A stretch of 64,000 nucleotides of DNA. Origin: Cryobacterium algoricola (GTDB lineage: Bacteria; Actinomycetota; Actinomycetes; Actinomycetales; Microbacteriaceae). The stretch spans positions 620,001 through 684,000 of the forward strand of contig NZ_SOFG01000004.1 of the NCBI RefSeq assembly GCF_004402485.1. The letters run 5' to 3'. Positions within the stretch are counted from its first letter, which is position 1, and every line of letters begins with the position of its first letter. The notes under the pieces are model-generated. The model did not search any database and was not told where the DNA came from. It was given only the letters and a program-made list of their open reading frames with translations. This document shows positions 1-64,000 of the stretch, in pieces. The translations under genes and the position numbers were made by a program.

Positions 1-205
1 GCTAATCGGTCAGGCATTGACATCGCACCCTCGATTCCTGCTGCCTACCTGATTCACACGCCTCCGCTGCATATCCGCAAGGTACTCCATCGACGTCGGA
101 ATAGCATCCATCGGTACAACCGGATTCGCATCGTCACGATCCCGATATCCGTTGGCTACCTCAGGGAGACAGACCGTTTGCGTTCGGGCACCCAATTCGG
201 CATCG

Positions 206-589
206 TCAGAGATCGTTCAGGTCCGGGTCACTCCATTCGTAGTCCGGGACTGCGATCGTTTCCAGGTACTCGGTCTGGCTCGGAGCGGAAGCCAGCACTT
301 CGAGATTCGCGAGGTGCGTGACGGTTTCCGACGCATCGGGTTCAGGCCACGCTGACTCTTCTGGAATGGACATGAAAGGGCTGGCCGGTGCGAGGAGCAA
401 TGTCGCAGTTACGCTCGTGCCGTCGATGAGCACGACCGGGATGCGCGCGACCGCGGCGCTGTTCTTGACGTTGAGGACGACCAAGAGGGCAACGAGCGCG
501 TCACCGATTAGATCTGCCGTCAAGAACGAGGCGCCACCGAACGTAATTCGTCTCATGCGTCCACGCTGGACTCGTTCCCCGTCGGGCAC
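206..589 (-). CDS. Hypothetical protein, 127 aa
   Basis: I do not recognise this protein. The N-terminal half (residues 12-65) is hydrophobic and strand-like with small residues, and the C-terminal half is acidic. I see no catalytic motif. The start used here is a GTG at 589 with an AGG a few bases upstream. An internal ATG at 556 (residue 12, MRRITFGG) is an equally good start. The gene lies outside the tRNA-Glu repeat pair and points away from it. Codon use is less strictly GC-ending than in the core genes further right, which fits an accessory gene. It may be real but is not certain. Confidence 0.45.
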   Translation of the reverse strand: MPDGERVQRGRMRRITFGGASFLTADLIGDALVALLVVLNVKNSAAVARIPVVLIDGTSVTATLLLAPASPFMSIPEESAWPEPDASETVTHLANLEVLASAPSQTEYLETIAVPDYEWSDPDLNDL

Positions 590-729
590 AAGGACCTTGC
601 GCGCCCGTGCTGCACTGGTGGCACCGGACAGTATTGCGACGGCTCTCGATCAGATGGCCCGTAAATCGGATGCTGCCGAGATGTTGCCAAAACCCGAAAA
701 CGGGCCTTCTCGGGCGCTTAAACAAGAAG

Positions 730-762
730 GCCCGGTTCCCCTTATTTTCACGGGAACCGGGC
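730..762 (-). terminator. Duplicated tRNA-Glu terminator hairpin
   Basis: An 11-bp GC-rich stem (GCCCGGTTCCC with its complement) encloses an AT-rich loop and is followed on the minus strand by a T-containing tract. It is a near copy of the terminator at 2509-2541, so it came with the duplicated tRNA end rather than from a local gene. Confidence 0.6.
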
Positions 763-767
763 AATTG

Positions 768-814
768 TGACCCCAGCGGGATTCGAACCCGCGTTACCGC
801 CGTGAGAGGGCGAT
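768..814 (-). pseudogene. tRNA-Glu 3' fragment (47 nt)
   Basis: These bases are identical to positions 2547-2593 of the intact tRNA-Glu: the acceptor 3' strand, T arm, variable loop and anticodon region. The 5' half (acceptor 5' strand and D arm) is missing, so the fragment cannot fold as a tRNA. I read it as the far attachment site left by an integration event. Confidence 0.8.
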
Positions 815-996
815 TCTTGCCGCCTTCATGCCAAAAGTAAAAATTCAAATGCCTGATCATTGGCGTCTTCATGATCATAGAGATTCGGCTTGGTCCACGT
901 TGTTCTCAAAAGAGTGTTGCCAAAATTTTGCCATTTTGGCTGTGCGCCCATTTCGCGCCCATTTTTCAACCTTGCTCTGCGACCCGCAGTGAGCGC
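815..996. other. AT-richer junction without a clear gene
   Basis: This stretch between the tRNA fragment and the truncated YciI gene is visibly richer in A and T than its surroundings. The minus frame around 880-960 reads a basic segment (KWARNGRTAKMAKFWQ) that could be the tail of a lost phage or integrase gene, but it is too short to assign. I see no supported gene here. Confidence 0.4.
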
Positions 997-1176
997 TCAC
1001 ACCGGATCGTCTCCGCGGCCATCGATGACGGTCGACGCCGACGGGTCGGCCAGGCCGGCCGCGAACACCCAGTGCCCGCCGGCGACCAGCTTCTCGTTGA
1101 ACGCGTCGATCGCGGCCGCCTCCTCCACGGTGCCGGACTCGCTTCGGTCGTCGATGACATTGATCAAGTACTGCAT
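997..1176 (-). pseudogene. Truncated YciI/DGPF-like protein, 59 aa
   Basis: The ATG at 1176 opens a 59-residue reading frame that begins MQYLINVIDDRS and contains GGHWVFAAGL and a final DGRGDDPV before TGA at 997. From memory, YciI-related (DGPF) proteins of about 115 aa start in just this way and continue with a FTDGPFVESKE-type segment. That second half is absent here. The frame ends where the sequence changes to the AT-richer junction. It lies 17 bases downstream of the reductase-like gene on the same strand, and these two families are often neighbours. I interpret it as a gene cut by the island boundary. A functional short form is less likely. Confidence 0.6.
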
Positions 1177-1193
1177 AGTGTCGGCCCTCTCGC

Positions 1194-1790
1194 TCAGGCG
1201 TACACGGGGCGGCCGCCCACGCGGTAGGTGAGCGCAACGATACCGGTGCCGAACACCACCGAATCCTCCAAGTGCAGTCCGAAGTCCAAGCCGTTCTGCG
1301 GGAAGAGCCGCTCGCCCTGCCCGACGATCACCGGGAACTGGACGAGGTTCAACTCATCCACAAGTTCGTTCTCGAGGAGCCAGCGGGCGAGCGCCGCACT
1401 CCCGACCACGAGGAGCTCACCAGTCGGCTGGGCCGTGAGCTCGCGAATCTCGGCGGCGACGTCACCCGAGATCACCGTCGTGTGCTCCCAGGCCGGATTG
1501 GTCAGGGTGTTCGAGACCACGTACTTCGGCTTCGAGCTGATCGCCTCCCCGAACCCACCATCGTTGCTTCGGGTGCCCCAGTACGTCTCGAACAGGCCGA
1601 ATGTCCTTCGGCCAAGCAAGAACGCATCCGGGCGCCGCCAGGTATCGAGGATGTATTGCGCGGCATCCGTATCACCGAACGCACGCGCCCAGCCGCCGCG
1701 AGTGAATCCGGGGTCCATCTCCTCGTTGTTCCCGCCGTTCGCCTGAGCGACGCCATCCAGGGTGACTTGCAGGCTGATGGTGAGTTTCAT
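1194..1790 (-). CDS. Dihydrofolate reductase family protein (RibD C-terminal domain-like)
   Basis: The 198-aa protein has the fold signature of the RibD C-terminal/dihydrofolate reductase-like family. It begins MKLTISLQVTLDGV, has an LLGRRTFGLFETYW segment near residues 58-71, a YVVSNTL strand near 89-95, a GELLVVGSAALARWLL nucleotide-binding segment near 123-138, and an ELNLVQFPVIVGQGERLF C-terminal stretch. Members usually bind NADPH, but the substrate of this branch is unknown. Length is normal for the family. A GAAGGGAG ribosome binding site lies just upstream of the ATG at 1790. It probably forms a two-gene unit with the truncated YciI gene, inside the segment bounded by the tRNA-Glu repeats. 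Confidence 0.85.
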   Translation of the reverse strand: MKLTISLQVTLDGVAQANGGNNEEMDPGFTRGGWARAFGDTDAAQYILDTWRRPDAFLLGRRTFGLFETYWGTRSNDGGFGEAISSKPKYVVSNTLTNPAWEHTTVISGDVAAEIRELTAQPTGELLVVGSAALARWLLENELVDELNLVQFPVIVGQGERLFPQNGLDFGLHLEDSVVFGTGIVALTYRVGGRPVYA

Positions 1791-2078
1791 GGTGCTACTC
1801 CCTTCGCGCCACCCCTGGTGGGCGGCCTCACTACTGCAACGAATGCGTCCGATCCAATTCGACAGTTCTGCTTGGAATTCTCCGGAAGTACCAATCTTGA
1901 TGGGAAGCGTCGGCTCCGCCTCGATCCAGGTGAATGTACTCGAAAAACTCGAGGGGAGCGCGCCGAAGCTGTATCAGAAGGGAACGGCTTGCGGGACTCT
2001 CGAACTCTGAACGGCCCATTGGGGTTCCGAGAAGGGGATCAACTTCTGTGCACGACCGGGGCTGCTTAGGGTGGAGGG
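1791..2078. other. Divergent intergenic region inside the tRNA-Glu bracket
   Basis: These 288 bases separate the minus-strand reductase-like gene from the plus-strand CxxC protein and should hold both promoters. I could not pick convincing -35 and -10 pairs. A minus-strand reading frame crosses the region but has no start signal or recognisable motif. Confidence 0.3.
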
Positions 2079-2429
2079 ATGAACGCAACGTGCGACACCT
2101 GTGAATCGGCATTGAGACATACCGCCGGACCTCCACCGCACAACGTTGACGTTCTCGGCACGACCGCTGAATTAGCGGATCGGGTTGCCGAGGGTCGCAT
2201 GCGGTACCTCCGGGGAGATGTCCCGTTGGCAGACATGATCGACCTTGCTCGATCCGAATTGAGGTACACGATAGTGAGCTTCTTGGATTGCGCTGACTGC
2301 GGTCAAGTCAAATTCTGGGGACTTTGTATCCGCGGAGCTCCGATCTACAAGACGGTCGATGCCGGGGCTCCCGCGGCCTGGAAGTGGGAACCTGTTCCGT
2401 CTCGTGAGACATGGGCTCGCCAGGCATAG
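2079..2429 (+). CDS. Hypothetical protein with paired CxxC motifs, 116 aa
   Basis: I do not recognise the family. The protein has CDTC at residues 5-8, then CADC and GLC near residues 91-102, arranged like a split zinc ribbon. The middle is helical and mixed in charge (ELADRVAEGRMRYLRGDVPLADMIDLARSEL). There is no signal peptide or membrane segment, so it is probably cytoplasmic. The ATG at 2079 is preceded almost directly by GGTGGAGGG, giving a very short spacing. It is the last gene before the tRNA-Glu end and belongs to the putative integrated segment. Metal binding is inferred from cysteine spacing only. Confidence 0.6.
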   Translation: MNATCDTCESALRHTAGPPPHNVDVLGTTAELADRVAEGRMRYLRGDVPLADMIDLARSELRYTIVSFLDCADCGQVKFWGLCIRGAPIYKTVDAGAPAAWKWEPVPSRETWARQA

Positions 2430-2452
2430 ACCGCTCGCGAAAGTCAGGTCGC

Positions 2453-2593
2453 GAAATCGGATGTTGCCGAACCCGAAAACGAGCACTCTGGGGCGCTTAA
2501 ACAAGAACGCCCGGTTCCCTTTATTTTCAAGGGAACCGGGCAATTGTGACCCCAGCGGGATTCGAACCCGCGTTACCGCCGTGAGAGGGCGAT
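2453..2593. repeat. Proximal copy of the tRNA-Glu att-like direct repeat
   Basis: This is the partner of 663-814, covering the intact tRNA's 3' half, its terminator and a short flank. The two copies run in the same direction and are about 1.7 kb apart, so recombination between them would excise the reductase-like, YciI-like and CxxC genes and leave the tRNA intact. Confidence 0.75.
2509..2541 (-). terminator. tRNA-Glu rho-independent terminator
   Basis: A perfect 12-bp stem (GCCCGGTTCCCT with its complement) encloses a 9-nt AT-rich loop and is followed on the minus strand by a GTTCTTGTTT tract. It starts 6 bases after the tRNA 3' end. Confidence 0.85.
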
Positions 2594-2619
2594 GTCCTAG
2601 GCCGCTAAACGATGGGGCC
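2547..2619 (-). tRNA. tRNA-Glu (CTC)
   Basis: The 73-nt cloverleaf begins GGCCCCA on the minus strand. Its anticodon stem TCGCC/GGCGG encloses loop CTCTCAC with anticodon CTC, and its T arm reads GCGGGTTCGAATCCCGC. The acceptor stem pairs fully and CCA is not encoded. The 3' half is duplicated at 768-814, marking the gene as an integration target. Confidence 0.95.
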
Positions 2620-2757
2620 GTTTTTGCAACTTACCGAGTATGCCACACGGATCGGGTCCGCTCCAAACCGAGCGGACGACACGGCACGTCCTCGGCTTGC
2701 ATCACGCAGTCATCTGGGTATTAGCTCGGTCCAGACACCCGAGAGAACGGACCCGAC

Positions 2758-3396
2758 ATGAAACTGACCAAGCTCGAGCACGCGGCCCTGATCGTCGAGG
2801 TAGCGGGACGCAAACTCTTCATCGATCCGGGTTCGTACACGACGGCATTGACTGACACGGCGAGGGCGGATGCCATCGTCATCACCCACGAGCATCCCGA
2901 CCACTGGACTCCCGAACAACTCGACCGCATCATCGCCCTCAGCCCCGACGTGCGGATCTTAGGTCCGGCCGGGGTTGCCGCCGCAGCACAGGGCTACCCC
3001 GTCGAGGTCGTCCATGAGGGCGACACCGTCACGGTCGGCGAGTTCACCCTGCGCTTCTTCGGAAGCACGCACGCCGTCATCCACTCGTCGATCCCCGTGA
3101 TCGACAACGTCGGCGTCCTCGTCAACGACCGGCTGTATTACGCCGGCGACGCCTTCACGGTCCCGGCAGGGGTGGCTGTCGACACGCTCGCCGTTCCGGC
3201 CGGCGCACCCTGGTTGAAGATCAGTGAAGTGATCGACTATGTGCTCGCCGTGAAGCCGCGCCGCACCTTTCCGACCCACGAAATGCTGCTGTCGAGGGCG
3301 GGCAAGGACCTCTCCAATCTGCGCATCGCCGCAGCGACCGAACAGGCCGGCGGCGAGTTCTTCGTCCTCGAACCGAACGAGTCCCTCGACCTCTGA
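2758..3396 (+). CDS. MBL-fold metal-dependent hydrolase
   Basis: The 212-aa protein is a compact metallo-beta-lactamase-fold hydrolase. The signature HEHPDH sits at residues 44-49, followed by GSTHAVIH near residue 101, an AGD motif near 129 and a further histidine in FPTHEM near 169. These are the expected ligands of a two-metal site. Short UlaG-like members act on phosphodiester or lactone substrates, but the substrate here cannot be read from sequence. There is no signal peptide, so it is cytoplasmic. The start is ATG at 2758. It stands alone just behind the tRNA-Glu, with about 230 bases before the next gene. Confidence 0.85.
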   Translation: MKLTKLEHAALIVEVAGRKLFIDPGSYTTALTDTARADAIVITHEHPDHWTPEQLDRIIALSPDVRILGPAGVAAAAQGYPVEVVHEGDTVTVGEFTLRFFGSTHAVIHSSIPVIDNVGVLVNDRLYYAGDAFTVPAGVAVDTLAVPAGAPWLKISEVIDYVLAVKPRRTFPTHEMLLSRAGKDLSNLRIAAATEQAGGEFFVLEPNESLDL

Positions 3397-3624
3397 ACCG
3401 GGCAGTCCGGCATCCGCCGGTGCGGCACCCGAAATGCGCGTCGTACGCTGGGATGACTGGGATGTAAACGTCGGCTGGTTCCCAGTCCTCTCCCAGCGAG
3501 CGCCGTGAATGTGCAACTACTGTGAATTTATTGTCTGCGCACCGTTATCGCCAGCATCCGCTGGCCGGTACGGCTTCCGCGGGTCGAGCGAAGCGCTCCA
3601 GTCACCCAACGAAGGAAAGCCCGC

Positions 3625-4347
3625 ATGAGTGTTCCCGTTTTGTCCGCGCAGGTCATCGGCAAGTCCTATGGCAGCGGAGCCAACCGCTTTGATGCGCTCA
3701 AAGGCGTCTCCCTCGACATCCAGGCCGGCGAGTCCGTAGCCATCGTCGGAAAGAGCGGCTCGGGAAAGTCGACGCTCATGCACCTTCTCGCGCTCCTCGA
3801 CGATCCGGACTCCGGCGTCCTCCTCGTCGAAGGCACCGACGCCAAGAAGCTCAAGGCGAAGGAACTCAACCGGCTGCGCAACCAGGACTTCGGTTTCGTG
3901 TTCCAGCAGTTCTTCCTCACCGCGAACGCGACCGTGCTCGAGAACGTCGTCCTCCCCCTCACGATCGCCGGCGTCGGGGCCAAGGAACGCAAAGCCCGCG
4001 GCATGGCTGCACTCGAACAGCTCGAACTGGCCGACAAGGCCAAGAACAAGGCGAAGAACCTCTCCGGCGGGCAGAAGCAGCGCGCGGTGATCGCGCGCGC
4101 CCTCGTAAACAACCCCAAGGTCATCTTCGCCGACGAGCCGACCGGAAACCTCGACTCCGCCACCGGAACGGTCGTGGAAGACATCCTCTTCAAGCTCAAC
4201 AAGGAGAACGGCATCACGCTCATCATCGTGACCCACGACACGGAGCTCGCCGCCCGCTGCGACCGCCAGATCTTCATCCGCGACGGCCTCGAAGAGACAG
4301 CCGACTCGCCAACCGGAACCCACAAGAGAGGCGGAGCCCACTCGTGA
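3625..4347 (+). CDS. ABC transporter ATP-binding protein (MacB/LolD type)
   Basis: The 240-aa ATPase has Walker A GKSGSGKST at residues 42-50, a Q loop at FVFQQFF, signature LSGGQ at 146-150, Walker B VIFADEP at 166-172 and a switch histidine in VTHDTE. Its length and the LNRLRNQDFGFVFQ region fit the MacB/LolD class that pairs with FtsX-like permeases rather than classic importers. Its stop overlaps the permease start by 4 bases, so the two are translationally coupled. It probably powers a mechanotransmission-type exporter or lipoprotein/peptide release system at the membrane. No periplasmic partner is encoded beside it. Confidence 0.9.
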   Translation: MSVPVLSAQVIGKSYGSGANRFDALKGVSLDIQAGESVAIVGKSGSGKSTLMHLLALLDDPDSGVLLVEGTDAKKLKAKELNRLRNQDFGFVFQQFFLTANATVLENVVLPLTIAGVGAKERKARGMAALEQLELADKAKNKAKNLSGGQKQRAVIARALVNNPKVIFADEPTGNLDSATGTVVEDILFKLNKENGITLIIVTHDTELAARCDRQIFIRDGLEETADSPTGTHKRGGAHS

Positions 4348-5645
4348 AGTTCCTCGACATCGTCCGCTCCGCCATCCAGAACAGCTTCCGCAACAAGCTC
4401 CGCACCGGCCTCACCGTCATCGCCATCTTCATCGGAGCCTTCACGCTCACGATCACGAGCGGCATCGGCACCGGAGTGACCGCATACATCAACGGTCAGG
4501 TCTCGGCGATCGGTGCCGCCGACGTGCTCACCATCACCAAGGCAGCGGATGCGACGGCCACGGCCAGCGACGGACCGGCCGCCTACGACCCAAGCAAGTC
4601 CACGACCGTGAGCCTCGGCAACGGATCTCGCCCCGGCTCGACCATCCAGGCCCTGACCGCGGCCGACCTCGCGAAGATCAAGGCGACCGCCGGCATCCTG
4701 AGCGTCGACCCCGCCGTGCGGGTCTCGCCGGACTACGTCGAATATGCCGACAACGGAAAGTTCGAGCTCACGGTCAGCCAGACCGGCACCATCACGACGG
4801 CAGACCTCGCCGCTGGAACGCAACTCGACAACAGCAGTTCGAGCGACCAGCTCCTCCTGCCGACGACGTACCTGAAGAACCTCGGCTACGCGAACGCCCA
4901 GGCCGCCGTCGGCACGCCGGTCAGCATCGGCATCACCGACTACACCGGAACCCAGCAGACCGTCACGGCCACCGTCGTCGGCGTGCAGAACGAGACGCTG
5001 CTCGGCAGCGGTGCCGCCCTCAACCGGAGCCTCGTCGCCCACCTGCACACCGTCGCGATCACCGGAGAGCCGGCCGGAGTTTCCGCAGGCTATGCCACCG
5101 CCGTCGCGCACTTCGACGCCTCGGCGACGAAGGCTGAGATCTCCACGATCAAGGCCGACCTCAGCGCACAAGGATATTCGTCCCAGACCGTCGCAGACAC
5201 GATCGGCGCCTTCGAGACCGTGATCAACGTCATCATCGGCGTGCTCAACGCCTTCGCCGTGATCGCCCTGATCGCCGCCGGGTTCGGCATCGTCAACACC
5301 CTGCTGATGAGCGTGCAGGAACGCACCCGCGAGATCGGACTGATGAAGGCCATGGGCATGAACGGCGGCCGGGTCTATGCCCTGTTCAGCATGGAGGCGG
5401 TCTTCATCGGCTTCCTCGGCAGCGCGCTCGGCGTCGTCGCCGCGATCGGTGTCGGCTCGCTCATCAGCAATCTCCTCGCGAACGGGATCTTCTCTGCACT
5501 GCCCGGCCTCCAGGTCGTGCAGTTCGCACCGGCTTCGATCGCCATCATCGTCGGCGTGGTGATGCTCATCGCGTTCCTCGCCGGTACCCTTCCGGCCAGG
5601 GCCGCCGCACGACAGAATCCCATCGACGCCCTTCGGTATGAGTAA
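4344..5645 (+). CDS. ABC transporter permease, FtsX/MacB type
   Basis: The 433-aa membrane protein has one N-terminal transmembrane helix (about residues 20-42), a large extracytoplasmic domain of roughly 250 residues, and three C-terminal helices (near 295-320, 345-370 and 395-420). It ends in the typical PARAAARQNPIDALRYE tail. The motif QERTREIGLMKAMG in the cytoplasmic loop is the usual FtsX-family contact with the ATPase. It forms the membrane half of the transporter with the preceding gene. The last codons overlap the downstream TetR gene by 8 bases. Confidence 0.9.
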   Translation: MKFLDIVRSAIQNSFRNKLRTGLTVIAIFIGAFTLTITSGIGTGVTAYINGQVSAIGAADVLTITKAADATATASDGPAAYDPSKSTTVSLGNGSRPGSTIQALTAADLAKIKATAGILSVDPAVRVSPDYVEYADNGKFELTVSQTGTITTADLAAGTQLDNSSSSDQLLLPTTYLKNLGYANAQAAVGTPVSIGITDYTGTQQTVTATVVGVQNETLLGSGAALNRSLVAHLHTVAITGEPAGVSAGYATAVAHFDASATKAEISTIKADLSAQGYSSQTVADTIGAFETVINVIIGVLNAFAVIALIAAGFGIVNTLLMSVQERTREIGLMKAMGMNGGRVYALFSMEAVFIGFLGSALGVVAAIGVGSLISNLLANGIFSALPGLQVVQFAPASIAIIVGVVMLIAFLAGTLPARAAARQNPIDALRYE

Positions 5646-6336
5646 CGGGGCGGGGACCACGCACACCGCCCCCTCCGACGCCGGGCAGGACGACGGGCTG
5701 CGCGCTCGCAAGCGCGCAGCCACCCAGGCCGCGCTCGAAGCGGCCGCCATCGGCCAGGCCAGCGAACATGGCTACCACCACGTCACCGTCGAGATGATCT
5801 GCGAGGCCGCCCAGGTCTCTCCACGCACCTTCTTCAACTACTTTTCGACGAAGGATGCCGCCTTCCTCGGGGCATCCGCGCCCATCCCGACCGAGGAAGC
5901 CGTGGAGACGTTCGTCGCGGGCGCCGGCGGATCGGTGCTCGCCGAACTCGTCCTGATGATCGAGTCCGCGATCGACGCGAGCGAGCCCGACCGGGAGCTT
6001 CTCCGGGCCAGGCGCACGCTCATCGAGAACACACCAGAACTCTTCACGAGTGAGATCACCCGCCTTGCCGAACTCGAGGACCGGCTTGCGGAGATCGTGC
6101 TCCTTCGTTTCGCCACCCGCGGGCGCACGGCGGCGACCACGCCGGACATCCTCGACGAAGCGCACATGGTCGTCGGGCTGGCGGTCAGCGTTCTCCGGTT
6201 CGCGATGCGCAAGGCCTCGGAATCCGACGACTCTGCCGATCCCCGCGCCATCCTGCGTCACGCCATCGGCCTCGTCGAACGCATTACCGGGGTCAATCCG
6301 TTCACGACGGATGCCCGCGAACCGCGGAGCGACTAG
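5638..6336 (+). CDS. TetR/AcrR family transcriptional regulator
   Basis: The 232-aa protein has an N-terminal TetR helix-turn-helix: RKRAATQAALEAAA, then GYHHVTVEMICEAAQVSPRTFFNYFSTKDAAF at about residues 44-75. The C-terminal ligand domain is variable and helical. The gene overlaps the end of the permease gene, so it is the third gene of the ABC operon and most likely regulates it. The family usually represses transport genes and is released by the exported compound. I found no clear palindromic operator in the 230 bases before the ATPase gene. Confidence 0.85.
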   Translation: MSNGAGTTHTAPSDAGQDDGLRARKRAATQAALEAAAIGQASEHGYHHVTVEMICEAAQVSPRTFFNYFSTKDAAFLGASAPIPTEEAVETFVAGAGGSVLAELVLMIESAIDASEPDRELLRARRTLIENTPELFTSEITRLAELEDRLAEIVLLRFATRGRTAATTPDILDEAHMVVGLAVSVLRFAMRKASESDDSADPRAILRHAIGLVERITGVNPFTTDAREPRSD

Positions 6337-6374
6337 CCCACCTGCTGAGATCCCTGTGTATCCACACACTGCGG

Positions 6375-6402
6375 TTGCAAAACGTGAGGAATTGTCTACT
6401 TT
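6375..6402 (+). promoter_or_regulatory. Candidate promoter of the glycosyltransferase/beta-helix operon
   Basis: TTGCAA and TACTTT are separated by 16 bases and lie 133 bases before the glycosyltransferase ATG. The fit is moderate. This is the best sigma-70-like pair in the 198-base gap. Confidence 0.35.
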
Positions 6403-6421
6403 GGTTCAGTAGGGACCTGAC

Positions 6422-6441
6422 GCCGTACTCGCGAGTACGGC
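6422..6441. promoter_or_regulatory. Perfect 20-bp palindrome upstream of the polysaccharide operon
   Basis: The sequence GCCGTACTCG followed by its exact complement forms a gapless 20-bp palindrome about 20 bases downstream of the candidate -10. This is a normal place for a repressor operator. It could also act in RNA as a hairpin in the leader. No regulator gene lies directly beside it except the TetR gene ending at 6336. Confidence 0.5.
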
Positions 6442-6534
6442 CGGAACCCCGGAACTGAATCGCTGCACACCTTCGACGAGTCAGCTCAATGGCGCCGCTG
6501 ACCAGCACAATCGAGCACAAGGAACCCGATCCCT

Positions 6535-7827
6535 ATGCCCCCAGAATCGACAGTGTCCGCTGACCCCGGCTACGCGTTGGACTGGGGCGCCATCGCGAGT
6601 GCGGTTGTGCACGACGCGGGGGTCGTGGTTTCCTATTTTCCCCTGGCCATTGCGGGAACCATCGTCTGGGGGCTCTGGCTGTACCGGTTCATCCTGTCGC
6701 ATCGGGCCCCAGCGATCGTCACAGACTTCCGAACGTCGACCTCCGTGATCGTGCCCTCGTTCCATGAGGACCCCGAGATCCTGTTGAGTTGCCTCGATAC
6801 CTGGCGGGCCCAGAACCCCAACGAGATCCTGATCGTGCTCGACGTCGCGGATGTCGACACCTACGAACGCATCGTCCGGATCGGCGATCCACGCGTCAGA
6901 CCGATCCTCTTCCATCATGTGGGCAAGAGGTCGGCGCTCGGGGCGGGGATCCGGGAGGCGAGGCACACCCTCCTCGTTCTCACGGACTCGGACACGTGGT
7001 GGGAACCGGACCTGCTCAGAAACGTACAGATGCCCTTCGAGGACCCCCTGGTCGGAGCGGTCGGTACCCGCCAGAACGTGTACCAGAGCGGCACGAGTGT
7101 CTGGCGACGGATCGCAGACTGGCTGGTCGACCTGCGTTACCTCGACTACGTGCCCGCCATGGGGCGGGCAGGGGCCGTGCCCTGCGTTTCCGGGCGGACG
7201 GCGGTGTATCGGCGGGCGGCGGTCCTGCCCGTGCTCGACCACCTCGAGAACGAGTTCTTCCTGGGCCGACGCTGCATCTCCGGAGACGACGGCCGCCTGA
7301 CGTGGCTCGTGCTCGCCTCCGGCTACAAAACCGTGCACCAGGCATCCGCACGCGCCCTGTCGATGTTCCCGACCGGCTTCCGGGCCTTCGTCAAGCAACG
7401 CGTGCGCTGGAGCCGCAACTCCTACCGGTGCTACCTCACCGCCATGGCCAGGGGCTGGCTCTGGCGGGTACCGTTCATCACAAAGGTGACCGTGCTCCAG
7501 ATCCTGCTCACCCCGCTCACGATGGGCATCACCCTGTTCTACCTGGTCTTCAGTCGCCTCGAGTTGAGCGTCGTCGGGTTCGCAGCAGCCATCGGCTGGC
7601 TGCTTCTCGGCCGCGGCATCCGTGGAATCTCACACCTGCGCCGACACCCGAAGGACCTGCTGCTCCTGCCGTTGCTCGCCCTCGCCGTCATCATCGTCGC
7701 CCTCCCGATCAAGACGTATGCCCTCGTCACCATGAACCGGCAGGGCTGGCTCACCCGCCACAACGACACCATCGGCGGTGACGGCCAGGACGCGCGCACC
7801 CTCACCCCAGCGGCGGTGGCCCCGTGA
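6535..7827 (+). CDS. Membrane glycosyltransferase family 2 (hyaluronan/alginate synthase-like)
   Basis: The 430-aa processive-type glycosyltransferase has a transmembrane helix near residues 30-52, then a GT-A catalytic domain. The nucleotide-binding VIVPSFHED is at 71-79, the DSD metal motif at 151-153, acceptor-site SGDD at 249-252 and product-binding QRVRW at 288-292. At least three C-terminal helices follow between about 313 and 400. This order is that of hyaluronan synthase, NodC and Alg8, which polymerise and extrude a chain from UDP- or GDP-sugars. The sugar cannot be read. The stop overlaps the next gene by 4 bases, so synthesis is coupled to two membrane beta-helix proteins. Confidence 0.88.
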   Translation: MPPESTVSADPGYALDWGAIASAVVHDAGVVVSYFPLAIAGTIVWGLWLYRFILSHRAPAIVTDFRTSTSVIVPSFHEDPEILLSCLDTWRAQNPNEILIVLDVADVDTYERIVRIGDPRVRPILFHHVGKRSALGAGIREARHTLLVLTDSDTWWEPDLLRNVQMPFEDPLVGAVGTRQNVYQSGTSVWRRIADWLVDLRYLDYVPAMGRAGAVPCVSGRTAVYRRAAVLPVLDHLENEFFLGRRCISGDDGRLTWLVLASGYKTVHQASARALSMFPTGFRAFVKQRVRWSRNSYRCYLTAMARGWLWRVPFITKVTVLQILLTPLTMGITLFYLVFSRLELSVVGFAAAIGWLLLGRGIRGISHLRRHPKDLLLLPLLALAVIIVALPIKTYALVTMNRQGWLTRHNDTIGGDGQDARTLTPAAVAP

Positions 7828-9830
7828 CACGGACCAGGGTCGCGCCGGTCCGGGTCCCCCGCACCCGGGTGCCGAGAGTGCAAGCGACCGTGAGCAGGCA
7901 CCACAAGTCCGGGCGTCCTCCCGGCGCACGTATCGTGCTGCTGGGCACGCTCGCGGGCATCCTCGCCGGGGTACTCGCGGCAGCCCTCATCCTTATTGCA
8001 ACGGGAGTGTTCCACTCCCCCACAAGCGCTTTCGGGCGGGCCGAGATCGCGCGCAACGGAAATGTCCAGGGCGTGCTCTATCCCGGCGACCCGACCCGCG
8101 AGACGACCCTGGTGAACACGGAGAAGGCCAGGCTCAGCTATATCCGCAGCGTCTCGGCATCCACCCAGTGGCGTGTCGCCGGGCTCCAGGGCCCCTATCG
8201 ACTCACGACGGGCAGTTCCGTGACCCTCGTCCTGCCGGCCCGTGCGCAGCCCTACCTCGTGTCCGACCTGCTCACCGTCGCCCCGACGACCTTCGTACGG
8301 CAAGCGGACGGCGGCTACCTGCTCTCCGAGAACATCGTCGTCCTGACCGGCGCAACCCTGTCGCTGACCGCCACGGATGGACTCACACTGCGGCTCCGCA
8401 GCGACCCGAGCACGTTCGTGTCCGTGATCGGACTCGGCGGCTCCGTCCTCATCAACGGCACGGCGACGGCGCCCGTGGCCATCGAAAGCTGGAACACCCG
8501 GACCGGGGCGGTCGACACCGATACGTCCGACGGTCGCGCCTATCTCCGGATGATCGACGGCACGGTCTCGGTCTGGCACGCCCGCATTGCGAACCTCGGC
8601 TTCTGGAGCGGGGAAACGGGCGGGCTGGCACTCTCCGGGACGGATGCCAGCGGGACGGACACGTCCGGAGCCGACGGCTCGGTCACGGCGGATGCTTCCG
8701 GCACGGCCGGCGCCCCCGGCACGGCCGCCGCCGGCCCGCTGGCCGGCGCCCCCCTCGCCGGCGCCCCCGTGCTCCCCCCGCAACTCCTGCGTGCGCCCGC
8801 CGGATCCGCCGCCGCGAACGGGCCCTCCGCGGCGACTCTGTCGGCCGGGTTCCAGGACGTCACGATCGACGGCAACGCCTTCGGTCTTTTCGTCACTCAC
8901 GCCGCGGGTGTCACCATCACCGACACCCGGATCATGAACAGCCTCGTCGATGGCCTCGTCTTCCACCGGTTCGTGTCCGACACGACGGTAACCCGGACGA
9001 GCGCCGTCAACAGCGGCGTCGACGGATTCACGGTGGCCAGGTCGAGCTGGGGGATCATGTTCGACCAGATCACGGCGACGGAGAACGGGCGCAACGGCGT
9101 GTCGATCGACGGCCGTTCGCTGGCCGACGGTCCGAGCGCCATCGGCACTGGTGTGGAATCCTTCGGTTCGAGTACAGTGACCCGCAGCACCGTCGAAGAC
9201 AACCGGAGGTACGGCATCGAACTCAGCGGAGGTCAGGCTCTTGGGGTGTACTCGAGCCTCATCGCGCGCAACGACATGGGCATCGTGCTCGATGACGGGG
9301 CGTCGGGCGTCGTCGTGGCCGGCAATACCCTGAAGGACCAGGCCCGCCAGTCGATCGCGATCCGGGACCGGGTGACCGACACGAGTGTGCGCAACAACGC
9401 GATCAGCGGCAGCCAGACCGGCGTGTACGTCCGAAACGCCGGTGCCAGTGTCACCGACAACACCATCCGGGCCGTCTCCAACCACGCCGTGAGCCTCGTG
9501 GGGGACGCCACGTCTGTGCGGGTCGTCAGCAACGCGCTTTCGGGCTCCGGCGCCGTTCCGGTGTGGGACGAGACCTCGTCCGGAGCAGTCGTCGCGGGCA
9601 ACAACCTCTCCGGCTGGCAGCGCGCGACGACGGCCCTCACGCTGGCCCGGTCCCTGTTCCAGCCGCTCACCGTGATCTGGCTGTTGCTCGCGCTGTTGCT
9701 CCTCGTGACGGCACTCACCCGCAGCGGTCCCCAGTTCGGCGCGATCCGGCATCCGTACGCCGAGCGTGTGCCGCTCACATCGCTCTCACGCGGCATCGTC
9801 TCGCGCGAGTCCGTCGGCGGCGCCCCCTGA
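7824..9830 (+). CDS. Membrane-anchored right-handed parallel beta-helix protein, 668 aa
   Basis: A basic N-terminus precedes a transmembrane helix at about residues 37-62. A long extracytoplasmic region then ends in a second helix (about 612-632) and a short tail. The centre carries serial beta-helix turns (TVTRTSAVNSGVDGFTV, NNAISGSQTGVYVRNAG). A 50-residue linker rich in Gly, Ala, Thr and Asp (residues about 270-320) interrupts the domain. Similar helices occur in polysaccharide epimerases and lyases such as AlgG. Its overlap with the glycosyltransferase upstream and a one-base stop/start overlap with the next gene indicate action on the same extruded polymer, but the reaction is not known. 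Confidence 0.75.
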   Translation: MTRTRVAPVRVPRTRVPRVQATVSRHHKSGRPPGARIVLLGTLAGILAGVLAAALILIATGVFHSPTSAFGRAEIARNGNVQGVLYPGDPTRETTLVNTEKARLSYIRSVSASTQWRVAGLQGPYRLTTGSSVTLVLPARAQPYLVSDLLTVAPTTFVRQADGGYLLSENIVVLTGATLSLTATDGLTLRLRSDPSTFVSVIGLGGSVLINGTATAPVAIESWNTRTGAVDTDTSDGRAYLRMIDGTVSVWHARIANLGFWSGETGGLALSGTDASGTDTSGADGSVTADASGTAGAPGTAAAGPLAGAPLAGAPVLPPQLLRAPAGSAAANGPSAATLSAGFQDVTIDGNAFGLFVTHAAGVTITDTRIMNSLVDGLVFHRFVSDTTVTRTSAVNSGVDGFTVARSSWGIMFDQITATENGRNGVSIDGRSLADGPSAIGTGVESFGSSTVTRSTVEDNRRYGIELSGGQALGVYSSLIARNDMGIVLDDGASGVVVAGNTLKDQARQSIAIRDRVTDTSVRNNAISGSQTGVYVRNAGASVTDNTIRAVSNHAVSLVGDATSVRVVSNALSGSGAVPVWDETSSGAVVAGNNLSGWQRATTALTLARSLFQPLTVIWLLLALLLLVTALTRSGPQFGAIRHPYAERVPLTSLSRGIVSRESVGGAP

Positions 9831-10930
9831 TGCCCGATTCCGGAGACCGGGCGGATGCCCCGGCGCGCCGCCGGACGCCGTCGCGCCTTCAGTGGGTGCT
9901 CACCGCCGGCGTCCTCGGAGTTGCGGTCGTCAGCGTCGCCATCATGGTCATCGTCGCCATCACGGGCCAGACCCAGAACCTCACGCAACCCACGACGCCC
10001 CCGTCCACCTCGCCGGCTTCTCCTGCACCCGAGACCGTGGCCGGCTGCCCGCCGTTCACGGTGACAGTGACGACCGCGCGCGAGCTCCAGGCGGCCCTCG
10101 ACGCCGTCAATCCCGGAAGCGTGATCGGCCTGGCCCCCGGCGTCTATCAGGGCACCTTCACTCTCCGCACCGGTGGCACCGCCGATGCGCCGGTCGCGCT
10201 CTGCGGCACGGCCGGAAGCATCCTCGACGGCGGCGGTGTACAGGGCGGCTACGTGCTGCACCTCGATCGCGTCGCCTACGTGCACCTGATCGGGTTCGCC
10301 GTGCGCAACGGCCAGAAAGGCGTCATGGCGGACCAAACCCGGAACGCCCTCATCCAGGGCCTCCAGGTGTCCCAGATCGGCGACGAGGCGGTACACCTGC
10401 GCAACAACAGCACCGACAACCGCGTCGCAGACAACCAGATCAGTGACACCGGGCTCCGCCGGCCGAAATTCGGCGAGGGTATCTACGTCGGAACGGCCGA
10501 GAGCAACTGGTGCGACGTGAGCGGCTGCGAGCCGGACCGCAGCGACCGGAACACGATCATCGGCAACCGGATCTCGGCGACGACCGCGGAAAGTGTGGAC
10601 ATCAAGGAGGGCACGAGCAACGGATTCCTCCAGCAGAACAGCTTCGATGGTTCGGGCATCACGAGCGCCGATTCGTGGGTCGATGTCAAGGGCAATGGCT
10701 GGATCATCGACGGCAACACCGGCGTCAACTCACCGATGGACGGATTCCAGACCCATCAGATCCTCGACGGCTGGGGCATTGGCAACATCTTCCGCAACAA
10801 CCAGGCCACGGTGAACGGCCCCGGCTACGGGTTCGCCCTCAAGCCGGCCAATGACAACGTGGTCGAGTGCAGCAACACCTCCGCCGATGCCGGCGAGGGA
10901 TCCTCGAATGTTCGCTGCGCTGCCGGCTGA
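9830..10930 (+). CDS. Membrane-anchored beta-helix protein (polysaccharide-active candidate), 366 aa
   Basis: The start chosen is ATG at 9830, inside the TGATG overlap with the previous stop. A cytoplasmic basic segment is followed by one helix at residues 22-46, then a Pro/Thr/Ser linker and a right-handed beta-helix. Conserved blocks are GEGIYVGTAESNW, VDIKEGTSNG and SADSWVDVKGNG. All three recur in the secreted protein at 11287-12318, so these two are paralogues. A buried acidic and lysine cluster in a beta-helix is typical of polysaccharide lyases, but I cannot name a catalytic residue with certainty. Six cysteines suggest disulphides outside the cell. Confidence 0.75.
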   Translation: MPDSGDRADAPARRRTPSRLQWVLTAGVLGVAVVSVAIMVIVAITGQTQNLTQPTTPPSTSPASPAPETVAGCPPFTVTVTTARELQAALDAVNPGSVIGLAPGVYQGTFTLRTGGTADAPVALCGTAGSILDGGGVQGGYVLHLDRVAYVHLIGFAVRNGQKGVMADQTRNALIQGLQVSQIGDEAVHLRNNSTDNRVADNQISDTGLRRPKFGEGIYVGTAESNWCDVSGCEPDRSDRNTIIGNRISATTAESVDIKEGTSNGFLQQNSFDGSGITSADSWVDVKGNGWIIDGNTGVNSPMDGFQTHQILDGWGIGNIFRNNQATVNGPGYGFALKPANDNVVECSNTSADAGEGSSNVRCAAG

Positions 10931-10954
10931 CCCTCGGGAAAACCAAATATTCAT

Positions 10955-10982
10955 TTGAGATTTCCTCAGGAACGTGTATCGT
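10955..10982 (+). promoter_or_regulatory. Candidate promoter of the secreted beta-helix gene
   Basis: TTGAGA and TATCGT are separated by 16 bases in a locally AT-rich stretch directly after the previous gene. The implied leader before the GTG at 11287 is about 300 nt long. Confidence 0.45.
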
Positions 10983-11286
10983 CGGGTGAACTAACGTTCC
11001 AAGTTTCCGGCAGCATTCTTGCCGTAATCTGCAGGCTGCTGTTGATCCCCGCCCCGCCTCTGCCATCGTGCACGCGACCGGTTCGGCTCCTGTCTTATTA
11101 CAGGGTGCTGCCGAAGTCACTTGCCATATTCTGTCGATCCATCCATGCGGTCATACCGTCATGCCGTCGACGACGTTCTGTGGTGCCCTCTCCACTCCGA
11201 CAGGGAGTTGTCGGCCTCGTGGTCCACCCGAGGTTCGACCGGTCAGGCAGTCTTCCTGTTTCACTCCACAGGAAGCAGTTGATTTC
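10983..11286 (+). other. Long leader before the secreted beta-helix gene
   Basis: About 300 bases without a gene separate the candidate promoter from the start codon. I could not match a known riboswitch, including the c-di-AMP class often found before secreted actinobacterial proteins. A reading frame continues upstream of the GTG but lacks a ribosome binding site. The 3' end folds into the hairpin at 11252-11275. Confidence 0.35.
11252..11275 (+). promoter_or_regulatory. Hairpin covering the ribosome binding site
   Basis: CTTCCTGT pairs perfectly with ACAGGAAG across an 8-nt loop. The 3' arm contains AGGAAG, the likely ribosome binding site, 11 bases before the GTG. The hairpin would hide that site unless opened, suggesting translational control. 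Confidence 0.45.
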
Positions 11287-12318
11287 GTGCTCCACTCATT
11301 CGCTCGTCCGTTGCGTTCACTCCCCCTCTCCCCCATCGACCGGCGGCTCTCCTCGCGCCGCGTGGCCGCCACCGCCCTCCTGACCGGCGCCGTCGCGCTC
11401 GCGGGGGTCGTCCTCGCCCCCGTAACGGCGCACGCCGCGACGGTGACGAATGTGTCGACATCCGCTCAGCTGAAGACCGCGCTCGGCGCCGCAAAGCCCG
11501 GCGACACCATTCACCTCGCGGACGGCACCTACTCCGGCAAGTTCGAGGCCTCGGCCGTCGGAACCGGGACGGCGCCGATCACCCTCACCGGCTCGCGGGC
11601 CTCCGTGCTCACGACCGGGTCGACCGGTTCCGGTTATGCCCTGCACGTCACGGGAGGGCACTGGAATCTCACGGGATTCCGGGTCGACAAGGCGGCCAAG
11701 GGCATCGTGCTCGACGATTCCGACTACACGGTCATCTCGAGCGTCGACGTCGGACACATCGGCCAGGAGGGGGTGCACGTGCGCCACAGCAGCACGAACG
11801 TGGTTCTGAAGAACTCCTACGTGCACGACACCGGCCTCACCTCGGCGAGCTACGGCGAAGGCGTCTACGTCGGCAGTGCGAACAGTAACTGGAGTTCCGT
11901 CATGGGTTCCTCGTCCTCCCCGGACAAGTCGGACAATGTGCTGATCCAGAACAACCGCATCGAGGACAACGCTGCCGAGGGCATCGACATCAAGGAAGGC
12001 ACGACCGGCGGGCGCATCACCGGCAACACCTTCCGCCACTCCGGCTACTCCGGCGACAACTCGGCCGACTCCTGGGTCGACGTGAAGGGCAATGGGTATT
12101 CGGTCTCGGGCAACTCCGGGTCCTCAACCCTCGAGGACGCGTTCCAGGTGCACTCCGTGCTCTCCGGTTGGGGCGGCAGGAACGATTTCGCCGCCAACAC
12201 AGTCACCGGCGGCGTCCCCGGCTACGAGGTCAACAACGCTTCGAAGACCGCGGGCAACGTGGTGCACTGCAAGACCTCAGGTGCCGGCAGCGGTCTCACA
12301 AACAAGGACTGCCAGTAG
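11287..12318 (+). CDS. Secreted right-handed beta-helix protein, 343 aa
   Basis: The GTG at 11287 gives a long signal peptide: an R-rich segment, a hydrophobic core at residues 26-46 and cleavage after AHA at 48-50. The mature part is a single beta-helix of about 290 residues that aligns through its whole length with the anchored protein at 9830-10930. It shares GEGVYVGSANSNW, IDIKEGTTGG and SADSWVDVKGNG. The lack of an anchor suggests release to the medium or capsule. A longer upstream frame exists but would bury the signal peptide. It is probably a polysaccharide-active enzyme acting on the product of the glycosyltransferase locus; substrate unknown. Confidence 0.8.
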   Translation: MLHSFARPLRSLPLSPIDRRLSSRRVAATALLTGAVALAGVVLAPVTAHAATVTNVSTSAQLKTALGAAKPGDTIHLADGTYSGKFEASAVGTGTAPITLTGSRASVLTTGSTGSGYALHVTGGHWNLTGFRVDKAAKGIVLDDSDYTVISSVDVGHIGQEGVHVRHSSTNVVLKNSYVHDTGLTSASYGEGVYVGSANSNWSSVMGSSSSPDKSDNVLIQNNRIEDNAAEGIDIKEGTTGGRITGNTFRHSGYSGDNSADSWVDVKGNGYSVSGNSGSSTLEDAFQVHSVLSGWGGRNDFAANTVTGGVPGYEVNNASKTAGNVVHCKTSGAGSGLTNKDCQ

Positions 12319-12329
12319 GACTCACATTG

Positions 12330-12376
12330 GCGGTGCGGTCAGGGCATTTTCTCCGAGCGCCTTGACCGCACGCCGC
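12330..12376 (+). terminator. Hairpin terminator after the beta-helix gene
   Basis: A stem of about 16 bp (GCGGTGCGGTCAGGGC with a partner carrying one bulge and one G-T pair) starts 12 bases after the stop codon. There is no strong T tract, as is common in high-GC actinobacteria. Confidence 0.5.
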
Positions 12377-12435
12377 AAGTGCCGCATGATGACCTGACAG
12401 GGCCAGCCGTCCTGCCGAGAGAGCGGACGAATCCC

Positions 12436-12885
12436 ATGAGCGACACTGGAGCGTTTCACATTGTGGTGGGCGTAGACGGATCCGACCCGTCACTGACGGC
12501 CCTCGACTGGGCGATCGTCGAGGCGAAGCTGCGCGGCGCCGACCTGACCATCGTCACGACCTGGTCCTATCCGATCATGGCCGGAACTCCCGGAGACATC
12601 GTTCCCGAAGACTCCTTCAAGGAGGTCTGCGAGCGCATCCAGGCGGATGCCCTCACAACCGCCGCCGATTCCGGCCTCACCGCGACCGGGCGAATCGTGC
12701 GCGGCGGCGCCGTCACGGTGCTCCTCGAGGCGGCACAGACCGCCGACCTCCTCATCGTCGGTTCACGTGGCTACGGTGGCTTCACGGGACTCCTCGTCGG
12801 ATCGGTCTCCAATCAGCTCGTCCACCACGCCGCATGCCCCGTTCTCATCGTCAGGTCGAAGCGCGCCCCCCAGCGCGAGCGATGA
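12436..12885 (+). CDS. Universal stress protein (UspA family)
   Basis: This 149-aa single-domain Usp has the N-terminal strand IVVGVDGSDPS near residues 10-20. Its C-terminal ATP-binding signature reads VGSRGYGGFTGLLVGSVSNQLVHHAACPVLIV (about 109-140), the G-2x-G-9x-G(S/T) pattern of nucleotide-binding members. It is cytoplasmic and usually induced by starvation, redox or oxygen stress. The start at 12436 is favoured because MSDTGAFHIVVGVDGS places the first strand as in homologues, whereas an upstream ATG at 12379 adds an unrelated segment. It stands alone, convergent with the DUF805 gene. Confidence 0.9.
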   Translation: MSDTGAFHIVVGVDGSDPSLTALDWAIVEAKLRGADLTIVTTWSYPIMAGTPGDIVPEDSFKEVCERIQADALTTAADSGLTATGRIVRGGAVTVLLEAAQTADLLIVGSRGYGGFTGLLVGSVSNQLVHHAACPVLIVRSKRAPQRER

Positions 12886-12908
12886 CGACAGCATCCCGGC
12901 TTCGGTGA

Positions 12909-13235
12909 CTATCGACTCGGCCGGCAGAGCAGCACGATGAGGATGATCACGCCGACGATCGGGAACAACAGGAACCAGAGCCATTTCCAGGAGAGGCCCG
13001 AATCCCGCAGGCGTCGGGCCGCGACCGCGAGGAACGGCAGCACGATGACGGCGATCCAGAGCGCGGAGAACAATCCGAAAGCCGAGGTCGGATTCATCGC
13101 CGAGTCCAGGGCGTTGAGCGCGAAGTCGACGATTGTCACGAAGAGGACCCACCACCAGTACTCCGAGCGACTGGCGACTCCGGTGAACTGACCGTACTTG
13201 CTGAACACGGTCGAGATCGATTCGCCGAACGTCAT
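12909..13235 (-). CDS. DUF805 membrane protein
   Basis: This 108-aa integral membrane protein has the DUF805 pattern: an aromatic segment GVASRSEYWWWVLF near residues 18-31, a helix at 30-46, a second at about 56-72 ending VAARRLRDSG, then WKWLWFLLFPIVGVIILIVLL and a short basic tail. Four helices of this type are common in small bacterial inner-membrane proteins of unknown role. It lies 13 bases downstream of the MFS gene on the same strand and may be cotranscribed. No function can be given. Confidence 0.85.
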   Translation of the reverse strand: MTFGESISTVFSKYGQFTGVASRSEYWWWVLFVTIVDFALNALDSAMNPTSAFGLFSALWIAVIVLPFLAVAARRLRDSGLSWKWLWFLLFPIVGVIILIVLLCRPSR

Positions 13236-13248
13236 GGTGGTTCCTGAC

Positions 13249-14724
13249 TCAGAAGAGGGATGCCGGTGGTACCGGACGTCCTTTCATCCTCCCAGATTCC
13301 GGCATGCGGGTCGTGAGGTGGCGCATCTTGACGATGCTCACGATCACGGCGACGGCGGATCCCGCGACCGCCAGGAACAGGGCGTTGTTGGCTCCCTGCG
13401 CTTCGAGGGCAGGCGAAACGGATGAGGCACCCACCAGCACCAGGGCGATGCTCACGGCGCTGGCGCCCATCGACTGGGCAAGGGTCCGGTTCACGTTCAT
13501 CACCCCCGCCATCGCACTCGCGTGCCGGATGGGAGTCGCCGCCATCATGTCCCGGTTGTTCGGCGGCTGGAAGATGGCGAAGCCGAGCCCGGTCAGGCCG
13601 GTGCTCGCGAGCACGAGCCAGAGCGGCGGCTGGCCGCCGAGGAAGGACAGGGCGAGCAGTCCGACAGTGAAGACCGTCAGGCCGATCACGGGGAGGGCCC
13701 CACCGGGGTATTTATCGGCAAGTCGACCGGAAAGCGGCGACACGATGATGATGATGAGCGGCCAGGGCGTGAACAGCAGGGCGGATTGGAGCGGGCTCGC
13801 GTGATAGGCGCTCTGAAAGAGGAACGGCAGAGCCACGAAGGCGGCACCCTGGCCGAAGAACGACCAGAAGGCAGTGAGGACTGCGAGTGTGACACGCCCG
13901 TTGAACAGGCTCGGCGGCAGAACGGGCCGGGCAGCCCGCCGTTCGATCAGTACGAATACCGTGGCCAGGAGTCCGCACCCGATCAGGAGGGTCCCGGCGA
14001 TCCAAAGCGTCGACGTGTCGGTGAGCTGATGGATGCCCAGCAGGAAGCACGCGATCGCGGCTGCCGCAGCGAGGGCCCCCGCAAGGTCATAGCCGCCGCG
14101 GGTGGGATGCCGGCTCGGGAGGAACACGATCCCGAGCACGGTCGACACAGCCCCGATCGGCAGGTTGATCAGGAACAGCCATGGCCAGTCGAGTTGAGCG
14201 AGGATGAGGCCGCCGAGGGTGGGGCCTGCACAGATGCCGAGGGCCACGACCATGGCGTTCATGCCCAGCACGAATCCCAGGCGCTCCGGCGGGAAGATGC
14301 GGCGGTAGATCGGGATCGCGACGGCGAAGAGCATCGCGGCGGCAACGCCTTGAAGCACCCGTCCGGCCACGAGCGCACCGAAGGTCGGCGAGAGGGCGCA
14401 CGCCAGCGACGCGACCGTGAACGCCGGGGTGCCGATCAGGAACATCCTCTTGCGCCCGATCTGGTCGGCCAGGCCCGTCATCGCAGGTATGGAACAGGAC
14501 ACCGCGAGCAGGAACGCAGTCGCGACCCAGACGGCATCCGCCGGAGTCACGGCGAGGTCGTGCGCCAGCTGGGGAAGCGCGACGTTGACGATCGAGGTGT
14601 CGATGTTCGTCATCAGCATCGACATCAGCACGGCGATCATGGCCACGTTGCGCCGCACCGGGGACATCACGATCGTGTCGTCCAGGTTGGCCGATACCGG
14701 GACGGAAAGTGCAGACGACGTCAC
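13249..14724 (-). CDS. MFS transporter, DHA2 (EmrB/QacA) family
   Basis: This drug:proton antiporter-type protein of about 491 aa has 14 predicted helices. It contains TNIDTSIVNVALPQLA (motif D1 of DHA2) in helix 1, motif A-like GLADQIGRKRMF in the first cytoplasmic loop and GVAAAMLFAVAIP after it. It probably exports hydrophobic or amphipathic compounds. I place the start at a GTG at 14724. A TTG at 14754 is less likely because it lies inside a palindrome that looks like an operator, and an ATG at 14667 is also possible. It is downstream of the rhodopsin gene and upstream of the DUF805 gene, all on the minus strand. Confidence 0.85.
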   Translation of the reverse strand: MTSSALSVPVSANLDDTIVMSPVRRNVAMIAVLMSMLMTNIDTSIVNVALPQLAHDLAVTPADAVWVATAFLLAVSCSIPAMTGLADQIGRKRMFLIGTPAFTVASLACALSPTFGALVAGRVLQGVAAAMLFAVAIPIYRRIFPPERLGFVLGMNAMVVALGICAGPTLGGLILAQLDWPWLFLINLPIGAVSTVLGIVFLPSRHPTRGGYDLAGALAAAAAIACFLLGIHQLTDTSTLWIAGTLLIGCGLLATVFVLIERRAARPVLPPSLFNGRVTLAVLTAFWSFFGQGAAFVALPFLFQSAYHASPLQSALLFTPWPLIIIIVSPLSGRLADKYPGGALPVIGLTVFTVGLLALSFLGGQPPLWLVLASTGLTGLGFAIFQPPNNRDMMAATPIRHASAMAGVMNVNRTLAQSMGASAVSIALVLVGASSVSPALEAQGANNALFLAVAGSAVAVIVSIVKMRHLTTRMPESGRMKGRPVPPASLF

Positions 14725-14739
14725 GGAAGATGTCCAATG

Positions 14740-14755
14740 GTTGATGTGGATCAAC
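14740..14755. promoter_or_regulatory. Inverted repeat at the MFS promoter
   Basis: GTTGAT and ATCAAC are separated by 4 bases, forming a perfect 16-base inverted repeat directly before the MFS gene. It fits a dimeric repressor operator. The nearest regulator gene is the MarR gene at 15787, which may act here. Confidence 0.5.
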
Positions 14756-14810
14756 TATTACTCTATCGCGCACTCCCTCATCGACCGCACAACCCGTCCC
14801 GCGTACGGAG

Positions 14811-15626
14811 TCAGGAGCGGGTCGCGACCTCGTCCCGCGAAAGCTCGTCTCGGGCGAAAGCGGGGTCGTCGTCGAAGGACTTGATTCGGGCGACCTGGTA
14901 GATGATCACGGCGTAGACGGCCTTGGCGAGGATGTCGGCGACGGAATAGCCGACCTGTTTGAAGACCCAGGCATCCGCTCCCGAGATATTGAGCAGCGGC
15001 AGCAGGTATGCGATCGGGTAGACGCCCCAGCTGAGCAGGAGCAGGAACCGCAGCTGGCTCAGGATCCTGCGAACACCGGTCGGCTGCTGGTCGAGCGACT
15101 TGCTCAGTTGGACGAAGAGCACGAAGAGGATGTAGGCGAACGGGATGGTTGACAGCAGGCCGAACAGCCCGCGCAGGCCATTGTCGCCGCTGATCTCCCC
15201 CGGATAGCCCAGGATGATCATGAGCGCAGCGGCGGGAACGAGCCTCCGCAGCAGCGCCGACTGGACCGACCGGGCGAGCGCGAGTACCGCGACGAGTTCG
15301 ACGAGGAGCAACGGAACGGTGAGGAGCCAGTCGACGTAGCGGTAGCCCTCGTTGAACCCGGCGCCGACGGCCTGGGAGTAGTCGCCCGTTCCGCCGACGG
15401 CATCGGTCACGAACGCCGCCTTGAACGAGTCGAAGATGCGGAAGTAGTGGTAGGCGGCGATGCCGCAGACCACGATGGCCACCGTGATGGCCTGCCGGTA
15501 GCGCGGCAGGATGCGAGGCAGGGCGATCACGAGGAAGACGGCGGTGAAGAGCTGCGACGCGATGACGAGCGACAGGAAGTTGTAGACGGTCTCGTACTGT
15601 CCGTGCGAGAGGATATCTGGAATCAT
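14811..15626 (-). CDS. Light-driven proton-pump rhodopsin (proteorhodopsin/xanthorhodopsin type)
   Basis: The 271-aa seven-helix retinal protein carries the proton-pump triad: Asp99 (acceptor) in RYVDWLLTVP, Thr103, and Glu110 (donor). His60 in AAYHYFR matches the histidine that pairs with the acceptor in xanthorhodopsins. Lys235 in GYSVADILAKAVY is the retinal Schiff-base lysine. The residue equivalent to proteorhodopsin position 105 is Leu107, predicting green absorption. Gly156 in LFGLLSTIP keeps the opening that lets some xanthorhodopsins bind a carotenoid antenna. It pumps protons out under light. No retinal or carotenoid synthesis gene is visible in the window. It is divergent from a MarR gene. 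The ATG at 15626 has a GGAG site. Confidence 0.93.
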   Translation of the reverse strand: MIPDILSHGQYETVYNFLSLVIASQLFTAVFLVIALPRILPRYRQAITVAIVVCGIAAYHYFRIFDSFKAAFVTDAVGGTGDYSQAVGAGFNEGYRYVDWLLTVPLLLVELVAVLALARSVQSALLRRLVPAAALMIILGYPGEISGDNGLRGLFGLLSTIPFAYILFVLFVQLSKSLDQQPTGVRRILSQLRFLLLLSWGVYPIAYLLPLLNISGADAWVFKQVGYSVADILAKAVYAVIIYQVARIKSFDDDPAFARDELSRDEVATRS

Positions 15627-15674
15627 GGCGTGCTCCGTAGAAGGTCAGCGTTCCCGAGATAACTTAGTGTTTCA

Positions 15675-15703
15675 ATTACATGTTAAGTAAGCTAAATCGT
15701 CAA
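15675..15703 (-). promoter_or_regulatory. Promoter of the rhodopsin gene
   Basis: TTGACG and TGTAAT are separated by exactly 17 bases on the minus strand in an AT-rich gap. The spacer and -10 contain TTAC and GTAA half-sites (TTAC-N7-GTAA), a plausible MarR-binding site. The -10 is about 50 bases before the rhodopsin ATG. Confidence 0.65.
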
Positions 15704-15786
15704 CATCTTTTTGGCCTGATTTCGCTAAGATCAGATGCACCAGTCGTGACGACACAAGGCTCGCTCCAGCGCAGGCCGGAGGAAAC

Positions 15787-16245
15787 ATGGACCACTCGGA
15801 ACGGCACCCGCATACGCTCAGCGGCTTCCCGGCCGCCGCTACCGAATTCGTGAGTGCCCTCGACGGTAACCGCCACCGCATCGCCGAGCGTGCCGGCGTG
15901 TCAGGAACCGAACTCCGTGCGCTCTTCCGGATCGCGCGGATGGGGTCGATCACTCCGAAAGACCTCGCAACCCACCTCGGGATGACAACGGGAGCGGTCA
16001 CGGCGATCTCCCGCCGCCTGGTCGAGATCGACCTGCTTCATCGAATCGACCACCCCGGTGATCGCCGCAGTCTCTATCTCGAGCTGACTCCCCACGGGCA
16101 TGACGTCATGGGCGAGATCCACCGCGATTTCACCGACATGCTGTCGGCCTCCACCTCGGGCCTGGACGCTGCACAGCTCGAGGCGTTCACCGCTGCGCTC
16201 GCATCTGTGGCCGCTGAAGTGCGGATCCGGTCGGCACAGCTCTGA
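15787..16245 (+). CDS. MarR family transcriptional regulator
   Basis: The 152-aa winged-helix protein has the MarR core: GTELRALFRIARMGSITPKDLATHLGMTTGAVTAISRRLVEIDLLHRIDHPGDRRSLYLELTPHG spans about residues 41-105, with the DRRS wing at 93-96. N- and C-terminal helices for dimerisation are present. An excellent GGAGGAAAC site precedes the ATG. It is divergent from the rhodopsin gene across 160 AT-rich bases and is the natural candidate to control it, possibly with the MFS exporter. The signal is unknown; MarR proteins typically sense phenolics or oxidants. Confidence 0.88.
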   Translation: MDHSERHPHTLSGFPAAATEFVSALDGNRHRIAERAGVSGTELRALFRIARMGSITPKDLATHLGMTTGAVTAISRRLVEIDLLHRIDHPGDRRSLYLELTPHGHDVMGEIHRDFTDMLSASTSGLDAAQLEAFTAALASVAAEVRIRSAQL

Positions 16246-16276
16246 GGCCTGGACCGCGCTGAGGCCTGGCCGGAAC

Positions 16277-18049
16277 CTACGCTGTCGGCGGGTGCGTCAT
16301 GTCGGTGAATGAGAGTGCCGAGTCCCAGGCGAGACGGCTGGAGGCCTCTCCCCGACCGGTGCGCACCCGATACGCCGCCCACCGCGCGTAGCGCCCGTCG
16401 GCCCGCCTCGCCAGCACGGGTACGGCGCGCAGGTGCACGCCCTCCCTCGGCAGTTCTTCTCCGGGGAAGGTGAGGGGTGTCGGACGCAGGGTGATGCCGC
16501 TCGGGATGACGGGAACTCCGTCGCGGAGCAGTGCCGCCTTGCGCAGTGATACCTGGCCGGGCGTCAGCGCAACGGGTGCCAGCGGGATCCAGTGCGCGGG
16601 CACGAGTGATTGCAGCCGGTATGCCCGCTCGTCCTGGGTGAGACCCTCCGGCCACGGATCGGGAACGGGCGGCCGCTCGCTCGCGCGCCGCCGCGGGTCG
16701 CCGCTTCGACCCTGCACCGAGTTCTCGATGGCCCAGGCCATGTTCGCCATCTCGTCGCGCAGGAACAGCACGTCTTCAAGGGCTTCGCCCACGAGTGTGC
16801 CGACGGCCACGGGCGGCAACACGATGCCGGGGAGCATCCGCCCGGCCGCCGACGAAACGCCGAACATGGTGAATGCGGGATCGGCGAGCTCCGGAACCGT
16901 CACCGCGTCGCCGAAGTCGTCGGTAAGGGTGACGGTTCCGACCCTGTTGACCGCTCCGAGCAGGCCGTCGACCGGTACGGCCAGCCAGTCGTCGCCAGAG
17001 GACAGCGCGAATTCGGCAAGGCAGAGCCTCGCGAGGTCGTTCGTCTGCGCCTCGATGGCGCCCACGTCGACCGCGCCGTCCTCGAGCTGCCAGTAGCGGT
17101 CGGCCGGCATGCCGGGGAACCGTAGCGGAGTGGCGAGCATGGTCGCCTCGCTGCCGACGGGGGTGCCGCTCGGTGCCGCGTCCGGCAGTTCGGCGGTGGC
17201 GCCCTCGACCCAGTCGAGGTCGCTCCAGCGCACGGATGCCGAGCCGAACTGGGTGCCCCTGGCGAACACGGCGTTGGCCTGGTCTCCGAAACGCAGCGCG
17301 AAGCGGTACTCCAGGCGTTCGGTCGACCAGGCGCCCCCGGAATCGGGCTCGCCGTCCAGCCAGGCCAGCCACTCGGCGATCGCCGAACGCGCGGCTACGG
17401 CATCCGTCGCCTCGTCGATCCAGCCGGGATCTCCGGCGCGCAGCTCGATGGCGAGTGTTCCCCCGTCGGGAACGGCGCCGCCGAGCACAGCGAAGAGGCG
17501 TGCGGCCTGCGGGTCGTCGAGTCCGAGTGGATCGTTCGGGTCGTCGTCGAGGGCGAGCGGATGCCGGCCCGTGAGCGAGCGTGCGAGCGTCTCTTCGCCG
17601 GCGTCGGTCAGGAGGTCCACGAGCTGGGCTCCTGCCTCGGCGCGCTGTCGCAGGCCGTCGCCGAACGCGAGCTCCGGCACGTCCTGGATGAGCTCCTCGA
17701 GAAGCGCGCCCTCGCGCCAGGGCCGCCAGTCGGCGTCGGCCAGGTCGATCGTGTCGCCCGGCAGGGGGGCCCAGGCCGTGATCGGCAGCGCGCTCGACGT
17801 CACATTCACCGACACGACGGATCCGGCGTCTTCGCCGGTGAGCTCGCCGAACTGCCACTGCCGACCGAGCATCCACGCGGCATCGCCGATGCGCGCTTCG
17901 GCGCCGGGGGCCGGGTCGCCGGTGACCGAGTCGGGCTCGAGCCGCACCATGGCCGGTGGGTCGGCGACCTGCAGCAGCTTCAGGATCGCCGCCAGGTTCT
18001 GGTCGGTCACCGCGCTGACCATCATGTCGATGGGGATCTTGACGGCCAT
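16277..18049 (-). CDS. Uncharacterised large protein, fourth gene of the 12.8-kb operon (590 aa)
   Basis: I cannot assign a function. The ATG at 18049 is chosen because it shares one base with the previous stop (TGATG) and begins MAVKIPIDMM; the open frame extends further upstream only by chance. The clearest motif is WMLGRQWQFGELTGEDAGS at residues 59-77, which I recall from uncharacterised bacterial proteins where it reads WLLARQWQFGEFQGEDAGS. The remainder alternates acidic loops and strands (YWQLEDGAVDVGAIEAQ, FALSSGDDWLAVPVDGLLG). No signal peptide, membrane helix or enzyme motif is visible, so it is probably cytoplasmic. It is the last gene of the unit and converges on the MarR gene. 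Confidence 0.85.
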   Translation of the reverse strand: MAVKIPIDMMVSAVTDQNLAAILKLLQVADPPAMVRLEPDSVTGDPAPGAEARIGDAAWMLGRQWQFGELTGEDAGSVVSVNVTSSALPITAWAPLPGDTIDLADADWRPWREGALLEELIQDVPELAFGDGLRQRAEAGAQLVDLLTDAGEETLARSLTGRHPLALDDDPNDPLGLDDPQAARLFAVLGGAVPDGGTLAIELRAGDPGWIDEATDAVAARSAIAEWLAWLDGEPDSGGAWSTERLEYRFALRFGDQANAVFARGTQFGSASVRWSDLDWVEGATAELPDAAPSGTPVGSEATMLATPLRFPGMPADRYWQLEDGAVDVGAIEAQTNDLARLCLAEFALSSGDDWLAVPVDGLLGAVNRVGTVTLTDDFGDAVTVPELADPAFTMFGVSSAAGRMLPGIVLPPVAVGTLVGEALEDVLFLRDEMANMAWAIENSVQGRSGDPRRRASERPPVPDPWPEGLTQDERAYRLQSLVPAHWIPLAPVALTPGQVSLRKAALLRDGVPVIPSGITLRPTPLTFPGEELPREGVHLRAVPVLARRADGRYARWAAYRVRTGRGEASSRLAWDSALSFTDMTHPPTA

Positions 18050-21000
18050 CACTTCACCTCCGACAGGAACGGGATGCCGGCGCCGGCCCATTTCACCGTG
18101 GCCAATTCCGTGAACTGGAGCCCGGTGCGGACCTGCAGCCACGGGCTCGCCACGTAGATAGCGGGCAGGATGGCGGCGTCGCCCGGAGCGTGCTCGTAGG
18201 TCACCAGCCGGGCCTTGGCCAGTTCCACGGCCTCCAACACCGTCGCCACGACGGAATCGGTCGTCCACCGGGTGCCGTCAGGCGAGACGGCGGAGAGCAG
18301 CACCTGCGGCGCCCTCGCCGATGCCTGGTTGGCGTGCACGGCGAGCCCGGTGGTGGCCCTGGCCGCCCGCAGCGGGTTGTCCGGCGCCGCCGGATCGAAT
18401 GCCCGGGGGTCGGGTTGGAACGGCAGCGTCTCGGCCCAGCCGTCGATCGCGAGTCCGGCGAACGCCCCGGCGAAGTCGTCATGGCCACCGACGAGTTCGA
18501 CGACGAGATGGCTCGCGGATGCCGCCGGCCAGGGGATGTCGTCGGGGAGAGGCCCGGCCAGCCAGCGCTCCGTGCCCGCGGCCGGGACTCCGGTGGCCTC
18601 ATCGTGTTCCGTGAGCTGCACGATGCGCAGCGGGATCGGGATGCCGAGGGCCCCACCGAGTAGCTGCGCCTCGGCGAGACGTCCGACGCCGGCCTGGACC
18701 GAGGCGTGATCACGCACGAAGGCGTTGACGTGTGCATGCGCCGGCTGCTTCTTCATGGCCGGCGTGGTGATCGCGGCGTGGAACGAGTCGGTGCCGGCGG
18801 GCTTCGTCAGCAGGGGCAGGAGCAGGAAACCGTCGCCGAGGATCCCCTCGGCGACGGCGCGACAGGCATCGACGATCTCTCCCGGGGCGGCTGGGGTGTC
18901 GCGGGCCGGGTCGTTCAGGGCGGAGAGTGTCGCCCGGGCCTGCCCCAGTCGCGCGAACGCCGCCTGCCACGCGCCGACGGCCCACGCGACGTTCGATGGA
19001 ATCGCAGCATCCGGAACCAAGGGAACGCCGAAGGCCGCGAGCCCGCGCACGGCGTCGATCACGTCGGCCACGGCATTCTCGTCGACGGCCAGGCTGTCGG
19101 GGTCGATGGCGGCGATGACCGCCTGGCCGGAGGCGAGCGCGGCGGCGAGGGCGTCGAGCACGGCGCCGATACGCGCGATCAACTCGTCGGTGTCGATCAG
19201 GCGTTCCGGGGCGACTCCGGTGCGCACGAGCGAGTCGGGACCGAGCGGGGTTCCTCCGGCCGCGAGCGAGCGGAGGCTGCCGGCGAAAGTGGCGACGCGC
19301 AGCAGTCCGTCCGCGAGCGGAGAGTCGCCCAGGGCGGGTATGGCTGCACGCAGCTCACGGTCGAGGGAAGCCGCGTCGTCCGCGAAGACCAGGTCGAGAG
19401 CGGCCCAGCCGGCCTCGGCGAGGGTGTGACGGTTGGGGGCGTCGGTCACCGAGATGTCGGCGGGATCACCGAGTCGGCGCGCCGCCCACGCTTCCAGCCT
19501 CGGTTCGGCGAGGGCGCGGGGGCGGGTGGCCGACCAACCGGTCGCACCGGCCGGGATGGCCGCGAACACGCCGTGGGTGAGGATGCGTCCGGTCTGGCGC
19601 ACGCCCAGGATGCCGAGGTCGGGGTCGACGGCGGCGCCACTGGCCATGGCGTCCATTGCCGCGGAGGCGCGCGACGGGTTGCCGGACGAGTACTGCAGGA
19701 CGCTCTCGCTCAGAAGGGCATCCGAGACGGCGTCGAGGGTGGCGGCGGCTCCGCGCAGGGCTGCGACCAGGAGGTCCCACTCCGGGTTCGACACGGGGTC
19801 CCAATTCTCGACGAAGGCGTTGTCGGGCTTCAGGCTGAGGCGGGCGCGCAGCGGCGGGTCGGCCGCCGTGAGCGTATCGAGCGGGAACAGCCGGAGCAGT
19901 TCTGCACCGTCGACGACGTCGGCGGCGGCGACGCGGGCTGCCGCGACCTCTTGCGCTTCGTCGTTGCCGAGCTGATCGGTGGCGGCGGGCGCGATCTGCC
20001 GCAGGCTCAGCTGGAACCGGGCCGCCGAGGTCCCGGCGAGGCCGCGTTCGATCTGGTACCCGAGCAGGGCGCCGATCGACTGCCCGGCCGCGACGCCTTC
20101 GAGCACGCGTCGGAGTTCGACGCCGCGCCGACTCGACAGGTCGATGGCGAACGGTTGCTTCCCCGGCAGTGCGCCGATGTTGGAACGGTGCGCGCTCGCG
20201 AGCACGCCGGCGGCGACGGCGTGCGAGCTGCTCGGCGCGTGGATCCAGCCATCCGGATCGCTCCGGGCCGTTCCGAGACGGATCTGCTCGACGTAGCCGA
20301 ACGCGCCGATGGTCATTCCGACCGGGGCGGTTGCCGCCAGGGTGCCCTGGCGTGCCGTCGCGACGCCCGTCGCCCACGCGTCGACTCGATGGGATGCCAG
20401 ATCGAGAGCAGAGGCGACGGCGATGCGGCGCTCCTCGAGCGGGGCCGCCGCAAGCGCGATCATGGCGGCTCGCACCTCGCCGCCCACTCCGAAGGCATAG
20501 AGCAGTTCGGTGATGGCGCTGCTGCCGAGCCACTTCGCCTGCGGCGTGTCGCCGAGATCGAGTGCCACCTGTGCCAGGGAGGTGCGGGCCTCGGCGACCG
20601 GTTCGAAGGCGGCGATGCTCACACGCTCGGTCGGCTGTCCGTCGAAGTGCCGCACGGAAGCGACCCGCTCGGCGGCGGCGAAGAAGCGCTCGGGGGCGGT
20701 GTCGTCGATGGCGGCGTCGGCGGATGCCGCCACCGTGATGATCCTCCTGATCTCGGGGTCGAGCTCCACGAAATCGACCAGCGGGCCGACGAACTCCTGG
20801 GGCGCGGCGCGGAACCTCAGTCGCTTGGCGCCGTCCCAGGCGATGGCGAGCAGCGCCTGCAGCACGCTGTCGACCTTCGGCGTGGTCCCGGCCAGGATCT
20901 CGGCCACGACATCGGCATCGCGCTCCGAAACGAGGGGCAGGCCGATGGTGCGGGAGTCGTCGTGCGGCGCCGGAGTCTGCAGGATCTTGGCGGCGTCGAC

Positions 21001-22578
21001 GGAGAACTGCGCCATGATGGCCGTTCGCAGGCGAGCCTCAGCCAGCAGTTGGGCGGGATCCGCTCCGGTCGCAGCGGCGAACGACGCGAGCTGCGGGCCG
21101 TCGACCGCCGGTCGGGCGCGCACGCCCGTGGCGACCGGGCTGGTGCCGAGCATGTCGAGCAGGTCCTGGTCGTCGAGCTGCCCGCCGGGACGCACATGGG
21201 GAACGACGGGCGCTCGGCTCGCCCAACGGGAGAGCGTGCGCCGGATGAGCGGCACCAGCTGCGCCGTGGTCTCACCGGAGCGCGGGTTCCAGGCATCGAG
21301 ATCCGCGACCGGCAACACGCCGTAGGGCTGGGCGCCGATGCGCAGCGTCGGCGCCACCCCCGCTCCGCGAACGTAGTCACGGTGCAGGCGCCGGGCCGAC
21401 TCGATGCTTCCCGGGGTGACCGCGGGGATCGCGAGGTCATCGAGACGCTCGAGCACAGGCTCCCAGGTTGCGAACCAAAGTGCGGTATTGGCGGCGGCCT
21501 GGGCCTCGTCCTGGGTCGAGACCGGTCCAGCTGGCAGGAGATGTTCGACGGACGCAGCGTCGAGGCCGAGGGCCGCCGCGAGTCGAGTCGCGTCCCGCGA
21601 CGGCATGCGCGGTTCCACTTGCGGGCCACCGGCGCTTGCGGCGGGGTGATACGGCGAGCGCTCGGCGTCCGCATTGTTGGTGACGGTTCCGGGGGCCAGC
21701 AGCGAGACGCCGTCGGTGAACCTGTGGCTGGTGAGGAGGTCGACGAAGTCGGCGGCGTTGGCCTCCTCGGAGACCGAGTTGCGCGTTCCGACCACCACGA
21801 TGCGGTCGATGAGCGTGGTGCCGACGGGCAGCTGCACCTCCACCCCCAGGCCCGCGTTCTTTGCCGCATCGAAGTCGACTGTCCACTCCGAGCCGAGCGG
21901 CACGGTGAGGCCGGCCACCTGGCTCAGTTCGTCGTCGCCGAACGCGATCGGCGAGAGCGGCACGTCGGTCGCCACCGGCGAACCGGTCACCGTAATCGGT
22001 GCTGCTCCGTTGGGAAACACCCGCACCACGAACTGGTCGGGAAGGCAGCGGGCCACGGTGCCGTGGGCCACCTCTTCCGGTGATTCCGGGAAGACCGGGG
22101 CACCCTGTCCTCGGGTGGCGAGGTTGGTGGGCGTCGTGACCTCGGCCACCCACCCGGCGCGACGTTCCCCGACGGCCGCGGTGAGTGCGGGCCAGGCGAA
22201 CGCATCGGCGGCGTCGACCCAGACGGCCGACCAGTACGCCACCCCGGCCGCGACCTCGGCGTCCGTCACCGAGCGCAGCAGGCTGTCGATGTGCGCCTCG
22301 TCGGGCGAGATGCGCACCCGAAGCGTCGACGTGCCCGGTGTCAGCTTGCTCTCGATACGGACGGGCAGCAGCACCAGGGGAACCTCCGGAGAGGCATCAC
22401 ACGGGTCGAGGTGATCCCGCAGCCCGCCGATGATCGCGCGCAGGTCGTCGTCGAGCGTGAGGATCTCGCCGCGCCGAAGGTGGTCGGCCGGACGACGGAT
22501 GAGCGTTCGGCGCTGCTCGGCCAGGATGGCGATGCGCTCGCGAACTCTGGCCAGGACGGCTGGGGTGTCGACGGGCAT
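18049..22578 (-). CDS. Uncharacterised giant protein, third gene of the operon (1509 aa)
   Basis: No function can be assigned. The N-terminus is a helical segment (residues 1-58), followed by VLLPVRIESKLT at about 69-80 and VRISPDEAHIDS at 88-99. These motifs recur in large hypothetical proteins I recall as LLPVRLETRF and VRIYPDDIHVD. A long Ala-rich helical middle follows. The C-terminus has GLAIDGWAETLPF, TTGLAVHANQASARAPQVLL and AVELAKARLVTYEHAPG, again recurrent in uncharacterised proteins. It has no signal peptide, membrane segment or nucleotide-binding motif. It begins 3 bases after the previous stop and overlaps the next start by one base, so production is translationally coupled. Soluble and probably structural or scaffolding, by inference. 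Confidence 0.85.
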   Translation of the reverse strand: MPVDTPAVLARVRERIAILAEQRRTLIRRPADHLRRGEILTLDDDLRAIIGGLRDHLDPCDASPEVPLVLLPVRIESKLTPGTSTLRVRISPDEAHIDSLLRSVTDAEVAAGVAYWSAVWVDAADAFAWPALTAAVGERRAGWVAEVTTPTNLATRGQGAPVFPESPEEVAHGTVARCLPDQFVVRVFPNGAAPITVTGSPVATDVPLSPIAFGDDELSQVAGLTVPLGSEWTVDFDAAKNAGLGVEVQLPVGTTLIDRIVVVGTRNSVSEEANAADFVDLLTSHRFTDGVSLLAPGTVTNNADAERSPYHPAASAGGPQVEPRMPSRDATRLAAALGLDAASVEHLLPAGPVSTQDEAQAAANTALWFATWEPVLERLDDLAIPAVTPGSIESARRLHRDYVRGAGVAPTLRIGAQPYGVLPVADLDAWNPRSGETTAQLVPLIRRTLSRWASRAPVVPHVRPGGQLDDQDLLDMLGTSPVATGVRARPAVDGPQLASFAAATGADPAQLLAEARLRTAIMAQFSVDAAKILQTPAPHDDSRTIGLPLVSERDADVVAEILAGTTPKVDSVLQALLAIAWDGAKRLRFRAAPQEFVGPLVDFVELDPEIRRIITVAASADAAIDDTAPERFFAAAERVASVRHFDGQPTERVSIAAFEPVAEARTSLAQVALDLGDTPQAKWLGSSAITELLYAFGVGGEVRAAMIALAAAPLEERRIAVASALDLASHRVDAWATGVATARQGTLAATAPVGMTIGAFGYVEQIRLGTARSDPDGWIHAPSSSHAVAAGVLASAHRSNIGALPGKQPFAIDLSSRRGVELRRVLEGVAAGQSIGALLGYQIERGLAGTSAARFQLSLRQIAPAATDQLGNDEAQEVAAARVAAADVVDGAELLRLFPLDTLTAADPPLRARLSLKPDNAFVENWDPVSNPEWDLLVAALRGAAATLDAVSDALLSESVLQYSSGNPSRASAAMDAMASGAAVDPDLGILGVRQTGRILTHGVFAAIPAGATGWSATRPRALAEPRLEAWAARRLGDPADISVTDAPNRHTLAEAGWAALDLVFADDAASLDRELRAAIPALGDSPLADGLLRVATFAGSLRSLAAGGTPLGPDSLVRTGVAPERLIDTDELIARIGAVLDALAAALASGQAVIAAIDPDSLAVDENAVADVIDAVRGLAAFGVPLVPDAAIPSNVAWAVGAWQAAFARLGQARATLSALNDPARDTPAAPGEIVDACRAVAEGILGDGFLLLPLLTKPAGTDSFHAAITTPAMKKQPAHAHVNAFVRDHASVQAGVGRLAEAQLLGGALGIPIPLRIVQLTEHDEATGVPAAGTERWLAGPLPDDIPWPAASASHLVVELVGGHDDFAGAFAGLAIDGWAETLPFQPDPRAFDPAAPDNPLRAARATTGLAVHANQASARAPQVLLSAVSPDGTRWTTDSVVATVLEAVELAKARLVTYEHAPGDAAILPAIYVASPWLQVRTGLQFTELATVKWAGAGIPFLSEVK

Positions 22579-22581
22579 GGT

Positions 22582-25500
22582 CTACGCCTCTCTCACGATG
22601 AGGTCCGTCGCCTGGAACGCGACTCGCACCGGCCGGTGCAGGTGTTTCTCGGCATAGGCGGCGGAATGCGCTGCCGTGTCGGTCAGGTGCTTCTGGTCTG
22701 CCGGCAGCTGGGCATCGGCCGGTCGCTGGAATCGGGTGGCGCTGGGATGCTCGGCGATGGTGATCCACCACTGCTCTCCGTCGAGTTCGTCGACGGAAAG
22801 ATCGACGCCCACGAGCGCGATGTCGGGATCTAGCACCTCGGAGAAGAGCACGCGGGCGGTCTGCTGGGGCGAGCCGACCTTCTCGAAGACCGGATCGCGC
22901 ACGGTCCCCTGGTTCTTCACCGCCTGAATGATGAGATCGGGGAATCGCCGCACAAGCTCGCTCTTGACCACGATCACTGCGCGGCCGTCGCCGCCACCGA
23001 GGGAAATCTGCGATGCCAGGGGCGTCGCGGGGAACAGGTGGATGGGCGTCGCCAGCTCGTCTGCTTTCGGGTTCCAGAAGCGATGGAAGTAGGTGCCGCG
23101 CTGGTCGGTCGGGTATCCTCGCCAGAGCAGCTCCCGCCCCATCTCGTCGCTCAGACCGACGAAGAACGCCGCCATGAATTCACTGTTGGTGGAGAGCACC
23201 GTGACGAAGTCGTCGGCCGGCAGGAGACCGAGCCCGGGAACCAGCCATTCCCGGTCGTATTCCTCGAGTGCGCGGTACATCGGCCGGTCGAAACGCGGCG
23301 ACGCCATGATCGGTGCGATCCGCGGCTGGGCGAACCAGCGATCGGCGAGGCCGCTGCTGAGGTGAAGTCGACCGGCGAGGGACGAGCGCACGGTGTGCCT
23401 GGGATCGATCGCCGTGGCGATGGCAGCGGATGCGACGGCCAGGGTGTCGCGGTGCGGCACGGGATCGATCGTGAGCAGTGCCCCTGGATCGATGAGCGAC
23501 GTCATCTCGGCGCGCAACACGTCGAGCGGAAGCTCGTTGATGCGGTCGAGGGCGGGGGTGAGCTTCACCTCGGCCAGGGCCGCGAACTGTGCCAGCCCGG
23601 CATCGAGTTCGGCCGCGTCCCTCAGGTCGCCGAGCTTCGTGAGGTGCTGCGCGTCGATGACTCTGAGTCCGCGTCCGCCGATGAGCACGTGGCCTACGAC
23701 CGGGATGCGACGGAATTCACCGCCGCCGAGTGGAACCCGCACCGCACCGCCGCCCTGCGGGAGGCGGCCAACGGCGCCGCCGATGGGTGATCGCCTGATG
23801 ATCGGCGCTCGCGGGTTCAACGGTGCGACGATCGGGCCGACCTCGAAGGGGTGCAGGTCGACCGGGTGCACATCGACCGGGTGCACATCGACGGGGTGCA
23901 CATCCACAGGGTGCACATCGAAGACCCCGAGATCGACCAGTACCCGGTCGTTCAGCTTCACGGCCCTGCCCTTCAGGCGCTCGCGCAGGGGGCTCGCAAT
24001 TGTCGCTGTCGAGAGCGAGAGCTCGGCAGCGAGCGGGCCGATGCGCTGGGCGCGGATGGACTCGATCGCGGGAACGGACGAGGAGCGCAGCAGCCTCTCG
24101 CTCCACCGGGTGGCGATGTCCGCGCCCAGGTCGAAGCCGGTGTCGACCGCACTCCAGCGACTCGGCTCCGTGAGGTAGGTGGCGAAGCCGCCCGTGCCCT
24201 CGACGCGTGCGTTCGCTTCCTTCAAGAGGCCGCCGATGGTGTCGACAGGAGCGCCGATCGCCGCACTGACGAGTTGCAGGTCGAGGTGGGCGACGACGTC
24301 GGCCGTGAGTCGCCCGATGCCCTCGGGGTTCGCGTACACCCGGGTGAAGTCGCGGAGCCCCGCGTCGGTTCCCACGACGTTGCCGGCGCGTTGACGGGAG
24401 GCGGCATCCGTTCTCCGGATCATCGGTCCGTCCGGGCGGGTGACCCTTCGAAAGGCGCTCTCGGTCGCTGCGACGGGGGTCGCACTCAGGACCACATCGG
24501 CGAACAGCGTGCTGCCCGCGGTGACCGAGATCCGGGTGGCGAGAGGAGCAGCGACCTGGAGCAGGTGCCCGGCCTGCAGCTCACCGAGCCTGCCGTGGAG
24601 TCTGGTCGCGAGCAGTTCAGCCAGCTGGGCCAGGCGGATGGCGCGATTCGCCGCCTCCACTTCCCCGAGCTGGGCCCACGCCGACTGCATCAGCCGCTCC
24701 TGGTCCCGCTGCACCACTCGGGTTCCGAGTCCGCCCACGATGCGCTTCACGGGAGCGAGATTCAGCTCGGCGAACCAGTCGGAGCCCTCGATGACGGCGC
24801 TGCCACGGTGCAGCTTCGCGTAGATGCGCGGCCCAATGATGGGCAGGTCGGGCACACCGTCCGTCTGCTTCTGCGTGCCCTCGATGGCGGCAGGCAGATC
24901 GAGTTCGGCGCGCAGGTCGTCGACCATGTCGTCGGGCCAGACCGCCGTCTCCGCGATCTGCTGCTCAGGAGTCGACGGCGCGCTTGGCGAGAACAGGGCG
25001 CAGCGCAGCACCTGCTTGCGCCCGACCTCGTCGGCAGCGAGCGCCCGCAGCGGCTTGCCCGGTTGCGACGTGTCGATGAACTTCCGCCCGACCTCGTAGG
25101 GTGCCGCGATGCCCTGCAGCTTGATCGCGAGCGAACGGAAGTCGCCGTCGGGACCGGTGCGGAATTCCCAGCTGTCGTAGACCGGAAGGCGCATCGGGTC
25201 GGGTGAGGAACTGGTCCAGGCCGGGTCGAGGGTGCCGCCCGCGACGCCGAGGCCTCCCCGAACTCCCACGTCGGTCGTCGGCACGAGGGCAGCGATGTAG
25301 TCGGTGTCCTGCTTCAGGATGCGCGGTGAGATGACCCGAGACAGGTTGACGGGAGCGTGCGCCGGTGAGAAGCGGGCGGAGAGGTCCTGCCCCGACGTCG
25401 TGGCCGGCACCTGGGCATGCGCCCAGAGGTCGGCGTGGGTGAGCGTGGGCAGTTGCGCGAGCGCCACCTGGAAGACGGGGAGCAGTGCGGTGGTCGCCGG

Positions 25501-25998
25501 CTCGCGCGTGACCGTCGAGCGCTCCAGCACGACAAGAGTGAGCCAGGGACGCATGACGGGAGCCTGCTGGGCGGCGCTGAACGCCCAGGGCAACTCGGGG
25601 CGATCGAATTCGATGTGGGCCAGCACGGTCTCCTCGGCCGTGCGGGCGCCCGGTGCGGGGAAGCGCCGCACGATCTGCGCCGGGTCGATGCCCCGCACGT
25701 CGCCCGGACCGTACAGGGTCACCGAGAGGGCTGCGGATGCCGTCCCCCCGGCGCTGTCGCCCAGGGGCACCTCCACCCGGGAGCTGGAACGCACGCTGCC
25801 GGCGGGCGGAGCGCTCGCCGCCGCGGCGAGGCCGCCGACGACGGTCGATGCGAACTCGAGCGACTCGATCGCCACGGCGCTCTCGTCGAATTCGTCCTCG
25901 GGAGCGATCATCAGGGCGAACGCGTCAGGCACCACGTGGGTGGCGGTGCGGTCGAGCGGCGCGATGACGCTCGCTGCGATGGCATCCAGGTCGGCCAT
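22582..25998 (-). CDS. Uncharacterised giant protein, second gene of the operon (1138 aa)
   Basis: Function unknown. Motifs I recall only from uncharacterised proteins are PELPWAFSAAQQ at residues 134-145, RPWLTLVVLE at 150-159, GYPTDQRGTYFHRFWN near 960 and DPDIALVGVDLSVDEL followed by WWITIAEHPSATRFQ near the C-terminus. In relatives the last two read YPTDQRGTYFRQFWD and an EQPTEPRFGLDE-like tail. The middle has a short tandem repeat of VDVHP at about residues 692-716. It has no signal peptide and no membrane helix. The start follows the stop of the DUF6603-like gene by 4 bases with an AAGGGG site inside that gene. The repeated His-Pro segment is unusual and could be a flexible or metal-binding linker. 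Confidence 0.85.
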   Translation of the reverse strand: MADLDAIAASVIAPLDRTATHVVPDAFALMIAPEDEFDESAVAIESLEFASTVVGGLAAAASAPPAGSVRSSSRVEVPLGDSAGGTASAALSVTLYGPGDVRGIDPAQIVRRFPAPGARTAEETVLAHIEFDRPELPWAFSAAQQAPVMRPWLTLVVLERSTVTREPATTALLPVFQVALAQLPTLTHADLWAHAQVPATTSGQDLSARFSPAHAPVNLSRVISPRILKQDTDYIAALVPTTDVGVRGGLGVAGGTLDPAWTSSSPDPMRLPVYDSWEFRTGPDGDFRSLAIKLQGIAAPYEVGRKFIDTSQPGKPLRALAADEVGRKQVLRCALFSPSAPSTPEQQIAETAVWPDDMVDDLRAELDLPAAIEGTQKQTDGVPDLPIIGPRIYAKLHRGSAVIEGSDWFAELNLAPVKRIVGGLGTRVVQRDQERLMQSAWAQLGEVEAANRAIRLAQLAELLATRLHGRLGELQAGHLLQVAAPLATRISVTAGSTLFADVVLSATPVAATESAFRRVTRPDGPMIRRTDAASRQRAGNVVGTDAGLRDFTRVYANPEGIGRLTADVVAHLDLQLVSAAIGAPVDTIGGLLKEANARVEGTGGFATYLTEPSRWSAVDTGFDLGADIATRWSERLLRSSSVPAIESIRAQRIGPLAAELSLSTATIASPLRERLKGRAVKLNDRVLVDLGVFDVHPVDVHPVDVHPVDVHPVDLHPFEVGPIVAPLNPRAPIIRRSPIGGAVGRLPQGGGAVRVPLGGGEFRRIPVVGHVLIGGRGLRVIDAQHLTKLGDLRDAAELDAGLAQFAALAEVKLTPALDRINELPLDVLRAEMTSLIDPGALLTIDPVPHRDTLAVASAAIATAIDPRHTVRSSLAGRLHLSSGLADRWFAQPRIAPIMASPRFDRPMYRALEEYDREWLVPGLGLLPADDFVTVLSTNSEFMAAFFVGLSDEMGRELLWRGYPTDQRGTYFHRFWNPKADELATPIHLFPATPLASQISLGGGDGRAVIVVKSELVRRFPDLIIQAVKNQGTVRDPVFEKVGSPQQTARVLFSEVLDPDIALVGVDLSVDELDGEQWWITIAEHPSATRFQRPADAQLPADQKHLTDTAAHSAAYAEKHLHRPVRVAFQATDLIVREA
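23851..23925 (-). repeat. Five 15-bp tandem units encoding VDVHP repeats
   Basis: Five consecutive 15-base units of the form GTGCACATCGACCGG keep the reading frame and encode repeated D-V-H-P-V. The second and third units are nearly identical and the outer ones diverge. Copy number probably changes by slippage. Confidence 0.85.
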
Positions 25999-26002
25999 CA
26001 GG

Positions 26003-29000
26003 TCACCCCTTCACGATCATGCGCGTCGCAGTCGCGGCGCTCTCGGTGTTGACGGCGGTTGTCACGAGCGCCGCCTGCGTAGCGCTCAGTTCGCCGAGGC
26101 CGGCGAGCAGCGTGGCGCCGGTGGCGGCATCCGCTATCGTCGACGTGCCCTTGTCGGAGACCGTGACGCCGGCGTTCGGCGGAGCCGGTTGCGTGTAGGG
26201 ATTCCCGACCTCGCGCACAGCCCTGCCCACGTTGGTCTTCGTGGCGTAGGAGCTGGAGATGACGGCGAACGCCCCCGTGAATTCGATCATCGCCGACGGC
26301 TCGTCGGGATTGCGGACGTAGGTCTGATAGGCCACCGTCGCCGGCGTCGCGGTTCCGACCTTCGGGGTGGTCGCAGCGGCGATGCGGTATCCGCCGGTCA
26401 TGTCCTCGAAGCCCGAGCGGGCGAGCAGGGACTCGCCCTCGAGCGCGAAGAACTGCCCGGGGGCGAACGCCGTCTTGAGTTCGCTGACAGCGCCGACGAG
26501 CCCGGAGTCCGGGGTCGCGGTCGGCGTGCCGATGGTCACCATGTCGGCCTTCACCGCTGCCGAGCCGATGCGGGCGATCGCGACGCCCAAGGGCACCTGG
26601 GTTTGCGACACCTCGAGTCCGGCCAGCGGATGCGCGATTCGGCCCTCGATGTCGTCGACCTCGGCCAGGGTGACGAGTTGCGCTGCGTGGTCGGGCAGCT
26701 GCACCTTCCAGGCGTCTGGCTCGTTCATCGCCGCTGCGGCGATCTGGAGGGCATCGACCGTTGCGGTGATCGGCGTGGGCTTCTCACCCCACTCGACGGG
26801 TCCGAGGTCCTCGTCGAAGGTGGGAAGGAACCAGACATCGACCTTGATGTGGCCCGCCAGGCGGAACGGTGTGGTGCCTTCGAGCGAGCCGCGGAAAACA
26901 ATGGAGCAGAGCGTGAAGCCGAGCAGCTCGACCTCGACACCCACCTCGATGGTGATCTTGAATGCGAAGCGCGGCGCCCAGATGAAGATCATGTCGAGAG
27001 TGAGCCAGGCCTTCGCCACGATGACGGAGAAGTCTGCGTTGAGGCGCCCGTCGACGCCGAGCATGACCGAGCCGGCCGTGATGGCGAAGTACGCCTTGAT
27101 GACGAAGCTGATCGCCTTGGACGGCGAGAGGTCGATGGTGACCCTGTCCATGTCGCCGAGCTTCGGCTTGCCGCCCGTCAGTTTCTCGTACTCCGGGTGG
27201 AAGCCGCCGACCGAGAACTCGAACGCTCCGGTGCCCGACCACTGGATGTAGAGGCCGAGGTCACCCGAAATCTTGATGCCGGCCACCGTGGAGTCGCGCA
27301 TGCTCGCGAACAGCAGCAGGTAGTCGGGGGTGATGGCCACGAAGACGTCGGCGCGGATGTCGGTGATCGGCGCCTCCTTCGTCGGCACCCGCACCCGCAG
27401 GGAGCCGAGAATGACGATCATCGGATCGGGAAGTGCGAGCACCACGCCGAGCTTCATCTCCACGAACTTCGCCTGCGAGCCCCAGCCGAGTTCGACGATC
27501 GGGCCGAAGACGAAGCCACCGTCCTTCGGCGGGAACACGTGCGCGACCTTATCGAGCAGCTTCGGCGCCTCGGCGACGGGGTTGTCGGGGAACAGCATCT
27601 TGTCGAGGATGTGCTCCTTCATCCCGGAGCGCAGCTCTTCGAGGTCAAGACCCCGGTTGAGCGCCAGGATGCCGCCGATGCCGTTCAGCGTGAATCCCAT
27701 GCTGAGGTCGATCGCAACGGGGAAGCGCACGCCGATGACGAGCACGATGGAGAACGGATCCGGCGAGAGGATGACGATGGCCGACAGGCCGAACTTGAGG
27801 ATCTGAAGCTGGACGACCCCGCCGAACTCGACCCGCTTCACATCCTGCCCGTCGACCTTGTAGGTGCGTTCGACGCGTTGGATGAACCCACCACCCGTGA
27901 CGGGGCCCGCCTTCACTCGCAGGCCGATCGCATCTGGCCAGCGCGGCGAGACGGGGAGGTTGAAGACGGCCTGTTGCTCGGCCTGACCCTCGGGGGTCAC
28001 CACGAAACCGGAGCCGACGATCTGCAGCCCGATGACATCGCCGAGCTTCGCCGCGATGGACGTGGTGAGTTCGAATCCGGTGACCTCACGGGCCGGGTTG
28101 CGCACGAGCCCGAACGCCACCTCGCGCAGTTCGACCCCCGGGAAGGAGAAACGCGTGGGCAGGACCGCCTTCTCGTTGCCGCGGCCGTCTCCGAGGTAGA
28201 ACCCCTGTCCGGTATCGAGCGACACCGTCGTGAGAGTCGTGGCCTTCGGGTCCTCCGAGCCCGGCATGACCTTCGCCAGCAAGGGGTCGCTCGTGAGGCC
28301 GGGCTGAAGGATGGTGCGGAAGCGCAAGCCGAGGATCGCCACATCGCCCAGGAACCACTTTCCGTCACGCTCGAGCAGGCTGGTCTTCTCCTCGGCCGTG
28401 GGGTTCGCGATCTCGCGGTCACTGAACTGCAGGAACGCCTCGAACGTGACCTGGTCGAGCGTCATCGCGCCGAGCTTCACCTGGCCGGAGCGGAGGAATG
28501 TGGCAGCCAGGAGGAACTTCCCGTCGGTGCGGTCCAGGGCGAGGTTGTCACCGAGCTTCTTCACCAGGTCATCGACACCGAGCACATTCTTCCCGAAGCT
28601 GTTCAGGAGCTTGCCCGAACCTGCGCCGAGATTCTTGAACGGCTGCGCCCACGGGTTCCACACGTCCATCAGACCGGAACGGATGGCCTCGTCGACGGTG
28701 CCGTCCGCCTTCCTGGCCAGCTCCTTGGCGACGATGTTGAACGCCTCGTCCATGGCGGCGAGGGCCATGCCGATGCGCACAGCGACCCTCGCGGCGGTAT
28801 CGACGTTGAAGTCGTCCTTGTCGATGTCGTCTGCCGATTCCTTCACCATCTTGGCGATGAGCTCGGTCTGCTTCTTGATCTTGTCGGCAATCGGTTCGAC
28901 CAGAGCGACGGCGGCCTTGATGTCCGCCTTGAGCTTGTCGAAGGTCGGTTTCACGTCGCCGACGGCGCCGAACGTGACGATCGACTCGAGGAACGGCACC

Positions 29001-29092
29001 GTGTCTTTAAAGGACGTGCCGCTCAGGGCACCGAGGCGTGAATTGGCGAATGCTTCGATCCCGTTGAGGAATCCGGTTCCGATGTCGGTCAT
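26003..29092 (-). CDS. DUF6603-like giant protein, first gene of the operon (1029 aa)
   Basis: The start is ATG at 29092 (MTDIGTGFLNGIE). Residues 1-160 are helical and charged (FDKLKADIKAAVALVEPIADKIKK). From about 190 to 780 there are regular amphipathic beta strands. The core near 450-620 contains GFTLNGIGGILALNRGLDLEELR, MLFPDNPVAEAPKLL, a FPPKDGGFVFGP segment and LGWGSQ, which I recognise as DUF6603. The rest of the beta-rich part reads like a long repetitive sheet (KLGVVLALPDP, LGLYIQWSGTGAFEFSVGG). The C-terminal 250 residues are different and may be a separate domain. No signal peptide is present. DUF6603 has no known function. A hydrophobic groove or channel is possible, by inference only. 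Confidence 0.85.
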   Translation of the reverse strand: MTDIGTGFLNGIEAFANSRLGALSGTSFKDTVPFLESIVTFGAVGDVKPTFDKLKADIKAAVALVEPIADKIKKQTELIAKMVKESADDIDKDDFNVDTAARVAVRIGMALAAMDEAFNIVAKELARKADGTVDEAIRSGLMDVWNPWAQPFKNLGAGSGKLLNSFGKNVLGVDDLVKKLGDNLALDRTDGKFLLAATFLRSGQVKLGAMTLDQVTFEAFLQFSDREIANPTAEEKTSLLERDGKWFLGDVAILGLRFRTILQPGLTSDPLLAKVMPGSEDPKATTLTTVSLDTGQGFYLGDGRGNEKAVLPTRFSFPGVELREVAFGLVRNPAREVTGFELTTSIAAKLGDVIGLQIVGSGFVVTPEGQAEQQAVFNLPVSPRWPDAIGLRVKAGPVTGGGFIQRVERTYKVDGQDVKRVEFGGVVQLQILKFGLSAIVILSPDPFSIVLVIGVRFPVAIDLSMGFTLNGIGGILALNRGLDLEELRSGMKEHILDKMLFPDNPVAEAPKLLDKVAHVFPPKDGGFVFGPIVELGWGSQAKFVEMKLGVVLALPDPMIVILGSLRVRVPTKEAPITDIRADVFVAITPDYLLLFASMRDSTVAGIKISGDLGLYIQWSGTGAFEFSVGGFHPEYEKLTGGKPKLGDMDRVTIDLSPSKAISFVIKAYFAITAGSVMLGVDGRLNADFSVIVAKAWLTLDMIFIWAPRFAFKITIEVGVEVELLGFTLCSIVFRGSLEGTTPFRLAGHIKVDVWFLPTFDEDLGPVEWGEKPTPITATVDALQIAAAAMNEPDAWKVQLPDHAAQLVTLAEVDDIEGRIAHPLAGLEVSQTQVPLGVAIARIGSAAVKADMVTIGTPTATPDSGLVGAVSELKTAFAPGQFFALEGESLLARSGFEDMTGGYRIAAATTPKVGTATPATVAYQTYVRNPDEPSAMIEFTGAFAVISSSYATKTNVGRAVREVGNPYTQPAPPNAGVTVSDKGTSTIADAATGATLLAGLGELSATQAALVTTAVNTESAATATRMIVKG

Positions 29093-29494
29093 CGTGTCCC
29101 ACTTTGTGTTCAGGAGCCGCGCTGGCCTGCGATCCTGGTTTCGTGCGTCGGTCCACGTCCTGCGGACGTTTCGGCTCCGGGCGCTCACCCCATGAATACG
29201 CGGATTCGGGGCGCGGACGGAGGACACCCGAACACAGCGGGCATCGCGAGAATTCAGTTGTTCAGGGTGGTCAAGTGGCGCGGCATTGCGGGAGCTGAGA
29301 ACTGATCTGCGGAAGAGCATAGACCCGGGGCAGGGCGAGCGTCTAGAGGCTTGTCGAGGGGGCCGTTATCGCCTGACTTCAAATTCTGTGCCGTGTCGTG
29401 TTGTCTCGCTTTCGACCCAGACGAGAAAAGAAGAGGGCCTCTGGCAACCACCGTGGCACGTGCGGCGAAAAACGATGGGTCCGGACAAAGAAAG
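29093..29494. other. Leader and promoter region of the four-gene operon
   Basis: About 400 bases separate the DUF6603-like gene from the tRNA-Gln terminator. A TTGACC at 29269-29274 on the minus strand has only a weak -10 17 bases on. I see no strong ribosome binding site before the ATG at 29092 and no credible gene. Confidence 0.35.
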
Positions 29495-29526
29495 AACCCC
29501 TGGTTTCCTCAGGAAACACAGGGGTT
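29495..29526 (-). terminator. tRNA-Gln rho-independent terminator
   Basis: An 8-bp stem AACCCCTG/CAGGGGTT is extended by an inner GTTTCC/GGAAAC pairing and followed on the minus strand by a TTCTTTCTTT tract. It lies directly after tRNA-Gln. Confidence 0.85.
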
Positions 29527-29532
29527 TTCAAG

Positions 29533-29604
29533 CTGGGGTACCTGGACTCGAACCAAGAACAACTGAACCAGAATCAGTCGTGTTGCCAATTACACCATAC
29601 CCCA
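29533..29604 (-). tRNA. tRNA-Gln (CTG)
   Basis: The 72-nt tRNA begins TGGGGTA. Anticodon stem ACTGA/TCAGT encloses loop TTCTGGT with anticodon CTG, and the T arm ends TACCCCA plus discriminator G. It is immediately downstream of gltX on the same strand. In organisms without GlnRS, GltX charges this tRNA with Glu before amidation; whether that applies here is not shown. Confidence 0.95.
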
Positions 29605-29721
29605 TTGGCCGTTGGCCTCTCCGAAGATCGGCCGACTCGTAACTCTAACCCACAGACCGGATGCTGGCCAAACTGAGCAGCACATCGGCGGGTCGTGAGC
29701 CGCGAATCACGGCAGTCGCCC

Positions 29722-31278
29722 TCAGGCGGCCGGGCCCTCGACAACTGCCGGGCTGCCGACCACCGCCGGGCTGCCGGCCAGCAGCACCAGTCGCGCAAGC
29801 GACTCACTGCGGCCGAGGATCTCCATCGACTCGAAGAGCGGCGGCGACACCTTCCGGCCGGAGATCGCGACGCGCAACGGCCCGAAGGCGACGCGGGGCT
29901 TGAGCCCCAGTCCCTCGATGAGGGCGCTGGTGAGCGCCTCGTGCACGCGGTCGTGGGTCCACTCGGACTCAGGAATGCTCTCGAGGGTCGTGACCGACGC
30001 CGCGAGGATGTCGGCGGCGTTCTTCGGGAGGCTGGCGAGGGCATCCGCTTCGTGCACGAGCGCCTCGCTCGTGACGAACAGGAAGCCGAGCATGCCGGGC
30101 GCCTCGCCCAGCAGGGCGATGCGTTCCTGGATCAGCGGCGCGGCGGCCGTGAGCACGGCCTCGCGGGCGTCGCCGAGCGGCAGGTCGACGACCCCGGCGG
30201 AGACAAGGTAGGGCACGATACGGGCGGCGAAGTCCGCGGGCTCTAGCAGGCGGATATGGTCGCCGTTGATCGACTCGGCCTTCTTGAGGTCGAAGCGCGC
30301 CGGGTTCGGGTTGACGTCCTCGACGTCGAAGGCCGCGACGAGCTCGTCCACGCTGAAGACGTCCTGGTCCTTGGAGAGCGACCAGCCGAGCAGCGAGAGG
30401 TAGTTGAGCAGTCCCTCGGGAATGAAGCCGCGCTCACGGTGCAGGAACAGGTTCGATTCGGGGTCGCGCTTGGAGAGCTTCTTGTTCTTGTCGCCCATCA
30501 CGTAGGGCAGGTGGCCGAAGCGCGGGATGAAGGTCGTCAGGCCGATCTCGATCAGCGCCTGGTAGAGCGCGATCTGACGCGGCGTGGAGGAAAGCAGGTC
30601 CTCACCGCGGAGCACGTGGGTGACGCCCATCAGCGCGTCGTCGACGGGGTTGACGAAGGGGTAGAGCGGATGCCCGTTGGGACGCACCACGACGAAGTCG
30701 CTGAACGAGCCGGCCGGGAAGGTGATCTCGCCGCGGACCAGGTCGTCGAAGCTGATCTCGGTGTCCGGCACCTTGAGCCGCAGCGCGGGCGCACGACCCT
30801 CGGCGCGATAGGCGGCGCGCTGCTCCTCGGTGAGGTCGCGCTCGAAGTTGTCGTAGCCCTGCTTGGGGTCGCGGCCGAGGGCCACGTTGCGGGCCTCGAT
30901 CTCCTCGCCGGTCGCGAAGCTCTCGTAGATGTGGCCCGAGGCCTTGAGCTTCTCGACGACGTCGCGGTAGATGTCATAGCGCTCGGACTGGCGGTACGGC
31001 CCGTGCGGTCCCCCGGCGTCGACACCCTCGTCCCAGTCGAGCTTCAGCCAGCGCAGTGCGTCCTTGAGCTGCAGGTAGCTTTCCTCGCTGTCGCGGGCGG
31101 GGTCGGTGTCCTCGATCCGGAAGATGAAGGTGCCGCCGGTGTGCCGCGCGTATGCCCAGTTGAACATGGCCGTGCGAACGAGACCCACGTGCGGGGTTCC
31201 GGTCGGTGAGGGGCAGAACCGCACGCGGACATCCGTGCCGGTCGCGGTGGAAAATGGGTACACAGTGGTCTCAGACAT
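29722..31278 (-). CDS. gltX: Glutamyl-tRNA synthetase
   Basis: The 518-aa class I synthetase ligates glutamate to tRNA-Glu. The HIGH-type motif is HVGL at residues 30-33 after [10 protein letters not shown], and the KMSKS-type motif is KKLSKRD near residue 270. GluRS landmarks such as [23 protein letters not shown] and [11 protein letters not shown] are intact. Length is normal. The last 15 residues repeat a short motif ([16 protein letters not shown]) and look like a lineage-specific tail. It sits upstream of tRNA-Gln on the same strand, an arrangement common in actinobacteria. Confidence 0.97.
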
Positions 31279-31348
31279 CGGTATCGAGTCTACTTGGCGC
31301 GTGGATCACGCGGGTGAGCGGGCCCGGGGTCGGTCGGCGCGAGGCGCC

Positions 31349-32278
31349 CTACCCCGCGGATGCCGCGAGCACGCCGAGCCTGCGGAGGGTCTCGGTGAGC
31401 GCGGGAACGCCCTCAGCCCCGTCTGCGGTGACGGCGTGCAGGGTCCGGTACTCGCGCCTCCGGGTGGGCCGGATCAGGACCCCCTGCCGCACGCCGGACT
31501 CGATCGCGAGGGCCGGCAGCATAGCGACGCCGATCCCGGCCGCCACCATGCCGAAGACCGCCGCGACATTGTCGGTCTCATAGGACACGTCCGGCACGAA
31601 CCCGCTTCGCTCGCAGAGTTCGAGCAAGTGGCCCCGGCAGCGCGGGCAGCCGCCGATCCAGCGTTCTCCGGAGAGGTCTCCGAGGTGGATGGACTCCTCG
31701 TCGCGGAGCCGGTGGCCGGCCGGGATGACGAGCAGCATCTCGTCCCTGCCGAGCGCCGTCACCGACAGCCCTTCCGCGCTGTCCTTGTGCGGGTCGACGA
31801 GGTCTCCGGGGTAGCTGAACGTGAGGGCGAGGTCGACCCGGTTCTCGCGGACGAGGGCAACGGCCTCCGGCGGTTCCGCCTCGACGTAGGTGATCGAGAG
31901 CCCCGGATGCCGCCCGCCGAGGTCGGCGAGCAGGCGCGGCACGATCGTCGCGGACGCGGAGGGGAACGCGGCGACCCGCACCCGGCCGGCCCGGAGGCCC
32001 TGGAGCTCGGCGAGGTCGCCTGCGGCGGCGTCGAGGGCTCCGGTCACGGTGCGGGCGTGCCGGGCGAGCAGCCGGCCGGCCTCGGTGAGGCGCACGCCGC
32101 GGCCGACCCGCTCGACCAGGGCCAGGCCCACCCGCTGTTCGAGTCGTTTGAGCTGCTGGCTCACCGCGGGCTGACTGTAGCCGAGGGCGCGCGCCGCCGC
32201 GGTGATGGAACCGTGCTCGGCGAGGGCCTGAACGACCCGCAGCGCATGGGAGTCGAGGCCGGAATCGGTGGCAGGCAT
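31349..32278 (-). CDS. LysR family transcriptional regulator
   Basis: The ATG at 32278 gives a 309-aa protein with the standard N-terminal helix-turn-helix (residues about 10-70: ALAEHGSITAAARALGYSQPAVSQQLKRLEQRVGLALVER) and a substrate-binding effector domain. It is divergent from the PLP-dependent enzyme gene at 32359 and the 80-base gap holds a LysR-type inverted repeat, so it most likely regulates that gene and itself. The effector is unknown. Upstream in-frame sequence lacks a start signal and overlaps the neighbour's promoter. Confidence 0.88.
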   Translation of the reverse strand: MPATDSGLDSHALRVVQALAEHGSITAAARALGYSQPAVSQQLKRLEQRVGLALVERVGRGVRLTEAGRLLARHARTVTGALDAAAGDLAELQGLRAGRVRVAAFPSASATIVPRLLADLGGRHPGLSITYVEAEPPEAVALVRENRVDLALTFSYPGDLVDPHKDSAEGLSVTALGRDEMLLVIPAGHRLRDEESIHLGDLSGERWIGGCPRCRGHLLELCERSGFVPDVSYETDNVAAVFGMVAAGIGVAMLPALAIESGVRQGVLIRPTRRREYRTLHAVTADGAEGVPALTETLRRLGVLAASAG

Positions 32279-32286
32279 CCTCAAGG

Positions 32287-32301
32287 ATAACTCGAGGTTA
32301 T
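32287..32301. promoter_or_regulatory. LysR-type operator
   Basis: ATAAC and GTTAT, separated by 5 bases, form a T-N11-A type inverted repeat in the divergent gap, 9 bases before the LysR start codon and about 60 before the enzyme gene. That position fits autorepression together with activation of the neighbour. Confidence 0.6.
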
Positions 32302-32358
32302 GAGTTCCATCACTCACTGGCGATTGTCGAATGAGTAGAGGCGGCGGATGCTGGTGGA

Positions 32359-33465
32359 GTGACCACCCCAGACTCCCCCGACGCGACCCGCCCGCGCATC
32401 GCCCGTCCGCAACTGGGTATCGCCGCCGCCCGGGCGCAGTTCCCCGGCGGCCGCGGGTACCTCGCCGCCTGCACACTCGGGCTGCCGACGGCCGGAACGG
32501 TCGCGGCCCTCCGCGCCGACCTCGACGCCTGGGCGAGCGGCTCGGCCTCGGCCGCCGGGTACGCCGCGGTCGTCGAACGGGTGCGCGCGGCCTACGCCCG
32601 GCTCGTGGCGGTACCGGTGAGCCGGGTGGCGATCGGGTCCCAGGCTTCGGTGCTCGCGGGGCTCGTGGCCGCGAGCGTTCCGGACGGGGCAGAGGTGCTC
32701 TGTGTCGACGGCGACTTCAGCTCCATGGTCTTCCCGTTCCTGAACCAGGCCCATCGCGGCGTCACCGTGCGGCACGTTCCCCTCGCGCACCTGGCCGAGA
32801 GCATCACGGGCAACACCTGGCTGGTCTCCTGGTCACTCGTCCAGTCCGCGACGGGAGCTGTCGCCGAGACGACCGCGATCCTCGCCGCTGCCCGCCGCCA
32901 CGGCGCCTTCACCCTGTGCGACACGACCCAGGCAGCCGGGTGGATGCCGGTGGACGCCTCGGTCTTCGACGCCACGATCTGCCACGCCTACAAGTGGCTG
33001 TGCGCGCCGCGGGGCGTCGCGTTCCTGACTGTCGCCGAATCGTTCGGCGCCGTCGTGCGCCCGGCCCACGCCGGCTGGTACGCCGGCCAGGACGTCTGGG
33101 GCTCCTGCTATGGACCGGGCATGCGGCTCGCCGCCGACGCCCGCCGCTTCGACGTGTCGCCGGCGTGGACGGCCTGGGTCGGCGCTGAGCCCGCGCTCGA
33201 CTTCTTCGGCACGCTCGACCTGGCCGAGGTGCGACGGTACGACGTCGGCCTCGCCGACGCCTTCCGGGCCGGCCTCGGCATCGACCCGGCCGAACAGGCC
33301 GGCCGGGCCGTCGTCACATGGGCCGATGCCGCGGGCACCGACCTCGCGCGCCTCACGGCCGCCGGACTCACGGCATCCGGTCGGGCAGGCCGCGCCCGCG
33401 TGGCGTTCCACCTCTGGAACGATGCCGACGACGTTCAGGACGCGCTCCGCGCCCTCGGCCATTGA
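32359..33465 (+). CDS. PLP-dependent aminotransferase class V-fold enzyme
   Basis: The 368-aa enzyme starts at a GTG. The PLP lysine is in HAYKWLCAPRG (about residue 213), the cofactor-binding Asp is in LCDTTQAAGWMPVD near residue 191, and a GSQASVLAGL strand near 94-103 completes a class V (cysteine desulfurase/selenocysteine lyase/kynureninase-like) fold. No catalytic cysteine loop of IscS type is seen, so it is not a standard desulfurase. Substrate is unknown. It is divergent from the LysR regulator. Confidence 0.82.
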   Translation: MTTPDSPDATRPRIARPQLGIAAARAQFPGGRGYLAACTLGLPTAGTVAALRADLDAWASGSASAAGYAAVVERVRAAYARLVAVPVSRVAIGSQASVLAGLVAASVPDGAEVLCVDGDFSSMVFPFLNQAHRGVTVRHVPLAHLAESITGNTWLVSWSLVQSATGAVAETTAILAAARRHGAFTLCDTTQAAGWMPVDASVFDATICHAYKWLCAPRGVAFLTVAESFGAVVRPAHAGWYAGQDVWGSCYGPGMRLAADARRFDVSPAWTAWVGAEPALDFFGTLDLAEVRRYDVGLADAFRAGLGIDPAEQAGRAVVTWADAAGTDLARLTAAGLTASGRAGRARVAFHLWNDADDVQDALRALGH

Positions 33466-33490
33466 CGCCGCACACCCACGCCCACGAAGT

Positions 33491-33545
33491 GAGGTGTCGC
33501 AGATCGAGGTTCGCGCGCACGCGGAACCTCGATCTGCGACACCTC
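33491..33545. repeat. Perfect 22-bp stem palindrome between convergent genes
   Basis: Arms 33491-33512 and 33524-33545 are exact complements around an 11-base GC loop. It lies between the stop of the aminotransferase-like gene and the stop of the DJ-1/PfpI gene. It could be a bidirectional terminator or a dispersed palindromic element, and there is no T tract on either side. Confidence 0.8.
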
Positions 33546-33562
33546 AGGCGCGCGCGGCTCTC

Positions 33563-34267
33563 CTACCGGGCAGCGACGACCGCGATGATCCGGGCCGCGA
33601 GCTCGCCGGAGGATGCCGGGTTCTGGCCGGTGTAGAGGTTCCGGTCGACCTCGATGTGCGCGGTGAACGGCGCCGCCTCGACGAAGTCCGCTCCGAGCTC
33701 CACCAGGCGGGTCTGCACCAGCCAGGGCGCCTTGGGGGCGAGCCCCCCGATGACCTCTTCCTCGTTGGTGAACCCGGTCATACGATAACCGGTGAACGGC
33801 CAGCTGTCGTCCGCACGCTTCGCGGCGAGCAGGGCGGCCGGGGCGTGGCACAACACGGCCAGGATCCGGTCGGTGTCGAGCGCCTCCGTCATGAGCGCGC
33901 CGGACGTCGCGTCGACCGCGAGGTCTTCCATCGGCCCGTGACCGCCGGGGTAGAAGACGACGTCGTAGTCAGCCACGACGATGTCGTCGAGGGTGCGCGG
34001 GGCGTCGAGTTCCTCGCCGATCGAGCCCAGGTAGGCGATGATCTCCGCGGCCCGGTCTTCGCCGCCCGCGGCCTGAGCGGTGAGGCTGCCCCGGTCGATC
34101 GTGGGCGCCACCCCGCCCGGAGTCGCGATGGTGATGGACCATCCGGCCTCGCTGAACAGCCGGTGCGGTTCCGCGAGCTCCTCGGCCCAGTACCCGGTCG
34201 GGTGCAGGGTGCCGTCGTTGAGGGTCCAGTGGTCAGCTGCGCTGACCACGAAGAGTACTTGATTCAT
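33563..34267 (-). CDS. DJ-1/PfpI family protein (Hsp31/glyoxalase III-like)
   Basis: The 234-aa protein has the nucleophile elbow AVLCHAPAALL with catalytic Cys near residue 139, an upstream acidic partner in YWAEELAEPH near residues 26-35, and the YPGGHGPMEDL loop. These match the Hsp31/YajL group of DJ-1 proteins (type 1 glutamine amidotransferase-like), which include glyoxalase III-type methylglyoxal hydratases. Length is right for the 25-kDa class. It is cytoplasmic and likely acts in carbonyl stress. It lies downstream of the zinc-free oxidoreductase gene (57-base gap, same strand) and may share its TetR control. Confidence 0.88.
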   Translation of the reverse strand: MNQVLFVVSAADHWTLNDGTLHPTGYWAEELAEPHRLFSEAGWSITIATPGGVAPTIDRGSLTAQAAGGEDRAAEIIAYLGSIGEELDAPRTLDDIVVADYDVVFYPGGHGPMEDLAVDATSGALMTEALDTDRILAVLCHAPAALLAAKRADDSWPFTGYRMTGFTNEEEVIGGLAPKAPWLVQTRLVELGADFVEAAPFTAHIEVDRNLYTGQNPASSGELAARIIAVVAAR

Positions 34268-34324
34268 GGTTCTCCCAGGGTCGAATTGTGATGAATGCGG
34301 GTCATGGAGCGGGACCGAGTCGGC

Positions 34325-35356
34325 TCAGGCGACGGTGCGAACGACCATCTTGCCGGTGTTCTCGCCGCGCATGAGGCCGAGGAAGGCCTCGACCGCGTTG
34401 TCGATCCCGTCGACTACGGTCTCGTCGAAGACGACGGCGCCGCTGGTCAGCCAGCCGGACATCTCGGCCGAGAACGCGCCGAAGTGCTGCAGGTAGTTGC
34501 CGACGGTGAAGCCCTTCAGGGTGAGCCCGCGGGTGACGATGTTCGACATATTGCGGGGTCCGGCGGATGCCTCCGTCGTGTTGTAGTTGGAGATCGCGCC
34601 GCAGAGGGCCGCGCGGCCGCCGTCCTTGAAGGCGCCGAGGGCGGCCTCGAGGTGTTCTCCCCCGACGTTGTCGAAGTAGACGTCGATGCCGTCGGGCGCG
34701 GCGAGGGCGAGCTGGCCGGCGATGTCGCCGTCCTTGTAGTTGAAGGCGGCGTCGAAGCCGTACTTGCTCGTGAGCAGCGCGACCTTCTCGGGCGTGCCCG
34801 CAGAGCCGACGACGCGGCCTGCGCCCTTGAGCCGTGCGATCTGCCCGACCATGCTGCCGACCGCGCCGGCAGCGCCGGAGACGAAGACGGTGTCGCCGGG
34901 CTGCATGCCCGCGATGTCGAGGAGGCCGACGTAGGCGGTGAGCGCGGTCATCCCGAGCACGCCGAGGTAGGCGGAGAGCGGAACGCCGGGCAGCTCGGGG
35001 ACGACGCGGAAGCCCTCGGCGGGGGCCTGCACGAGGTCGCGCCAGCCGTACTGGTGCACGACGACGTCACCGACGGCCACTCCGTCTGCGGCAGTGGCGA
35101 CGACCCGGCCGACCGCGCCGCCGGTCATGGTCTCATCGAGCGCGTAGGGCGGCGAGTAGCTCTTCACGTCGTTCATCCGGCCGCGCATGTACGGGTCGAC
35201 GGAGACGAACTCGTTGGCGACGCGGATCTCACCGGGCGCGAGGTCAGGGAGGTCGACGTGGACCGTGCGGAAATCGGCCGCCGTCGGCCATCCGACGGGG
35301 CGTGCGGCGAGCTGGATCTGGGTGCTGGACGTGGTGGATGTGCTGGGCGCGGTCAT
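34325..35356 (-). CDS. NADPH-dependent alkenal/curcumin reductase-like oxidoreductase
   Basis: The 343-aa zinc-independent medium-chain dehydrogenase starts at ATG 35356. The Rossmann motif reads VFVSGAAGAVGSMVGQIARLKG near residues 155-175, and DVYFDNVGGEHLEAAL and AALCGAISNYN follow. PYMRGRMND is typical of the leukotriene B4 12-hydroxydehydrogenase/CurA group, which reduce alkenals and alpha,beta-unsaturated ketones. It is divergent from a TetR gene with an inverted repeat between them, so it is probably induced by the regulator's ligand. Confidence 0.88.
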   Translation of the reverse strand: MTAPSTSTTSSTQIQLAARPVGWPTAADFRTVHVDLPDLAPGEIRVANEFVSVDPYMRGRMNDVKSYSPPYALDETMTGGAVGRVVATAADGVAVGDVVVHQYGWRDLVQAPAEGFRVVPELPGVPLSAYLGVLGMTALTAYVGLLDIAGMQPGDTVFVSGAAGAVGSMVGQIARLKGAGRVVGSAGTPEKVALLTSKYGFDAAFNYKDGDIAGQLALAAPDGIDVYFDNVGGEHLEAALGAFKDGGRAALCGAISNYNTTEASAGPRNMSNIVTRGLTLKGFTVGNYLQHFGAFSAEMSGWLTSGAVVFDETVVDGIDNAVEAFLGLMRGENTGKMVVRTVA

Positions 35357-35400
35357 GGGTGACTCCTGTACTGGTCTGTGCCGAACGTGGCGCTCGGAAC

Positions 35401-35452
35401 GTTTTTGTACCGACCGGTTTAGTATATGCTGAATCGAACGGTACACAAAAAC
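35401..35452. promoter_or_regulatory. Operator region between oxidoreductase and TetR genes
   Basis: GTTTTTGTACCG on the left is mirrored by CGGTACACAAAAAC on the right with a two-base gap, and an inner TACCGACCGGTT adds a second dyad. This AT-rich block in the divergent gap fits a TetR binding site controlling both genes. Confidence 0.6.
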
Positions 35453-35475
35453 CCGATCAGTGACTGGAGACCGAG

Positions 35476-36081
35476 ATGGGCCGCACGGCGAGCTTCGACA
35501 CTCCCCTCGTGGTGACAGCGGCGCGCGACCTCTTCTGGGACCGCGGCTTCGAGGCGGCGTCCCTCGCCGACCTCGAGCGCGTCACCGGGCTGGGCCGCTC
35601 GAGCCTCTACCACGCTTTCGGGAGCAAACGCGGTCTCTTCGATGCGGCCGTCGCGGACTACCTGGCGACGGTCATCCGCCCACGCCTGCGTCCGTTGCTC
35701 GCCGAATCGGCGGGCCGGGTCGCCCTGCTCGAGTACTACGCCGGGCTGAGCCTCGCCGTAGCCTCGCTGCCGGACGATTCTCCCCGCCGGGGGTGCCTGC
35801 TGGTCAACTGCGCAGCGGGACTCGCCGGCCACGACGCGCTCGCGAGGAAGGTCGTCGACGACTATCGTGCCGAACTCACCGCGGCGCTGCGCAACGCCCT
35901 CGCCGGCGCCGCGGCCGAGTCCGAACCGGGCACGAATGCCGCGCCGACCGTTCTCGACGAGCGCGCACGCACGCTCGCCTCGCTCTCGATGAGTGTCATG
36001 CTGCTCGCCAGGGTGAACCGGGACGAGTCCCTCGCGCTCCTCGCGACGGCGACCGCCCAGGTCCAGTCCTGGCACCCCTGA
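35476..36081 (+). CDS. TetR family transcriptional regulator
   Basis: The 201-aa protein has a clear TetR DNA-binding domain (AARDLFWDRGFEAASLADLERVTGLGRSSLYHAFGSKRGLFDAAV, about residues 14-58) and a helical ligand domain with the GCLLVN segment often found in YxaF/AcuR-like members. It is divergent from the oxidoreductase gene and probably represses it. The 3' end is nearly head to tail with the FAH gene, which runs the opposite way with a 9-base gap. Confidence 0.88.
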   Translation: MGRTASFDTPLVVTAARDLFWDRGFEAASLADLERVTGLGRSSLYHAFGSKRGLFDAAVADYLATVIRPRLRPLLAESAGRVALLEYYAGLSLAVASLPDDSPRRGCLLVNCAAGLAGHDALARKVVDDYRAELTAALRNALAGAAAESEPGTNAAPTVLDERARTLASLSMSVMLLARVNRDESLALLATATAQVQSWHP

Positions 36082-36090
36082 CCGACTCGA

Positions 36091-36855
36091 CTAGAGCCGC
36101 TTGACCGGGTTCGTCAGGATCCCGATGCCCGGGATCTCGATCTGCACGGCGTCGCCGTCGTGGACCTTCTCGGCCCGGTCGGGTGCGCCCGTGAGGATCA
36201 CGTCGCCCGGGAGCAGCGTGAAGACGCTCGAGACGAACGCGACGACCTCGGCGACGGAGTGCTTGTAGAGCTCAGCCGTCCCCTTCTGGAACTTCTCGCC
36301 GTTCACCCGACCGGTCAGATGCAGGCTGGTCCAGTCGTACTCGGTGTCGATCACGGGGCCGAGCGGGCAGAACGAGTCGAAGCTCTTGGCGCGGGCGAGC
36401 TGGCCGTCGCGCTCGAGGAGATCGCGCGCCGTCACGTCGTTCGCGATCGTGTACCCGAAGATGACGTCCTCCGCGTTCTCGACCGTCACGTTCTTCGCGA
36501 TCTTGCCGATCACGATTGCGAGCTCGCCCTCGACGCGCACGTCGTGGGACTGCGCAGGGAGGAAGATCGGGTCGTCCGGCCCGATCACCGAGGTGTTCGG
36601 CTTGAGGAAGAACAGCGGCTCGCGCGGTTCGGCCTGCTCGCGTTCTTCGTCATCGGAGTAGAACGCGTGCGCCATGCCGACGATCTTGGACCGCGGGATC
36701 ACCGGCGCGAGCAGTTTCACGTCGCGCAGGGCGACCCGGTCGCCGGTCGGGTCGTATCCGGCGAACATCGGATCGCCCTTGAGCACGACAAGCTCATCGT
36801 CGTCGACGATGCCGAAGGCGATCACGCCATCGAGGCTGAACCGCGCGACCTTCAC
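36091..36855 (-). CDS. Fumarylacetoacetate hydrolase family protein
   Basis: The GTG at 36855 overlaps the ilvE stop by 4 bases and gives a 254-aa FAH-fold protein. The metal site appears as EGELAIVIGK near residues 111-120 with a preceding FFLKPNTSVIG. YTIANDVTARDLL and FDSFCPLGPVID are family landmarks, and the C-terminus has LLPGDVILTGAPDRAEKVHDGDAV. Members hydrolyse or decarboxylate acylpyruvates and similar diketones. The specific substrate is unknown. The leuB-ilvE-FAH order is recurrent in related actinobacteria, so it may be a housekeeping gene. Confidence 0.88.
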   Translation of the reverse strand: MKVARFSLDGVIAFGIVDDDELVVLKGDPMFAGYDPTGDRVALRDVKLLAPVIPRSKIVGMAHAFYSDDEEREQAEPREPLFFLKPNTSVIGPDDPIFLPAQSHDVRVEGELAIVIGKIAKNVTVENAEDVIFGYTIANDVTARDLLERDGQLARAKSFDSFCPLGPVIDTEYDWTSLHLTGRVNGEKFQKGTAELYKHSVAEVVAFVSSVFTLLPGDVILTGAPDRAEKVHDGDAVQIEIPGIGILTNPVKRL

Positions 36856-38027
36856 GCCTGGCCCGCAGGCGTGTCGAGGCGGGTGAGCCAGCCATGCCGG
36901 TCGGGCAGCAGCCCGTACTGGATGTCGGTGAGTTCCTGGCGGAGGGCCATGGTGATCGTGCCGGCCGGGGCATCCGCATCGCCGATGGCGAGGCCGCCTG
37001 GGCCCTTGAGCTGCGAGATCGGGGTGACCACGGCGGCGGTGCCGCACGCGAAGACCTCGGTGATGGCACCGGATGCGATTCCGTCGCGCCAGTCGTCCAG
37101 GGTCACGTCGCGCTCGTCGACGGTCAGCCCCCGGTCGCGGGCGAGCTGGATGATGCTGTCGCGCGTGACGCCCTCGAGGATGGTTCCGGTCAGCCTCGGG
37201 GTGACGAGCGTGTCGGTGCCGTAGACGAAGAACACGTTCATGCCGCCGAGTTCGTCGATGTGCGAACCGGTCTCACCGTCGAGGAAGAGCACCTGGGCGC
37301 AGTCGTTGTCGTAGGCCTGCATCTGCGGCAGGAGCGAGGCGGCGTAGTTGCCGCCGCACTTCGCGGCCCCGGTGCCGCCGCGGCCGGCGCGGGCGTATTC
37401 GGTCGACAGCCAGATCTTGATCGGGGCGACGCCGTTGGCGAAGTAGGCGCCCGCGGGGCTCGCGATGACGTAGTACCCGACCTTGTGGGCGGCGCGCACA
37501 CCGAGGAAGCTTTCGTTCGCGATCATGAATGGACGCAGGTAGAGGCTCGTCTCATGGTCAGACGGCACCCAGTCGCCGTCCACGGCGATGATCTGCCGGA
37601 TGGACTCGATGAAATCGCTCTCGGAGAGCTCCGGCAGGGCGAGCCGGCGTGCCGAACGCTGCAAGCGGTCGGCGTTCTTCTCGGGGCGGAAGGTCCAGAT
37701 CGAACCGTCGGCGTGGCGATACGCCTTGAGGCCCTCGAAGATCTCCTGGCCGTAGTGCAGCACGGACGAGGCAGGGTCGAGCTGCAGCGGGCCGTACGGG
37801 ATGACCCGGGCGTCGTGCCAGCCCTCCTCGACCGTCCAGTCGATCGAGATCATGTGGTCGGTGAACTTCTTGCCGAAACCGGGGTCGGCGAGGATCTCCT
37901 CGCGCTCGGCCCTCGTGCGCGCCATCGTGGACGGCGTCAGGCTGAAGGTCAGCGGGAAAGCACCCGTCGTCGGGTCAGTGGTGGATTCGGTGGTGGTGGT
38001 GGTGTCGCTCAGTGCTGCCTGGCTCAT
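36852..38027 (-). CDS. ilvE: Branched-chain amino acid aminotransferase
   Basis: The 391-aa fold-type IV PLP transaminase converts 2-oxo acids to Leu, Ile and Val. The catalytic lysine is in [15 protein letters not shown] (about residue 237). The substrate and phosphate motifs [17 protein letters not shown] and [15 protein letters not shown] are intact. A Thr-rich N-terminal stretch (residues 9-20) is variable. It overlaps leuB by 4 bases and FAH by 4 bases, so the three are translationally coupled. Confidence 0.96.
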
Positions 38028-39106
38028 TGGAGTCCCTTGTCTGTCATTCGAGTCACGATGGCGTCGCCCACCTCGCTGGTACCGCGCGACGCCGTGAATG
38101 CTCCGTTTCCGGTACGGGCCGCGATATCGGCGACCACCGCGTCCCTGACCCGGGCCGCGGCATCCGTCAGTCCCAGGTGATCGAGCATGAGGGCGACGGA
38201 AAGGATGGCGGCCGTCGGATCCGCAAGCTGCTTGCCCGCAATGTCGGGGGCCGAACCGTGCACCGGTTCGAACATGCTCGGGAACCGGCCGTCCGGGTTG
38301 ATGTTCCCGGATGCTGCCAGGCCGATGCCGCCGCTGATTGCGGCCGCCAGGTCGGTGAGGATGTCGCCGAAGAGGTTATCCGTGACGATGACGTCAAATC
38401 TACTCGGATTTGTGACGAGGAAAATCGTCGCGGCGTCCACGTGCAGGTAGTCGACGCTCACGTCGGGGTATTCCGCGGCGACCGCGGTCACGATCCGCTG
38501 CCACAGTCCGCCCGCGAACACGAGCACGTTGGTCTTGTGCACGAGCGTCAGATGCTTGGCCGGGCGGCCCTGGGCGACTTCGAAGGCGAAGCGTACGACG
38601 CGTTCGACTCCGAAGGCCGTGTTGACCGAGACCTCGTTGGCGACCTCGTGCGCGGTGCCCTGGCGGATGGCGCCGCCGTTGCCGACGTACGGTCCTTCCG
38701 TACCCTCGCGCACGACGACGAAGTCGACGTTGCCCGGGGCAGCGAGCGGGCTCGGCACACCGGGGAACAGCACGCTCGGGCGCAGGTTGACATAGTGGTC
38801 GAGCGAGAAGCGCAGCCGGAGCAGCAGGCCCCGCTCGATGTTCGCGTTCGCGAGGCGCGGGTCGCCGGGCACTCCCCCGACGGCGCCGAGCAGGATGGCG
38901 TCCTGGGCGGCGATCGCCCCGAGGTCCGCATCGGTGAGCACGTCGCCCGTCTCGAGGAACCGGGTCGCGCCGAGCGAGAACCAGGTCAGCGCGAACTCGA
39001 CGTCATCGGCGACCGTCGCGGCGCTGAGCACCTTGACGGCTTCTGCGACGACTTCGGGTCCGATCCCGTCTCCGGGAATGACGGCGAGCTTGATCTGACG
39101 GGACAT
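38024..39106 (-). CDS. leuB: 3-isopropylmalate dehydrogenase
   Basis: The ATG at 39106 with a GGAG site gives a 360-aa enzyme of leucine biosynthesis: NAD-dependent oxidation and decarboxylation of 3-isopropylmalate. Landmarks are [13 protein letters not shown] at residues 8-20, [20 protein letters not shown]-type VHKTNVL, and FVTDNLFGD-type [12 protein letters not shown], followed by [18 protein letters not shown]. All catalytic Arg, Lys and Asp positions appear present. It is the first gene of leuB-ilvE-FAH. Confidence 0.96.
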
Positions 39107-39205
39107 GGGACTCCTGGGGGCTCGGATTGCTGTACCCAAACCCTACTGCGACGCGTCAGGTCGGGTGATCCCCGCAGTGCCGGCACGCCAGCGCCCGAGG
39201 CCCGT

Positions 39206-40732
39206 TCACCGCGCCGAGCGCAGCGCGACCAAGCTGACCAGAGCGGCAACGACCACGAGTCCGGCTCCGATCCAGGCGGTCGGGCCGATTCCGCTCAGGA
39301 AGGCCTCCCTCGCGGATTCGAGCAGCATCCGGCCTGCTCCGGCAGGCAGGTCGGCCGCGACGGCAACGGCCCCGCCGAGGGTCTCCCCCGCCGCCGCCCG
39401 TTGTCCGGCGCCGAGCCCGTCCGGCAGCACCACCGCGGAGCGGTATGCGGAGGTGAGGATGCTGCCCAGGACCGTGGTGCCGAGCACCGCACCCAGTTCG
39501 TAGGCGGTCTCCCCGACAGCGGATGCCGCGCCCATCTTCTCCGGCGGTGCGCTCGCGACGATCAATTCGTTCGACACCGTCTCGGCGGCCCCGATCCCGA
39601 TCCCGAGGGCGACGAAGGCGACGGCCACACCGGCAGGGCCGAATCCGGCGCCGCCGACCGCGAACGCAGTGTACCCGGCCGCCGAGAACAACAGCCCGGC
39701 CGGGACCACGACCGACGGCCGGACCCGCCGGGCGATCGGGACGACGAGCAATCCGGCCAGGATCATCGCGAGCAGGCCGGGCACGAGCACCAGACCGGCG
39801 GCGAGGGGCTCGAGCCCGAGGACGAGCTGCAGGTACTGCGAGACGAAGAACAGTCCGCCGACGAGAGCGACGACGCTCAGGAAGTTGACCCCGACGGCGC
39901 CGCTGAACGAGCCGCGACGGAAGAGCGCGAGGTCGAGCATCGGCACGCGAAGAGACCGCTGCCGACGGATGAAGAGGAGCGCGGCCACCAGTCCCACCGC
40001 GATCGACGCGATTCCGGCGACACCGAAACCGGTATCGGCGAGGGTCTTGATGCCGAAGACGATCGGGAACATCGTCACTAGCGACAGCAGGATGCTCGGC
40101 ACGTCGATCGCGCCCGGGTTCGGGTCCCGGGATTCTGGCACGATCAGCGGCGCCACCACGAGCAGGGGCAGCAACAGCGGCACAGCGAGCAGGAAGGCGG
40201 ATCCCCACTCCCCGTTCTCGAGGATGAGGCCGCCGACGACGGGCCCCAGTGCGCTTCCGGCCGCGAAGCCGCTCGCCCAGATGGCGATGGCGAGGCGGCG
40301 TTCGTTGCGGTCGGTGAAGACGGACCGCAGCAGCGCGAGTGTCGGCGGCATCAGCATTGCCCCGAAAATGCCCAGGGCCGCACGGTCGAGGATGAGCCAT
40401 TCGATGCTCGGGGCGAAAGACGCGATCACCGACATCACTCCGAAGCCCGCGGAGCCCATCAGCAGCAGGCGGCGTCGGCCGATCCGGTCGCCGAGGCTGC
40501 CCATCGACACCAGTAGCCCCGCGAGCACGAGGGGGTAGATGTCGATCACCCAGAGCAGCTGGGTGCCGCTCGGGCTGAGGGCCTCGGAGATCTGCGGCAG
40601 GGCGAGGTTGAGCACGGTGTTGTCGATCGACACGAGCAGCACTGGCAGCATCAGCACCCCAAGTGCCCACCAGCGGCGTACGGGCGCGGCGCCGGGTATG
40701 AAGAGGGTGCGGGGGCGGGTGGGGGTTGACAC
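39206..40732 (-). CDS. MFS transporter, DHA2 (QacA-like) family
   Basis: This 508-aa exporter with 14 helices starts at GTG 40732. VSIDNTVLNLALPQISEAL is the DHA2 signature in helix 1, GSLGDRIGRRRLLL is motif A and YPLVLAGLLVSM is helix 2. It is similar in class to, but distinct from, the MFS gene at 13249. It is divergent from a TetR gene with tight palindromes in between, the standard layout of a ligand-induced multidrug pump. Confidence 0.9.
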   Translation of the reverse strand: MSTPTRPRTLFIPGAAPVRRWWALGVLMLPVLLVSIDNTVLNLALPQISEALSPSGTQLLWVIDIYPLVLAGLLVSMGSLGDRIGRRRLLLMGSAGFGVMSVIASFAPSIEWLILDRAALGIFGAMLMPPTLALLRSVFTDRNERRLAIAIWASGFAAGSALGPVVGGLILENGEWGSAFLLAVPLLLPLLVVAPLIVPESRDPNPGAIDVPSILLSLVTMFPIVFGIKTLADTGFGVAGIASIAVGLVAALLFIRRQRSLRVPMLDLALFRRGSFSGAVGVNFLSVVALVGGLFFVSQYLQLVLGLEPLAAGLVLVPGLLAMILAGLLVVPIARRVRPSVVVPAGLLFSAAGYTAFAVGGAGFGPAGVAVAFVALGIGIGAAETVSNELIVASAPPEKMGAASAVGETAYELGAVLGTTVLGSILTSAYRSAVVLPDGLGAGQRAAAGETLGGAVAVAADLPAGAGRMLLESAREAFLSGIGPTAWIGAGLVVVAALVSLVALRSAR

Positions 40733-40756
40733 TGTGCAGCAACTTTCCGGGCGAGG

Positions 40757-40803
40757 GACGGCTTAAACCGTCGCAGGAGGGGACGGTACGAACTGTACCG
40801 TCC
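40757..40803. promoter_or_regulatory. Two operators between MFS and TetR genes
   Basis: GGACGGTAC and GTACCGTCC around a 5-base centre form a perfect inverted repeat at 40781-40803. GACGG and CCGTC around CTTAAA form a second one at 40757-40772. A third half-site GACGGTAC follows at 40805. The shared GACGG core suggests one TetR protein binding several sites and controlling both genes. Confidence 0.75.
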
Positions 40804-40821
40804 AGACGGTACAGTAGCACT

Positions 40822-41415
40822 ATGACACCCGTGCCCGCACAGCCACCGATCCGGTCAGCCGAGCAGTCCTCGACCCGGTACCGGATCCTCGACGCGTTCA
40901 CCGGTCTCCTGATCGACCAGGGCGAACGGGCGGCAACCCTCGAGAATGTCGCGGTGGAGGCCGGCCTGTCGAAGGGCGGGCTCCTATATCACTTCGGCAC
41001 GAAGGATGCCCTGGTCCAGGGACTCCTGACCCGACTGGGAGATCTCGTCGCCACCGACATCGAACAGATCAGGTCGGCTCCGGCCGGGCCGGTCGACTAC
41101 CTGATCCGCACTTCCCTGAGTGTGGGCACGGCACTCGACCGCACGATCGCCGCGACCGTGCGCCTGGCGCAGGGGTCGCATCCTCTCGCGAATGCAGCAA
41201 TGGTCTCAACCCGGCGCCGGTGGCTGGCAGTCATCGAGGAGACCGTCGGGGATCCGGACGTCGCGGAGGCGATCCTGTTGATCAGTGACGGACTGTACTT
41301 CGGAGCCACGATCGCGAGCCCGGCCCAGCCCGCCACCGACGTGGTGTCGGCGGCGAGACTGGACCGGTTGCTCGCCGTGATCGGTCGGATGACCGATGGA
41401 CCGGCTACTCCGTGA
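40822..41415 (+). CDS. TetR family transcriptional regulator
   Basis: The ATG at 40822 gives a 197-aa regulator with a TetR domain (ILDAFTGLLIDQGERAATLENVAVEAGLSKGGLLYHFGTKDALVQGLL, about residues 22-70). The motif VAVEAGLSKGGLLYHF marks the recognition helix. The promoter lies within the two palindromes immediately upstream, so autoregulation with the divergent MFS pump is likely. Its end overlaps the end of serA by 11 bases, tail to tail. Confidence 0.9.
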   Translation: MTPVPAQPPIRSAEQSSTRYRILDAFTGLLIDQGERAATLENVAVEAGLSKGGLLYHFGTKDALVQGLLTRLGDLVATDIEQIRSAPAGPVDYLIRTSLSVGTALDRTIAATVRLAQGSHPLANAAMVSTRRRWLAVIEETVGDPDVAEAILLISDGLYFGATIASPAQPATDVVSAARLDRLLAVIGRMTDGPATP

Positions 41416-42997
41416 TGGCGATTTCGACCATCACGTCGGCCGAGATCGCGTCGCGCACGGTCCCGAGCAGTGCCGTCGAGACGGGTGAGTCGACGGTCAG
41501 CACGCTCAGCGCCTTGCCGCCGGCCTCGTGGCGGGCGATCTGCATGCCCGCGATGTTGATCTGGGCGTCGCCGAACTCGCGGCCGTAGACGGCGACGATT
41601 CCGGGGCGATCGGTGTAGACCATCACGATCAGGTGCTCGGCGAAGGTGACCTCGACGTCGTACCCGTTGATCTCGACGATCTTCTCGATCTGCTTCGTGC
41701 CGGTCAGGGTGCCGGAGACGGACACCTGCGAGCCGTCGGCGAGGGCGCCACGAATCTGGATGACGTTGCGGTATTCCGGCGATTCCTTGTCGGTGAGCAG
41801 GCGGACCGCGATGCCGCGCTGCTCGGCGAGGAGCGGCGCGTTGACGTAGGAGACGGTCTCGCTCACGACGTTCGTGAAGATGCCCTTGAGCGCGGCGAGG
41901 CGCAGCACGCTCACGTCGTAGTCGGCGAGTTCGCCGCGCACGTCGATGTCGACGCTCGTGAGCGGGCTCTGTGCGGTGAGGCCGGAGAAGACCTGGCCGA
42001 GCTTCTCGACGAGCGGGATACCGGGACGCACGTAGGGGTCGATGACGCCGCCGGCGACGTTGACCGCGTCGGGAACGAGTTCGCCGGAGAGGGCGAGGCG
42101 TACCGACTTGGCGACGGAGACTCCGGCCTTCTCCTGGGCTTCGTCTGTCGATGCGCCGAGGTGCGGGGTGGTGATCAGGTTTTCCAGGCCGAGGAGCTTG
42201 GAGCCGGTCGGGGGCTCCGACACGAACACGTCGAGGCCGGCCCCGGCGATGGTGCCTGCGGTGAGGGCGTCGTAGAGGGCGTCTTCGTCGATGAGGCCGC
42301 CACGGGCGACGTTGATCACGAACGCGGTCGGCTTCATGAGCTTGAACTGCTCGGCACCGATCATGCCGGTCGTCTCCGCGGTCTTCGGCATGTGGATGGT
42401 GACGAAGTCGGACTGGGCGAGGAGTTCCTCGAGCGTCACGGGCACGACGCCGAGCTGCTGCGCGCGGGCGGAGGTGATGTACGGGTCGAACGCGATGATC
42501 TTCGTGCCGAAGGCCTGCATCCGAGCGGCGATCAGCGCGCCGATGCGGCCGAGGCCGATGATGCCGACGGTCTTTTCGTAGAGTTCGACGCCGGTGTACT
42601 TGGAGCGCTTCCACTGCCCCTCCGCGAGAGCGCCACTCGCTGCGGGGATGTGGCGGGCCAGGCTAATGATGTGGCCGACGGTCAGTTCGGCGGCGGAGAT
42701 AATGTTCGAAGTCGGCGCATTGACGACCATCACACCGGCGGCCGTCGCTGCTTTAATGTCCACGTTGTCGAGTCCGACACCCGCGCGAGCGATCACCTTG
42801 AGCAGGGGCGCTGCCGCGATGGCCTCGGCGTCGACCTTGGTCGCGGAGCGCACGAGCACGGCGTCTGCCGATGCGAGCGCGGCGAGAAGGGCCGGCCGGT
42901 CCGTGCCGTCGACAGTACGGACCTCGAAGTCGGGTCCGAGTGCGTCGACGGTTGCGGGTGATAATTCTTCAGCGATAAGAACGACTGGTTTTGACAC
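41405..42997 (-). CDS. serA: D-3-phosphoglycerate dehydrogenase
   Basis: The GTG at 42997 with a strong GGAGGT site gives a 530-aa enzyme that starts the serine pathway by oxidising 3-phosphoglycerate. It has a Rossmann motif GLGRIG near residue 149, the catalytic block ARGGLIDEDAL near residues 230-240 and PHLGAST near 281. An intervening domain and a C-terminal ACT domain follow (TDRPGIVAVYG, MQIARHEAGGKALSVLTVD), as in long actinobacterial SerA proteins. Serine feedback via the ACT domain is expected. It is divergent from the DoxX-like gene. Confidence 0.96.
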   Translation of the reverse strand: MSKPVVLIAEELSPATVDALGPDFEVRTVDGTDRPALLAALASADAVLVRSATKVDAEAIAAAPLLKVIARAGVGLDNVDIKAATAAGVMVVNAPTSNIISAAELTVGHIISLARHIPAASGALAEGQWKRSKYTGVELYEKTVGIIGLGRIGALIAARMQAFGTKIIAFDPYITSARAQQLGVVPVTLEELLAQSDFVTIHMPKTAETTGMIGAEQFKLMKPTAFVINVARGGLIDEDALYDALTAGTIAGAGLDVFVSEPPTGSKLLGLENLITTPHLGASTDEAQEKAGVSVAKSVRLALSGELVPDAVNVAGGVIDPYVRPGIPLVEKLGQVFSGLTAQSPLTSVDIDVRGELADYDVSVLRLAALKGIFTNVVSETVSYVNAPLLAEQRGIAVRLLTDKESPEYRNVIQIRGALADGSQVSVSGTLTGTKQIEKIVEINGYDVEVTFAEHLIVMVYTDRPGIVAVYGREFGDAQINIAGMQIARHEAGGKALSVLTVDSPVSTALLGTVRDAISADVMVEIAITE

Positions 42998-43093
42998 GAA
43001 AACAGAACCTCCGATAGCAGCAGCAATTGTGGCTCGCGCCGCGACCGTGGGGCGCCAGTATTGCGTCGAGTCTATCGGCCGTAATATTCCCCA

Positions 43094-43498
43094 ATGAGCA
43101 CTGTTACGTTGGACTCCCTCCAGTTCGTCCTGCGCTGCCTTCTGGCCGTCTTCTTCTTCGGCGCGGGGATCACCCATTTCGTCCCGGTGGTCCAGCGCAC
43201 GATGGCGGCGATGATCCCGCCGGGACTCCGCTTCACGGGAATCTTCGGCGCGCGGGGCCCTGTCGTCCTGGTCATGTTCACGGGTGTCTGCGAAATGCTG
43301 GGCGGCCTCGGCCTGCTCTGGCCTCCCACGACCGGGGTGACCGGGGTGCTGCTCGTGATCTTCCTGATCGCGGTGTTCCCGGCCAACGCGTTCGCCGCCC
43401 GCGACCCGCAGCGCTTCGGCCGGGCCGCGATCCCGCTCCGGATCCGCGTCGTCGAGCAGATCGCGCTGATCGCCCTCGTCGTGCTCGCCATTCTCTGA
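43094..43498 (+). CDS. DoxX family membrane protein
   Basis: The 134-aa protein has four transmembrane helices (about residues 13-30, 50-70, 75-95 and 108-130) and the DoxX-like pattern FFGAGITHFVP with a GARGPVVL loop. DoxX proteins are small, poorly understood membrane components tied to redox homeostasis in some actinobacteria. It has its own promoter region divergent from serA. The ATG at 43094 is the only sensible start. Confidence 0.85.
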   Translation: MSTVTLDSLQFVLRCLLAVFFFGAGITHFVPVVQRTMAAMIPPGLRFTGIFGARGPVVLVMFTGVCEMLGGLGLLWPPTTGVTGVLLVIFLIAVFPANAFAARDPQRFGRAAIPLRIRVVEQIALIALVVLAIL

Positions 43499-43525
43499 GC
43501 CTGCCGACCAGGCCCGACGCCTCGA

Positions 43526-43915
43526 TCAGACGATGAGGCTGCCGAGCCCGAACTGGTAGATGTCGAGGGCCAGGGCGGATGCGAGGGCCAGGCCGACGAG
43601 GAACAGTGCCGCCTGTGCGTAGAGCGGCCTGCCCCGGCCGATCCGGGCGGCGAGCAGGAAGATCAGGATCGGCAGGAGCACCCCGGCGAGCAGGATTCCC
43701 CAGCCGAACCCGCTGAGCTGGGTGTCGAGGGACCCGGCGTTGAGGGAGAGGCCGATCAGGTTCCCGAGGCCCGACCAGACGTCCCAGGCGTAGAAGAGTC
43801 CGAAGAAGACGGCGACGACCAGGAACGGCCAGGAGGGCCTGCGGCGCTTCGACGCGGCGTCGGTTCCAGCAGTGCCGGTGCCGGACGGGTTCGGGAGTGC
43901 GACGGGCTCGCTCAT
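43526..43915 (-). CDS. Hypothetical membrane protein, 129 aa
   Basis: The ATG at 43915 overlaps the preceding stop by 4 bases. A short Thr/Ala-rich N-terminus is followed by three hydrophobic helices (about residues 29-45, 67-88 and 99-122). I recognise no family. Coupling to the upstream membrane protein suggests that the two form a unit. It ends convergently with the DoxX-like gene. Confidence 0.75.
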   Translation of the reverse strand: MSEPVALPNPSGTGTAGTDAASKRRRPSWPFLVVAVFFGLFYAWDVWSGLGNLIGLSLNAGSLDTQLSGFGWGILLAGVLLPILIFLLAARIGRGRPLYAQAALFLVGLALASALALDIYQFGLGSLIV

Positions 43916-44490
43916 GCGACGGCCCCTCCGCTCACGAGCAGTGGGAGTGGGGCGAGCAGCACGACGCCCAGGAGCAGCCACAGGATTCGGCCGCGCGGCC
44001 GGGTCGGGGTCAGCCAGAGCGTCACCGCGAACCAGGCGACGGGGGCGGCGACGGCGAGCCACGTTCCCAGGCTGAACATGAAGCTCGCGAGCGCGTCGCC
44101 GAGCGGGTTGTCGATCCGGCTCACACCGATGAACCAGCCGATCGTGAAGAGCAGGTAGATGCCGCCGAAGACACCGAGGGAGATCAGGGTGAATGAGCTC
44201 ATCGGCGAGCGGTCAGAGCCGCGGGCCGCGGCATCCGCTTCGATCGCAGCGGTCGGGCCCTTGACGCTCCAGCCGTCCGGCAGCGCGGCGTAGACCGGTT
44301 CGGATGCCGGTTCGGATGCCGGTTCGGATGCCGGCGCGGATGAACCGGTATCCGGCTCGACCGGCGTGCGGGAGCTTTCGCGGGCGTCGGCGTCTTCCGA
44401 CCGGGTCTGCAGGGTGGGATCGTCGTCGCCGGCCCAGCCGAGCGCGTCGTCGTCGTCGTGCGGAACGTCGCCGCGTGGTGCTGAAGTCAT
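43912..44490 (-). CDS. Hypothetical membrane protein with acidic cytoplasmic domain, 192 aa
   Basis: The first 80 residues are acidic and disordered (DDDDALGWAGDDDPTL) and include ASEP repeated three times. A conserved-looking segment LPDGWSVKGPTAAIEADAAARG follows, then three helices (about residues 98-118, 135-157 and 168-188). I do not recognise the family. Its stop overlaps the next gene by 4 bases. It is transcribed after ilvC, but a terminator hairpin separates them. Confidence 0.75.
   Translation of the reverse strand: MTSAPRGDVPHDDDDALGWAGDDDPTLQTRSEDADARESSRTPVEPDTGSSAPASEPASEPASEPVYAALPDGWSVKGPTAAIEADAAARGSDRSPMSSFTLISLGVFGGIYLLFTIGWFIGVSRIDNPLGDALASFMFSLGTWLAVAAPVAWFAVTLWLTPTRPRGRILWLLLGVVLLAPLPLLVSGGAVA
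44295..44342 (-). repeat. Four 12-bp tandem units (ASEP repeats)
   Basis: Three exact copies of CCGGTTCGGATG and one degenerate copy stand in tandem and encode Ala-Ser-Glu-Pro repeats inside the acidic domain. The unit also contains the genome-favoured GGATGC core, so the repeat may vary in number. Confidence 0.8.
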
Positions 44491-44532
44491 AGGGCCAGAG
44501 TAGCCGTCGGAGGCCGTCGGCGTTAAGCGAAG

Positions 44533-44565
44533 CGGCGGGGCCCCTCGGGTGGAGGAGCCCCGCCG
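44533..44565 (-). terminator. Terminator after ilvC
   Basis: A 9-bp GC stem CGGCGGGGC with its complement encloses 15 bases and starts about 44 bases after the ilvC stop on the minus strand. There is no T tract, as is usual in high-GC hosts. Confidence 0.55.
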
Positions 44566-44608
44566 TTCGTCGTGCGGTGTACGCGGTGCGTGGTGCGCGG
44601 TGCGGTGT

Positions 44609-45643
<1,035 letters not shown>

Positions 45644-45702
45644 TTATCTCCTAGTTGTTTGGTGAAGAAAGGTCGGTGAAGAAAGGGGGTGCTGGGCGAA
45701 CG

Positions 45703-46212
45703 CTAGCTCTTGAACACGCGTTCGGTGATCGATTTGGACCCGCGGCCGATGGCGAGCAGTCCGGACTGTGCGATTTCCTTGATTCCATAGGGCTCGAGCA
45801 CGCGCAGCAGCGCCTGCGTCTTACCGGAATCCCCTGTGACCTCGATCACGACGGAGTCGGTGGCCACGTCCACGACCCGCGCACGGAACAGCGTCACCGC
45901 CTCGAGCACCTGGGACCGCGTCGTGTTGTCCGCACGCACCTTGACGAGCAGGTGCTCGCGCTGCACGGACTGCGCCGGGTCGAGCTCGACGATCTTGATC
46001 ACGTTGATCAGCTTGTTGAGCTGCTTCGTGACCTGCTCGAGCGGGAGGTCCTCGACGTCGACGAGGATGGTGATCCGCGACAGGCCGGGGATCTCGGTGT
46101 GGCCGACCGCGAGGCTTTCGATGTTGAAACCGCGCCGGGCGAAGAGGCCGGCGACGCGGGTGAGCAGGCCGGGCTTGTCCTCGACAAGGAGGCTCAGGAC
46201 GTGGGAACTCAT
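45703..46212 (-). CDS. ilvN: Acetolactate synthase small (regulatory) subunit
   Basis: The ATG at 46212 gives a 169-aa ACT-domain protein beginning MSSHVLSLLVEDKPGLLTRVAGLFARRGFNIESLAVG, which is the canonical start of IlvN/IlvH. VKIVELDPAQSVQREHLLVKVRA follows, and a C-terminal ferredoxin-like domain completes it. It activates IlvB and confers valine feedback. The upstream in-frame codons belong to the ilvB end. Four bases separate it from the ilvB stop. Confidence 0.96.
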   Translation of the reverse strand: MSSHVLSLLVEDKPGLLTRVAGLFARRGFNIESLAVGHTEIPGLSRITILVDVEDLPLEQVTKQLNKLINVIKIVELDPAQSVQREHLLVKVRADNTTRSQVLEAVTLFRARVVDVATDSVVIEVTGDSGKTQALLRVLEPYGIKEIAQSGLLAIGRGSKSITERVFKS

Positions 46213-46216
46213 GGGC

Positions 46217-48061
46217 TTACTCCTCTCCCCAGGTCGGTGCGTGGTCTTTGGCGTACTGCACATAGCTGTTGCTGACACCCTGCGGCACCATCGGCCACAC
46301 CATCGCGTCCCGGCTCACGACGAAGTCGATCACGACCGGACGGTCGTTCGTCGCGAGGGCGAGCTTGATCGCGTCGTCGACCTGGTCGGCGCTCGTGACC
46401 CGGATGCCGAGCGCACCATACGCCTCGGCGAGCTTCACGAAGTCGGGCACCATCGCGGAGCCGTGCCCCGTGTTCAGGTCGGTGAAGGAGTGCCGTCCGT
46501 CGTAGAAGAGGGTCTGCCACTGGCGCACCATGCCGAGCGAGGAGTTGTTGATGATCGCGACCTTGATCGGGATGTTGTTGATCGTGCAGGTCGCGAGCTC
46601 CTGGTTGGTCATCTGGAAGCATCCGTCGCCGTCGATCGACCAGACGACCCGGTCGGGTTCGGCGACCTTCGCGCCCATCGCAGCGGGAACGGAGTAGCCC
46701 ATCGTGCCGGCGCCTCCCGAGTTGAGCCAGGAGTTCGGGCGCTCGTACTTGATGTACTGGGCCGCCCACATCTGGTGCTGGCCGACGCCTGCCGCGTAGA
46801 TGCCCTCCGGCCCGGTGAGTTCGCCGATGCGCTTGATCACGTACTGCGGAGCGAGCAGGCCGTCGGCCGGCTCGGAATAGCCGAGCGGGTACTCCTTGCG
46901 GAGACCGTCCAGGTAGGTCCACCACTCGGTGAAGTCCGGCGTCGTCGTCTTCAGCACCGCGGAGAATGAGACGGCGAGGTCGGCGAGCACGTCCTTGGCG
47001 TCTCCGACGATCGGCACATCGGCCGTACGGATCTTGGAGATCTCCGCCGGGTCGACGTCGACGTGCACGATCGTGGCGTTCGGTGCGAATTCGCTGACCT
47101 TGCCGGTGACCCGGTCATCGAAGCGGGCGCCGAGCGCGATGATGAGGTCGGCCTCCTGCAGGGCGAGGACGGCGGGGACGGTGCCGTGCATGCCCGGCAT
47201 CCCGAGGTGCAGGTCGTGCGAGTCGGGGAAGGCGCCGCGAGCCATCAGCGTCGTGACGACGGGGGTGCCGGTGAGTTCGGCGAAGGCGAGCAGCTCGGCG
47301 GATGCGCGGGCGCGGATGACTCCGCCGCCGACGTACAGCACGGGCTTCTTGGCGTCGGCGAGCAGCTGGGCGGCCGCCTGCACCTGCTTGCCGTGGGCCT
47401 TGGTGATCGGCCGGTAGCCGGGCAGGTCGATCTTCGGCGGCCAGATGAACGGCGCCGTCTTCTGCTGGGCGTCCTTGGTGATGTCGACGAGAACGGGACC
47501 CGGCCGGCCGGTCGAGGCGATCAGGTAGGCGGATGCGATCGCACCGGGAACGTCTTCCGGCCGCTTGACCAGGAACGAGTGCTTCGTGATCGGCATGGTG
47601 ATGCCGACGATGTCGGCCTCCTGGAAGGCATCCGTGCCCATCAGCGTCGAGAAGACCTGGCCGGTGATGCACAGGATCGGCACCGAGTCCATGTAGGCGT
47701 CCGCGATCGCCGTGACGAGGTTCGTGGCACCGGGACCGGAGGTCGCGATGGCGACGCCGACGCGGTTGCTCGCCGAGGCGTAGCCCTCCGCAGCGTGGCC
47801 GGCGCCCTGCTCGTGGCGCACCAGGATGTGCCGGATGGCGTCCTGGGTCATCAGCTCGTCATACAGCGGGATGACGGCGCCGCCGGGCAGCCCGAAGACG
47901 TCGGTCACGCCGAGCAGTTCGAGGGTGCGGATGATGGCACCGGAGCCGGTCAGGAGTTCGGGCTCACCGGAGCCGGCCGCGGCCGTCGCCGCGGCGGACG
48001 GTGAGGCGGCCGAAGTCGGCGAGGGCGTGGGTGATGGCACGGGGTTCTGTTCCGCGGTCAT
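46217..48061 (-). CDS. ilvB: Acetolactate synthase large subunit
   Basis: The 614-aa ThDP- and FAD-dependent catalytic subunit condenses pyruvate to acetolactate. A Pro/Ala/Ser-rich N-terminal extension (residues 1-33) precedes [33 protein letters not shown]. The catalytic glutamate is in [17 protein letters not shown] near residue 87, and the ThDP motif is [29 protein letters not shown] near residues 478-506. It starts 38 bases after ilvD. Confidence 0.96.
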
Positions 48062-48099
48062 TGAGTCAGGTCCCTAAGGTCGAGTACGAATGGTGAGCG

Positions 48100-49794
48100 C
48101 TACCCCGTGACGGCGCCAACGGCCGCCGATTGCACGAGCTTCGTGTACTTGGCGAGCACGCCGCGAGTGTAGCGCGGGGGGAGAGGCGCCCAGCCGACTC
48201 GTCGGGCGTCGAGCTCTTCAGGGTCGACCAGTAGGTCGAGCGTGCGAGCTGCGATATCGACCCGTATGAGATCACCATCGCGCACGAAGGCGATCGGACC
48301 TGCGTCCACCGCTTCGGGTGCTATGTGGCCGATACACAGTCCGGTTGTGCCGCCTGAGAATCTGCCGTCCGTTAACAGTAGTACATCGGCACCGAGACCG
48401 GCGCCCTTGATTGCCGCGGTGATCGAGAGCATCTCCCGCATTCCGGGGCCGCCCTTGGGGCCTTCGTAACGGATGACGACGACGTCGCCCTTTTCGATGG
48501 CGCCCTCGGTGAGGGCGTCCATCGCCGCGCGCTCGCGCTCGAAGACGCGGGCGGGCCCGGTGAACACGTCGCTGTCGAAGCCGGCTGTCTTGACGACCGC
48601 ACCCTCCGGAGCCATCGAACCCTTGAGGATGGTGATGCCGCCGCTCTTGTGGATCGGGTTGTCGAGCGTGCGGAGCACCTCGCCGTCGAGGTCCGGCGGG
48701 TCGATCTCCGCGAGGTTCTCCGCAACGGTCTTGCCGGTGACGGTGAGCGCGTCCCCGTGGATGAGGCCGGCCTCGAGCAGGGCGCGCATGACGGCGGGCA
48801 CCCCGCCGTGGCGGTCGACGTCGTTCATGACGTACTTGCCGAACGGCTTCAGGTCGCCGATGTGCGGAACCTTGTCGCCGATCGTGTTGAAGTCGTCGAG
48901 GCTCAACTCGACCTCGGCCTCGCGGGCGATCGCGAGCAGGTGCAGCACGACGTTCGTGGAGCCGCCGAAGGCCATGGCCACGGCGATCGCGTTCTCGAAG
49001 GCCTTGCGGGTGAGGATGTCCCTGGCCGTGATGCCGAGGCGCAGCAGGTTGACGACGGCCTCGCCGGAGCGGTGCGCGTAGTAGTCGCGGCGGCGGTCGG
49101 CTGAGGCGGGGGACGCGGATCCCGGCAGGCTCATGCCGAGGGCCTCGGCGACGCTCGCCATGGTGTTCGCCGTGTACATGCCGCCGCAGGCACCCTCGCC
49201 GGGGGCGAAGGCGCATTCGATCCGCTTGGCGTCCTCCACGGACATCCGCCCGGCCTTGACGGCGCCGACGGCCTCGAAGGAGTCGATGATGGTGATGTCT
49301 TTTTCGGTGCCGTCGGAGAGCTTGACCCAGCCGGGCGCGATCGAGCCGGCATAGAGGAAGACACTCGCGAGGTCGAGACGGGCGGCGGCCATCAGCATGC
49401 CCGGAAGGGACTTGTCGCAGCCGGCGAGCAGGACGGAGCCGTCGAGGCGCTCGGCCTGCATGACGACCTCGACGGAGTCCGCGATGACCTCACGGGAGAC
49501 GAGGGAGAAGTGCATGCCCTCGTGGCCCATCGAGATGCCGTCGGAGACGGAGATGGTGCCGAACTGCAGCGGGTAGCCGCCACCGGAGTGCACGCCCTCC
49601 TTGGCCGCCTGCGCGAGGCGGTCGAGGGACAGGTTGCACGGGGTGATCTCGTTCCAGGAACTCGCGATGCCGATCTGGGGTTTGTCCCAGTCTGCATCGC
49701 CCATCCCGACCGCGCGGAGCATTCCGCGGGAGGTCGTGGCTTCGATTCCGTCGGTGACGTCGCGACTACGCGGTTTCAGATCGATCTCAGGCAT
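48100..49794 (-). CDS. ilvD: Dihydroxy-acid dehydratase
   Basis: The 564-aa Fe-S dehydratase has its three cluster cysteines in [24 protein letters not shown] and [14 protein letters not shown], and [19 protein letters not shown] near the C-terminus. It acts after IlvC to give the branched-chain 2-oxo acids. Length is normal. It heads the ilvD-ilvB-ilvN-ilvC group and begins only 43 bases after the end of otsAB, so its promoter must be in that gap or within otsAB. Confidence 0.96.
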
Positions 49795-49837
49795 GTAGTG
49801 ATTCTAGAACCTGTGTTTCGGGAACTTTGCCGCAGGG

Positions 49838-52123
49838 TTACCGTTCGCTGGGAGTTCCGGTCTTTCCCGCAGCCTCCCGGAGGTCGGCGATCAGCTGCAG
49901 CACGAGCGGCACTTCTTCCGGCCCGCGCACCCGGTAGCCGGCGAGGGACGTGCCCGCGCCGATCTTCAGGCCCAGGTCGCCCGGGCGCAGCGCGGTGAAG
50001 GCGTCTTCGTCCGTCACGTCGTCTCCGGCGTAGAACACGCGGTCGGCGCCCGTGTACAGACGGAGCCGTTCGAGCGCATCGCCCTTCGAGCTCGAACGCA
50101 CGGCGAATTCGAGCACGTTCTTGCCCTCGCGCACGGTGAGATCCGGCAGAACGGCGCCGAGCTGCGCGCGGGCGTCGCGTTGCACGGCCTGGGACGCCTG
50201 CGCTGTCGCCTTGCGGGTGTGCAGGGCCAGCCCGGCGGGCTTCCGTTCGATCCAGGCGCCCGTCACGGATGCCGAGACCCGCTCGAGCACGCGGGTGAGC
50301 GTGTCGAGCTGGGCGAGTTCGTCCTGGTTGAGACCGAGCTCTTCGTCCGGGGTGTCCAGTTGCACCTCGATGCCGTGCGATCCGGTCAGGAGAACCTCGA
50401 TCTGCGGTTCGGCGACCTGGCGCAGGCTGGCGAGCGACCGGCCGGAGACGAGGGCGACACGCACGCCGTCCATCCCGATCAGGCGCTCGACGGCCTCGCG
50501 GGTGCCGGCCACGGCACGCGAGTCCTGCGGGTTGTCGACGATCGGGGCGACGGTGCCGTCGAAGTCGAGCGCGACGAGCAGCGAGTCGGCCGAGCTGAAG
50601 TCGCGGAGCGCGTGCACCAGGTCATCGGGCACGCCGGGCTGCACGGCCGCGCCCTCGGTAAGGGTGCGCAGGAAGGACGAGGACCAGGCGGCGACGTCGT
50701 TGTCGAACACCTTGCGACGCAGGGCGCGCATCCGTCGCTGCCGTTCGGGACGCGGCATCGCGATCGCGCGCAGGATGGCCGCCTTCATCCCGTCGATGTC
50801 GTGCGGGTTGATCAGCACGGCCTGCTTGAGTTCGTCGGCCGCGCCGGCGAATTCGCTCAGCACGAGCACGCCGTCGTTGTCGCCGCGGACGGCGACGTAT
50901 TCCTTCGCGACGAGGTTCATCCCGTCGCGGAGGGCGGTGACGAGCATGACGTCTGCTGCGAGGTACAGGGCGACCATTTCCTCGCGCGGATACCCGTGGT
51001 GGTGATAGCTGATCGCGGTGTGGCTGATCGTCGAATAGTCGCCGTTGATGCGGCCGACGGCGAGTTCGATCTCGTCGCGGAGGGCCATGTATGCGCCGAC
51101 CCGTTCCCGGGAGGGGCTCGCGACCTGCACGAGGGTGACGTCCTCGACGGAAATCGACCCGTCCTCGAGGAGCTCGCCGAAGGCCTTCAGCCGGTGGCCG
51201 ATGCCCTTGGTGTAGTCGAGCCTGTCGACGCCGAGGATGATCGTCTTCGGGTTGCCGAGGTCTTCGCGGATGCGGCGCGCGCGGGCCTGGATCTCCGGCT
51301 GCTTCGCGAGGTCGGCGTATGCGACGGCGTCGATCGAGATCGGGAAATGCTTGGCGATCACCCGGCGGTGGTGTCCCCCGGCGCCCGGCACGTCGATCGC
51401 GACACCACGGGTGGAGTACCCGAAGAGGCGACGGACCGCCCGGGAGAAGTTGCCGGCATCCGCGAGCCGCTGGAAGCCGATCAGGTCGGCGCCGAGCAGG
51501 CCATCGAGGATCTGCTTGCGCCACGGGAGCTGCGCGTAGATGCCGTACGGCGGGAACGGAATGTGGTTGAAGAAGCCGATCACGAGGTCTGGACGCATGT
51601 CCCGCAACATTCGCGGCACGAGCTGCAGCTGGTAGTCGTGGACCCAGACCGTCGCGCCGGATGCGGCGGCCTCGGCGGCCGCTTCGGCGAACCTCCGGTT
51701 GACGCGCACGTACGCCTCCCACCATTCGCGGTGGAAGCTCGGCGGGGAGATCACGTCGTGGTAGAGCGGCCAGAGGGTGTCGTTGGAGAAACCCTCGTAG
51801 TAGTCCTCGAGGTCGGCGTCGGTGAGCGAGACGGGAACGATGTTGATGCCGTCGTTCTCGAACGGGGCGAACTCGCGGTCGGCGACGCCGGGCCAGCCGA
51901 CCCACGCGCCGTCCGAAGAGCGCATCAGCGGCTCGAGTGCGGTGACGAGACCGCCGGGTGAGGTCTTCCAGCTTTCGGTGCCGTCCTCGGCGACGACGAA
52001 GTCGACGGGCAGCCGGTTCGAGACGGCGACGAGGGCGTACGTGACCTTCGGCTCGGCTGCGGGCGTGTCAACGGCTTCAATCGAAATGGCTGGTCCGTTC
52101 CGGTACCTGCATGGCGCACGCAC
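49838..52123 (-). CDS. otsAB: Trehalose-6-phosphate synthase/trehalose-phosphatase fusion
   Basis: The fusion is about 761 aa from GTG 52123. The GT20 synthase (residues about 30-500) carries ALVAVSNRLPVDFV, GLVTALEPLM, VWVHDYQLQLVP, HIPFPPYGIYAQLPWR, GVDRLDYTKGI and TALRDGMNLVAKEYVA. The HAD phosphatase (about 520-755) has DFDGTVAPI, VSGRSLASLR and GDDVTDEDAF. It would make trehalose from UDP- or GDP-glucose and glucose 6-phosphate in one polypeptide, for osmotic or cold protection. The start is uncertain; an upstream frame runs into the divergent gene. Such fusions occur in several actinobacteria. Confidence 0.92.
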   Translation of the reverse strand: MRAPCRYRNGPAISIEAVDTPAAEPKVTYALVAVSNRLPVDFVVAEDGTESWKTSPGGLVTALEPLMRSSDGAWVGWPGVADREFAPFENDGINIVPVSLTDADLEDYYEGFSNDTLWPLYHDVISPPSFHREWWEAYVRVNRRFAEAAAEAAASGATVWVHDYQLQLVPRMLRDMRPDLVIGFFNHIPFPPYGIYAQLPWRKQILDGLLGADLIGFQRLADAGNFSRAVRRLFGYSTRGVAIDVPGAGGHHRRVIAKHFPISIDAVAYADLAKQPEIQARARRIREDLGNPKTIILGVDRLDYTKGIGHRLKAFGELLEDGSISVEDVTLVQVASPSRERVGAYMALRDEIELAVGRINGDYSTISHTAISYHHHGYPREEMVALYLAADVMLVTALRDGMNLVAKEYVAVRGDNDGVLVLSEFAGAADELKQAVLINPHDIDGMKAAILRAIAMPRPERQRRMRALRRKVFDNDVAAWSSSFLRTLTEGAAVQPGVPDDLVHALRDFSSADSLLVALDFDGTVAPIVDNPQDSRAVAGTREAVERLIGMDGVRVALVSGRSLASLRQVAEPQIEVLLTGSHGIEVQLDTPDEELGLNQDELAQLDTLTRVLERVSASVTGAWIERKPAGLALHTRKATAQASQAVQRDARAQLGAVLPDLTVREGKNVLEFAVRSSSKGDALERLRLYTGADRVFYAGDDVTDEDAFTALRPGDLGLKIGAGTSLAGYRVRGPEEVPLVLQLIADLREAAGKTGTPSER

Positions 52124-52223
52124 CTCGGTGAACTTCCAAGGATACCAGCAGGCCGGATGGAGCCCCCTGAAAATTGGGGCACGGGACACCCGCTGTTCAG
52201 CAGTCGGGTTTACTCTGGCGCCA

Positions 52224-53081
52224 ATGATTCGCATCGGCATGAGCACCACGTGCGCCTATCCGCTCTCGACAGAGCACGCATTCCGGCTCGCGAAACTCGC
52301 GGGCTACGACGGCATCGAAATCATGGTTTCCCGTGACGAGGTCACCCAGGACGCCGGTGCGCTCCTGGCCCTGTCGCGGAAGTACAAGCTGCCGATCTTC
52401 TCGATCCACGCTCCCGTGCTCCTGCTCACTCATTTCGTCTGGGGTCGGGACCCGCTCGTGAAGCTCGAACGCTCGGCAGCGCTCGCGGCCGAGGTCGGGG
52501 CGCGAACCGTCGTCGTGCATCCGCCGTTTCGCTGGCAGGCCGATTTCGCCGTCACGTTCCTCGACTCCGTGCGCGAGATCGGCGCGCACAGCGGCATCGA
52601 GATCGCGGTGGAGAACATGTTCCCCTGGAAGTTCGGCGGCCGGAGCATGAAGGCGTACTCCCCCGGCTGGGACACCACCCGGATGGACTGCGACGCTGTC
52701 ACGCTCGACTTCTCGCACTGCGCCCTGAGCGGGCTCGACAGCCTCGCCATGGCGACGGAGCTCGGCGACCGCCTCCGGCACGTGCATCTCTGCGACGGGT
52801 CCGGTTCCCTCGACGAGGGCAAGGTCTTCGACGAGCACCTGCTTCCCGGTCGGGGCAACGAGCCGGTCGCCGAGGTGCTCAACCTGCTCGCGCGCACGGG
52901 CTGGGACGGTCGCATCGTCGCCGAGGTCAACACCCGCAAGGCCCGCACCGAACAGGAACGCCTCGTGCTGCTCGTGGAGACCCTCGCGTTCGCCCGCCTG
53001 CACACCGCCCAGCGTCGGGTGCGCCGCGCCCCGCGCTCGCCCCGCGCCCACGAGTCCCTGCGTCCCGGCCAGCAGCACTAG
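52224..53081 (+). CDS. Sugar phosphate isomerase/epimerase (AP endonuclease family 2 TIM barrel)
   Basis: The 285-aa TIM-barrel protein starts MIRIGMSTTCAYPLSTEHAFRLAKLAGYDGIEI and has metal-ligand segments in FSIHAPVLLLTHFV near residues 60-73, VVVHPPFRW, ENMFPW, TLDFSHCALSG and HLCDGSG. This is the xylose isomerase-like/AP endonuclease 2 fold, which covers isomerases, epimerases and repair nucleases. The substrate is unknown. It is divergent from otsAB across 100 bases. The basic, Arg-rich tail after residue 255 is unusual. Confidence 0.85.
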   Translation: MIRIGMSTTCAYPLSTEHAFRLAKLAGYDGIEIMVSRDEVTQDAGALLALSRKYKLPIFSIHAPVLLLTHFVWGRDPLVKLERSAALAAEVGARTVVVHPPFRWQADFAVTFLDSVREIGAHSGIEIAVENMFPWKFGGRSMKAYSPGWDTTRMDCDAVTLDFSHCALSGLDSLAMATELGDRLRHVHLCDGSGSLDEGKVFDEHLLPGRGNEPVAEVLNLLARTGWDGRIVAEVNTRKARTEQERLVLLVETLAFARLHTAQRRVRRAPRSPRAHESLRPGQQH

Positions 53082-53108
53082 CGGCACCCCCACACCCGCC
53101 CACACACG

Positions 53109-53169
53109 CGCGAAAGCGGGTGAATCGTCGGTCTGATGCGCTCAGACCGACGATTCACCCGCTTTCGCG
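53109..53169. repeat. Perfect 28-bp stem palindrome between convergent genes
   Basis: Arms 53109-53136 and 53142-53169 are exact complements around a 5-base loop. It lies between the stop of the TIM-barrel gene and the stop of the YhgE/Pip gene. It resembles the element at 33491-33545 in size and setting but has a different sequence. Confidence 0.85.
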
Positions 53170-53184
53170 GAAGGAACTGCTATG

Positions 53185-55146
53185 TCAGCCCCGGGCGAGG
53201 GCCAGGGCGAAGGAGCGCGGACCGCGCTTGGCGGCCACGGCCCAGAACGTCAGGCCGATGCACACCACCGCGAAGAGCAGCAGGACACCCACGGCGTCGA
53301 GCGCGCCGGCGCCGCCGCCGGAGACGATCCCCTGCATGCCGCGCACGGCCCAGGTGAGCGGCAGGAACGGGCTGATCGCCTGGAACGGCGCCGAGACGAG
53401 CTCGATCGGGTAGAGCCCGCCGACCGCCGTGAGTTGCAGGGCGAGGAGCACGAGGGACACGACGATCCCGACCCGTCCGAACGCGACGGTGAGGAACTGG
53501 TGCACCGCGACGAACACGAACGCGAGGAAGACCGCGAAGCCGAGCGTCGCAGGGAGCAGGGTCCAGGTCACGCCGAGCGATGCGTGCAGGAGTGCGACCA
53601 CGACGACCGCCTGGGCCGCGGCGAGGCCGAATGCCCGGCCGAAGCCACGGGAGACGAGGCGTCCGGTCGAGGCCGTCGAGGCGAGCGCCGTCCTCGTCAC
53701 CGGGCGCATCACGAGGAAGATCGCGAGGGCGCCGATCCAGAGGCCGACCGGGACGAAGACCATCCCGAGGAGCGGGCCGATCGTGGTGATCGGGTTGTCG
53801 CGGCTCGTCGTGATGGCGACGGGCTCCGACACGACCGAAGCCGACTGCGCCGGATCGTCCTGGTTCAGCTTCTTCGCGCTTTCGGCGCCGGACGCGAGCC
53901 CGGTCGCGAGCTGGCTCGCGCCCGTCTCGAGCTGGTGCACCCCGGTCGCCGCGGCAGCGGTCCCCGTCGCGAGTTGGGAGACGCCGCTGGAGAGGCTCGA
54001 CACCCCGGAGGCGAGGCCGGTCGCACCCGAACGGAGCGATGCGGAGCCCGCTGCGAGTTTCGCGGCCCCGGTCGCGCTCTGCGCGACGCCGCCCTGCACT
54101 CCCGTGAGGGCGGATGTCGTCTGCTGGCTGAGGCCGGCGCCTTGCGTCGACAGGGTGTCGAGTCCGCCCTGGTAACGCGCGAGTCCGGCCGCATAGTCAT
54201 CGAGGGTTTTCTTGTATCCGGCATTAGCAGGGTTCGCGAGAATCGCCGCCGATATCTTGTCAAAGCCCTCGCTCAGGTCCGTGAACCCGGTCGCCGCCTG
54301 CGTGACTCCCCCGGTGTACTGGGCGACTCCGCTGCTGAGGGCACTGAGCCCTGCCGTACCGGTGTTGAGCTTGGCGAGACCCGCGCTGAGGGAATCCACG
54401 CCGTTCGTGTACGCGGTCACGCCGGTCGCGAAGCTCGACGCCCCTGTCGCGGCGGAGGCCGCACCGGTGGCCGCGGAGGCCGCGCCCCCGGAGAGGGAAT
54501 CCAGGCCGGTGGCCACTCCGGTGACCCCGGTGGAGACCTGGCCTGCGCCATCCGCTGCCGTGGTCAGCGACCCGCCGAGCGTGGTCAGGCCTGCGTACAG
54601 ACCGCTCAGGTACTGGGTGGTGATCTGCCTGCCGAAGACGCCCGTCATCGCGGAACCGACCGTCCCCGCGACGGTTCCGGCGAGATAGGAATGCGCGTCG
54701 TCTGTGCGGATGGCGAGTTCGGCCTGGGTCGGCGCCGCGGTGCCGATCGAGGTGATCGACTTGGAGAAGTCGGCGGGGATGGTGAGCACCGCGTACGCCT
54801 TGCCGGAGGCGAGTGCCGCCGCAGCGTCCGCGGAATTCGAGATCGTCCAGGCGAACCCGGTCGAAGCCGTCTGCGACGAGGCCGGCGCGGTGAGCTCGGT
54901 CACGAGCAGGCGCCCGGCGAGCACGGTCTGTTTGGTGCCGTCCGCGGCCGTCGTCGTCACGAACGTGTCGTTGTTGACCACGATCGCGGGCAGGGTGTCG
55001 AGCCGCTGGTCCGCGGTCGCGAGCGCGCCGGCGAAGACGCCTGCGACCGCGAGGGGCACCACGATCAGTCCGGCGAGTACGGCGCCGAAGGTCCAGCGGC
55101 GCTGGCCCGGCGTGCGGCTGAAGAGTCGTTCGAGCCTGGTGCTCAT
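53185..55146 (-). CDS. YhgE/Pip family membrane protein
   Basis: The ATG at 55146 gives 653 aa. A helix at about residues 20-45 is followed by a 400-residue extracytoplasmic region packed with short Ala/Thr/Gly/Ser repeats (ASGVSSLSSGVSQLATG, LSAGLAKLNTG). A C-terminal ABC2-type membrane part has about five helices (from residue 450). This is the architecture of the YhgE/Pip (phage infection protein) family. Related proteins aid export of cell-wall or siderophore material or act as phage receptors. It overlaps the MMPL gene by 4 bases and is the last gene of the TetR-MMPL-YhgE operon. Confidence 0.88.
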   Translation of the reverse strand: MSTRLERLFSRTPGQRRWTFGAVLAGLIVVPLAVAGVFAGALATADQRLDTLPAIVVNNDTFVTTTAADGTKQTVLAGRLLVTELTAPASSQTASTGFAWTISNSADAAAALASGKAYAVLTIPADFSKSITSIGTAAPTQAELAIRTDDAHSYLAGTVAGTVGSAMTGVFGRQITTQYLSGLYAGLTTLGGSLTTAADGAGQVSTGVTGVATGLDSLSGGAASAATGAASAATGASSFATGVTAYTNGVDSLSAGLAKLNTGTAGLSALSSGVAQYTGGVTQAATGFTDLSEGFDKISAAILANPANAGYKKTLDDYAAGLARYQGGLDTLSTQGAGLSQQTTSALTGVQGGVAQSATGAAKLAAGSASLRSGATGLASGVSSLSSGVSQLATGTAAAATGVHQLETGASQLATGLASGAESAKKLNQDDPAQSASVVSEPVAITTSRDNPITTIGPLLGMVFVPVGLWIGALAIFLVMRPVTRTALASTASTGRLVSRGFGRAFGLAAAQAVVVVALLHASLGVTWTLLPATLGFAVFLAFVFVAVHQFLTVAFGRVGIVVSLVLLALQLTAVGGLYPIELVSAPFQAISPFLPLTWAVRGMQGIVSGGGAGALDAVGVLLLFAVVCIGLTFWAVAAKRGPRSFALALARG

Positions 55147-58100
55147 CGCAGTGCGGCCTTTCCATCGAGGGAGTCGGCGCCGATGACGGCGTCGCGGGGG
55201 TCGAGGGTGTCCGTTGGCCGGGTCGCATGACGTGGCTCCGGTTCGAGCGGCGGGTACCCGCCGAGAGCGCCGACGGAAACGAGCTCCGCCGCTTCGGCGG
55301 GCGCGAGCTCTTCGAGGTCGACGACCTGAACGGCCCGGCCGGCGGCGGTGAGCGGATGCTGCGAAGCCGCTGCGAGGATCAGCGTGGTGTCTGCGGGGGC
55401 GAGCCGTGCGACCACGACGCCGATGCCGGGGCCCGCGGGATCGGCGGGGAGCCCGTCGCCGAGGTCGATGACGACGACGCCCGGACGCTCGGCGAGCGCC
55501 GCAGCGACGAGAACCGCGGCACGGGAGACGGCGGAGAGGGAGGACACCGGGGTGTCCGCGGTGATCGCCGGAACCGGGGAGATGTCGTCGGCGACGGCGC
55601 GATTGATGCGTCCGATCCAGCCGTCGAGCTGGGCGCGGCGGCTGCGGGAGCGGAACCGGGGCTGGGTGAGGTCGAGCCGTTCGGCGAGCAGTTCGCCCGT
55701 GGTCAGGCCGTTGTCGCGGCTGTCGCCGACGTCGGCGAGCGCGACGACGCGCAAAGCGCGACCGCGTTCGGAGGGCAGCGGATAGCTGAGGACCTGGAGT
55801 CGACCGGATACCGGGTCGAGGCGGCCGGCGAGCGTCGCGGCGACCACCCGGCGATGGGCGGTGGTCCCGGTGAGGACGAGCACAGATCCGGTCGGCACCG
55901 AGACAGTGAGCGGGCCGATCGTGCTGCCTGGCAGGCCGAAGACTGCCTGGTCTGCGGTGATGGCGCCGTCCTGCGCCTTCGCCCAGTGACTGTCGAGCAT
56001 GTGGTGGCGAAGTCCTTCGCCTTCGATGTCGACGTTGGGGAGCAGCCGGTCGAGCCAGCGCGGCAGCCACCAGGCCGCACGGCCGGCGAGGGCCATCGCG
56101 GCGGGCACGAGTGTCATCCGCACCAGGAACGCGTCGAGGAACACGCCGACGGCGAGGGCGAACGCAATGCCCTTGATCGCCCCGGTTCCGTCTGGCACGA
56201 AGGCGAAGAAGACGAAGAACATGATGAGCGCCGCTGCGGTGACGACGCGGGCGGCGTGTGCGAAGCCGTAGACGACGGCCTGGCGCGCGTCGTTGCTCTT
56301 GACGTACTCCTCACGCATCCCGGACACGAGGAAGACCTCGTAGTCCATGGCGAGTCCGAAGAGCACGGCCATCAGCAGGATCGGCAGGAAGCTCAGGATC
56401 GGGCCTGGCGTGCTCACCCCGAGCAGGTCGGCGAACCAGCCCCACTGGAAGATCGCGACGGTCGCGCCGATCGAGGCGAAGACGGAGAGCAGGAACCCGA
56501 TCGCAGCCTTGACCGGCACGAAGACGGAGCGGAACACCATCGTCAGCAGGATGATGGAGAGCCCGACGACAATGAGCGCGAACGGGATGAGCGCGTTGCT
56601 CAGCCGGTTCGAGATGTCGATCGACACGGCCGTCGCTCCCGTCACCGTGACGGGAGTCCCGAGTTCGGAGTCGATCCCCGGCGCGAGGTCGCGGATGGCC
56701 CGGACGAGGTCCTTGGTCTTCGGGTCGTTCGGTGCGCTGTTCGGCATCACCTGGATGATTGCAGTGTCGACCGTGGCGTTCGGGGTGCCCTTGCCGACGA
56801 AGGCGACGTCGGGCAGGGTGCGCAGCTTGGCGCTGATCGTCTCGAGGTCCGGGAAGATGTTCGTGGTCTGGGTGATGTCGACCACCACGATCAGCGGGCC
56901 GTTATAGCCGGGGCCGAAGCCCTCCTCGATCATGGTGAATGCCTTGTGCTGGGTCGAGTCGACCGGCTCGGAGGCGCCGTCCGGCAGGTTGAGGTCGAGG
57001 CTGAGGGCGGGGATCGCGAGGGTGCCGAGGATTCCGACGACGAGGATCACGGCGACGATCGGTGCCTTCATCACGAGGCCGACCCAGCGGCGGCCCATCG
57101 TGGGCCGGCCGGTGTCCGGCATGGTCGCCCGGTTGTGGGCGCGCCCGCCGGGTCTCGGGGTGAGGCGGCCCTTGGCCAGGCCGAGGATGGCGGGCAGGAG
57201 GGTGATGGCGACGAGGATGGCGATGAAGACGGCGACCGCGGCTCCCACGCCCATCACGCTCAGGAAGGGAATTCCGACGACGAGCAGTCCGAGCAGGGCG
57301 ATGATGACGGTGAGCCCGGCGAAGACGACCGCGCTCCCGGCGGTGGCCACGCTCGTCGAGGCCGATTCGTGCGGTTCGACACCCCTCGCGAGCTGGGTCC
57401 GATGCCTCGACAGAATGAACAGCGAGTAGTCGATTCCGACCGCGAGCCCGAGCATCATCGCGAGCATCGGCGCGGTGCTCGAGACGGGCACGAACGCGGA
57501 GATCGCCGTGATGCCGCCGATGGCCACGCCGACGCCGATGAGCGCCATCAGCAGCGGCATTCCCGCCGAGGCGAGCGAGCCGAAGGTGATCAGCAGCACG
57601 ACCCCGGCGAAGAGGAGGCCGAATACCTCGGTGATGGTGATGCCGAAGGTGTTGGACGAGAAGACCTGGCCGCCGAAGGCGACCTCGAGACCGGCCTTCT
57701 CGGCGATCGCGGCCGTCGCCGTGACGGCGTTGAGGGTCGCGTCCGTCACGTCTGCGGATGGCCCGTCGAGTTGCACGACACTGCGCGCGGTCGCCTCGTC
57801 GCTCGAGATGGCGCTCGAGGCGTACTCGGAATACGGGGTGATCACGGACACGACGCCGGGAACGGCCTCGAGTGCGGTCGCCATGTCGGTGATGGCCGTC
57901 TTGTACGGCTCCGCGGTGACGGATGCCCCGTCGGGTGTCCGGTAGACCACCTGCACGGAGGCGCCCGCCGCCTGGGGGAAGACGGCGGCGAGCTGGTCGA
58001 TCGCATCCTGCGATTCGGTGCCCGGAATCGCGAACGACTCCGCGGTCTTGCCGCCGAGGGCGATGCCGCCGCCGAGGATCCCGATGAGGAGGAGCGCCCA

Positions 58101-58166
58101 GACGCCGATGACGAGCCACGCGCGCTTATAGGCGAAGTGGCCGATCCGATACAGAAGGGTTGCCAT
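55143..58166 (-). CDS. MMPL/RND transporter with C-terminal ABC-ATPase-like domain
   Basis: Of 1007 aa, the first ~720 are an MMPL exporter: two repeats of RND helices, GGQVFSSN-like periplasmic loops, and cytoplasmic GLAMDYEVFLVSGMREEY and GIDYSLFILSRHRTQL motifs. MMPL pumps move lipids or other hydrophobic compounds. Residues about 740-930 look like an ABC ATPase: GPLTVSVPTGSVLVLTG, then SSLSAVSRAAVLVAAALAE and VVVIDLGDGLP. Walker A reads GTTAHRRVV with no GK(S/T) and the Walker B glutamate is missing, so it probably does not hydrolyse ATP. It is translated 5 bases after the TetR gene and overlaps the YhgE gene. Confidence 0.9.
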   Translation of the reverse strand: MATLLYRIGHFAYKRAWLVIGVWALLLIGILGGGIALGGKTAESFAIPGTESQDAIDQLAAVFPQAAGASVQVVYRTPDGASVTAEPYKTAITDMATALEAVPGVVSVITPYSEYASSAISSDEATARSVVQLDGPSADVTDATLNAVTATAAIAEKAGLEVAFGGQVFSSNTFGITITEVFGLLFAGVVLLITFGSLASAGMPLLMALIGVGVAIGGITAISAFVPVSSTAPMLAMMLGLAVGIDYSLFILSRHRTQLARGVEPHESASTSVATAGSAVVFAGLTVIIALLGLLVVGIPFLSVMGVGAAVAVFIAILVAITLLPAILGLAKGRLTPRPGGRAHNRATMPDTGRPTMGRRWVGLVMKAPIVAVILVVGILGTLAIPALSLDLNLPDGASEPVDSTQHKAFTMIEEGFGPGYNGPLIVVVDITQTTNIFPDLETISAKLRTLPDVAFVGKGTPNATVDTAIIQVMPNSAPNDPKTKDLVRAIRDLAPGIDSELGTPVTVTGATAVSIDISNRLSNALIPFALIVVGLSIILLTMVFRSVFVPVKAAIGFLLSVFASIGATVAIFQWGWFADLLGVSTPGPILSFLPILLMAVLFGLAMDYEVFLVSGMREEYVKSNDARQAVVYGFAHAARVVTAAALIMFFVFFAFVPDGTGAIKGIAFALAVGVFLDAFLVRMTLVPAAMALAGRAAWWLPRWLDRLLPNVDIEGEGLRHHMLDSHWAKAQDGAITADQAVFGLPGSTIGPLTVSVPTGSVLVLTGTTAHRRVVAATLAGRLDPVSGRLQVLSYPLPSERGRALRVVALADVGDSRDNGLTTGELLAERLDLTQPRFRSRSRRAQLDGWIGRINRAVADDISPVPAITADTPVSSLSAVSRAAVLVAAALAERPGVVVIDLGDGLPADPAGPGIGVVVARLAPADTTLILAAASQHPLTAAGRAVQVVDLEELAPAEAAELVSVGALGGYPPLEPEPRHATRPTDTLDPRDAVIGADSLDGKAALR

Positions 58167-58171
58167 TGTGA

Positions 58172-58804
58172 TTACTTCCTGGGCTGGGTGGTGCGGACGG
58201 CGACGGGGGCGAGGAGTTCGGAGAGGAGAGTGATGAGGGCGGGACGCAGGTCGTCGGGCGGCGTGATGTCCTCATCGAAGAAGGTCAGGCCTGCGACGAG
58301 GGAATACGCGGCACCGCCGAGTGCGACACCGAAGCGCATCCGGTCGATGGTCGTCGCGTGTTCCTGGCAGAGGGCGTCTCCGAGGCGCACGATCAGGGCC
58401 CTGGCCCTGTCGATCACGGCGATGCCCTTGAGGGACTGGGCCTGGTTGATCAGCACATGGACTTCGAGCCGGTACTGGAGCAGGAAATCGACGAAGTCCT
58501 CGACGAACTGCCTGCGGGAGGCCGCGTCCTCGGAGGTGGAGGTGAAATCGCCGAGGATGGCCTCGAGACGCTCGATGGCCGGAGTCAGCACTTCACCGAG
58601 GAGAGCGTCCTTCGAGGCGAAATGGTAGAGCACGCTCGATTTCGAGTATCCGGCGGATGCCGCGATCTGCTGCAGCGAGGTTCCGGCGAATCCCACGGCG
58701 GCGAACTGCTGCAGTGCCATGACCCGCAACTCGGCGCCCGCACCGGGACGGACGGTCGCGGTCGCGGTCACTACGGGGAGTATGGCTTCCGGTTCGATCT
58801 GCAC
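58172..58804 (-). CDS. TetR family transcriptional regulator of the MMPL operon
   Basis: The 210-aa protein starts at GTG 58804. The TetR domain is at about residues 25-70 (VMALQQFAAVGFAGTSLQQIAASAGYSKSSVLYHFASKDALLG). The C-terminal domain is helical. It is the first gene of the operon and two GATCGGTCA sites stand just before it, so it probably represses itself and the exporter genes. The inducer is unknown. Confidence 0.9.
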   Translation of the reverse strand: MQIEPEAILPVVTATATVRPGAGAELRVMALQQFAAVGFAGTSLQQIAASAGYSKSSVLYHFASKDALLGEVLTPAIERLEAILGDFTSTSEDAASRRQFVEDFVDFLLQYRLEVHVLINQAQSLKGIAVIDRARALIVRLGDALCQEHATTIDRMRFGVALGGAAYSLVAGLTFFDEDITPPDDLRPALITLLSELLAPVAVRTTQPRK

Positions 58805-58818
58805 TGGACTACTTTAGC

Positions 58819-58852
58819 TGACCGATCGGTCAGTTCCTGCACGATCGGTCAG
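58819..58852. promoter_or_regulatory. TetR operators before the MMPL operon
   Basis: TGACCGATCGGTCA at 58819-58832 is a perfect 14-base palindrome, and a second ACGATCGGTCAG follows at 58841-58852. Both lie within 50 bases upstream of the TetR start. Confidence 0.75.
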
Positions 58853-58942
58853 ATTGTTCACCGGACGGAAACATGCCGGACGATGATTCGCGCCTGCGCC
58901 CGTCGCCGCCCCGATCCGGGTACCGTGGTTCCCGGAGGACCC

Positions 58943-59131
58943 ATGCGAAAATTCATCTTCAGCAGCGCGATGCTCGGCGTCGTCGCCGGCGGTTGGAACA
59001 TCCTGCAGGCCACCCGGCGCGGACCGCGCGACTGGCGATTGGTGCTCATGTGGATCGGCTGGGCGTTGAGCGCAGCCGTCGCGATAGGCACCATCGTCAA
59101 AGATGCCGATGAGCGGCAAATCGACAGCTAG
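58943..59131 (+). CDS. Small membrane protein, 62 aa
   Basis: The ATG at 58943 follows a GGAGGA site. The protein has two hydrophobic segments (about residues 3-21 and 34-52) with a basic loop RRGPRDWRLVL between, and ends in a polar tail. I do not recognise it. The codon pattern and strong ribosome binding site support a real gene. It is divergent from the TetR operon. Confidence 0.65.
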   Translation: MRKFIFSSAMLGVVAGGWNILQATRRGPRDWRLVLMWIGWALSAAVAIGTIVKDADERQIDS

Positions 59132-59245
59132 AAAACCCGCGGCTTCCGACTCGGACTCGCGAGTGACCGGCGTGTCCGCCGCTCAATCCTGCCCAGGGCC
59201 GTCACACTAATAGCAGAAAGAGCCATCGATCGAAAGGGGCTCCCG

Positions 59246-59677
59246 ATGTTTGGTCGACGACGGCGTGCCGCACCCGTCATCCCGGTGCCGGTGATACCCA
59301 CCCCGGAGCTCAGCGACGACGAGGTCTTCGAACTCTTCCACGGCGAGCTGTCACGGCTGATCGGCGAGCAGGGACTCTGGACCCTCGTTCCCCGCAGTCC
59401 CGCGGACACCGACGTGATCTTCCACGGACTCAAGGCCCGCCAGGTGGCGGCCTCCCTGACGTCGGCGCTCCGCAGTGCGACGTCCGAATTGCGCGGCGAG
59501 TCGGTCGGCGAACCGGCGGCCCTGTCGTTCACACCGGCTCCCATCACCGTCTGGGCCGAACCGGATGCTGCAGCCCGCAAGCCGGCGGCCGCGCAACCCG
59601 AACGGTTCGTCTCCGCGGTCCCGCTCCCGGGCTACACCGCCGTCGAGCCCGCGGAACGCGCCCGCCTCGTCGCCTGA
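59246..59677 (+). CDS. Hypothetical protein, 143 aa
   Basis: A GAAAGGGG site precedes the ATG at 59246. The N-terminus (FGRRRRAAPVIPVPVIPTPELSDDEVFELFHGELSRLIGEQ) is basic, then Pro-rich, then helical. The C-terminal half is Ala/Pro-rich and probably disordered. No signal peptide, membrane helix or motif identifies it. It lies between the small membrane protein and the GH15 gene, all on the plus strand. Confidence 0.65.
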   Translation: MFGRRRRAAPVIPVPVIPTPELSDDEVFELFHGELSRLIGEQGLWTLVPRSPADTDVIFHGLKARQVAASLTSALRSATSELRGESVGEPAALSFTPAPITVWAEPDAAARKPAAAQPERFVSAVPLPGYTAVEPAERARLVA

Positions 59678-59749
59678 GGATTTCCTCTGCATCCTGAACC
59701 GGGCATCCGCTCGCCTCGGAGCGCACCCGTGCGATGACAGGATGTCTGC

Positions 59750-61537
59750 ATGCCGCTGAACATCGAGGACTACGCCCTGATCGGCGACTGCCGTTCGGGG
59801 GCCCTCGTCGGCAGTGACGGCAGCATCGACTGGCTCTGCCTGCCGCGCTTCGACTCCGCTTCGATGTTCGGAGCGCTCCTCGGCACCGAGGACCACGGGC
59901 GCTGGCTGCTCGCCCCGGCGGACCCCGCCGCCACGAGCACCCGCCGCTATCTCGAGGGCACCTTCATCCTCTCCCAGGTCTGGACGACCCCGACCGGTCA
60001 GGTCGAGGTCCTCGACTTCATGCCGCACGGCGACGGCAGGCCGGACGTGCTGCGCCGGGTGCGCGGCGTGTCCGGTTCCGTCGAGATGACCGAGGAATTG
60101 CGCATCCGCTTCGGCTACGCCGCGAGCATTCCCTGGGTGCGCCAGGTCCGGCAGGACGACGAGACGGTCCTGCTCGCCGTCGCCGGGCCGGACGCCATCG
60201 CCGTGCGCGGCCCGGCACTGACATCCGCGGATCACCGGCACACGGCCACGTTCACGGTCGCCGCGGGCGAGGTTGTCGACCTGCAGCTCGCCTGGCATCC
60301 GTCACACCGGCCGCCACCCGGACGCGTCGACGTCGACGTCGCCCTGGCTGCCACGACCGCCTGGTGGACGGACTGGGCCAGGTCGTGCACGCACGACGGC
60401 CCGTACCGGGACGAAGTCGTCCGCTCGATGCTCGTCCTGCGGGCACTCACCCATGAGGACACCGGCGGCATCGTCGCGGCGGCGACGACCTCCCTGCCCG
60501 AATTCCGCGGCGGTCACCGCAACTGGGACTACCGGTACGTCTGGCTCCGCGACGCGGCACTCACCCTGACCGTGCTGCTCGCCCACGGCTACGACACCGA
60601 GGCCCACGACTGGCGCGGCTGGCTGTTGCGCGCGATCGCCGGCGACCCGGACGACGTGCAGATCATGTACGGCCTCGCCGGGGAACGGTACCTCCCGGAG
60701 CGCGAGGTCACGAGCCTGCCGGGCTACCGCGGGTCGAGCCCCGTGCGGGTCGGCAACGGCGCCGTCGACCAGTTCCAGGCCGACGTGATCGGCGAGGTCA
60801 TGGTCGCACTGCACGCCGCTCGCCACAGCGGCCTCACCGAGGGCGAATTCTCCTGGCCGCTGCAGCGCGCCCTGATCGGGTCCCTCGAGCGGAACTGGTC
60901 CCGGCCGGACCAGGGCATCTGGGAGGTGCGCGGACCGGCCCGCGAATTCACCCACTCGCGGGTGATGGTCTGGGCGGCCTTCGACCGGATGGTGCGGGGC
61001 TGCACGGAATTCGGCCTCGACGGCCCCGTCGAGCGCTGGACCGCCCTCAGGGACGAGATCCGGAGCGACATCGAGCTGCGCGGCTTCAACACCGAACTCG
61101 GCACGTACACGCAGTACTTCGGCGGCACCGAAGTCGATGCCTCCCTGCTCGTGCTTCCCCAGGTGGGCTTCCACGACGCGACGGATCCCCGGATGCTCGG
61201 CACGGTCGCCGCGATCGAGGCCGACCTGCTGAGAGACGGCCTGGTGCTGCGCTACCGCACGGAGGTCCCGGTCGACGGACTGGCCGGCGGCGAGCATCCG
61301 TTTCTCGCCTGTTCGTTCTGGCTCGTGGAGCAGTATGCACGCTCGGGGCGTGGCGACGACGCCAGGGCGCTGATGGACCGGCTCGTCGGCTTCGCCAACG
61401 ACGTGGGACTGCTGAGCGAGGATTACGACGTCGGCGAGGGCCGCCAGGCCGGCAATACGCCGCAGGCACTCACCCACCTCGCCCTCGTGCGTGCCGCCGA
61501 TGCGATCACGGCCGCCGAATCGGGCACCTCCCGATAG
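59750..61537 (+). CDS. Glycoside hydrolase family 15 (glucoamylase/trehalase-like)
   Basis: The 595-aa protein has the GH15 layout: an N-terminal beta domain (DYALIGDCRSGALVGSDGSIDWLCLPRFDS), a linker and an (alpha/alpha)6 barrel from about residue 235. NWDYRYVWLRDA near 263-274 is the substrate-site block. Catalytic acids are expected in GIWEVRGPAREFTHS (about residue 388) and LLSEDYDVGEG (about 566). In actinobacteria, GH15 proteins of this length include trehalases, so it may degrade the trehalose made by otsAB. No signal peptide, so it acts inside the cell. Specificity is not provable here. Confidence 0.9.
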   Translation: MPLNIEDYALIGDCRSGALVGSDGSIDWLCLPRFDSASMFGALLGTEDHGRWLLAPADPAATSTRRYLEGTFILSQVWTTPTGQVEVLDFMPHGDGRPDVLRRVRGVSGSVEMTEELRIRFGYAASIPWVRQVRQDDETVLLAVAGPDAIAVRGPALTSADHRHTATFTVAAGEVVDLQLAWHPSHRPPPGRVDVDVALAATTAWWTDWARSCTHDGPYRDEVVRSMLVLRALTHEDTGGIVAAATTSLPEFRGGHRNWDYRYVWLRDAALTLTVLLAHGYDTEAHDWRGWLLRAIAGDPDDVQIMYGLAGERYLPEREVTSLPGYRGSSPVRVGNGAVDQFQADVIGEVMVALHAARHSGLTEGEFSWPLQRALIGSLERNWSRPDQGIWEVRGPAREFTHSRVMVWAAFDRMVRGCTEFGLDGPVERWTALRDEIRSDIELRGFNTELGTYTQYFGGTEVDASLLVLPQVGFHDATDPRMLGTVAAIEADLLRDGLVLRYRTEVPVDGLAGGEHPFLACSFWLVEQYARSGRGDDARALMDRLVGFANDVGLLSEDYDVGEGRQAGNTPQALTHLALVRAADAITAAESGTSR

Positions 61538-61604
61538 AGATCCACCGGATTCTTTGTAGGTCTCCTCTGGAAAGCGCCCCCGCCCTGCTCGTACATTGAA
61601 AACC

Positions 61605-62243
61605 ATGACCGCCAGAACCCTGACCGTGCGCGACCTCGCGCAGATCGCCATCTTCGCCGCGCTGATCGCGGCCCTCGGCGTCCCCGGGCCCCTGTCCCTC
61701 GGCGTGATCGCGGTTCCGATCACCCTGCAGACCCTCGGCGTGATGCTCGCCGGCGCGATCCTCGGGGCACGCAAGGGCTTCTTCGCCGTCCTGCTCCTCC
61801 TCGCCCTGACCGCCGCGGGGCTGCCGCTGCTCGCCGGCGGCCGCGGCGGTCTCGCCTGGTTCACGACGTCGCCGTCCGCGGGGTACCTCTACGGCTGGCT
61901 CATCGGCGTGCTCGTGATCGGGTACCTCACCGGCCGACTCCTCCCGAAATACCCGTTCTGGCCTGCCCTCGGCGCGACCGTGCTCGGCGGCATCGTCGTG
62001 ATCTATGCCGTCGGTGTCCCCGTCACGGCGTTCACCCTGCACCTCCCGATCTGGGGCGCCCTGATCGACGCCTCGAAGTTCCTGCCCGGAGACCTGCTCA
62101 AGGCCGTCGTCACGGTGCTCGTCGCCCGGCAGGTGCACCGCGCATACCCGGGCCTCATCCCCCGCCGCCGCGCGGTCGCCGTGTCCTCCCCCACCTCGAC
62201 CGCGACCTCGGCCCAGGCCCAGGCCCAGGCTTCGGACGAGTAG
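61605..62243 (+). CDS. bioY: Biotin ECF transporter substrate-binding subunit BioY
   Basis: The ATG at 61605 gives a 212-aa S-component with six helices. BioY landmarks are LGVIAVPITLQTLGVMLAGAILGARKGF near residues 30-60 and a TSPSAGYLYGWLIG segment near 86-100. The Gln/Ala tail is variable. A TTG-started extension of three residues is unlikely. With BioM and BioN it imports biotin. It starts 67 bases after the GH15 gene, with a short promoter-sized gap. Confidence 0.93.
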   Translation: MTARTLTVRDLAQIAIFAALIAALGVPGPLSLGVIAVPITLQTLGVMLAGAILGARKGFFAVLLLLALTAAGLPLLAGGRGGLAWFTTSPSAGYLYGWLIGVLVIGYLTGRLLPKYPFWPALGATVLGGIVVIYAVGVPVTAFTLHLPIWGALIDASKFLPGDLLKAVVTVLVARQVHRAYPGLIPRRRAVAVSSPTSTATSAQAQAQASDE

Positions 62244-62249
62244 GCCGCC

Positions 62250-62930
62250 GTGAGCACGATCGTCTTCGACGGGGTGTCGCACTCCTTCGGCGAGCGCCGC
62301 GTGCTCCGCGACCTGAGCCTCACCCTCTCCGAACGCCGCATCGGGATCGTTGGCGCGAACGGCTCAGGCAAATCCACCCTCGTCCGGCTGATCAACGGAC
62401 TCATCACACCGGATGCCGGCACCGTCACGGTCGACGGCCTCCTCGTCACGAAGAACGCGCGCGAAGTACGACGCCGGGTCGGCTTCATCTTCACCAATCC
62501 CGACAACCAGATCGTGATGCCCACCGTCGAGGAAGACGTCGCGTTCAGCCTCCGCAAACGCGGCCTGAGCGCCGCCGAGATCGCCGAGCGCACCCGGGCG
62601 GCACTCGACCGCTTCGGGCTCACCGCCCACGCGACCCATCCGGCGCATCGACTCTCCGGCGGCCAGAAGCAACTGCTCGCCCTCGCCGCGGTCCTCGTCG
62701 GCGAGCCACAGGTCGTCGTGGCCGACGAGCCGACGACGCTCCTCGACGCCCGCAACTCCCGGCGCATCGCCGACCTGTTCCGGGCCATGACCCAGCAAGT
62801 GATCGTGGTCACCCACCAGCTGGACCTGCTCGAGGACTTCGACAGGGTGATCTGCATCGAGGAGGGGGCCATCATCGCGGACGGCGCACCGTCGGTGGCC
62901 ATCGACGCCTACCGGGCTCTGCTCGCATGA
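62250..62930 (+). CDS. bioM: Biotin ECF transporter ATPase BioM
   Basis: The 226-aa ECF-type ATPase starts at a GTG. Walker A is VGANGSGKSTLVRL near residues 33-46, the ECF-type Q loop is FTNPDNQIVMPTVEEDVAF near 75-94, the signature LSGGQKQ is near 134-140 and Walker B VVADEPTTLLD is near 156-166. It energises BioY through BioN. It follows bioY by 6 bases and overlaps bioN by 4. Confidence 0.93.
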   Translation: MSTIVFDGVSHSFGERRVLRDLSLTLSERRIGIVGANGSGKSTLVRLINGLITPDAGTVTVDGLLVTKNAREVRRRVGFIFTNPDNQIVMPTVEEDVAFSLRKRGLSAAEIAERTRAALDRFGLTAHATHPAHRLSGGQKQLLALAAVLVGEPQVVVADEPTTLLDARNSRRIADLFRAMTQQVIVVTHQLDLLEDFDRVICIEEGAIIADGAPSVAIDAYRALLA

Positions 62931-63520
62931 TCGGCCTCTATTCGCCCGGGCACTCACTTCTCCACCGGGCTCCGACGCTGCTCAAGCTCGCCGTCCTGTC
63001 TGCCGGCGTGCTCTGGGTCGGTTTTCTCGGCGAACCGTGGCAGCTCCTGATCGCGCTCGGCGTCGTCGCCGGCCTGTATCTCCTGGCCGGCGTGCCCGCG
63101 CGCGCGGCCTGGCAGCAGGTCGGTCCGATCCTCTGGATCCTCCTGATCGCCGTGCCGATCCAGGCACTTCTGTCCGGCTGGGTTCCGGCTGCCGTCATGG
63201 CCTTGCGGCTTCTCGTGGCCGTCGCCCTCGCCGCCCTGTTCACGCTGACGACCACCGTGACGGCGGTGCTCGAGGGGTTCCAGCGGCTGCTCCGCCCGTT
63301 CGGTCGTTGGGTCGATGCCGACCGGGTCGGTCTGCTCGTGGCGATCACGCTGCGCTGCATCCCCCTCGTCGCCGAGATCGTCACCGACGTGCTCGAAGCA
63401 CGCCGGGCCCGCGGCACCCAGAGCTCCCTGCTCGCTCTCGCGGTTCCGGTCGTCGTGCGCTCCCTGTACGCGGCGGATGCGATCGGCGAGGCCCTCGTCG
63501 CGCGCGGTCTCGACGACTGA
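62927..63520 (+). CDS. bioN: Biotin ECF transporter transmembrane subunit BioN
   Basis: The 197-aa EcfT-type protein has about five helices and the coupling motif EARRARGTQ near residue 158, a form of the A-R-G signature that contacts the ATPase. GLYSPGHSLLHRAPTLLKL is a typical EcfT N-terminus. The start overlaps the bioM stop (ATGA). The gene completes the bioYMN unit. Confidence 0.92.
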   Translation: MIGLYSPGHSLLHRAPTLLKLAVLSAGVLWVGFLGEPWQLLIALGVVAGLYLLAGVPARAAWQQVGPILWILLIAVPIQALLSGWVPAAVMALRLLVAVALAALFTLTTTVTAVLEGFQRLLRPFGRWVDADRVGLLVAITLRCIPLVAEIVTDVLEARRARGTQSSLLALAVPVVVRSLYAADAIGEALVARGLDD

Positions 63521-63639
63521 TCCGCACCGGCATGGCACCCGTTCTGGGCACTTCCCCGGCACGAGCGAGCCTCGACAGCCCCACGGGCCGGGAGCACACT
63601 GGGAGCATCTGAACCATCGTTTCCGGCTGGAGGCCGCTC

Positions 63640-64000
63640 GTGAGCGCGCTCGTTGTATTCGATTCCAACTTCGGCACCACCGAAACCGTCGCAGCGGCCA
63701 TCGCAGATGCGCTCGGCGGCAGTGCGGTGCTCGTTTCGACCGTCAGCCCGGACAGCCTGACCGGAGTGGACCTCCTCGTCCTCGGCTGCCCCATCAACGG
63801 CTGGCGTCCGTCCCCGCGGATGCTGGCGTTCCTCGACCAGCTCGGCGCGGGATCGCTGCGCGGCATCCAGGCGGCGGCCTTCGACACCCGGCTCCGTTCT
63901 CCGATTCACGGGGATGCCGCAGGCAAGGTGACCCGCAAGCTCAAGTCCGCCGGCGCCCACGTCCTGGCGCGGCCGACCGGCTTCATCGTCGAGGGCAAGA
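63640..64000 (+). CDS. Flavodoxin-like domain protein (partial, right edge)
   Basis: The GTG at 63640 follows a CTGGAGG site. The visible 120 residues begin VSALVVFDSNFGTTETVAAAIADAL, where SNFGTTET is the FMN phosphate loop, and continue with LLVLGCPINGWRPSPRML and AAFDTRLRSPIHGDAAGKV. This is the flavodoxin/menaquinone-dependent protoporphyrinogen oxidase-like fold. The gene runs out of the window, so full length and partners cannot be given. Confidence 0.8.
   Translation, partial: MSALVVFDSNFGTTETVAAAIADALGGSAVLVSTVSPDSLTGVDLLVLGCPINGWRPSPRMLAFLDQLGAGSLRGIQAAAFDTRLRSPIHGDAAGKVTRKLKSAGAHVLARPTGFIVEGK

What the first reader, a model, noticed from the sequence alone, without database searches (positions are those of the whole stretch)
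16277..29092. Four-gene, 12.8-kb operon of giant uncharacterised proteins (DUF6603 plus three unknown families)
Four genes of 1029, 1138, 1509 and 590 aa lie end to end with gaps of 4 and 3 bases and one 1-base overlap, which implies fixed stoichiometry. None has a signal peptide, membrane helix or known catalytic motif. Three carry motifs that I recall only from uncharacterised families (WxLxRQWQFGE, LLPVRxE, PTDQRGTYF), and the first matches DUF6603. The same families seem to travel together in distant bacteria, as expected for a multi-protein machine or particle. Function is unknown. A self-assembling shell, a lipid-handling beta sheet or a defence or secretion scaffold are all possible. 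No phage tail or contractile-sheath gene is adjacent.
Basis: partly seen in the sequence, partly recalled or inferred. Interest (0 to 1): 0.88.

Follow-up and report, generated by a model that had tools for sequence, protein, structure and literature searches.

The report
Widespread four-gene cassette, probably lipid-handling
A block of four very large proteins of unknown function is kept together in the same order in bacteria of several phyla and in a salt-loving archaeon, can be gained or lost as a unit, and one of its proteins looks built to hold fats or touch membranes, so it may be an undescribed molecular machine.

Summary
Genes A (DUF6603), B, C and D lie at the stated coordinates and are under purifying selection (dN/dS 0.07-0.14, one species pair). 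B, C and D match no Pfam, NCBIfam, PHROGs or PADLOC family and no PDB sequence. The order A-B-C-D recurs in five bacterial phyla and on a haloarchaeal plasmid: C precedes D in 74 of 76 loci, B precedes C in 60 of 62, A precedes B in 47 of 48; C and D are fused in 7 of 76. A sister genome lacks the block between flanks about 90% identical. Some loci add a gene touching the core: a PhoD-like phosphoesterase with conserved motifs at 13 of 48 A genes, a WD40 protein at 6, elsewhere peptidases. A is predicted, at middling confidence, as a giant antiparallel sheet with one hydrophobic face, nearest in shape to apolipoprotein B and porins. Best reading: a cytosol-made assembly around a lipid-holding or membrane-contacting sheet, with exchangeable enzymes in some lineages but not beside this one. 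The complex is strongly inferred, the lipid role moderately; the biological purpose is unknown.

The parts
26003..29092 (-). Gene A, 1029 aa, DUF6603 protein; first gene of the cassette
   Evidence: PF20248 E 7.2e-96, residues 317-887; dN/dS 0.075 against Cryobacterium glucosi
26789..28240 (-). Predicted giant antiparallel beta sheet of A (residues 285-768, about 28 strands) with one hydrophobic face
   Evidence: AlphaFold2 model, mean pLDDT 66.5 overall; blocks of residues 381-770 at 76-95, those of 285-380 at 39-81; strand alternation 3.04 against 1.47+-0.23 shuffled, 0 of 2000
22582..25998 (-). Gene B, 1138 aa, family without any model
   Evidence: dN/dS 0.102
23086..23112 (-). Conserved PTDQRGTYF motif of B
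   Evidence: alignments A1 and A4
23849..23921 (-). 15-bp tandem repeat coding DVHPV repeats in a linker of B; the sister species is 30 residues longer here
   Evidence: TRF 4.9 copies; alignment A1
18049..22578 (-). Gene C, 1509 aa, family without any model
   Evidence: dN/dS 0.142
22351..22371 (-). Conserved LLPVRxE motif of C
   Evidence: alignments A5 and A7
16277..18049 (-). Gene D, 590 aa, family without any model; one-base overlap with C
   Evidence: dN/dS 0.091
17843..17863 (-). RQWQFGE motif of D (residues 63-69); R, Q, W, Q and E invariant in 74 aligned sequences, in a low-confidence part of the monomer model
16251..29491 (.). Interval absent from the sister genome G400 (about 900 other bases there), flanks 91% and 89% identical; the upper edge lies 41 bases past the 3' end of tRNA-Gln
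   Evidence: G400 has no DUF6603 match
29532..29604 (-). tRNA-Gln next to the cassette

Best explanation
The four genes are the core of one horizontally exchanged cassette whose products form a single assembly built in the cytosol. A supplies a giant antiparallel beta sheet with one continuous hydrophobic face that holds lipid or docks on or in a membrane; B, C and D are scaffold proteins that clamp and shape it, with D's conserved RQWQFGE and GMPADR segments folding only against a partner. In some lineages, not beside this cassette, a gene is added directly before A or after D (PhoD-like metallophosphoesterase, subtilase, M64 peptidase, or a WD40 protein); I infer that the core presents or guides this exchangeable module to a membrane or lipid substrate. 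Shown: gene order, co-inheritance, C-D fusion, presence or absence as a block, purifying selection, accessory genes with kept motifs. Predicted: A's sheet and its hydrophobic face. Inferred: the physical complex, the lipid or membrane contact, and the role of the enzymes.
Against: No experiment and no complex model. A's model is of middling confidence (pLDDT 66.5, pTM 0.50); Foldseek E-values are weak (2.7e-4 at best, TM-scores about 0.15-0.17), and big meandering sheets resemble each other without kinship. Part of A's amphipathy score is composition: over its full length A reaches 0.50 against 0.41 shuffled (z 1.9), B and C reach 0.43 and 0.41, and the controls come from E. coli, whose proteins are less Ala- and Val-rich; TamB stands further from its shuffles (z 6.6) than A's sheet (z 3.4). 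The hydrophobic face could be buried against B, C or D. A matches no lipid-transfer family in Pfam at E<=1. The window's genome has no PhoD match and no accessory enzyme abuts its cassette, so the enzyme is not needed for the core.
Confidence: 0.45

Rival explanations
1. A protein-only hollow shell, cocoon or filament: A's sheet curls into a wall whose hydrophobic face is buried against B, C and D, and the accessory enzymes are its cargo.
For: Large proteins without signal-peptide-like N-termini, A beta-rich; genes of different enzyme families abut the core; D's best-conserved segments are unordered in the monomer model, as expected of interfaces.
Confidence: 0.25
2. A membrane-perforating machine: the soluble complex inserts A as a very wide beta barrel into a target membrane and lets the accessory enzyme through, used against other cells.
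For: A's structural neighbours include porins and pilus ushers; accessory hydrolases and peptidases; patchy distribution (3 of 37 genus genomes carry A, the own one included) and plasmid copies.
Against: No secretion route, receptor-binding part or immunity gene was identified (none was searched for systematically); the amphipathic pattern is unlike the three outer-membrane barrels used as controls; no accessory enzyme lies beside the window's cassette.
Confidence: 0.15
3. A surface structure: the proteins are exported by an unknown route and coat the cell, as the archaeal annotation (BGTF surface and lamin-tail domains) hints.
For: Product names of C and D in two haloarchaeal plasmids; a VCBS repeat label on one B.
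Against: No signal-peptide-like N-terminus in the homologues examined, the haloarchaeal ones included.
Confidence: 0.08
4. A part of a contractile injection system or a phage tail relic.
For: Unknown giant proteins with effector-like neighbours recall such clusters; one neighbour is labelled peptidoglycan-binding and another has a sub-threshold match to such a domain.
Against: No credible PHROG match for any of the four, 0 of 41 viral candidate stretches encode a relative, one hit in 50,697 phage records that looks like a bacterial contig; no sheath or baseplate gene among the neighbour ORFs that I scanned with Pfam.
Confidence: 0.04

Closest known systems
DUF6603 (PF20248)
   Same: Gene A is a member by profile score.
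   Different: The family has no function in its description; no paper in the searched open-licence library names it.
TamB / AsmA-like and bridge-like lipid-transfer proteins
   Same: Long beta sheet with a hydrophobic face; similar share of amphipathic windows.
   Different: No sequence match in Pfam at E<=1, no N-terminal membrane anchor seen, an operon with three unrelated partners, present in organisms without an outer membrane (general knowledge of the hosts).
Apolipoprotein B100 beta belt
   Different: 3% identity; loose superposition, so no kinship is claimed.
PhoD-like phosphatase/phosphodiesterase with a DUF7800-type N-terminus (accessory gene)
   Same: The upstream gene at 13 of 48 A genes keeps the motifs recalled as the PhoD metal site; Pfam PhoD over cut-off in two of the four tested proteins of this kind, below it in one, none in one.
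   Different: Divergent, open frames of 790-1542 codons; no PhoD match in the window's genome.

Membership tests
DUF6603 (PF20248) | Score over the Pfam cut-off of 27 bits across the 502-position profile | tested here: met
   322 bits, profile positions 5-501
Known families for B, C and D | Any Pfam, NCBIfam or PADLOC profile over its cut-off, or a credible PHROG match | tested here: not met
   profile searches of PDB sequences gave 1, 0 and 3 hits at E 0.12 or worse
AsmA/TamB or bridge-like lipid-transfer protein | Sequence match to such Pfam models | tested here: not met
   Only DUF6603 at E<=1
AsmA/TamB or bridge-like lipid-transfer protein | Extended beta sheet with a continuous hydrophobic groove | tested here: inconclusive
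   Amphipathic sheet predicted; groove not measured, no coordinates at hand
AsmA/TamB or bridge-like lipid-transfer protein | Transfers lipid between membranes | not testable with these tools
   needs an assay
Outer-membrane beta barrel | Signal peptide and an outer membrane to sit in | tested here: not met
   No signal-peptide-like N-terminus (hydropathy and eye); host in the genus of G429, whose contig length equals that of Cryobacterium glucosi NZ_SOFS01000005.1; that this genus lacks an outer membrane is general knowledge
Contractile injection system | Sheath, tube and baseplate genes with the core | tested here: inconclusive
   None among the neighbour ORFs scanned; whole windows and genomes were not scanned for them
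Known anti-phage defence system | PADLOC model match | tested here: not met
   0 families at E<=1 for the four proteins
PhoD-like metallophosphoesterase (accessory gene of other genomes) | Metal-binding motifs kept | tested here: met
   GDQIYADD, DDHE, GD-H columns in at least 12 of 13; that these are the metal-site motifs is recalled

The most novel reading that the evidence does not exclude
A previously undescribed kind of molecular machine shared by bacteria of several phyla and haloarchaea: a cytosol-made, horizontally spread lipid-carrying or membrane-docking particle with a fixed four-protein chassis and a slot for exchangeable enzymes.
Probability: 0.3. Interest if true: 0.9.

Novelty: categorically new. 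Interest (0 to 1): 0.74.

Why it matters
Four giant proteins, three with no family model in the libraries searched, are kept in one order in organisms from Actinomycetota and Pseudomonadota to Nitrospirota and haloarchaea (374 candidate stretches encode a relative of D in a collection of one genome per species). Such conservation of a mobile block without a described function is uncommon. If A holds lipid, it would be a cytosolic prokaryotic counterpart of giant lipid-carrying beta sheets, and the enzyme slot would make the system a general delivery or processing platform.

Tried and rejected
Phage origin: disfavoured; 0 of 41 viral candidate stretches encode a relative, and the single hit among 50,697 phage records, MT835531.1, is an unverified, unannotated record whose other long frames read as bacterial chromosome genes by my eye.

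Internal duplication: B, C and D compared as profiles show no convincing homology (probabilities 0.1, 14.9 and 0.1%). The C-D match (67 columns, E 0.0018, probability 14.9%) is unproven.

A conserved neighbour beyond the cassette: clustering of flank ORFs gave none shared by more than 11 of 92 sources; most loci did not reach far upstream of A, and upstream regions had to be fetched to see the PhoD-like and WD40 genes.

Papers: no holder of DUF6603, DUF7800, PF20248, PF25077 or IPR046538 (the last accession was recalled); searches gave nothing useful; (TamB, bridge-like lipid transfer) I saw only the listing with the starts of abstracts. No paper was opened.

Full report
What is there. Four genes lie head to tail on the minus strand: A (26003-29092, 1029 aa), B (22582-25998, 1138 aa), C (18049-22578, 1509 aa) and D (16277-18049, 590 aa), with gaps of 4 and 3 bases and a 1-base TGATG overlap between C and D. 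Against Cryobacterium glucosi (G429) they show dN/dS of 0.075, 0.102, 0.142 and 0.091, so they are real proteins under selection; I take the long plus-strand frames across them for shadows of a GC-rich genome. Upstream lie tRNA-Gln and gltX, downstream a rhodopsin gene and an MFS transporter.

Known families. A is DUF6603 (E 7.2e-96). B, C and D match nothing in Pfam at E<=1, nothing over cut-off in NCBIfam, no PHROG better than E 0.12 and nothing in PADLOC. Profiles from 74, 59 and 61 sequences (D, B, C) find no relative among PDB sequences; the few hits have E 0.12 or worse. The three show no convincing relation to one another.

Do they travel together? In one sample of 396 genomes of the phylum, A was found in 12, B in 10, C in 9 and D in 10; all four in 7. 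A with D: 8 genomes, p 1.6e-12; A with B: 10, p 2.8e-18; kinship is not corrected for. The exceptions: two genomes rated 100% complete have A alone (G204, G246), where A is a divergent DUF6603; G261 (A, B), G206 (A, B, D), G344 (A, B, C), G269 (C, D) and G308 (D) are drafts of 80-590 contigs. A scan of a collection of one genome per species with D found 374 stretches that encode a relative; the best 80 gave 79 loci, from Actinomycetota, Pseudomonadota, Acidobacteriota, Nitrospirota, Verrucomicrobiota, Bacteroidota and a haloarchaeon. The full order A-B-C-D is seen in five bacterial phyla (in the one Verrucomicrobiota locus only C-D is in reach) and on the plasmid of the haloarchaeon Salinigranum. 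Where enough sequence was at hand, by my distance limits, C precedes D in 74 of 76, B precedes C in 60 of 62 and A precedes B in 47 of 48 loci (misses L050 and L056; L056 and L099; L077). In L099 B and A lie on the other strand beyond D, in L077 A lies downstream. C and D share one open frame in 7 of 76 loci and in G193; in a Rhizobium plasmid B and C are each split in two adjacent genes. Fusion and fission of neighbours and a fixed order over such distances are classic signs of physically interacting products; this is inference.

Mobility. In the genus A is in 3 of 37 genomes, the window's own included. Sister genome G400 matches both flanks at 91% and 89% but has about 900 other bases where the window has 16251-29491, and has no DUF6603 match; G429 has the whole block. 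The lower edge is about 25 bases past D's stop codon, the upper edge 41 bases past the 3' end of tRNA-Gln, a usual place for gene islands. G397 of the same genus carries a cassette whose D is 32% identical, hence a separate acquisition or an old paralogue. D from Arthrobacter sp. SO3, of another family, is 95% identical to the window's; contamination of that assembly was not tested. Relatives sit on plasmids of Streptomyces, Rhizobium, Nocardia, haloarchaea and others (14 records by D, 15 by A). I found no virus that carries it.

Accessory genes. Upstream regions (up to 9 kb) of 48 A genes in 44 genomes were read; at least six of these A genes are second copies or lie apart from the locus found through D, and their link to B-D was not checked. 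In 13 of 48 a protein similar to the PhoD-like queries ends at or inside the 5' part of A's open frame (two Nitrospira, Devosia, Bryobacterales, Humibacillus, Micromonospora, three Streptomyces and others). The same kind of gene precedes A in G397 and Salinigranum (PhoD over cut-off), in G051 (below cut-off) and, by eye on its N-terminus, in Streptomyces longwoodensis. The motifs that I recall as the PhoD metal site are kept. In 6 of 48 a WD40-like protein takes that place, all six in loci with fused C and D. On the D tree the PhoD label needs 4 changes and the WD40 label 1 over 38 labelled rows (the label of L091 rests on a neighbouring A copy, and 'none' means only no similarity to my queries). 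Peptidase genes abut the core elsewhere: M64 in G108 and G326, subtilases in Phycicoccus and Nocardia; a catalase-like frame overlaps D in L117 (named by eye). No such gene abuts the window's cassette, and its genome has no PhoD match. So the core can work without the enzyme, or with another one encoded elsewhere.

Hydrophobic face. Over 22 of those strands the two faces differ by 3.04 Kyte-Doolittle units against 1.47+-0.23 in shuffled strands, 0 of 2000 reaching it; the family average gives 2.73 against 1.17. D's 12 strands give 1.60 against 1.68. A structure-free measure gives 71% for A 337-768 (shuffled 48%, z 3.4 against local shuffles), 50% for the whole of A (z 1.9), 48-62% for four other A proteins (z 2.0-3.8), 61% for TamB (z 6.6), 22-28% for the LptD, FhuA and BamA barrels, 34% for LacZ, 28% for TolB, and 43, 41 and 28% for B, C and D. 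Composition thus explains part of the excess, and the controls are few and from E. coli. A protein so hydrophobic on one face, without a signal-peptide-like N-terminus in the bacteria and archaea looked at, should cover it with lipid, membrane or its partners.

Interpretation. That the four make one complex and spread as a unit is well supported by the genomics. That A holds lipid or touches a membrane is my best reading, because pattern and shape agree and because the commonest accessory gene that I found is of the phosphodiesterase kind; PhoD-type enzymes act on phosphodiesters such as phospholipids and teichoic acids (general knowledge, not from a call). That the core presents an exchangeable enzyme is the most speculative step. 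Rivals are a protein-only shell, a pore-forming weapon, a surface structure and, least likely, an injection system. In checking this report against my calls I corrected several counts; none required a change of odds.

Novelty. No paper in the searched library names DUF6603 or the accessory domain, and B, C and D have no family model in the libraries searched. I rate the kind of system as new, with the caution that only open-licence papers were searched and no experiment exists.

Noticed in passing
L229 (G506:C1:955500-962000) and G506:C1:988971-990727: In G506 a stretch matching the 3' part of tRNA-Gln lies about 30 kb from gltX, as if another island had entered at the same tRNA gene.
   Followed up: partly
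23849-23921: A 15-bp tandem repeat in gene B (DVHPV repeats) where C. glucosi's B is 30 residues longer.
   Followed up: partly
L016 12207-16805, L019 3592-13434, L030 15319-18366: Divergent DUF6603 proteins with open frames of 1545, 3280 and 1022 codons in G204, G261 and G246, the latter two followed by a weak B relative: perhaps a second form of the system.
   Followed up: partly
L091 3756-4589 and related Nitrospira loci: In Nitrospira a separate Gln- and Ala-rich, coiled-coil-like gene of about 278 codons lies between B and C.
   Followed up: no
L133 (MT835531.1): A GenBank record labelled Bacteriophage sp. from human faeces looks like a piece of bacterial chromosome carrying the cassette.
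   Followed up: partly
7824-12318: Three plus-strand frames with beta-helix matches, two of them also NosD-like, near a rhodopsin gene (14811-15626) with matches in 42 of 57 genus genomes, some of them short.
   Followed up: no
L106 5279-7075, L108 11886-13682: A 599-aa frame follows D closely in two Micromonospora genomes; the one scanned (L106) has no Pfam match.
   Followed up: no
L046 5549-9902: C is in two overlapping frames in Cryobacterium sp. MP_M3: a frameshift or a sequencing error.
   Followed up: no
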